Below are positions 1 to 29,412 of a stretch of 29,412 nt of DNA, piece by piece. A program made the translations under genes and the position numbers. The notes below the pieces were generated by a model that was not told the origin of the DNA, did no database searches, and was given only the letters and a program-made list of their open reading frames with translations. This stretch comes from a virus. Each line of letters opens with the position of its first letter. The stretch's first letter is position 1. The stretch lies in IMG/VR virus record IMGVR_UViG_3300005534_000034, positions 1-29,412 of that record, one strand, 5' to 3'.

Positions 1-1123
1 TTTCCACTGGCTGTGGCGGAGGTGCCCCGAAGCGAAGGGGATTGAAACGAAACGAGGTTGGTGACCACCCCGCCCTCTTTCAGAGTGGCGGAGGTGCCCC
101 GAAGCGAAGGGGATTGAAACACAGGTGTAGGGGCACCCTTCCGTGCACATGATGGACGTGGCGGAGGTGCCCCGAAGCGAAGGGGATTGAAACGCCATAA
201 TCACCATCTCTTGGTCCTGAATGGCTAAGGTGGCGGAGGTGCCCCGAAGCGAAGGGGATTGAAACCGGTCAAAGTGTTGTGACGACGCTGGTCAACTGAC
301 GGTGGCGGAGGTGCCCCGAAGCGAAGGGGATTGAAACCTTTTCGTGGGTTCCATGATCCTCCTTGCAGATCTGCGTGGCGGAGGTGCCCCGAAGCGAAGG
401 GGATTGAAACGCGCGAAGCTCGCCAACACCCCAACCAAGGTCTATAACGTGGCGGAGGTGCCCCGAAGCGAAGGGGATTGAAACACTACTATCTATCTAC
501 GCTAGGGCTTAGCTTTTTCAGCGTGGCGGAGGTGCCCCGAAGCGAAGGGGATTGAAACTGGTCCGTAGGCTACCCAAATGTCCACGGCGCGCAGCTGTGG
601 CGGAGGTGCCCCGAAGCGAAGGGGATTGAAACGACCGTCCCTTCCTCTGTGAACTGTCCGACTTCGATAGTGGCGGAGGTGCCCCGAAGCGAAGGGGATT
701 GAAACGGTCAGGCCGGCCCCGGGGGAAAACGTTCGTAATATGTGGCGGAGGTGCCCCGAAGCGAAGGGGATTGAAACCGGTGGGCAAGCGTCTCCTCATC
801 GTAGTTTGGCAAGTTGTGGCGGAGGTGCCCCGAAGCGAAGGGGATTGAAACTTGTTGTAAGCGTCTCCCACCGTCAACATCAAGAGGGTGGCGGAGGTGC
901 CCCGAAGCGAAGGGGATTGAAACAGCCGCTTCATGGATTCAGCTAACTCCTTGCAAACGTCCAGAGTGGCGGAGGTGCCCCGAAGCGAAGGGGATTGAAA
1001 CCTTTTTGCACCATTGCCACACCATATAGCCGGAATATGTGGCGGAGGTGCCCCGAAGCGAAGGGGATTGAAACTCGGCGGAGGGGTCGGACTTGCATCC
1101 TTCCCCAAAAGTGGCGGAGGTGC
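1..1123 (+). CRISPR. CRISPR array, leader-proximal part (15 full repeats plus the left piece of a 16th)
   Basis: Fifteen identical 36-bp repeats start at 13, 85, 158, 230, 302, 375, 449, 523, 597, 670, 742, 816, 888, 966 and 1039. A 13-base piece of a sixteenth (1111-1123) stops at an insertion sequence. The repeat begins GTGGCGGAGGTGCCCC and ends GGGGATTGAAAC. CCCC/GGGG can pair around GAAGCGAA, and ATTGAAAC would be the usual 8-nt crRNA 5' handle, so the array is read on the + strand. Spacers are 36-38 nt except 924-965, which is 42 nt. Bases 1-12 are the end of a further spacer, so the array continues off the left edge. The repeat type (36 nt, ATTGAAAC) is of the kind seen with type I and type III systems. 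The subtype cannot be set because no cas gene lies in the window. Confidence 0.98.
1119..1123. repeat. Target-site duplication of the IS21 element, left copy
   Basis: GGTGC here is the last part of the interrupted CRISPR repeat. It is duplicated at 3891-3895. The two repeat fragments (13 and 28 bases) sum to 41, which is exactly the 36-bp repeat plus 5 duplicated bases. Confidence 0.9.
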
Positions 1124-1258
1124 TGGGGATTCCGCGCCAAGACGAACGCGATTCCGGGGTGAACGCGAAAATCGTTCCGGGATGAAGGCGAACGGGATTC
1201 CGGGGTGATCGCGAACGAGGATTCCGGCGGGAAGGCGAACGGTTTTCGCTCAGAACCC
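1124..1258 (+). repeat. IS21 left-end multiple transposase-binding repeats
   Basis: After the terminal TGGGGATTCC, several degenerate copies of GCGAACGnGATTCCGGG follow, at about 1143-1159, 1161-1181, 1186-1205 and 1209-1228. The inverse orientation appears in the right end. Such subterminal repeat sets are characteristic of IS21 elements, where they bind IstA. Confidence 0.75.
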
Positions 1259-1372
1259 GGAATCGTTTTCGCGATGGCCCGGAATGATTTCCACAAGCAG
1301 AGTGACGCTGGACATCACAATGGCAAGACCTCCCTCTGAAAGTGAGGGAGATTGCCAGCCAGGAGACTGTCC

Positions 1373-2899
1373 ATGCGGAAACTCAAGGAGGTGCTTCGCC
1401 TCCGTCATGAACTGAAGTTGGGCTACCAGCAGATCGGGCGCAGTTGTGCGATCGCGACGAGTTCGGTGCACAAGTATCTGAAGCGTGCCGAGGCGGCCAA
1501 GATCACGTGGCCGTTGCCCGAGGGCTGGGACGAAACCAAGCTGGAAGCGGTGCTGTTTCCCGAAGACGCCAGCAGGAAACCGCCTCGCGCAGAACGCCCG
1601 TCGCCGGACTTCACACACATCCACCAAGAGCTACGTTCTAACAAGCACGTGACGCTGCAGTTGTTGTGGGAAGAATATCGCGCCGTGAATCCGGAGGGCT
1701 ATCGTTATTCGCGATTCTGTTATTTGTACCAGCGCTGGCGCGCGAAGCTTGATGTGGTGCTGCGGCAGGAGCACAAGCCGGGGGAGAAGATGTTTGTAGA
1801 TTGGGCGGGCGCGACCATTCCGGTGCACGATCCGCGGACGGGTGAAGCCTGGCAGGCTCCGCTGTTTGTGGCCGCACTGGGAGCAAGCTCCTACACTTGG
1901 GCTGAGGCCACGCGCGACATGCAGATGGAATGCTGGCTGAAAGCGCACGTCCACGCCTTCGAACATTTTCATGGAATCCCGTCGCTGGCGGTGCCTGATA
2001 ACACCAAGACCGGGGTAACCAAGGCGCACCGCTACGATCCCGATCTGAATCCGACCTATTACAACTTCGCCGGGCACTGCGGGTTCGGCATTGTTCCGGC
2101 GCGGCCGCGCAAGCCGCGCGACAAAGCCAAAGTAGAAAATGCGGTGCAAGTGGCCCAGAGATGGATCGTGGCGGCGCTGCGGCATCGCAAGTTCTTTTCC
2201 CTAGAGGACCTGAACGCGGCGATTGGTGAGCTACTTCACAACCTCAACCACCGGCCGTTTCGCAAAAAAGACGGAACGCGAGCCAGCGTGTGGGAGGCCG
2301 TGGACAGACCCGCCCTGAAGCCACTACCTTCGGAACCGTTCGACTTGAGTCAGTGGTCGCGGGCGCGCGTCAACATCGATTACCACGTCGCCTTCGATGC
2401 GAACTTTTATAGTGTGCCGTACAACCTCGTGCACGAACTGGTGGAGATCCGCTCGACGCCAACCATCGTTGAGATCCTGCACAAAGGCGCGCGCGTGGCC
2501 TCGCACCTGCGTCATCGCGGACGCGGACAGGCCGTCACCAACGACGAGCACCGCCCCAAGAGTCACCGCGCGCATCTGGAATGGACTCCTTCGCGCATGA
2601 TCCATTGGGCGGAAACCATCGGGCCGAACACAGCGCGTTTATTTGAGCGGATCATGAGCGACAAGCCGCATCCGGAAATGGGTTATCGCGGTTGCCTGGG
2701 CATCATCCGGTTGGCGGAGAAGTATTCAGCACGGCGCGTGGAGGCAGCGTGCGAGCGAGCGTTGCTCAGCAACGCCTGCCGCTACAAAAGCGTCGAATCG
2801 ATCCTGAAAAACTCGATCGATCAAGTGCCGCTATCTCCTTCGCCGCAGTCCTCCACTCCGCCGCACGATAATCTGCGCGGCCCGGAGTACTTCGAATAG
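1373..2899 (+). CDS. istA: IS21-family transposase IstA
   Basis: DDE recombinase that cuts and joins the element ends. The start at 1373 is chosen because AGGAG lies at 1361-1365, seven bases upstream, which gives 508 aa, normal for IstA. The N-terminus holds a helix-turn-helix (about residues 1-40, with the 'LGYQQIGRSCAIATSSVHKY' pattern). The catalytic core shows VDWAG (D143), VPDN (D209) and KAKVEN (E255), which together form the D-D-E triad, so the enzyme looks intact. A C-terminal beta-rich domain with 'YSVPYNLVHELVEIR' follows, as in the family. The istB gene starts 10 bases after the stop, so the two are expressed together. A promoter is probably inside the IS left end but is not clear. 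Family assignment is secure. Confidence 0.97.
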   Translation: MRKLKEVLRLRHELKLGYQQIGRSCAIATSSVHKYLKRAEAAKITWPLPEGWDETKLEAVLFPEDASRKPPRAERPSPDFTHIHQELRSNKHVTLQLLWEEYRAVNPEGYRYSRFCYLYQRWRAKLDVVLRQEHKPGEKMFVDWAGATIPVHDPRTGEAWQAPLFVAALGASSYTWAEATRDMQMECWLKAHVHAFEHFHGIPSLAVPDNTKTGVTKAHRYDPDLNPTYYNFAGHCGFGIVPARPRKPRDKAKVENAVQVAQRWIVAALRHRKFFSLEDLNAAIGELLHNLNHRPFRKKDGTRASVWEAVDRPALKPLPSEPFDLSQWSRARVNIDYHVAFDANFYSVPYNLVHELVEIRSTPTIVEILHKGARVASHLRHRGRGQAVTNDEHRPKSHRAHLEWTPSRMIHWAETIGPNTARLFERIMSDKPHPEMGYRGCLGIIRLAEKYSARRVEAACERALLSNACRYKSVESILKNSIDQVPLSPSPQSSTPPHDNLRGPEYFE

Positions 2900-2909
2900 G
2901 AGCAACCCC

Positions 2910-3647
2910 ATGCTACAGGAACCAATGATGGAAAAACTGTCGGCCATGCGCCTGTTCGGCATGCTGGATGCTTTGAAGGTCCAGGAGCAAGATCCGGCCA
3001 TGCGCGAGTTGAGCTTTTTGGAACGGCTGAGTCTGTTGGTGGATCAACAGTGGACCTGGCGCGAAAATCAAGCACTCGCACGCCGGCTGCAGGCAGCGAG
3101 ACTCAAAGGCGCCGCTGTCGAGGACATCGATTACCGCACCTCGCGCGGACTCGATAAAAGCGTGATTCGCGCACTGGCGCAAAAGTCCGCGTGGGTGGAG
3201 CAGCACGAAAACATCTTCGTACTCGGACCCACTGGTGTGGGCAAGAGCTTCGTCGCGTGCGCGCTGGCACAGAAAGCCTGCCGCGATGGATACTCAGCGC
3301 TGTACACGCGAGCGCCGGCGCTGTTCCGTGATCTAACAATCGCCCGAGCCGACGGTAGTCTGCGTAGTCTGCTCGCCCGGTTGGGCCGAATCGACGTGCT
3401 GGTGATCGACGATTGGGCCATGGCTCCTCTAGCCGAAACCGAACGGCGAGACTTCTGGGAGATCTGCGAGGACCGCTATCAAACGCGTTCGACGATCCTC
3501 ACTTCGCAACTGCCGGTGCTGCGTTGGCACGAACAGATCGGCGATCCCACTGCTGCCGACGGCATCCTCGACCGACTGGTGCATAACGCGCATCGGATCG
3601 AAATGCGCGGCGATTCCATGCGCAAGAAGCGCAGTGCTGCGAGCTGA
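2910..3647 (+). CDS. istB: IS21-family helper ATPase IstB
   Basis: AAA+ (DnaA/DnaC-related) ATPase that selects target DNA and stimulates IstA. It is 245 aa, the usual size. The N-terminal helical IstB domain (about residues 1-95) is followed by Walker A GPTGVGKS (106-113) and Walker B VLVIDD (163-168), with a sensor-like 'STILTSQLP' near 190-200. The C-terminus is basic (MRKKRSAAS). It follows istA by 10 bases in the same direction, the standard IS21 order. No frameshift or missing motif is visible, so the element should still be able to transpose. The alternative, a replication protein DnaC, is ruled out by context. Confidence 0.97.
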   Translation: MLQEPMMEKLSAMRLFGMLDALKVQEQDPAMRELSFLERLSLLVDQQWTWRENQALARRLQAARLKGAAVEDIDYRTSRGLDKSVIRALAQKSAWVEQHENIFVLGPTGVGKSFVACALAQKACRDGYSALYTRAPALFRDLTIARADGSLRSLLARLGRIDVLVIDDWAMAPLAETERRDFWEICEDRYQTRSTILTSQLPVLRWHEQIGDPTAADGILDRLVHNAHRIEMRGDSMRKKRSAAS

Positions 3648-3796
3648 CGCTCACAGGGCTTCTGAGTGCTGGGGCGGGGACAAGGGCTGCCGCCCCTTTC
3701 CCCGCACCCCTTTCTCCGCTTGCGGCTTTCTACCTTCGCTGCGCTCCGGACCGGTTTTCCTTGACGAACGCGAACACTTATTGCAAAATCAAACTG

Positions 3797-3890
3797 CCAG
3801 CGTCGCTACGCTCCGAGAATTTTCGCCTTCGGCCCGGAATGCCGTTCGCGTTCCTCCCGGAATCGATGTTCGCCTTCGGTGGAATCCCCA
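3797..3890 (-). repeat. IS21 right-end multiple transposase-binding repeats
   Basis: Read on the minus strand this end starts TGGGGATTCCACCGAAGGCG. It repeats the GCGAAC...ATTCCGGG motif at least three times (around 3872-3850, 3855-3830 and 3830-3815), mirroring the left end. The stretch 3648-3796 between istB and these repeats shows no gene. Confidence 0.7.
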
Positions 3891-4577
3891 GGTGCCCCGA
3901 AGCGAAGGGGATTGAAACCTGTTGGGTTGGGTTCTGCAAACCCAACCTTTACCGTGGCGGAGGTGCCCCGAAGCGAAGGGGATTGAAACGGCCGGTACGG
4001 GTGGTTGGGTATTAGTCTCGCCCAAGTGGCGGAGGTGCCCCGAAGCGAAGGGGATTGAAACACGTCGCCGTGGACCTTAACGCCGACCCAAATTTTCTCA
4101 GGTGGCGGAGGTGCCCCGAAGCGAAGGGGATTGAAACATTCCTGAAGTGTCAGGCTTGGAAATAGGAATCAACCCGTGGCGGAGGTGCCCCGAAGCGAAG
4201 GGGATTGAAACACGGCTACCTCCCCGTCCACTGCGGGGAGAGGTTTTGGGTGGCGGAGGTGCCCCGAAGCGAAGGGGATTGAAACAGACCGGCAACGCCG
4301 GCAGGGAGTGAGCAATCACTCCCGTGGCGGAGGTGCCCCGAAGCGAAGGGGATTGAAACTGCAACAAAACAACGCGGTCGACGAGACAACCGAGAGTGGC
4401 GGAGGTGCCCCGAAGCGAAGGGGATTGAAACCAAGCGCCGTCAGCCCGGCATCCTCGGCCAGCGCACCGGTGGCGGAGGTGCCCCGAAGCGAAGGGGATT
4501 AAAACGCGGTAAGACGACCGCGGGTACCAGTTTCTGTTGTGTGACGGAGGTGCCCCGAAGCGAAAAGGGATTGAAAC
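3891..4577 (+). CRISPR. CRISPR array, trailer part (right piece of the split repeat plus 9 repeats)
   Basis: The 28-base right piece of the interrupted repeat (3891-3918, starting with the duplicated GGTGC) is followed by repeats at 3954, 4026, 4102, 4176, 4250, 4324, 4396, 4470 and 4541, giving nine spacers of 35-40 nt. The first seven full repeats are identical to those left of the IS. The repeat at 4470 ends ATTAAAAC. The last (4541-4577) is 37 bases with GTGACGG and an extra A run (GCGAAAAGGGA). Decay at this end marks it as the trailer, so these are the oldest spacers. The whole array holds 25 repeats and 24 full spacers. Transcription from the leader now has to cross the 2.8-kb IS to reach this half. 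Confidence 0.98.
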
Positions 4578-4918
4578 TACTGCTGCCTCTGCGTCCGGCG
4601 AACGCTTGGTCCGTGTCGATCTCAGCGTGGGCATTGCAAACTGGGCACATCATGCTCCATCGACCATCAGAACCCCACGTGGAATGGTGGTTGACGTCAT
4701 GCACTTGCAGTGTTGATGATAGCTGTTCTCGAGGGAGCAGTGGTTGACCACGATTCGTAGTTCGGTGCAACCGCCTCGGCGCCGCTACGAGCACAGGTGT
4801 TCTTGCTTTCGCGTGTTGGGCTCGGTTCATTCTGAGGAGCAGAGCAGGTTACCTACGTCAACGGAACAAACAACACCGCCTATAAGTAAGACTTTCGGCC
4901 AATCCTCGTTACTGGGAT
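4578..4918. other. Gap between CRISPR trailer and the PBP operon
   Basis: No convincing complete gene is seen. On the minus strand, roughly 4600-4720 translates to a protein-like stretch with 'VHDVNHHSTW' and a CPVC knuckle ('MMCPVCNAHAEI'), but that frame runs on into CRISPR repeats, so at most it is a fragment of a lost gene. A TATAAG hexamer at 4881-4886 is a possible -10 element for the downstream operon, but no good -35 sits at the right distance. No terminator with a T run is evident. Confidence 0.4.
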
Positions 4919-6991
4919 ATGGCGACTCTCTCCACGATTCCATCGGTGCCGACGGGGCGGACGCCGGTACGTTTGGCTTCCCACCTTTTCGCGGGGGCGA
5001 TTGCCCTACTGTTCCTGCTAATCATGGTCGCGTTGCGGACGCGGCCGGATGCGGTCCACGGGGGCGCATATCTACGCGCATTCGTGGCGCGGAGCGCCGA
5101 CTTTGCGTTCTTCGGGGCTGCGCTTAGCGCTTTTGCCGCGCTGACATTCAAGTGCCGCGTAACGAAGGCTGCAACGATTGGAGCACTAGCCGCGGTGTTC
5201 GTTCAGATCCTGCTGACCTTATGGCTCGCCTGGCAATACGACGGGCTGTTAATCCAGAGAGCGAGCGATGTCCGGCAACAGCTTGGCGTCATTACGGTCG
5301 ACAGACCAGACGGGCCGATCTCCGTAAAGGCGCTAGCAGGCGCCAATTATTCGCTGAACGATCCAGTCGGGGAGATCACCAAGACCGAGGAGTCGCTTCT
5401 ACTGGCCGCCGAGGATGAACGTTTCCTTGACCGCATCACGAACGTTGACCCGATCGCGCTAATACGCGCCGCCTTCGCCTCTTTCGAACACTATGCTCTG
5501 CACCGGAAACAACGGCAGGGCGCTAGCGGCGTTTCGGAGCAGGTGAGCGGCTTTCTTGTGGGCATACGCCCGGGGCTGAGCGCGGGAATGTGGCGCGAAA
5601 AAGTCGTCAAGATGTTAGTCGCATTTCGAGTTGACGACCGCTTCTCGCGGGAACAGATCGAGCGGCTTTATCTTTCCATGTGTCCGTTCGGAACCGCAGG
5701 TGGGCATGAGGTGATCGGGATTGCGAGCGCCGCAGGCGTATTCTACGGCGTCGACCATACGCAGCTCACAATTGCGCAGGCGGCGGAACTCATGGCGCGT
5801 CTCAAGGCTCCGAGCGTGTTGTTCCCTTACAAACGCGATGGGGAGGATGAGCCCAGGTTTGAACAGCGACTGAATCGACTTCGCGAGCGCATGGAGGCCG
5901 TTCTGAACGTTGCCGAGCACAGAGGGTGGATCACAGGCGCCCAGCGACGCGAGGCGGCCGATCAGTTTCTCAGTGCACTCGCAACTCCTTCGCAAGCGGC
6001 TGCGAGGGCACATGTTGAGCATGCTACGTCATTGTTCGAGGCAGTTCGCAAAGTTGTGCCCGAGGCTCATGCCCGTCATCTCGAAGTTGCAGTGCATGAG
6101 GACGCGGCGCTCGAAGCTGTACTCATGAAGGCAGTACGAGACGGTATTGCGGAGTTCACACCACGGCTGCCGGTTCGGCAACATCACGACGACCACGTTG
6201 ATGTCGACGCCGTACTAATCGACGGATCGGGCGCGATTCTGGCTCAGACCGGACTGGTAAACGAACCCGATGACATGGCCTCGCAAATCAAGCCGGAGCA
6301 CTATGCACTCGCCTTGCAGGAAGGTATCTTGACCTCAATGCATGAGCGCATTCCGGGCCGGCACGATCTCGCGGAGGACGGTCTGGCGCATAGCATTAAC
6401 GAGGACGCATACGCAGTGGCGCGGGCTATTGGGCTGCCGAAGGTGGTGGAACACCTGCGCACACAGGGATACCACGTGGTTGGGCCGTATCTTCCAGTGG
6501 TGATCGGCGCCGGAGTGACGGGGTCGCCCATGCTAGTCGCCGGAAATTTCCTGAAGTTCTCGTACGATCGGCCAGGGTACCGGGTGGAGGCCTCGCCGAT
6601 CGCATCCATTACTGACGCGAACACCGGGGCCGTGTTGTATGAACCGGCCCGTGCGCGAGTATTCCGGCCGGAGGTGGCGGAGCAAGTGCGGTCGGCGATG
6701 GAGAAGGTCAGTTCGCACGGAACGGCAGCGCGGCAACTTTCGCGCCTGACGGAGGAACATCCTATTGCGGCAAAGACCGGCACTGCAGGATTCTTCCGCC
6801 GGGGCTATTGGCAGGGCAGAGGTGGGTCGTGGTGTATCGCAATCGATTCGGCGACGGGGTATATCACCACGGTACGCGTGCGTTGGCGAAGCGGTAGACC
6901 GCTCGAGTTGGAGGGCGGCAGCAGCGCTGCATTAATTGTGCGTGAGGTTATCGCGGGATCTCGCGTTTTGGAGAAAGGAGGTAGTCGATGA
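4919..6991 (+). CDS. Divergent class A penicillin-binding protein (GT51 + transpeptidase)
   Basis: 690-aa membrane protein of the bifunctional peptidoglycan synthase family. Hydrophobic segments lie at about 22-40, 60-77 and 85-106, more than the single anchor usual for the family. The GT51 domain follows: 'AAEDERF' (E165, catalytic Glu of motif 1), 'GASGVSEQ' (201-208, where GGSTxTQQ is usual), 'EKVVKMLVAFRVDDRFS' (227-243, where RKxxE is usual), 'IERLYLSMCPFG' and 'LTIAQAAELMARLKAPS'. The C-terminal transpeptidase keeps all three motifs: SQIK (S455, K458), SIN (492-494) and KTGT (619-622). The transpeptidase should therefore work on peptide crosslinks, while the glycosyltransferase looks altered. 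It is the first gene of the operon, and its stop overlaps the next start by ATGA. The start codon has only a weak upstream GGGAT, so the exact start is moderately sure. The domain call is firm. A role specific to this operon is inferred. Confidence 0.9.
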   Translation: MATLSTIPSVPTGRTPVRLASHLFAGAIALLFLLIMVALRTRPDAVHGGAYLRAFVARSADFAFFGAALSAFAALTFKCRVTKAATIGALAAVFVQILLTLWLAWQYDGLLIQRASDVRQQLGVITVDRPDGPISVKALAGANYSLNDPVGEITKTEESLLLAAEDERFLDRITNVDPIALIRAAFASFEHYALHRKQRQGASGVSEQVSGFLVGIRPGLSAGMWREKVVKMLVAFRVDDRFSREQIERLYLSMCPFGTAGGHEVIGIASAAGVFYGVDHTQLTIAQAAELMARLKAPSVLFPYKRDGEDEPRFEQRLNRLRERMEAVLNVAEHRGWITGAQRREAADQFLSALATPSQAAARAHVEHATSLFEAVRKVVPEAHARHLEVAVHEDAALEAVLMKAVRDGIAEFTPRLPVRQHHDDHVDVDAVLIDGSGAILAQTGLVNEPDDMASQIKPEHYALALQEGILTSMHERIPGRHDLAEDGLAHSINEDAYAVARAIGLPKVVEHLRTQGYHVVGPYLPVVIGAGVTGSPMLVAGNFLKFSYDRPGYRVEASPIASITDANTGAVLYEPARARVFRPEVAEQVRSAMEKVSSHGTAARQLSRLTEEHPIAAKTGTAGFFRRGYWQGRGGSWCIAIDSATGYITTVRVRWRSGRPLELEGGSSAALIVREVIAGSRVLEKGGSR

Positions 6992-8067
6992 GAGGCCCGT
7001 TTTTGACGATGGCGGCGATGGTGATAGCGCAGGCGCAAGTTTCACTGACCGTGGGATTAGATACCTCGCGCAGCGAGGCGACGGTGTGGGCCGAGGCGCA
7101 AAGCGAGGCCAAGCGGATCATTGAGACTCTGCCCGACGGGACGCATGCCACTATCTTCACCCTTGGTGGAAGCGTGCACCGTGTGTTTGATGGAAACATC
7201 AATTCAGCACGCCGTTCAGAGGCGCTGCGGCAGTTGGATGCAGCGCGGCCCGCGGAGATGAATACCGATCTGGCGGCTGCGATGGCCGACAGCGTCGCTA
7301 GCATGAATGGTTTGCCTGGCCGTCACATCTTTGTGCTCATTTCTGACTGCAAGAACATGCCGGAACGCAAGAGCCATTATCGTGGGCGAAGTTTCCAGCA
7401 GGTTTTAAACGAGGTGAAGCTGCCGGCCGGAACGGAGTTGTTCGTGCGCGTAACTGGAAATGAGCCGCTGTCATCATCGAAACCGGGTATTAGCATCCTG
7501 CGAACTTTGCCGGACTGGCGCGCCGTGCTGCGGTTACAGGCGCCCGTACTTCCGCCGAAATCTTCACCCGCGCCCGACTTTCATCGTTGGTTGCTCGCGG
7601 CGGCCATCGCGGTTGCCCTAATGGTCGTGTTGGTGATCGTGCTTGTTCGTCTGCGCCACGCACCTAACAATGATGGGGCGGAGTTGGAAGCTGCCGTGGA
7701 GTTTCCCATAGAAGAACGTCTCCCGTCGAGCGACACGTTAGAAGGGATGACGTACACCGTACAGCGGGCGGGCTCACTTGAGTGGGTCTCACTGGGAACA
7801 GAGGACCGGAGGGAGATAACCATCGGCGACGATCCCCTGGCCGAGATTGAGGTCGCGGGCGCGGAAGGAGTGCTGCTGCGGTTGGAGTTGGCGTTGGATG
7901 ATCGAATGACGCTCGCCAATATCGGACGTGCGCCTGTGCGGGTAGGTAAGAAGACAATTGCCCCAGGGGTTCGGCAGACGCTGCCACCGGGCGGCGCGCA
8001 GATCGGAATCGGACGCGAGGTTTTCGAGGTGTATCCGGAGATGGTTATCAAAACGGTGGAGAGGTGA
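6988..8067 (+). CDS. Signal peptide-VWA-TM-FHA-like membrane protein
   Basis: 359 aa. Residues 1-16 form a short signal sequence (ending AQA). A von Willebrand A-type domain follows with a complete MIDAS: DTSRS (D25, S27, S29), T93 in 'EMNTDL' and D120 in 'LISDCKN'. This predicts metal-dependent protein binding outside the cytoplasmic membrane. One strong TM helix lies at about 201-221, then a basic RLRH. The cytoplasmic C-terminus (about 250-350) has the strand pattern of an FHA domain ('ITIGDDPLAEIEV', 'IGIGREVFEV'), but the phosphothreonine-binding IGR...S..H residues are absent (IGDD here), so phosphopeptide binding is doubtful. It starts inside the stop of the PBP gene and ends just before the tubulin-like gene. 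By topology it could bridge a periplasmic partner (the PBP) and a cytoplasmic one. VWA call firm; FHA-like call tentative. Confidence 0.8.
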   Translation: MRGPFLTMAAMVIAQAQVSLTVGLDTSRSEATVWAEAQSEAKRIIETLPDGTHATIFTLGGSVHRVFDGNINSARRSEALRQLDAARPAEMNTDLAAAMADSVASMNGLPGRHIFVLISDCKNMPERKSHYRGRSFQQVLNEVKLPAGTELFVRVTGNEPLSSSKPGISILRTLPDWRAVLRLQAPVLPPKSSPAPDFHRWLLAAAIAVALMVVLVIVLVRLRHAPNNDGAELEAAVEFPIEERLPSSDTLEGMTYTVQRAGSLEWVSLGTEDRREITIGDDPLAEIEVAGAEGVLLRLELALDDRMTLANIGRAPVRVGKKTIAPGVRQTLPPGGAQIGIGREVFEVYPEMVIKTVER

Positions 8068-8072
8068 ATCGC

Positions 8073-9119
8073 ATGGAGAAGAGCCTGAAGTACTTGGAAC
8101 GTTACGTGTTTTCGCCTTTGGTGTTCGTAGCGTTGGGTGGAATGGCGTCGGTTCTTTTATTGGTGCTGCGCGCGCGGATGATACAGGTTTTGGGGTGTTT
8201 GCCCGAATGCATGCGCTGGCTGGCGATCGATTTCGGGTCTGATGCGCCACAGGCTCCGCGAGCACAGTTCAGCCGCGAGGTCACCGCGCAGGAGTGGGAC
8301 GCGGCAGAACTCGCGCCGGGGGAACTATGCCTGTTGTCTTTCGGCGGATTGGAACGGGAGATCGCGCAGAAAATGCGGTCCAAAGATCCGAGTTGGACGT
8401 GGTTGGAAGGTGTGCTGGCGGCGGATGTTTTAGACGAGTACACAGGCGCTGAAGGCTCGCAGATTCCCATGCTGGTGCGCGGCGCCCTGGCCGCGTGTGC
8501 TGACGACCCGGAATTGTCAGGCGGAATTTCTTGGGTGGACATGTTGAGCGCAGCGCTCGCCGACGTTGCACCGAATGGGAAAGCTATGCATGATCTAACG
8601 ACGAAGCGGGACTTGCCAGACGGGTCGGTACTGCGCGCGAAGCCGACGATCGTGATCATTGTGGGCGGTGAAGGTGGCACCGGCAGCGGGGCGCTGCTGC
8701 CCGTATCGATCGCCGGGCGATGGCTAGCGACGAAGCGAGGAATAGAGGCGGCAATTCACGGCCTCGTGCTAGCAGGACACTATCGGCCGCAGGACGGTCA
8801 AGAAGACCGGAAATCGGCGCTGAATTATGCGTTGGATAAGGATGTGGAATATGCCATGGAGCGGTCGCGCGATGCTCTGAGTTTCCGCTTAGGTGCGGAC
8901 GTTGCCGCGGAGCAAGTGGGTCCGCTGTTCGATGAAGTGCACCGACTGGAGGCCACGGGACGCCTGCAGCACGACGAGAAGGCCGTGTTGGAGTCGGCCG
9001 CGGAGATGCTCTTGTATTTCTACACCACAGCGGCGGGATGGAGTATCCGGAAGTCGCGGGCGAATAACCTTATGCGACCCGCGATGTTGCGGTTGGAAAA
9101 TGAAAGGTCATGGGATTGA
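8073..9119 (+). CDS. Tubulin/FtsZ-like protein (short, Tubulin_2-like)
   Basis: 348 aa from ATG 8073, chosen because GGAGAGG (8058-8064) lies eight bases upstream; GTG 8064 is the alternative. The signature loop GGEGGTGSG at 198-206 follows strand 'PTIVIIV' and matches the tubulin/FtsZ nucleotide-binding GGTGSG motif. The N-terminus (15-36, 'LVFVALGGMASVLLLVLRARM') has the strand-Gly loop-helix form of the first nucleotide-binding element, followed by 'MRWLAIDFGSD' (48-57), as in large bacterial tubulin-like proteins where a VWA gene is a known neighbour. The first loop is degenerate (GGMAS where GGTGS is usual), and the protein is much shorter than the roughly 1000-aa relatives I know, so a normal C-terminal half is missing or encoded separately downstream. 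The N-terminal hydrophobic run could be misread as a TM segment. GTP binding and polymerisation are inferred. Confidence 0.65.
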   Translation: MEKSLKYLERYVFSPLVFVALGGMASVLLLVLRARMIQVLGCLPECMRWLAIDFGSDAPQAPRAQFSREVTAQEWDAAELAPGELCLLSFGGLEREIAQKMRSKDPSWTWLEGVLAADVLDEYTGAEGSQIPMLVRGALAACADDPELSGGISWVDMLSAALADVAPNGKAMHDLTTKRDLPDGSVLRAKPTIVIIVGGEGGTGSGALLPVSIAGRWLATKRGIEAAIHGLVLAGHYRPQDGQEDRKSALNYALDKDVEYAMERSRDALSFRLGADVAAEQVGPLFDEVHRLEATGRLQHDEKAVLESAAEMLLYFYTTAAGWSIRKSRANNLMRPAMLRLENERSWD

Positions 9120-9136
9120 CGAGGAGGGCTATGCCG

Positions 9137-10741
9137 ATGCTGAAGAAGGGCGAAGCGAGCTTCATTTGGAATGCGCGCGCCGTTGCGAAGCTCGTTAAGG
9201 GCGAGCGGCTGGATCGCGCGGTCGCCATCGCGACTGTCCTTTTTTGGCTTCGAGATTGCGAGGTGGACGCAAGAAGGGCCGTTGTCGATCATGAATGGTT
9301 TCGCGACGGCCGGGAAGCAGTTACGGCGGTGGGCGACCGCTTGAACAAACCTGAGTTTGGTGATCAGGTCCGAGCAGCAATCGCGAGGGCGGATTCCGAA
9401 GGGATGCCGGGCCCCGACGAGGTACGGCGGATACTGGAGCGGCGTCTGCGGAAGCACGGAGCGGATGCAGGCACCATAGCCCATGAAGTGACTGACCGAA
9501 TGCAGGCGGCTGTGGACCCGGCGAATCCTTACTCGCATGAGACCTTGTCGCGTTTGGTGGAGGAACGCACCGCAACTGTGCGCGAACGGGCGTCGGAAAG
9601 TTCTGCGGTTCTCGAGGGGCAATCGAATGCGCTGGCGGCAGAACTTAGCGGCCAATGCAATGAAGCGGAACGACGGTTGGAAGGCTATCGCAGGGCTATA
9701 ACGCCCACTCAGACCACAGCTTTTGCGAACGTGCGTAGAGAAATATGGGCTGCAGCGATATGCGCGGCCACGGGTGCTGTAGGGGCGATGTTGTTCGGAG
9801 CCACAGCCAATATCCTGATCGTATGTTTTGTGACGTCAGGTGCAGCGGGATTTCTGGGAGCGCGACGTTGGCAGGCGCTACACGCCGCTGCGGAAGGTGA
9901 GGCATCAATCGAACGACCAGCTCGCATCGTGCGGAGTTTGTACCGGCCGGCATGGGAAACGCTTGCTCGGCACCTCGAATCGGTTGCAGCGGCAGATGCA
10001 CGGCGCTTTGAGGTTGAGATCGCGGATGCAATTTTGGAGCAGGTGACAGCCGGGGACTCGGATGGCCGAGCCAAAGCACTATGCGGCTGCTTGGAAGCGG
10101 AGATGACTGCGCTACCCGAAGGTTGCTTCGTAGAGCCGCACCCCGGACGGGTGGAGTTATACGGCCGTGCACTGGCTGAGGTTGTGGCTTCGAAGCAGAT
10201 GACGCCACCGGTAACGGCGGCAATGCGGGTAGCGTTCTTGCGGATGAGATGCGAGCCCGCGGCGGCCACGGCGGAAGCGTTGGTACAGGTAGCAGGAGAC
10301 GTGCTGGGTGAGCTTGTTTTGAGCGAATTGGTAGAGATCTTGCGCGAAGCCGGATGGGGTCAGAAGCTGACGCGGTGGATAGACGATTTACGCGCCGCAG
10401 CGTCTTCGGTTGTAGGGATGCAACGCGGGTTGCGTCGAGAACGGGACCTGTCACCGGAGGTGCACTCGATTGGTTTGCCGGGAGGAGCCTCGGATCCGTG
10501 CGCGCCCTGGATGCTGCAACGTTTTCCCGGCGCTGCGATCGTGACGGGTTCGGACCCGGAAGCAATCGAGTTCCTTTATGACATATCGAATCTGAATGCG
10601 GAGCGGTTGCAGACCCATTGTGCTGGGAGGGACGCTTATGAGGCGACGAGCAAGTGGCAACGCTATTTGATGCATTTCCCGCGGCGGCGGCGAGGTCTCG
10701 TGGAGATACCAGGCGAAGATTGCAGGGCTGCCGGGGATTGA
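9137..10741 (+). CDS. Coiled-coil protein with central membrane hairpin, unknown function
   Basis: About 534 aa. ATG 9137 is preferred because GAGGAGGG (9121-9128) lies eight bases upstream; ATG 9131 and ATG 9110 (overlapping the previous stop) are alternatives. The N-terminal ~200 residues are charged and helical ('VRRILERRLRKHG', 'VEERTATVRERASESS'). Two adjacent hydrophobic segments, roughly 203-221 and 223-240, would form a membrane hairpin, followed by more alpha-helical sequence. The last ~100 residues are different: 'VHSIGLPGGASDP...FPGAAIVTGSDPEAIEFLYDISNL', globular in look. I do not recognise the family. As the last gene of the PBP-VWA-tubulin operon, it could be the membrane-tethered partner, or the separated C-terminal half, of the short tubulin-like protein. 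Its stop at 10741 ends the tight gene spacing. Coding is firm; function unknown. Confidence 0.75.
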   Translation: MLKKGEASFIWNARAVAKLVKGERLDRAVAIATVLFWLRDCEVDARRAVVDHEWFRDGREAVTAVGDRLNKPEFGDQVRAAIARADSEGMPGPDEVRRILERRLRKHGADAGTIAHEVTDRMQAAVDPANPYSHETLSRLVEERTATVRERASESSAVLEGQSNALAAELSGQCNEAERRLEGYRRAITPTQTTAFANVRREIWAAAICAATGAVGAMLFGATANILIVCFVTSGAAGFLGARRWQALHAAAEGEASIERPARIVRSLYRPAWETLARHLESVAAADARRFEVEIADAILEQVTAGDSDGRAKALCGCLEAEMTALPEGCFVEPHPGRVELYGRALAEVVASKQMTPPVTAAMRVAFLRMRCEPAAATAEALVQVAGDVLGELVLSELVEILREAGWGQKLTRWIDDLRAAASSVVGMQRGLRRERDLSPEVHSIGLPGGASDPCAPWMLQRFPGAAIVTGSDPEAIEFLYDISNLNAERLQTHCAGRDAYEATSKWQRYLMHFPRRRRGLVEIPGEDCRAAGD

Positions 10742-11447
10742 AAGTGATGTCCTAACGATCAACAGAAGATCCCGTCATGAAAGCGTGACGAAGTTTCAGA
10801 CCTGGCCTTCGGCGGATCTCGGCTTGAAAATCGGTAGAACGCCGATTACAACTGCGTTCTTCCTCAGGAACCCTCCCGAGCAGACGACCAGGCGTTGATT
10901 GACGATATCGGGGCTGGCGAGGCCGTTGTTGGCCAAGCGAGTCATTAAGTCGGCCTGAGAAGCTAGCCCTGCATCTGTTCCTCGCAACCAAACGCGATGC
11001 GCGTGGCCATTCAGAACGGAGAGTGCAAGAGTCGCTATCGAGAGAGCGCGGAAAACAAAGAAGCGTCATCCCGGACGGATTCTTGCCTCCGATGTTGGCA
11101 TCGAGCGTCTCGGCTGTCTGAGCTCGTAGTGAGATGAAGTTTGCTCGCCTGGCTTCGATTGGCCCCGAAACGAGAACCAGGAGAAGCTGCTGAGGCTGCG
11201 GACTCTGAAATACATCTTCCCCACAGTTGCATCCGCTCTGTAAAGCCTTTGTCAACCTGAGAACCTCGCACGTGAATGTCATCGTTCTAAGCCTTCGGCC
11301 CGTTGCTTTCCACAGCTTTGGCAATTCAAACTGTGACGAGCCTGTCGGCTGGCATTGTCGGTGGCTGAATGACGCGAGCACCCCCAATGTCGGTTGCACA
11401 AAGGGGGTCAGAAAGCACGCGACCGGCGAAGGGGAAGCCTTGTCTAA
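10742..11447. other. Gap between the operon and the phage block, with weak minus-strand coding remnants
   Basis: No credible complete gene is seen in 706 bases. On the minus strand 11065 to 10796 reads, without an ATG, 'FFVFRALSIATLALSVLNG...WLRGTDAGLASQADLM...FLRKNAVVIGVLPIFKPRSAEGQV' then a stop. It looks like a real protein end with a signal-like start. A second minus-strand frame further upstream ('LLLVLVSGPIEARRANFISLRAQ', about 11200-11090) reads into it with a shift. This could be a decayed secreted-protein gene. A short inverted repeat CGTCA/TGACG lies near 10777-10794 without a T run. No tRNA or attachment-site duplication was recognised. Confidence 0.3.
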
Positions 11448-11722
11448 TGGAGCGTAAGAGGCGCCAGGATAAGCTCGATGGGATCGATTACCGGAATATC
11501 AGCACTACGATCGGGTCGGCCGGATGGCAATTAATTCGTGAGAGGCTTCAACTGGCGCTTGCTCGGAAGGTGGATGACCTGGTGTTACCGCACAACGAGA
11601 CGGAGACAGCGACGATACGGGGCTTTATTGCCGGCTTGAAGACTGCTCTCGAGATTCCCGCGATCTTGCTGAAGGAGGCTAAGGAGAATACGCGCGATGG
11701 GGACGGCACATCCGGGATTTAG
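11448..11722 (+). CDS. Small phage-block protein, unknown
   Basis: 91 aa from ATG 11448. The frame is open further upstream, but that part is low-complexity and unlike protein. The sequence is helical and charged with 'SAGWQLIRERLQLALARKVDDLV' and 'ATIRGFIAGLKTALEIP', a pattern common in short proteins of phage head regions that sit between larger packaging genes. Its end overlaps the next start (11697). No function is assigned. It opens the co-directional phage cassette that runs to 27381. Confidence 0.6.
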
Positions 11723-11903
11723 AGCAGCTCAGGGCGAGATTGCGAAGCGAGAGGGGATCTCGCAGGAACGCGCGGGTGCCATTCTCGCCAGCCGTACGCG
11801 CGGCGCTTCCGCGACGGCGAAACGCGAGAACCCGCGGCTGAAGAAGGTCAAAAGTGCGACGAAGCCGTGGCACAAGCAGCTCGCCGAAAGGATGCTGTCG
11901 TGA
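11697..11903 (+). CDS. Small basic phage-block protein
   Basis: 68 aa, strongly basic ('TRGASATAKRENPRLKKVKSATKPWHKQLAERML'), beginning 'MGTAHPGFRAAQGEIAKREGISQERAGAILA'. An AAGGAG lies just upstream (about 11691-11686), inside the previous gene. The helical N-terminus and lysine-rich tail resemble small DNA- or RNA-associated phage proteins, but I cannot name a family. It overlaps its upstream neighbour by 26 bases, and its TGA overlaps the GTG of the next gene. Confidence 0.6.
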   Translation: MGTAHPGFRAAQGEIAKREGISQERAGAILASRTRGASATAKRENPRLKKVKSATKPWHKQLAERMLS

Positions 11904-12160
11904 GGCCGGGTCGATCAAGCGCGATCCGCAGCATGACGATCGAGCCGGCGCAGGGCGGATTCACCTCCACGGTTCGGCGGTTTCCGTCCAAAAGCCGGGA
12001 CATGTTCACGGAGCCGGAACAACCTACCATCCATCCTTCCATCGAGCATCTGCAGGCTCACGTCGGCAAAATGTTTGGCCCAGGCAGGAAGGCACGCGCG
12101 CCGCAGTTCGCGAAGACCTCATCGATGCAGCGCGTCATCGCGGGAAACCTGTTGCGGTAA
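11900..12160 (+). CDS. Small phage-block protein, unknown
   Basis: 86 aa from GTG 11900, which overlaps the previous stop as GTGA. ATG 11933 is the alternative and gives 75 aa. 'MTIEPAQGGFTSTVRRFPSK' followed by 'HPSIEHLQAHVGKMFGPG' has the strand-strand-helix look of short phage accessory proteins. No motif allows a function. Its TAA shares an A with the next ATG, so the small genes here are translationally coupled. Confidence 0.55.
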   Translation: MRPGRSSAIRSMTIEPAQGGFTSTVRRFPSKSRDMFTEPEQPTIHPSIEHLQAHVGKMFGPGRKARAPQFAKTSSMQRVIAGNLLR

Positions 12161-12321
12161 TGCCTTGGGACACGAAAGATGCGACGCGCCACACCAAGAA
12201 GGCGCGCACGCCGAAACTCAAACGAATGTGGCAGCAAATCGCCAACTCCATGCTGGCGCGCGACGCTTCTGAACGAGCGGCTATTCGCGGAGCCAACTCG
12301 CAGGTGGCGAAGCGTACGTGA
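12160..12321 (+). CDS. 53-aa conserved phage-type protein (PWDTKDATRHTKKA)
   Basis: 53 aa from ATG 12160 (TAATG overlap with the upstream stop). The sequence starts 'MPWDTKDATRHTKKARTPKL' and continues 'RMWQQIANSMLAR...ERAAIRGANSQVAK'. From memory this MPW..KDA.RHTKKA...IREAN pattern recurs in small proteins of phages and bacteria, with no settled function. It is basic and helical. The stop TGA overlaps the GTG of the zinc-ribbon gene. Confidence 0.75.
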   Translation: MPWDTKDATRHTKKARTPKLKRMWQQIANSMLARDASERAAIRGANSQVAKRT

Positions 12322-12680
12322 TTTCGCCCCTCGCGTTTGGCATTGTTGTCGGCGTCCGCTGCCACTACTGCTCTCGATTCTGCAATCCGCTTGAGGTGGT
12401 GAATTTCGGTGAGTCCATGGTGCGGTGCTGGCGCTGCCAAGAAAAGCACCAAGCGGCGCTGGAGTTCATGGCTGGCTATCCGCCCAAGGCCTGTGGCGAG
12501 TGTGGCATTACGTTCGCGGAACTGGCGGCCGCTACCGCCGAACCGCACGTGTCCATGTTCGTGCATTGGAAGGACGGGTTGTACCAACTGCTCTGCTCGC
12601 GTTGCGACGCCAAGTACGTCGAGCAGCGCAAGGACCTCTACGGTCCGACGCGTTTCGGCCTGGAGCGGAAGCTGCGATAA
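12318..12680 (+). CDS. Double zinc-ribbon protein of the phage block
   Basis: 120 aa from GTG 12318, overlapping the previous stop as GTGA. It has four CxxC knuckles: CHYC (15-18), CWRC (37-40), CGEC (59-62) and CSRC (93-96), which is enough for two zinc ribbons. Between the second and third pairs is a helix ('HQAALEFMAG'), and the C-terminus reads 'YVEQRKDLYGPTRFG'. Zinc-ribbon proteins of this size near phage head genes often bind nucleic acid or the large terminase, but no partner gene is visible here. The zinc-binding call is firm; the role is not known. Confidence 0.75.
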   Translation: MISPLAFGIVVGVRCHYCSRFCNPLEVVNFGESMVRCWRCQEKHQAALEFMAGYPPKACGECGITFAELAAATAEPHVSMFVHWKDGLYQLLCSRCDAKYVEQRKDLYGPTRFGLERKLR

Positions 12681-12776
12681 ACCGCGGCAACTAATGGGCT
12701 GGGGAAGCCTTCCCGTTGGATCTCGCCGTAGTATCCGAGGCTCTCCCCAATTCAAGCGAAAGGATGCACATCCCGT

Positions 12777-13418
12777 ATGGCAGACCCCATTCCGGATACG
12801 AAGGTTCCGGACACACAAGAGGATTTTGAGAACCGATCTCAGGAGAACGCCCAGGAAGGCAGCGACTCGCAGGCCGCTTGGGAAGTCAACCGCAAGCGAA
12901 CGTATGACCTCTACCAGTTTCAAGAAGTCGCTGAAATCATCGAGGCACGGAAGCTCCTGTCTTCGGCATTCCATCAGTCGCAGAAGGATCTGGCGGCGCT
13001 CAACAACCTAACCATTCAGGCTCTCAGTAACAACCTGACGACCATTCACAAGATCAACACCGACGCGGCCGAGGCAGCGGTCTCGACGCGGGCCCAGGTG
13101 TTGAAGCATGCCGACGTGGCCATGGACGGCCTATGGACGGATCAACTCAACCCCGTCGAACGTGGGGCGGGCAACGTGCTGAACGGCCAGGCACCTGTCA
13201 ATGCTCAACTCGCCGGCACGGGGTCGCTCGACACCGTGTTCACCAACCTCTCAGCGCAGAATGGCCAACTCATCGCCGGCTACGTTACGCTTGCGCAGGC
13301 ACTCTCGCAATCGAACGTCAACATCAGCCAGAGCCAGACGGCTATTACCGCGGCGCTGGCAGAGATCGTGGCGCAACTGAAAGGCGGGGCTGGTAAGGTG
13401 GCCCCCGCAGCGGCCTAG
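12777..13418 (+). CDS. Phage-block hypothetical protein, helical, Asn/Gln-rich
   Basis: 213 aa, preceded by AAAGGA at 12759-12764. After an acidic, disordered N-terminus (1-30) the protein is a run of helices with many N and Q residues ('LNNLTIQALSNNLTTIHKINTDAAEAAVSTRAQVLKH'), then a Gly/Ala-rich part and a further helix of 'VNISQSQTAITAALAEIVAQL'. This composition suits an elongated or oligomeric virion protein. I do not recognise the family. It ends in TAG, and the same frame stays open through the following 102 bases into the next gene. Confidence 0.65.
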   Translation: MADPIPDTKVPDTQEDFENRSQENAQEGSDSQAAWEVNRKRTYDLYQFQEVAEIIEARKLLSSAFHQSQKDLAALNNLTIQALSNNLTTIHKINTDAAEAAVSTRAQVLKHADVAMDGLWTDQLNPVERGAGNVLNGQAPVNAQLAGTGSLDTVFTNLSAQNGQLIAGYVTLAQALSQSNVNISQSQTAITAALAEIVAQLKGGAGKVAPAAA

Positions 13419-13420
13419 AA

Positions 13421-13478
13421 CTCCCCATACGGGAGACCGCCGGGCGGAGCGGATTCACGATCCGCAACGTCCGGCGGT
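13421..13478 (+). promoter_or_regulatory. Nested inverted repeats between two phage genes
   Basis: CTCCC (13421-13425) pairs with GGGAG (13431-13435) around five bases. ACCGCCGG (13436-13443) pairs perfectly with CCGGCGGT (13471-13478), enclosing a second hairpin GCGGAT (13449-13454)/ATCCGC (13460-13465). There is no T run, so a plain intrinsic terminator is unlikely. The element sits directly after a TAG stop and before a GTG start that lacks a Shine-Dalgarno site, so a translational role is possible. Confidence 0.5.
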
Positions 13479-13520
13479 GGACCAACGGTTGTTTGGGAAG
13501 ACTGGCAATTAACAAAGCGA

Positions 13521-14405
13521 GTGGCAGAAGAAATTCAAGAAAAAATCGATCCGGGCGCTCCGTTTCCCATGGATGACGAGCAGCCCGCTGTACCAGCAGC
13601 ACCGGAGAAACCGGCACCGCAGGCGAAACCGGAGAAGACACCCGAGCAGAAGCGCATCGATGAACTGGAGGCGCAACTCCAGCAGACCAACAAGCGCGTC
13701 GAAGAGCTGACCGCTTCGGAGCGTTACTGGGCTGAACGGGCGCGCGGCGCTGCGGCTGAGCCGGCTGCGGACGACGACTCGACCTACGAAGACGACGATT
13801 TTGCGCGGGGCGATCCCGAGCGGCGTTCGACCGCAGCGGCGGAAGAAGAGACGGAGAAACCCGAGAAGTTTTTGGACGACCTGAGCGCAAGCGGTCTGAA
13901 GGCACTCAAGGCGCGCGGCGTGCTGACCCAGGCTCAATTCGATGAGCGCATGCAGCAACTGGAGCAGCGCATTGAGGCGCGGTTCCAACAACAGCAGCAG
14001 CACAATGCCATCGACGCGCAATTGGCCAAGTACCCGGACCTGCAGAACCAACAATCCGCGTTGTTCAAGGCGGCGCAGGTGCATTTCCGGCAGATGGTGG
14101 CCGACGATCCGAAAATGAAGGATTCGCCAGCGGCACTTTTGTCGGCGGTGCGCATGGCGCAGCGGGAGTTAGACCTGGAGGCAAAAGTGGCGGCAACGAG
14201 TGGCAGCGAGCAGCGCGAGTCGCGGCGCGAACGTATCCAGCGGCAGATGCCGGAGCGGCCGGCGGCGGGGCACACCGAGGACGAGCCGGGTCCGGATATG
14301 CTCTCACCGCAGGCGCGGCAAATCGTGTCGCACCTCTCGCGGTTTGGCGCCAGCGAGGACGGTTTCCGGCGCTTTGCCTCGCGCCCTGAAAGGAACGGGC
14401 GCTAA
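13521..14405 (+). CDS. Probable phage scaffold-like protein
   Basis: 294 aa from GTG 13521. No ATG is available upstream and no clear Shine-Dalgarno is present; ATG 13569 is a later option. The N-terminus is acidic and Pro/Ala-rich, followed by a coiled coil ('EQKRIDELEAQLQQTNKRVEEL', about 50-72), an acidic low-complexity stretch, 'LSASGLKALKARGVLTQAQFDERMQQLEQRIEARFQQQQQ', and a basic C-terminal tail. Charged coiled-coil proteins of this kind immediately upstream of capsid genes are commonly scaffolds that template capsid assembly. Assignment rests on composition and position, not on a diagnostic motif. Confidence 0.6.
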   Translation: MAEEIQEKIDPGAPFPMDDEQPAVPAAPEKPAPQAKPEKTPEQKRIDELEAQLQQTNKRVEELTASERYWAERARGAAAEPAADDDSTYEDDDFARGDPERRSTAAAEEETEKPEKFLDDLSASGLKALKARGVLTQAQFDERMQQLEQRIEARFQQQQQHNAIDAQLAKYPDLQNQQSALFKAAQVHFRQMVADDPKMKDSPAALLSAVRMAQRELDLEAKVAATSGSEQRESRRERIQRQMPERPAAGHTEDEPGPDMLSPQARQIVSHLSRFGASEDGFRRFASRPERNGR

Positions 14406-15100
14406 TGGCGGAGCGCGGTGCGGGCGGTAAGTTCGTGAAGAAAGCACAGGCACAGGGCGTGGGCGAGTCGAGGATCTTCGTTGCACCCGAGGGCTCCTTC
14501 CCACCCGGTACGGTTGATTGGTCGACGCTCACCGTTGCCGGCAAGCCGATACCCGAGCATTTGTGGGGCCTGGTTCCCTACGCGCAGACCGACCAAGGCA
14601 GAGCCGAGAACAACGAAGGCAAGCAGGAGCGCGCGGCGGAGATCGTGCGCACTGAAGAGTCGAAGCGCATCGAGCGCTTTCGAGATTTCCAGTTCGATGG
14701 GGCCGAGCCTGGTATGGGCGATCCCATGAAGGAGCTGGTGGACCAGCACGTCCAACCTGGCCAGCATCCGCGGTTTCTCTCGCCTCGTTCCTTCCCGGTG
14801 CACGGTACGCGCGGATACGAAAAAGTTCTGGATTCCGAGGGCAACCCCGTAATGTTCGGGGATATGTATCTCGGAGTGATTCCGCAAGATGAAGCGATCA
14901 AGCGGGAGAAGCGAGACGCGGCCCTCGCACGGCAGATGATGGTCGATGCTCAAGATACAGTCCGCGAACAGACCGAGCAGATCATGAGTGAGCGCGATAT
15001 GCGCTCCCTGGCTCGCAGGCGCGGCACTCTGGAGTATGTGGCCGGTATGCAGTCTGAGGATGGCGAGGAACTGCGACACGAGTTTCTGGTAGGGCAGTAG
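14405..15100 (+). CDS. Phage-block hypothetical protein upstream of the head genes
   Basis: 231 aa. ATG 14405 shares a base with the previous TAA, and AAAGGA lies at about 14389. The N-terminus 'MAERGAGGKFVKKAQAQG' is basic. The middle contains 'PEHLWGLVPYAQTDQGRAENNEG' and 'HPRFLSPRSFPVHGTRGYEKVLDSEGNPVMFGDMYLGVIP', and the C-terminus is helical and charged. I do not recognise a family. The position between the scaffold-like and decoration-like genes suggests a head assembly or internal virion protein. Confidence 0.6.
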   Translation: MAERGAGGKFVKKAQAQGVGESRIFVAPEGSFPPGTVDWSTLTVAGKPIPEHLWGLVPYAQTDQGRAENNEGKQERAAEIVRTEESKRIERFRDFQFDGAEPGMGDPMKELVDQHVQPGQHPRFLSPRSFPVHGTRGYEKVLDSEGNPVMFGDMYLGVIPQDEAIKREKRDAALARQMMVDAQDTVREQTEQIMSERDMRSLARRRGTLEYVAGMQSEDGEELRHEFLVGQ

Positions 15101-15151
15101 GGCAGAGCAGTAAAGAAGGAGCGACAAGGCCGGACACCCCGCGTGAGGCAC

Positions 15152-15241
15152 ACACCTCCCTAGTCTGGCTGCCGAGCGGCGCGCGCGATTCGGCGACGTC
15201 TCCCACGAAGCAGCGCAACTGAAACGACACAGGGGAGGTGT
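15152..15241 (+). promoter_or_regulatory. Long-range stem in the leader of the head genes
   Basis: ACACCTCCC (15152-15160) is perfectly complementary to GGGAGGTGT (15233-15241), a 9-bp stem that encloses about 70 bases with an inner GCCGA/TCGGC pair (15171-15175 and 15190-15194). The right arm contains the GGGGAGG that would serve as ribosome-binding site for the small leader frame at 15250, so pairing could hide it. Confidence 0.4.
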
Positions 15242-15249
15242 AGACGGAC

Positions 15250-15309
15250 ATGCAAACTCAAGGCCTGTGCTTGTCAGCGGATAAGCAGGGGCACAAAGGA
15301 GGCCTCTAG
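15250..15309 (+). CDS. Possible 19-aa leader peptide
   Basis: ATG 15250 to TAG 15307-15309 encodes MQTQGLCLSADKQGHKGGL. A GGGGAGG lies 11 bases upstream. The end of this frame covers the AAGGAGG that is the ribosome-binding site of the next gene (ATG 15313), and a GGCCT/AGGCC mini-hairpin spans its stop. This arrangement would couple translation of the leader to the decoration-like gene. It could also be chance. Confidence 0.3.
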   Translation: MQTQGLCLSADKQGHKGGL

Positions 15310-15312
15310 GCC

Positions 15313-15867
15313 ATGTCGAACGTGAACAATCCGCACGGGCTGCGGCCTTTAATGCGGTGCCTAAACGGTGGGGCACCGCAGCTTGAGCAGTACACCAAGC
15401 CGGCGGGCTACGCGTACGCGATCTTTAAGTGGGATCCGGTGACGCTGCTGGTGACGGGCTACCTCGGGGCGGCGGCGCATGATATTACGCCCGGCACGAC
15501 ATACCTGCTGGGGGTGGCGTTGGAGTGGGCGCCGGCCTCGCAGCTGTCGAACCACAACATCATGGTTTCACCCGATGCCATTTTCGAGATTCAGGACGAT
15601 GGCTCGAGCGATGGCACGAATAGCGGTTTCCAGGAGCCTGCCGACCGCGGACAAAACGCCAACCTGGTGCTGACCACGGCCGGCGGCGGAGTGACGCGCG
15701 ATAACTCAGGGGCGCAGCTGGCCTATTCGTCGCACGCCACGACGTCGACGCTCGATCTTAAAACGTTCAAGCTCTTGAACGAACCAGACAACGCGTCGGG
15801 AGCGAATGCCCGTATCGAGGTACGCATTAATAAGCATCTGTTGTCGGCAGGGGTGGCAGGAGTTTAG
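15313..15867 (+). CDS. Phage capsid decoration-like head protein
   Basis: 184 aa with a strong ribosome-binding site (AAGGAGG, nine bases upstream). The N-terminus 'MSNVNNPHGLRPLMRCLNGGAPQLEQYTK' matches the 'NAPFGLRPVR...GG...Y' opening seen, from memory, in small head proteins encoded directly before the major capsid gene of many tailed phages. The rest is beta-rich and Gly/Thr-rich ('GTTYLLGVALEWA', 'TTAGGGVTRDNSGAQLAYS'). The role as decoration or stabilising protein is inferred from this resemblance and from its position two bases before the capsid gene. Confidence 0.65.
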   Translation: MSNVNNPHGLRPLMRCLNGGAPQLEQYTKPAGYAYAIFKWDPVTLLVTGYLGAAAHDITPGTTYLLGVALEWAPASQLSNHNIMVSPDAIFEIQDDGSSDGTNSGFQEPADRGQNANLVLTTAGGGVTRDNSGAQLAYSSHATTSTLDLKTFKLLNEPDNASGANARIEVRINKHLLSAGVAGV

Positions 15868-15869
15868 CG

Positions 15870-16790
15870 ATGGAAGTCACAGGGAACTTTTCGGATTTCT
15901 ACAATACGACCATGCTGCCGGCGCTGCGGGCGGTGATTGATCGCGGCTACAGGCCCTATCCGCAGCAGTACTCACAGATCTTCAACGTGCTCACATCGAA
16001 TCGCTCGATTGAGCAGTTTAGCCAGGTCTCGGGCGTTGGCCGCTTCGCGGTGATCAACGAGGGCCAGGCTGTACGCAGGGATCAGCCGGTGCAGGGCTTC
16101 AAATCAACGTTCCAGCATACGCGCTTCGGTCTGGCGGTGCCGACGACGATCGACGTTGTCGAAGACGATAAGTGGGACCTGGTCGGCAACAGCCATAGAG
16201 ATCTCGGCTGGTCGTGCTCCGAGACGCAGGAGCTCGATGCCGCGAGCACCTTCAACCTCGGCTTCAATGCCGCCTATCCGGGGCCGGACGGCGTACCGTT
16301 GTTCAGCGCATCGCACCCTCTCTACAAGGTTGGAGGGCTGCAAGCCAATATCCTGGCGGTCGCGGCCGATCTCGACATGCTGTCTCTACAGCTGGCGCTT
16401 ACAGCGTTCAGCCTAATGAAGCGTCCGTCAGGCGAGTTCATCCACGTACCTGCACGAAAGCTCATCATTCATCCGACCAACGCCTGGCTGGCGCACGCGC
16501 TTACCAAATCGCCTGATGATCCCTCGACTGCTGACCGCAGCATCAACCCGCTCGGTGCGGCGATTGACGGCATTCCGAAACCCTTTACCTGGCGATACCT
16601 GACGAGCACGACGGCCTGGTTTATCGTGGCTGAGCCGCAAGATACAGGCCTGGTGTGGTTCTGGCGCAAAAAGCCGTACACGAAGTCGTGGACGGACGAT
16701 GATACCGAGGTCGGCGTGACGGCACTCCGCTATAAGAAGTCGCACGGCTGGAATAACTATATCGGCGTGTATGGCACGCCGGGGGTGTAA
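15870..16790 (+). CDS. Major capsid protein, HK97-fold (Mu gpT-like)
   Basis: 306 aa, AGGAG at 15858-15862. Forms the icosahedral head shell. The diagnostic part is 'DGVPLFSASHPLYKVGGLQANIL' near residues 140-162, matching the LFSAxHP...G...SN stretch of gpT-type major head subunits, followed by a helix 'LDMLSLQLALTAFSLMK' and 'VPARKLIIHPTNAWLAHAL', all typical of the family. The N-terminal arm ('LPALRAVIDRGYRPYPQQYSQIF') and the E-loop region are also recognisable. The C-terminus 'KKSHGWNNYIGVYG' resembles the closing strand of such proteins. Length is normal for the family. This is the best anchored gene of the phage block. Confidence 0.85.
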   Translation: MEVTGNFSDFYNTTMLPALRAVIDRGYRPYPQQYSQIFNVLTSNRSIEQFSQVSGVGRFAVINEGQAVRRDQPVQGFKSTFQHTRFGLAVPTTIDVVEDDKWDLVGNSHRDLGWSCSETQELDAASTFNLGFNAAYPGPDGVPLFSASHPLYKVGGLQANILAVAADLDMLSLQLALTAFSLMKRPSGEFIHVPARKLIIHPTNAWLAHALTKSPDDPSTADRSINPLGAAIDGIPKPFTWRYLTSTTAWFIVAEPQDTGLVWFWRKKPYTKSWTDDDTEVGVTALRYKKSHGWNNYIGVYGTPGV

Positions 16791-16792
16791 GG

Positions 16793-17209
16793 GTGGGGCC
16801 GGGCACTTCCCTACGTGGGCCAATCAACATCAAGATACCGGGCCAGGCTGACGTAGAAATCTTCGACGCGGCTGGCAACCTCAAGGCTGCGGTGTCGGGT
16901 GTTCCCACGCTGGTCGCATCGGGCAAAGTCGCGGCGGCGGCGCCGACGACCGGCGCAAATACGGCGGGCACTGTTCCCTGTTACGCTTTTCCGGTGGCAG
17001 GTGCGCAGACGACCGACCTTGTGGTCGTGAGTCCAACGGGGGACCCCAAACACGGCACCGGCCCGATCGATCTGTACGCGCTGGTGGGCTTTGTCTCCTC
17101 GGCGGGCAACGTCACGGTGTACGCGTACAACCCCATCAACTTCGCGACCGGAACGCCGTTACCCTCGAGCGGGCAGTTTAACTTCGCCTGGGCGGTGCTG
17201 CGGCCCTAA
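16793..17209 (+). CDS. Small phage head-region protein, unknown
   Basis: 138 aa from GTG 16793, two bases after the capsid stop. It is beta-rich and Gly/Ala/Thr-rich ('AAAAPTTGANTAGTVPCYAFPVAGAQTTDLVVVSPTG') and ends 'GQFNFAWAVLRP'. The look is of a small beta-sandwich virion protein, perhaps a head decoration or fibre component. No family is recognised. Confidence 0.55.
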   Translation: MGPGTSLRGPINIKIPGQADVEIFDAAGNLKAAVSGVPTLVASGKVAAAAPTTGANTAGTVPCYAFPVAGAQTTDLVVVSPTGDPKHGTGPIDLYALVGFVSSAGNVTVYAYNPINFATGTPLPSSGQFNFAWAVLRP

Positions 17210-17227
17210 GGCGACAACTTCACAGCG

Positions 17228-17617
17228 ATGGGTTACCCATTTTCCTACCCGGTGGCGACGATCGCCAGCGGCACATCACTCTCGCCCGCGGTCTACATTG
17301 GTGCGGGCGAGATCGTCTCGATCGACATGCCGGCGGGGTGGGACGCGGCCTCCCTGACGTTCCAGAAGTCGACGGACGGCGTCAACTTCGAGGACGTGCA
17401 CGACGATGCCGGTAACGAGGTCACGGCGCAAGTCACGGCCTCGGTCTCGATCACGATCGGCGAGGGTACCGCGGCCGGTAAGGCGAAACGCGAGGACTTC
17501 CTGGGCGCCCCATTTCTCAAGATCCGAAGCGGCACCAGTGCGGCGCCCGTGAACCAGAGCGCCGATCGGCAGCTGAAGGTCACGGTGCAGAAGTTCTACC
17601 CGGTGAGTCCCGGATGA
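17228..17617 (+). CDS. Small phage virion-like protein, unknown
   Basis: 129 aa. No strong ribosome-binding site is seen upstream of ATG 17228. The sequence alternates short strands: 'GAGEIVSIDMPAGWDAASLTFQKSTDGVNFEDVHDDAGNEVTAQV', then 'APFLKIRSGTSAAPVNQSADRQLKVTVQKFYP'. 'ASLTFQKSTDGVNFEDV...GNE' is like the beta-sandwich proteins seen in phage heads that measure deviations along a particle surface, but I cannot place it in a family. The stop overlaps the next start by four bases (ATGA). Confidence 0.55.
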   Translation: MGYPFSYPVATIASGTSLSPAVYIGAGEIVSIDMPAGWDAASLTFQKSTDGVNFEDVHDDAGNEVTAQVTASVSITIGEGTAAGKAKREDFLGAPFLKIRSGTSAAPVNQSADRQLKVTVQKFYPVSPG

Positions 17618-19074
17618 TGCGGTGGTTGGCTGCAGCGCTCGTTCTGGCCCTGGCGCTCGGGCAGCAACCCACGGGGCCGTTCCGCCAGCCGAGCAATAAC
17701 CCGGCGACCCTGCCGCCCAACGCCATCACGCGCGGGCCCGCGTTCAACCCCGGACGCGCGGCCATCATCAACCCCGCAGGCAGCATCGACGGGGCGAACG
17801 GGGTGGCCAATTACTGCGTGCATGTCGACGGCTCGACGGGTCAGTGCGTCGCGAGCTCCATCAACGATGTGCCAGGCCTGCCGCCGGCACTCAATGCGCG
17901 TCCCACGGCGGGTCCTGGTTATGCACCGAGCCGCACGGCGGTTATTGACCCGAACGGCATGTTGGAAGCGGCCGCCGGGAATCTCTCCGACTGCGTGCAT
18001 GTCGACGGCTCAAGCGGGGCTTGTGGATCCGCCGGCGGTGGAGCAACCGGCAGCAGCGTGGGTGCCACAATGGCGGGGCAACTGGGCGACTTCGGCGTGG
18101 CGCTGGCGAACTCCACGACCCTGACGATCGGCGCAGGTTGCACGCTCACGACACCGTGCAATGCGCAGATAGGCAGCGCTGTTTACTCCTACAGCACGGG
18201 CGGCTCGGCCGTGATTGTGCACGGCACGGGGAATGCCTACATTTACATCGCTGCAAACGGGGTGCTGACGGTGGGCTACAACCTGGCGCCCGATGGGAGC
18301 GGCCAGACGGGGCTGACTTGTGATGCACACTGCACAGTTGTCTCCGGCATTACGACGTTTCCCACAACCGGCATTCCGCTCGCGCTGTGGCATGCGACCA
18401 ACGGGACGTGGGACGCAGCGGGTGGCGACTTCCGCAGTTTCGTCTCAACCTCCAGCATCACGACCGGCCTGGGGCTGATGAGCGTCACGAGCGGCGGGCA
18501 AACCACCATCGCGATCGACACGACCGCGGCGAATCCCTGGGGCTCGATCGGCGGCAGCGCGACTACGCTGGTGAGCCACACAGAGTATGGCCTGGGCGTG
18601 TGCGGCGCCGGAAGCCCGATCCAGGGCGGGGCGTATAGCAACGACGGCTCCTGGAACGACCAATGCAATAACGTGCCGACGGTGGGCGGCTCGGGCCACG
18701 TTTTTCTGCTGAGGTCGAACAATACCGGCGACACTTTGAGCGTGCCGATCGTAATGCCGTCGGGCGTCTCGGCGATCACGGCGCACGTGAAAGGGTTCCC
18801 CGGGTCGGACTCATCGAGCACTCTCACGATGCAAGCCCTGGTGGGCTGCATCGCAAATGGCGCGGCGTTTAACTCCGGTTCGCAGACCGGCGGCGCGACG
18901 GTGTCGGTCTCTGCGACTGTCTCGAACCAGATGACCAACTTTGACCTGACGGCTCCGGTGGTGTGCGCGGCGGGCGACCTGATGATGCTGCAGATTTATC
19001 GCGGCGGCTCATACACGGGGCAGCCGTATTTCTGGATGGACTTTGCGGTCGATATCACGCGCACCCTGCCATGA
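17614..19074 (+). CDS. Beta-rich phage-block protein with signal-like N-terminus and repeated CVHVDGS motif
   Basis: 486 aa, starting in the stop of the previous gene. Residues 1-16 (MMRWLAAALVLALALG) look like a secretion signal, unusual for a virion component. Two related segments about 59 residues apart follow: CVHVDGSTGQC (68-78) and CVHVDGSSGAC (127-137), each preceded by a 'GP.F.P.R.A.I.P.G' stretch. The rest is Gly/Ser/Thr-rich and beta-type, ending 'CAAGDLMMLQIYRGGSYTGQPYFWMDFAVDITRTLP', like a jelly-roll tail or surface domain. The paired cysteines suggest disulfides and hence exposure outside the cell or on the virion. It may be a receptor-binding or adhesion protein; this is inferred. 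Confidence 0.6.
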   Translation: MMRWLAAALVLALALGQQPTGPFRQPSNNPATLPPNAITRGPAFNPGRAAIINPAGSIDGANGVANYCVHVDGSTGQCVASSINDVPGLPPALNARPTAGPGYAPSRTAVIDPNGMLEAAAGNLSDCVHVDGSSGACGSAGGGATGSSVGATMAGQLGDFGVALANSTTLTIGAGCTLTTPCNAQIGSAVYSYSTGGSAVIVHGTGNAYIYIAANGVLTVGYNLAPDGSGQTGLTCDAHCTVVSGITTFPTTGIPLALWHATNGTWDAAGGDFRSFVSTSSITTGLGLMSVTSGGQTTIAIDTTAANPWGSIGGSATTLVSHTEYGLGVCGAGSPIQGGAYSNDGSWNDQCNNVPTVGGSGHVFLLRSNNTGDTLSVPIVMPSGVSAITAHVKGFPGSDSSSTLTMQALVGCIANGAAFNSGSQTGGATVSVSATVSNQMTNFDLTAPVVCAAGDLMMLQIYRGGSYTGQPYFWMDFAVDITRTLP

Positions 19075-20012
19075 CTTACGGGCAACTCCGTCTCCGACTC
19101 TCCAAGCTGGCGCCAGGCCTCGACCTCGAGCTGATCGACGGCTGGATCGGCGACCGCTATACCGAGATCCTGGACACCCTGCCCTGGAAGCGGGCGGAGG
19201 CGGAGATCACGCTGCAATCGCCGGCCAGCCATCAGGAGAGCGTGGCGGCGGTGGCGCAGGGCTCTATCGTGATGTCGGGAAGCGGCACCATGTGGACCGA
19301 CGACCTGGTGGGCTCGCTCGTGCGCCTCGCGAACGGGCCAGAGTTCTACATCGTGGCGCAGGTGATGAACCCCACCGAGATTATTCTCGACCGGCCCTAC
19401 GAAGGGGAGAGCGCACTCAGTGGCACGTCTTATCGCGTCGATCGCAACACGTTTGCGATGCCGGCGGAGGCGCGCATCATTCGCGCGGTGCGTCCCCTGC
19501 ATTCCGGTGTCCCGATCACGCTCAGCACGCCCGGCGACCTGAACCGGCGTTTTCCGCGGCGCACGGAGTACGGCATGCCGCGCTACGCCGCGCCGACCTG
19601 GGACACGCAGAGTGATCCCCCGCTGCTGCAGGTGGAGCTGTACCCGATTCCCGACTCCCCGGCGCCCACCGGCGAGACGCTGGCGTTTGCGGTCGATTAC
19701 ATCTACGACCCCACCCCTCCGGATCCCGCGCAGACCTCGGCGAGCGTGCTGCCGTGGGTGCGGACGTCGGCGCTGCTAGCCGGCGTGCGGGCGGAGATCG
19801 CGCGGCATCAGGGCAACCTGGCGGGCGCGCAGGACTATGAGGCGCGCTTTACCAAGCTGGTAAACCAGATGGCCATGATTAACGCGCTGCAGCGCGGACC
19901 GCAAGCGCTGCGGCGAGCTCCCGAGTTGCGGGGCCACAATCCCAGCGTGCCGGGCTATCACCACGGGCGGCACTCCAACCTCGATTACTTCGACGAGGAC
20001 GGCGACCTATGA
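19071..20012 (+). CDS. Phage neck/connector-type protein
   Basis: 313 aa. ATG 19071 overlaps the previous TGA. The N-terminus 'MTYGQLRLRLSKLAPGLDLELIDGWIGDRYTEILDTLPWKRAEAE' is the short helical domain found at the start of many podovirus-like head-tail adaptor proteins (helix pair, then 'RY.EIL..LPWK'). Strand-rich sequence follows ('GSIVMSGSGTMWTDDLVGSLVRLA', 'YRVDRNTFAMPAEARIIRAV'). The C-terminal helices contain 'VRAEIARHQGNLAGAQDYEARFTKLVNQM', again typical of adaptors. It probably forms part of the ring between portal and tail. It overlaps the next gene by ATGA. Confidence 0.65.
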   Translation: MTYGQLRLRLSKLAPGLDLELIDGWIGDRYTEILDTLPWKRAEAEITLQSPASHQESVAAVAQGSIVMSGSGTMWTDDLVGSLVRLANGPEFYIVAQVMNPTEIILDRPYEGESALSGTSYRVDRNTFAMPAEARIIRAVRPLHSGVPITLSTPGDLNRRFPRRTEYGMPRYAAPTWDTQSDPPLLQVELYPIPDSPAPTGETLAFAVDYIYDPTPPDPAQTSASVLPWVRTSALLAGVRAEIARHQGNLAGAQDYEARFTKLVNQMAMINALQRGPQALRRAPELRGHNPSVPGYHHGRHSNLDYFDEDGDL

Positions 20013-20695
20013 CAGTGGCCGACCTCCAGACGCGAGTTCTCGAGAGGCTCGGCGAAGACCCCACCGCTCCGGTGTTCTACACCGCGGCCGAGGCGCTCGC
20101 CTGGTTGAATGGTATGCAGCGGCTCATGGTGTTGCTGACTCTGTGCCTGGAGAAAACCGCGACGCTGCCGATTACTCCGGGCTGGTCGTTCTATCGCATG
20201 CTGGCGGCGTTCCCCGATTGGATTTTGCCGCTGCGGCTGCGTGTCACGGGCGGAGCGAAGCTAAAGCCTTCGCGGTTCTCGGATCTCGCGGCGCTCGATG
20301 CCTACTGGTCGACGAGTGCCGGTCCCGCGGTGCGGTATGCGCTCGCAGGCTGCGATCTCATCGGCATTTATCAGCAGCCATCCTCCGGCTCGATCGACTA
20401 CACGTATGCGCGGGCGCCGGTGTTGCTGGTGACACCAGGCGACACCCCGGAGGTGCCCCAGGAGTTTCACACGGCGCTGGCAGACGGGGCAATTTGCGTC
20501 ATGAGAGCGAAAGAGGGCGGCTCGCAGTTTCAGAAGGCCCTGCCGCTGTGGGACCGCTTTCTGGACGCCTGCCAGGCGTTAGGCGGCCACGTGCGGGCGC
20601 GCAACAGGGAACAGGGTTACGACGCGCTGCCGATCGAGCTGGCGCGTATGGATCGCAGCAAAATGCTCGCTGGAGTGTTGACCAATGGCAAATAG
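20009..20695 (+). CDS. Phage neck/connector-type protein
   Basis: 228 aa. ATG 20009 overlaps the previous TGA. 'MTVADLQTRVLERLGEDPTAPVFYTAAEALAWLNGMQRLMVLLTLCLEK' is the adaptor-type helical opening (short helix, strand, helix with 'EAL.WLN...R'). Then 'ADGAICVMRAKEGGSQFQKALPLWDRFLDACQAL' gives the long C-terminal helix pair. It resembles the gene at 22073 in architecture, so the block encodes at least two such ring proteins. The end overlaps the next gene by 11 bases. Function by resemblance and position. Confidence 0.6.
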   Translation: MTVADLQTRVLERLGEDPTAPVFYTAAEALAWLNGMQRLMVLLTLCLEKTATLPITPGWSFYRMLAAFPDWILPLRLRVTGGAKLKPSRFSDLAALDAYWSTSAGPAVRYALAGCDLIGIYQQPSSGSIDYTYARAPVLLVTPGDTPEVPQEFHTALADGAICVMRAKEGGSQFQKALPLWDRFLDACQALGGHVRARNREQGYDALPIELARMDRSKMLAGVLTNGK

Positions 20696-22028
20696 CGGGA
20701 TTCCTGTCACGCCCGGAGCGGGCGCAAACGTCGCGGTGAACCAAGTCGGCGACATCGATTACCAGGTCGTCAAGCTGGACGTCGGCGGCGATGGCGCCAG
20801 TGTCCCCGTAGTTGGCGACGGCACCCACGGCATCCCGGTGGATGTCACGCGGGTGCAGGGCAACGTTACGGTGGCTCCGCAGGCGGGCCAGACGTTCCCG
20901 GTGAGCGCGGCGAATCCCCTTCCCATCAGCGCTCCGAGCGCGATTCCGGTAAGTGCGCCGAACCCCATACCTGTGTCGGCTCCGAGTGCACTGCCGGTGA
21001 CGGCGAGCGGCACGGTGGCCGCGAATCAAGGCGCACCAGGCGCGAACCCGTGGCCAGTCGAGATCACCGATGGCGCGAACGGTGTGGCGGCGATCGCGAC
21101 CGTGGGCGGGCAGAAGGCGCTGAACGTGAATGTGGTCGCGACGCCGGGCGCCGGCGCGGTGCAGGACAAGTCTGCCTTCACCGAAGGCGCCACGATGCTC
21201 GATGCGATCGGCGGCGAGTACAACGACGGCGCAAGTTCACCGGCGGCGGGCCAGGTGGCGGCGGTGCGCATAACGCCGAATCGCGCGATGCACGCGAACC
21301 TGCGGCGGCAGGACGGCACGGAGATCGGCACCGCGGCCGCTCCGGTGCGCACGGATCCGGTCGGCACCACACCGCAGCCGGTCAGTGGCACGGTGAACGC
21401 GAACCTGCCGGCGGGCAGCCTGGCGGCGGCGCCAGCAAAAACGGGCGATTACGATACTGGCGCAGGCATCGACACCGTACCAATGGTGGGCATTGCGCTT
21501 GCTGCGCCTGGCGGTGCGGTTCAAGGCGGCTCGGCCGCGAACCCGCTGCGAGTGGATCCCACGGGCGCCACGTTGCAGCCGGTCAATGTCGCGCAGGTGG
21601 GCGGAGTCCTGTGGCCCAGTGTGGGCGCCGGAACGCCCAAGGTCAGCATCTCGGATGGCGGCGGTTACAGCTATGCGCCTACGAACCCGCTGCCGACTGC
21701 GCCCGGCCCTGCGGTGTGGGGCGCGGTGTGGAAGATCCACGTGGGGTATGGCGCGGGACAGTCGGCGCAGGCTATCCACACGCCAGCGGCGGGCAAGATC
21801 TCCTACGTCCAGGGGCTGGTCATCACACCTTCTGCCGCGGGCCAACTCAAGGTGTATGACGACACCAGCGCCGACGCCAATATGCTCTATTACGGCACGC
21901 TCGGATCGAGCCCGGTGGTGATCACACCAGCGGCGCCGATTCCCCTCTCCGCCGTCAACCATGTGCTGCGTTACGACTCGGGCGCGGGCGCGGCGGGCGA
22001 CATCGTGGCGTGGGGGTGGGATGCCTGA
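20685..22028 (+). CDS. Large Gly/Pro/Ala-rich phage virion protein
   Basis: 447 aa, start overlapping the previous gene. It opens with 'GDIDYQVVKLDVGGDGASVPVVG' and then has short tandem repeats of a P-I-P-V-S-A-P type (NPLPISAPSAIPVSAPNPIP, about residues 76-95) before 'FTEGATMLDAIGGEYNDGASSPAAGQVAAVRITPNRAMHANLR'. That 'AVR.TP.R..H.NLR' stretch recurs in phage tail/head fibre-type proteins. The C-terminal domain ('VWGAVWKIHVGYGAGQSAQAIHTPAAGKISYVQGLVIT...LKVYDDT') looks like a separate beta domain. It is likely an exposed virion fibre or baseplate-like protein. No catalytic motif is seen. Confidence 0.6.
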   Translation: MANSGIPVTPGAGANVAVNQVGDIDYQVVKLDVGGDGASVPVVGDGTHGIPVDVTRVQGNVTVAPQAGQTFPVSAANPLPISAPSAIPVSAPNPIPVSAPSALPVTASGTVAANQGAPGANPWPVEITDGANGVAAIATVGGQKALNVNVVATPGAGAVQDKSAFTEGATMLDAIGGEYNDGASSPAAGQVAAVRITPNRAMHANLRRQDGTEIGTAAAPVRTDPVGTTPQPVSGTVNANLPAGSLAAAPAKTGDYDTGAGIDTVPMVGIALAAPGGAVQGGSAANPLRVDPTGATLQPVNVAQVGGVLWPSVGAGTPKVSISDGGGYSYAPTNPLPTAPGPAVWGAVWKIHVGYGAGQSAQAIHTPAAGKISYVQGLVITPSAAGQLKVYDDTSADANMLYYGTLGSSPVVITPAAPIPLSAVNHVLRYDSGAGAAGDIVAWGWDA

Positions 22029-22072
22029 TCATCTTCACAGCCGGCTACTCCGGCGCGCCGAGGAGTAGCCCA

Positions 22073-22762
22073 ATGCTCTCGCTGCTGTTTAATCCCGCGC
22101 CGGCGCAGCCGCAACCGCAGCCGGCACCGGCACCGCACAGCGGACCGCTCAACCTGGCCACGGTGCTGGCGGAGGTCTACCCGCTACTGGGTGCCTCGGG
22201 CGCGTCCGATCTGGTGTTCTGGTCTCAGGATGAGCTTTACCGCTGGCTCGATGAAGCGACCGAACGCCTGGCGCGCCGCGTGGCGTTGTTTGCCGAGTAC
22301 AACACATCACTTACCGCCGGTCTGGCAAATGGCTCCTATGGGCTTCCCGCGGGGCACGTAGCGACATTGCAGTGCGACCTGGGCGGCAAGGTGCTGCGCG
22401 CGCGTACGGTGCACGAACTGGAGGCGCTCGATGCTTCCTGGCCCACGGCGGTAGGCCCTCCAGGGGCGTTTGCGCAGGACTCGCAGGGGCTCCAGTTGCT
22501 GCTGCTCTATCCAGCGCCCGACGGGGGAAGCGCCGGCCAGGCCATCGGCCTGTTGCGGCATTATGTGCCGTCGACGGTCAACCTGGGCAATGCGCTCGCG
22601 GCGGTGCCGACTGTGCTGTGGGAGTACTTCGCCTTCTACGCCATCGCGGAGGCGCGCGCAGCCGAAACGAAGGCAGCGATGCCAGAGACGGCGGCGTGGT
22701 TTCGTCGTGTTCTCGGCATGCTGGAGGACACTATGCGGCAATACTGGGGGGCGGCGGAGTAA
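22073..22762 (+). CDS. Phage neck/connector-type protein
   Basis: 229 aa from ATG 22073, chosen because AGGAG lies at 22061-22065. The frame is open upstream to 22010, but that part is unlikely. A Pro/Gln-rich N-terminus is followed by 'LNLATVLAEVYPLLGASGASDLVFWSQDELYRWLDEATERLARRVALF', the adaptor-type opening. Then come 'ATLQCDLGGKVLRARTVHELEALDASWP' and a C-terminal helix bundle 'ALAAVPTVLWEYFAFYAIAEARAAETKAAMPETAAWFRRVLGML'. It is analogous to the gene at 20009. The stop shares bases with the next start (TAATG). Confidence 0.6.
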   Translation: MLSLLFNPAPAQPQPQPAPAPHSGPLNLATVLAEVYPLLGASGASDLVFWSQDELYRWLDEATERLARRVALFAEYNTSLTAGLANGSYGLPAGHVATLQCDLGGKVLRARTVHELEALDASWPTAVGPPGAFAQDSQGLQLLLLYPAPDGGSAGQAIGLLRHYVPSTVNLGNALAAVPTVLWEYFAFYAIAEARAAETKAAMPETAAWFRRVLGMLEDTMRQYWGAAE

Positions 22763-25700
22763 TGGCCTCGCGCAACGAGAAGCAGCGTGTGCTGTCCGGT
22801 TCATTGAACCTGCTGCCACCGTCGGACAAAGTGCCGGATGGCGACGCGGTGTTGCTCGATAACTGGAGGGTCGACCAGGTCGGGCAACTGCGCTCGCGGC
22901 GGGGCGCGATTCTCGAAGCCGGACCGGTTGGCAGCGGTAAGTTTCACACCCTCGCTCGAGCTGGTAACAATCGGTATTCGGGTATCGGCACGGAATTGCG
23001 CTGGGGTGCGGGCGCCGATACTGTGGTGGCTTCGGGCTTCGATGGCAACCCGCTCGGCATTGCGTTCGCCGAAGGTGCGGCATGGGTCATGAATCGCGCG
23101 AAGCAGTTGCGCGTCGATATGGCCACGGCGCGGAAGTGGGGCATCGATGCGCCGGCAACGGCGCCGGTGGCCTCGGCGGGCGCGCAGAATTTCATCAGCA
23201 TCGAGGGATGGAACGGCTCGGGCGAGGTGCCGGATGGCATGCAAATTTGGCAGCAGGACTCGAGTGGAGCGGCGCATGTCAACGCCTGGCAGGTGCTGCG
23301 GACCGTCAAAGCGGGCACCGTCGCGGCAACGCTCGGCTCGCCGGTACTGATCGGGACGGGCACCAATTGGGACCAGAGCATGGTGGGTCTCAACATCACG
23401 ATTACGGGGCCTTTGCCGAACGGCAATCAGTTCGAATTGTGGGCGGGCGTTCTGTCGGTCGATAGTCCCACGCAGCTAACCATGAGCGGTGACTTTCCCT
23501 ATGCGAGCGCGGACGGGTTGTCGTATGAAATCGAGCAGCGCGTGGCGATGGGCGAGTTCGATGCCTTGAATTTCCAGGAGGGCGCCGCAAGCCTCAAAAT
23601 GAACGCGACAACACCGGGCTTGTGGGGCGTGACCGACAACCTACAGGTGACGCGCAACGCCGCGGCGGATACGCGCAACGGCGACGTAGCCGCGGATGAC
23701 GATCAGTTTCGCGTGTGGCTGCGGGTCGACAACCCGGCAGCGGTCGACTGGATCCGGATCACACTGTGGTCGGGCGGCGACGCCTACTTGGACGGGCAGC
23801 AGAGGAACGTGCCGTACTTGCCGGCGGACATCGCGCGCGCCTACTGCACGATTCCTGGATCTGCGCTGGGCGCGCTCGCGAATAGCTGGACGCTGCTCGA
23901 ATTGCTGCGCTGCTTCAACTGGGATTACTGGAACCAGCAGGGCAACAACATCCCGATGGTCCCGTACTTCAAGAACATCCCGCCGGATGACGCCATGAAC
24001 TTCATGGTTGCGGATCCGCAGGCCCTGGCGGACCTGCTGGCGCAAGAGGACGCACGGCGAGCAATGCCGCACTTCACCGAGATTTACGGCGGCCGCGTCG
24101 AGACCAATATCGTACAGGTCACGCAGGGGCCCGACATGGGCAAGTATGCCATCGCGGGCGGCGTGCCGCTGCCTGGCATTGACTGGTCGGCAGTATCGGG
24201 CATCCAGGTGGAGATTCATGCCAACACGGCTTGTACGATCAACCTGGATTTCGCGTGCTTCGTGGGAAATGTGGGTGGCTCACTGACGGGCTCGGGCGAA
24301 TACTATGTTTCGTTTGCAAACGCGGACGGCGAGGACAGCAACCCCTCGCCGGTCTCGAACACCGTGGCGGTCCAGACTCAGAGCGTAGCGTTAACACAGA
24401 TTCCCATCTCGCCCGATCCACAAGTGACGGAGCGCTGGATTTACCGCGTGGGCTTCGGCTCGACGCAGGCCCTGCTGGTGGGCAAAATTAGCGACAACGT
24501 CACGACTCAGTTTTTCGACACCACGGCGACCACGGACGCGCAGAACGAGGGCGTGGTGATGCCGCTCAACCGCACGCCTCCTCCACCGGCCCGCGGCGTG
24601 ATGGGTCCGTTCCTCGGCAAGCTTATCGCGTTTCGCTCCGACGATCACCCGGCGCGCTATTTCTGGACGCCATCGGGGCAGCCATGGTTCTTTCCGGGCG
24701 CCGATGATTCCGACATCGGGCAGTGGGAAGATGCAGGCTCAGATGATGACGAGCTGTTGGCCATGACGAATCACACCCAGATGCTGCTGCTGTACAAACA
24801 GCGTTCGCTGTGGCGGCTCCCCGGGGATCCGAACAACGTGGATCCGGAGTTGGCCGATGCCACGGTGGGCCTGGTGGGCGAGCAGGCGGTCGTGAATGCG
24901 GGCATGCTCGACTACTTCGTCGGTCCCGAGGGTGTGTACCTGCGCACTTACGACTACAAACAGAAGATATCGCCCGAACTCGACCCGATTTTTAAAGGCG
25001 ATTGGGTGCAGTTGGCAGACGGAGAGTTCATGCCGCCGATGTCCTCGGATAAGTCGGGTATGGTGCTCGAACTGGTGAACGATCGTCTGTATCTGAGCTA
25101 CACCGAGCAGGGGCAAGTGGTCAACAACGTGACGCTGATTTGCCAAATACCGGGCGCCGTGGCGTTCGGCGCGCTGCCGACCTATCGCTGGTCGCGCATG
25201 CGGATGTCGGCGGGAGTGCCGGGTACCGGCGGCTTCACGGCGCTGCGCTATGAGGGCGGGCCATACTTCCTGATGGGCGGTGCGACGGCTGCGACTCCGA
25301 ACGGCGGCGGGTGCATTTACCATCTGGAGATCGGCACCGATGATGCCGGCCAGTTCATTCATGTCGCTTGGCAATCGCGGTTTTCCGACCAGGGCCTGCC
25401 TGACCATTACAAGCGATACGCCGACCTGGAGGTGGACTTCACGACGGCGGTCGGCGCGGAAAGTTCCCCTTCGACGCTGCTCGTTTGCCTGGTGTACGAC
25501 AACGGCACGAAGGTGCCGGTGGGGGAACTCTCGAACCTCGGCCGCACGACGGCGGTCTTCTGGCTGAACGACTACCGCGCTAAGAATGCCGCGGTGCGCA
25601 TCGAGGGGGACGTTAACACCACGTGCATTATTTACGGCACCTATCTGCACTGGTACCCCGAGGAGCGCGTGGGCGAGACCTTCGATTCGGGCTTCTTCGA

Positions 25701-26769
25701 CCTGGGCCAGGCCGAGCGCGTCAAGCAGGTTGACTATCTCGAGCTGTACGCCACGGGTAACGGCCAGACGCTTACACGGCAACTCTTCAGCGATTTACCC
25801 GGCAATACACTCCTGGTGCGCGACAACGGTATTCTGATGGCACCGAACGGCAGGGGCAACGTGCGTTCGCGCCTGGCTGCGATTGTCGAAGGGCGTAACT
25901 TCCGCTTTACTTTGGTCGGCGCTCCGTTCCAAGCGCACCGTTTCCGCGTGCGGCAGCGCGTCATTGGCGAGTACATCGACTCCACTGCCGGCGAGTTTTA
26001 TCAATCGCCGGAGTTCTCGGTAGCGCCTGGTCGCGTGGGCGAACTTAAGGACCTCATGCTGGACTACGACACGACGGGAGGGCAAGGACCGGGCCAGGTG
26101 TCTCTCTGGTCGGACCTGCCGGGCAACGCGCTGGCGATCGCCCGAGCGATGCCGCTGCCGATGCAGGTGCGGGCTCCCAGGGTGTTCGCCTTCGAGGGTG
26201 CCGCCGATACGCTACCGTGTGGCCAGCTGTTTCGGGTGCAGCTTTTCCCTCCACCGGGCGGCGTGCTTCGCCTGCACGGTCGGGCGCAGTTCCGGGCCCG
26301 CGTCCTTGGCGTGTACTTCGATGGCACCCGCGGCGAGCGCTGGGAGACGCAGCCTCTCGATTTGTTCGGTGGCATTGCGATGTTCCGCGAGGTGGCGGTG
26401 GTGGCGCAGACGGCCGGCCCCATGCTGTTCGAGATGCTGGTGGAGCTTCCCGGCGGCGATCTGCGCACGGTGGCCAGCTTCAACGTCAACACTCCCGCGA
26501 CCACCGCAGGGCGCGCTCCGATTTACGCGCGCGTGCCGGGCACGGTCAAAGGGCAGCTGCAAAAGTTTCGTCTGAGCGGTCCGTATGTGGCGCGTCTGTT
26601 CGAGGTGCGCGTCTTCGGGCGAGGCCTCGGCACGACGGAGACGGAGTGGACCTGGCGTGATGTGCCGCTGGAGCGCACACCGGACGAGTGGGCCAATATC
26701 CAGATGCCGGTGCGGGCCACGCCCGAGGAGTTCACCTGGGTGGACCTGCCGGCGGACGCGATCGAGTAA
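22762..26769 (+). CDS. Large tail protein (tubular/stabilisation type)
   Basis: 1335 aa from ATG 22762, overlapping the previous TAA. It opens 'LNLLPPSDKVPDGDAVLLDNWRVDQVGQLRSRRG' (15-48), the N-terminal signature of podovirus-type tail tubular or stabilisation proteins. A fibronectin-III-like stretch ('YVSFANADGEDSNPSPVSNTV') lies near 515-540. Around 620-690 comes 'LGKLIAFRSDDHPARYFWTPSGQPWFFPG...DDELLAMTNHTQMLLLYKQRSLWRLPGDP', the beta-propeller-like core of the family. After about residue 930 the sequence is a series of repeating jelly-roll-like units with 'LWSDLPGNALAIARA', suggesting a long tail or fibre extension. It is the largest gene of the block. The match is by pattern, not alignment. 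Confidence 0.7.
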   Translation: MASRNEKQRVLSGSLNLLPPSDKVPDGDAVLLDNWRVDQVGQLRSRRGAILEAGPVGSGKFHTLARAGNNRYSGIGTELRWGAGADTVVASGFDGNPLGIAFAEGAAWVMNRAKQLRVDMATARKWGIDAPATAPVASAGAQNFISIEGWNGSGEVPDGMQIWQQDSSGAAHVNAWQVLRTVKAGTVAATLGSPVLIGTGTNWDQSMVGLNITITGPLPNGNQFELWAGVLSVDSPTQLTMSGDFPYASADGLSYEIEQRVAMGEFDALNFQEGAASLKMNATTPGLWGVTDNLQVTRNAAADTRNGDVAADDDQFRVWLRVDNPAAVDWIRITLWSGGDAYLDGQQRNVPYLPADIARAYCTIPGSALGALANSWTLLELLRCFNWDYWNQQGNNIPMVPYFKNIPPDDAMNFMVADPQALADLLAQEDARRAMPHFTEIYGGRVETNIVQVTQGPDMGKYAIAGGVPLPGIDWSAVSGIQVEIHANTACTINLDFACFVGNVGGSLTGSGEYYVSFANADGEDSNPSPVSNTVAVQTQSVALTQIPISPDPQVTERWIYRVGFGSTQALLVGKISDNVTTQFFDTTATTDAQNEGVVMPLNRTPPPPARGVMGPFLGKLIAFRSDDHPARYFWTPSGQPWFFPGADDSDIGQWEDAGSDDDELLAMTNHTQMLLLYKQRSLWRLPGDPNNVDPELADATVGLVGEQAVVNAGMLDYFVGPEGVYLRTYDYKQKISPELDPIFKGDWVQLADGEFMPPMSSDKSGMVLELVNDRLYLSYTEQGQVVNNVTLICQIPGAVAFGALPTYRWSRMRMSAGVPGTGGFTALRYEGGPYFLMGGATAATPNGGGCIYHLEIGTDDAGQFIHVAWQSRFSDQGLPDHYKRYADLEVDFTTAVGAESSPSTLLVCLVYDNGTKVPVGELSNLGRTTAVFWLNDYRAKNAAVRIEGDVNTTCIIYGTYLHWYPEERVGETFDSGFFDLGQAERVKQVDYLELYATGNGQTLTRQLFSDLPGNTLLVRDNGILMAPNGRGNVRSRLAAIVEGRNFRFTLVGAPFQAHRFRVRQRVIGEYIDSTAGEFYQSPEFSVAPGRVGELKDLMLDYDTTGGQGPGQVSLWSDLPGNALAIARAMPLPMQVRAPRVFAFEGAADTLPCGQLFRVQLFPPPGGVLRLHGRAQFRARVLGVYFDGTRGERWETQPLDLFGGIAMFREVAVVAQTAGPMLFEMLVELPGGDLRTVASFNVNTPATTAGRAPIYARVPGTVKGQLQKFRLSGPYVARLFEVRVFGRGLGTTETEWTWRDVPLERTPDEWANIQMPVRATPEEFTWVDLPADAIE

Positions 26770-26775
26770 GCGGGC

Positions 26776-27381
26776 ATGCCGTCGCAGCTTCCTACTCCCG
26801 GTTTCGTGGACTTGCCGCAGGGCCTGAGTGGGGATCAACTCATTCAGGCCCTCAACGACCGCTTGCGGCGCCTGGCGCAGTCGATCGGACAGCGCGGCAC
26901 ACAACAGCCGGGCGACATCAATATGGCGGAGTTTCGGATTGTAGCGCTCGGCGATGCAATCAATGCGCAGGATGCGCTTAACCTGCGCATGGCGGACAAA
27001 CGGTACACGGCAATCGGACAGGCGACCCCAGCTCAAGTCGACGCCGGCGCGAGCACTCCTACGACTGGCACGTTGGTTTTAACCGTACCGGGTGTGCTCG
27101 CGATTGAGTCAAGTGCCACACCGCTGATCAGCTTTCCCACGTTGAGGAGTTTTAGGAATGCTTCAGTGCTGGTGAAACAGGCGCCATTAGGTGCTCCGAT
27201 TGCTTTGCGGGTATCCGCGGGTGGATGGGAGCTCGGTAGAATTGCGGTTGCCGATGGCTCTGCTGCCGAGGCAGCCAGAGTGACTTGGGACGTGCCGCAG
27301 GGGGCGGTAGTGACAGTAGACCTTGTGAGCGTCGGCTTGGTGTTCCCGGGCGCCGATTTGACGTTGCAGCTTTGGTCTTGA
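26776..27381 (+). CDS. Short tail-fibre-like protein
   Basis: 201 aa, seven bases after the large tail gene. Residues 47-77 'DINMAEFRIVALGDAINAQDALNLRMADKRY' match the 'MNG.KI.NL..P....DA..K.YVD' linker of tail fibre and baseplate proteins. An N-terminal helix ('QLIQALNDRLRRLAQSIGQ') and a C-terminal beta domain ('GALPIALRVSAGG' type strands, ending 'DLVSVGLVFPGADLTLQLWS') flank it. Likely a fibre or fibre-attachment protein. It is the last gene of the phage block; no lysis or integrase gene follows. Confidence 0.65.
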   Translation: MPSQLPTPGFVDLPQGLSGDQLIQALNDRLRRLAQSIGQRGTQQPGDINMAEFRIVALGDAINAQDALNLRMADKRYTAIGQATPAQVDAGASTPTTGTLVLTVPGVLAIESSATPLISFPTLRSFRNASVLVKQAPLGAPIALRVSAGGWELGRIAVADGSAAEAARVTWDVPQGAVVTVDLVSVGLVFPGADLTLQLWS

Positions 27382-28099
27382 ATCGCGATCTTAACGACGC
27401 TTATCGGCAATCTTCCCTCCTGAACACGGACCCGAGCGCGGTGGGCGGCGGGTGACGGGTGACGGCAACCTGCGGTTATCGCTCGGTGATCGAGAATCTG
27501 CGGATCCTCTGTACGTGCCGACATAACTGGCCAATCGTGATGCCCGCGCGAGCGTAAATTGCTTGGAATCGTTAAGGATGCGCGCACAGATTGGACTATT
27601 CATGTCGAACTTACGGCCAAACTGTTTGATTATGAGGCGCTTGCGCTGAGTTTGGGTCTAAGCAAATTTGGACGGATTAATTTTAACGATGCGCCCGGAG
27701 CTGAACCGGGTCCAATCCGCGTATAGGCGCGCTTTCCGTTGAGAATGGACGACGCGACGTTGCACAAAAGGGTACTCATGAGACTCACAAGGCAAGACGT
27801 CAACGTCAAATGAAAAACCGTTACCGACCGAGGATCTCCGCGATGACATGAGCCAGTTTTAGCCCCTGAAGGCGAGGCTTGAGACGCGGCTGAGGCATCG
27901 TGTGTTTTGCGCCTGAAAGAAACCGCAACGCTCGTGACGGGAAAGGTGGTCAGAAACTCCCTCGTGGTATCGATGTGGCAGTGAAATCAATTGTTGAAAA
28001 GGCCACGCTCCCAGAACTAGGTCTTGCCAAGTTCAAGACTCCTCGATAATCGCGGAGCGTGATAAGCTTACAAAAACCAGTTTGGAAAGGATTTCAGAA
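27382..28099. other. Gap after the phage block
   Basis: 718 bases with lower GC than the phage block and no convincing gene. One frame on the + strand (27559-27726, TTG start, 55 aa) reads 'LLGIVKDARTDWTIHVELTAKLFDYEALALSLGLSKFGRINF...' and looks protein-like, but it has no ATG and no ribosome-binding site, so it may be a fragment. A repeated GGCGGGTGACGGGTGACGG lies at 27447-27465. No attachment-site duplication or tRNA is recognised. Confidence 0.3.
28024..28050 (+). promoter_or_regulatory. Weak promoter candidate for the LamG gene
   Basis: TTGCCA (28024-28029) and GATAAT (28045-28050) lie 15 bases apart, shorter than ideal, about 50 bases before the start at 28100. A second GATAAG follows at 28061-28066. 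The ribosome-binding site AAGGA at 28087-28091 is better supported. Confidence 0.25.
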
Positions 28100-29412
28100 A
28101 TGCGGCCGCTAGCTCTCTTGATTTTGCTGATCACTACCTGTCTTCAGGCGCTTGCCGTTTCGCCCAATAATACGACGGTCGCATACTGGCGACTTACCAG
28201 CAACCTTCTTGATTCGTCCGGCAACGGTTTGAACGGCGTGCCGATCGGTCGTGGCGTTTTTCAGAGTAGCGGGCTGAGCTGCAATGGCGTTGACGACCGC
28301 GTTTTCATTGCAGACAATCCGTTATTCGCACTTACTCAAAGCATCACGCTGGAAGCCACGATCCAAATCCAGGGCCTGCCGGGTGGGCAGTTTGCACACC
28401 AGATCGTTTTTAGGGGAGACGACAGAGGAGGACTTGATCCTTATTACCTGGCGGTAACGAATGATGGGCGACTTCTATTCCACATCTCGAAGCAGCAGAA
28501 CCAGATCTCAGAAGTCATGTCTCCAAGTCCTCTTCCCCAGGGGCAAACCATACATGTTGCCGGCACGCTGGACGCTACGACCGGCCTGCAGCAAGTCTAC
28601 GTCAATGGTCAGCAGGTTGCCTATTTGTACACAGGTATTCGTCCCTTTGGCACATTGGACTCAACGAGCAATCCTGGTCTTGGGATTTGTAACGTCCAAA
28701 GTGCGAACTATCAAGAATACTTCCAAGGGATCGTTCAAGACGTACGAATCTCCAACGCCGCCTTGCCGCCAACCCAATTCCTTCCCCAGTCGGGAGAATT
28801 GTCATTCGCCCAGATGACTCCATGCCGTCTTGTAGATACTCGCGGCAGTGGCTTCAGTGGTGCATTTGGCCCTCCCTATATGGCGGCCAATACGACACGG
28901 ACTTTCCCGCTACTTGCCAGCGGGTGTGGCGTGCCTGTTTCGGCATTGGCCTATTCGCTCAACATTACGGTCGTTCCGCACGGACCTCTGACGTATCTGT
29001 CGATTTGGCCGGCGGGCCTGCCCCAGCCAGTCGTTTCCACTCTAAACGCATTGGACGGCCGCGTAGTAGCCAACGCTGCGATCGTTCCAGCTGGAACGGA
29101 TGGCGCGATTAATATATACGCTAGCAATGACACGGACGTGATTGTTGATATTGACGGGTATTTCGGAGCAGCGATTTCCAATGGACTGTCTTTGTACACG
29201 GTTACGCCTTGTCGGGTAGCGGACACCCGGGGAAACGGATTCAACGGAGCGTTAGGGCCGCCTTTCCTGCCGGGAAACTCGACACGCACCTTCTCGCCGC
29301 TTGCCAGTGGGTGTGGCGTGCCTGTTTCGGCATTAGCATATTCGCTCAACATTACGGTCGTTCCGCACGGACCTCTGACGTATCTGTCGATTTGGCCGGC
29401 GGGCCTGCCCCA
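28100..29412 (+). CDS. Secreted LamG-domain protein with tandem VDTR-type repeats (runs off the right edge)
   Basis: 437 codons are visible and the frame is open at the edge. AAGGA lies eight bases before ATG 28100. Residues 1-19 (MRPLALLILLITTCLQALA) form a signal peptide. Residues about 20-225 are a concanavalin/LamG-like domain ('VAYWRLTSNLLDSSGNGLNG', 'ITLEATIQI', 'VYVNGQQVAYL', 'FQGIVQDVRISNAAL'). From about 235 there are tandem units of 129 residues beginning 'F.QMTPCRLVDTRGSGFSG', with 'SGCGVPVSALAYSLNITVVP' and 'VSTLNALDGRVVANAAIVPAG'. This surface-protein repeat is, from memory, frequent in Acidobacteriota and some other soil bacteria. Expected role: an exported or cell-surface carbohydrate- or ligand-binding protein. 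It was probably not part of the phage cassette. Confidence 0.85.
   Translation, partial: MRPLALLILLITTCLQALAVSPNNTTVAYWRLTSNLLDSSGNGLNGVPIGRGVFQSSGLSCNGVDDRVFIADNPLFALTQSITLEATIQIQGLPGGQFAHQIVFRGDDRGGLDPYYLAVTNDGRLLFHISKQQNQISEVMSPSPLPQGQTIHVAGTLDATTGLQQVYVNGQQVAYLYTGIRPFGTLDSTSNPGLGICNVQSANYQEYFQGIVQDVRISNAALPPTQFLPQSGELSFAQMTPCRLVDTRGSGFSGAFGPPYMAANTTRTFPLLASGCGVPVSALAYSLNITVVPHGPLTYLSIWPAGLPQPVVSTLNALDGRVVANAAIVPAGTDGAINIYASNDTDVIVDIDGYFGAAISNGLSLYTVTPCRVADTRGNGFNGALGPPFLPGNSTRTFSPLASGCGVPVSALAYSLNITVVPHGPLTYLSIWPAGLP
28922..29025 (+). repeat. Near-identical 104-bp direct repeat, copy 1
   Basis: Matches 29309-29412 with two mismatches, 387 bases (129 codons) downstream. The repeat runs into the window edge, so its true length is unknown. 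It encodes part of the VDTR-type protein unit. Confidence 0.9.
29309..29412 (+). repeat. Near-identical 104-bp direct repeat, copy 2
   Basis: Second copy of 28922-29025, in frame. The high DNA identity suggests recent duplication or ongoing gene conversion between the units. Confidence 0.9.

Follow-up and report, generated by a model that had tools for sequence, protein, structure and literature searches.

Here, a four-gene operon was analyzed that joins a divergent class A penicillin-binding protein (PBP) to a membrane-spanning VWA protein with an FHA-like tail, a short tubulin-like protein of the Tubulin_2 (FtsZ-like 1, FtsZl1) family and a helical membrane protein. It lies on IMGVR_UViG_3300005534_000034, a contig of 29,412 bases from a viral collection, which is called the window in its full length and the left part of which is mostly non-viral. 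We tentatively favor, with a confidence slightly short of even, the reading that the operon is a compact form of the vWA-FtsZl1 envelope module, encoded on an acidobacterial chromosome and extended by a dedicated PBP, the two being coupled for local wall work. The VWA-tubulin pair is already known, and the new part is the PBP. Positions of all features are compiled in Table 1.

TABLE 1. Positions of the operon genes and of neighboring features in the window.
Feature	Position	Strand	Description
5-bp duplication	1119-1123 and 3891-3895		GGTGC, flanking the IS21-type element
IS21-type element	1124-3890		istA and istB (Pfam), ends TGGGGATTCC...GGAATCCCCA; inserted inside a CRISPR repeat
Gene 1	4919-6991	+	Divergent class A PBP: three predicted TM segments, glycosyltransferase (150-325), transpeptidase
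Gene 2	6988-8067	+	Signal peptide, periplasmic VWA, TM (196-227), cytosolic FHA-like domain (approximately 255-359)
Gene 3	8073-9119 (ORF 8064-9119)	+	Short divergent Tubulin_2 (FtsZl1) domain without C-terminal extension
Gene 4	9131-10741 (ORF 9110-10741)	+	Helical, possibly coiled-coil protein
Phage structural genes	11450-27381		Prophage
SU10_adaptor genes	20009-20695 and 22010-22762		Two genes within the prophage
Secreted protein	28101-29412		Laminin_G_3 domain and repeated TPCR(L/V)(V/A)DTRG segments; cut by the contig end

Gene content and predicted topology of the operon

The four genes are intact, co-directional and overlapping, and the ORFs agree with the initial annotation in their common direction and in the ATGA shared by genes 1 and 2 at 6988-6991, an overlap which suggests translational coupling. 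Good ribosome sites are present for genes 2-4. For gene 3, the ATG at 8073, preceded by GGAGAGG, is a more likely start than the GTG at 8064, and for gene 4 the ATG at 9131, with GAGGAGGG upstream, is more likely than the alternative start of the ORF at 9110. With a start and a ribosome site of its own, gene 4 is initiated separately rather than being a tail of gene 3 split off by a frameshift.

Gene 1 was recognized by the Pfam families Transgly (6e-24) and Transpeptidase (3e-9), and in an alignment with ten acidobacterial PBPs its SQIK, SIN and KTGT motifs, which had been noted in the initial annotation, fell on the active-site motifs SxxK, SxN and KTG; the transpeptidase motifs are therefore intact. 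In the same alignment, motif 1 of the glycosyltransferase domain is kept (EDERF) and the Glu of motif 3 (RKxxE) is replaced by Lys. The motif-3 Glu matters for glycosyltransferase activity in the PBP family, so that one catalytic domain of gene 1 may be dead; judged from the alignment, the enzyme probably has little or no glycosyltransferase activity. The three TM segments predicted at the N-terminus would imply a periplasmic location of both domains. Gene 1 thus resembles class A PBPs such as PBP1A/1B in combining glycosyltransferase and transpeptidase domains, the latter with intact motifs, but differs from them in the motif-3 Lys and the three predicted TM segments, and its product is short, with 690 aa as compared to approximately 840 aa in acidobacterial PBP1A-like proteins. 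These peculiarities argue against a displaced housekeeping PBP. Comparison of gene 1 with phages by tblastn returned generic glycosyltransferase matches only, relatives were not found in viral contigs, and a single-sequence query run without a positive control detected no ortholog in 250 genomes of the acidobacterial order.

The signal peptide, MIDAS and TM segment previously noted for gene 2 were confirmed: its VWA domain carries the MIDAS motif (DTSRS...NTD...SD) and matches NCBIfam acidobact_VWFA at 5e-5. Of the profiles with which the genes were to be searched, Transgly, Transpeptidase and Tubulin_2 gave matches, the Pfam match to VWA was marginal (0.085), and the FHA-like C-terminus of gene 2 had no match in Pfam. 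Structure prediction with one or two sequences as input yielded models of low quality (pLDDT 45-48). In the low-confidence, single-sequence model of gene 2, residues 28-180 aligned to VWA structures and residues 255-359 to FHA structures (VIA-align, Z 7.1-5.5), the best rows for the C-terminus being the FHA domains of TIFA, EssC and DgcB (Z 7.1-5.8). By inspection, the residues with which FHA domains contact phosphothreonine seem to be missing.

The tubulin-like nature of gene 3, also proposed in the initial annotation, was upheld by the Tubulin_2 profile PF13809 (33.6 bits at a cut-off of 27, residues 21-315) and by an independent profile of 19 acidobacterial sequences, with which it scored 36.7 bits as compared to 5.5 for the best of 2000 shuffles. 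The T4 loop is kept, GGEGGTGSG being aligned with AGGTGSG of the relatives. The T1 loop is altered and reads ALGGMAS where GxGGTG is expected, and with a T1 loop so degenerate the use of GTP is uncertain. The chain ends at 351 aa and bears neither a coiled coil nor a helical C-terminal domain, a feature of the majority of FtsZl1 proteins that is not universal. When a 17-sequence profile including gene 3 was compared with the PDB, FtsZ and TubZ came first, weakly. With the model of gene 3 (pLDDT 45), rows 1-23 of VIA-align were all tubulin, CetZ or FtsZ at Z 8.5-7.1, where values below about 8 can reflect a common arrangement, and Foldseek gave no significant match. An N-terminal TM helix flagged by a hydropathy scan at residues 13-40 was rejected, as by alignment this segment corresponds to the T1 loop and helix H1.

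For gene 4, a double TM segment and a coiled coil had been suggested. Its one hydrophobic stretch (210-253) is compatible with a TM hairpin, and the coiled coil is only hinted at by a Pfam Apolipoprotein match at 0.044. No family match and no recognizable relative was found for gene 4, the search of viral contigs included. A resemblance to the C-terminus of FtsZl1, seen by eye (IGLP...SDP...IEFL), led to the candidate assignment of gene 4 as its split-off part, which was discarded after a profile test gave 1.9 bits, within the range of shuffles.

In the predicted topology the VWA and PBP domains are periplasmic and the FHA-like and tubulin domains cytosolic, which supports the possibility of a trans-envelope link. 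Following this, we propose that the short tubulin-like protein would assemble beneath the inner membrane, where gene 4 and the FHA-like tail of gene 2 would hold the assembly. The VWA domain of gene 2 would bind a periplasmic partner through the metal site of its MIDAS, for which the PBP of the operon or a ligand bound to the wall would be the simplest candidates, and the state of the cytosolic assembly would thereby be passed to the PBP, which would cross-link peptidoglycan locally through its intact transpeptidase. With its glycosyltransferase probably weak or inactive, the PBP would depend on another glycan polymerase. In the divisome and elongasome, FtsZ or MreB directs PBPs, and the arrangement proposed here would follow a similar logic, with wall enzymes of the periplasm steered by a filament protein in the cytosol; however, another branch of tubulins is involved, FtsA/FtsW-type partners are lacking, and the link would use the VWA/FHA protein. 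That a non-FtsZ tubulin is indeed wired via a VWA/FHA adaptor to its own transpeptidase, as a minimal single-operon machine for tubulin-directed wall building, seems to us somewhat doubtful. The locus also suggests the idea that, besides those of FtsZ and MreB, other couplings of cytoskeleton and wall have evolved in bacteria.

CRISPR array, prophage remnant and probable host

From left to right, the window holds a CRISPR array split by the IS21-type element, the operon, the phage genes and the Laminin_G_3 protein. The array is composed of 36-nt repeats, of which 22 are exact, one has a mismatch, one is interrupted and one, at the right end, is degenerate. This degenerate repeat lies on the side of the operon and suggests that the trailer end of the array faces it. 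Inspection of the ORFs in the window revealed no cas gene, and the significance that had been attached to the adjoining array was not borne out. Comparison of the spacers with the local and related phages gave matches no longer than 11-16 nt, and the core of the repeat was not found in viral contigs. Close to the right end of the array (3919-4323), three spacers can form strong hairpins (-14.8 to -20.3 kcal/mol), in contrast to most of the others.

The record is classed as viral, and phage genes begin on the same strand approximately 0.7 kb downstream of the operon, as would be expected if the operon belonged to the virus and altered the host envelope. However, eight contigs with capsid proteins 72-75% identical to that of the prophage share similarity with the window only from position 11450, and in the three of them that were opened (L171, L172, and L176) a gene of approximately 730 aa, which would occupy the portal position, lies just before this point and is itself preceded by a terminase-like gene, confirmed by PHROGs for L172. 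Neither terminase nor portal is present in the prophage of the window, none of the four operon genes was found in the related phage contigs, and genes 2-4 have no PHROG match. Since the related phages carry a terminase and the gene of approximately 730 aa at the place of the operon, and lack the operon genes, the operon does not belong to the phage. Moreover, both ends of the window are host-like, with the CRISPR array on one side and the Laminin_G_3 protein on the other, and we consider phage cargo hardly credible. Judged from this comparison of sequences, the contig is host DNA joined to a prophage that lost its packaging end, and the operon is not viral. An erroneous assembly of operon and prophage near 11 kb would also account for a prophage that breaks off exactly at the expected portal position in a single metagenome contig. 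As GC content is uniform over the first 13 kb, such a join appears very improbable, and it would leave the operon unaffected, which is continuous through its overlapping genes.

The repeated segments of the Laminin_G_3 protein are, as we assume, of a kind known from Acidobacteriota, and together with the acidobact_VWFA match of gene 2 they make an acidobacterial host likely. The operon is that of a soil-type bacterium, probably an acidobacterium.

Known systems and the neighborhoods of related genes

The partners described for FtsZl1 comprise vWA, kinase, GTPase and OmpA proteins, and a role in membrane remodeling was proposed (Makarova and Koonin, 2010, PMC2875224); a 2023 paper (PMC9871819) supports the identity of FtsZl1 with Tubulin_2, and action of the FtsZl1/vWA operons at the membrane has been proposed in two studies (PMC2875224; PMC7159879). 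The operon shares with these vWA-FtsZl1 operons a Tubulin_2 protein with the glycine T4 loop, a membrane vWA protein with MIDAS immediately upstream, and a predicted membrane complex (PMC2875224). By contrast, their tubulins mostly comprise approximately 760-1500 aa, whereas gene 3 encodes 348-351 aa with a degenerate T1 loop and without a fused coiled coil, and none of the kinase, GTPase and OmpA partners was recognized by Pfam among the four operon genes. The PBP, too, sets the operon apart: a term search of the text of Makarova and Koonin (2010) found no mention of penicillin-binding proteins.

Of 396 genomes from the acidobacterial phylum, 22-27 carried Tubulin_2 genes. The corresponding figures were 31-32 among 122 genomes for the phylum to which a 'Deltaproteobacteria' bin (G004) belongs, 5 among 125 for the verrucomicrobial phylum and 0 among 130 for the phylum that includes a Gemmatimonadetes bin; the well-matching proteins mostly had 760-1500 aa. 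In acidobacterial FtsZl1 loci, the gene just upstream typically encodes a signal peptide, a VWA domain, a TM segment and a small cytosolic domain, as gene 2 does, and by a loose test a VWA-like gene lay upstream in 29 of 51 loci. The expected VWA-tubulin neighborhood therefore recurs in other genomes. The co-occurrence of all four genes does not: a PBP gene was found in none of the 51 FtsZl1 neighborhoods from three phyla (loci in which a tubulin gene could be called, the fetched stretches being no longer than 20 kb), and the PBP profile, built without gene 1, detects gene 1 at 1e-37. Genes 2 and 3 thus represent the known pairing and the PBP the novelty. Of the trans-envelope machine put forward in the initial annotation, the domains, the operon, the topology and the recurring VWA-tubulin pair stand, and the link to the PBP is putative.

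With one locus known, the PBP may be a chance neighbor, in which case genes 2-4 would form a minimal vWA-FtsZl1 module unrelated to wall synthesis and the upstream PBP would merely be co-transcribed. The absence of PBP genes from the 51 loci is in line with this, as is the fact that no close relative with a recurring gene set was found. However, the ATGA overlap and the unusual features of gene 1, which is not a displaced housekeeping PBP, argue against it, and we consider a chance neighborhood unlikely.

A class of GTPase-tubulin-vWA conflict systems unites tubulin domains and coiled coils with an extracellular vWA domain borne by a membrane protein (Kaur et al., 2020, PMC7159879). The operon resembles these GAP1-N2 systems in the tubulin, the coiled coils, and the extracellular vWA and beta-rich domain on a membrane protein, and its surroundings include a CRISPR array and the remnant of a prophage, so that a related defense system with the PBP as envelope effector was considered. 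However, Pfam detected no member of the GAP1 TRAFAC GTPase family among the four operon proteins, FNIII, HSP70/GrpE, STAND and a known effector were likewise not recognized in the operon, and a PBP is present; the word penicillin is absent from Kaur et al. (2020). Moreover, PADLOC, consulted on the defense role suggested earlier, gave no match, the array turns its degenerate end towards the operon and is accompanied by no cas gene in the window, and the adjoining prophage is a truncated remnant. A role in defense is therefore quite improbable. The earlier statement that no system with this gene set had been described holds for the PBP, but not for the vWA-FtsZl1 operons (2010) or the combination of tubulin, coiled coil and extracellular vWA (2020).

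For FtsZl1/Tubulin_2 proteins, known from descriptions since 2010, our literature search found no experimentally established function. A small FtsZl1 module encoded together with an enzyme whose chemistry is known gives a point of entry to the class, and if the PBP is a client of the module, the whole class would become testable by wall-labeling assays.

No close relative of gene 3 was found in 396 phylum and 399 class acidobacterial genomes by single-sequence searches, which were run without a positive control, so that absence is not proof; those of the weak matches among the 396 genomes that were opened were spurious. Single-sequence search of viral contigs and tblastn against plasmids found none either. 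With a DNA pattern of the T4 loop, two viral matches turned out to be tail-type proteins, and none of 18 genome matches encodes a relative of gene 3 (tblastn). Alignment-based searches, in which one alignment included an artificial-copy row made to steer the choice of pattern, found only a large FtsZl1 on the viral-collection contig L097, where, within 5172-13242, a large membrane VWA-like gene directly precedes a Tubulin_2 gene of 1551 aa.

In L084, L087, L088, and L091, a second large gene downstream of FtsZl1 starts like the T1 region of Tubulin_2 with altered loops (e.g., GLGKHG, GYGAYG, and GLNDFG), and these second genes are possibly degenerate tandem paralogs. A separate, short Tubulin_2-like type of approximately 495 aa, at 8390-9874 in L060 and 9109-10599 in L061, is followed by a gene of approximately 1100 aa, and in L061 a VWA-like protein (FYLDGSGS) and a small membrane protein are encoded ahead of it.
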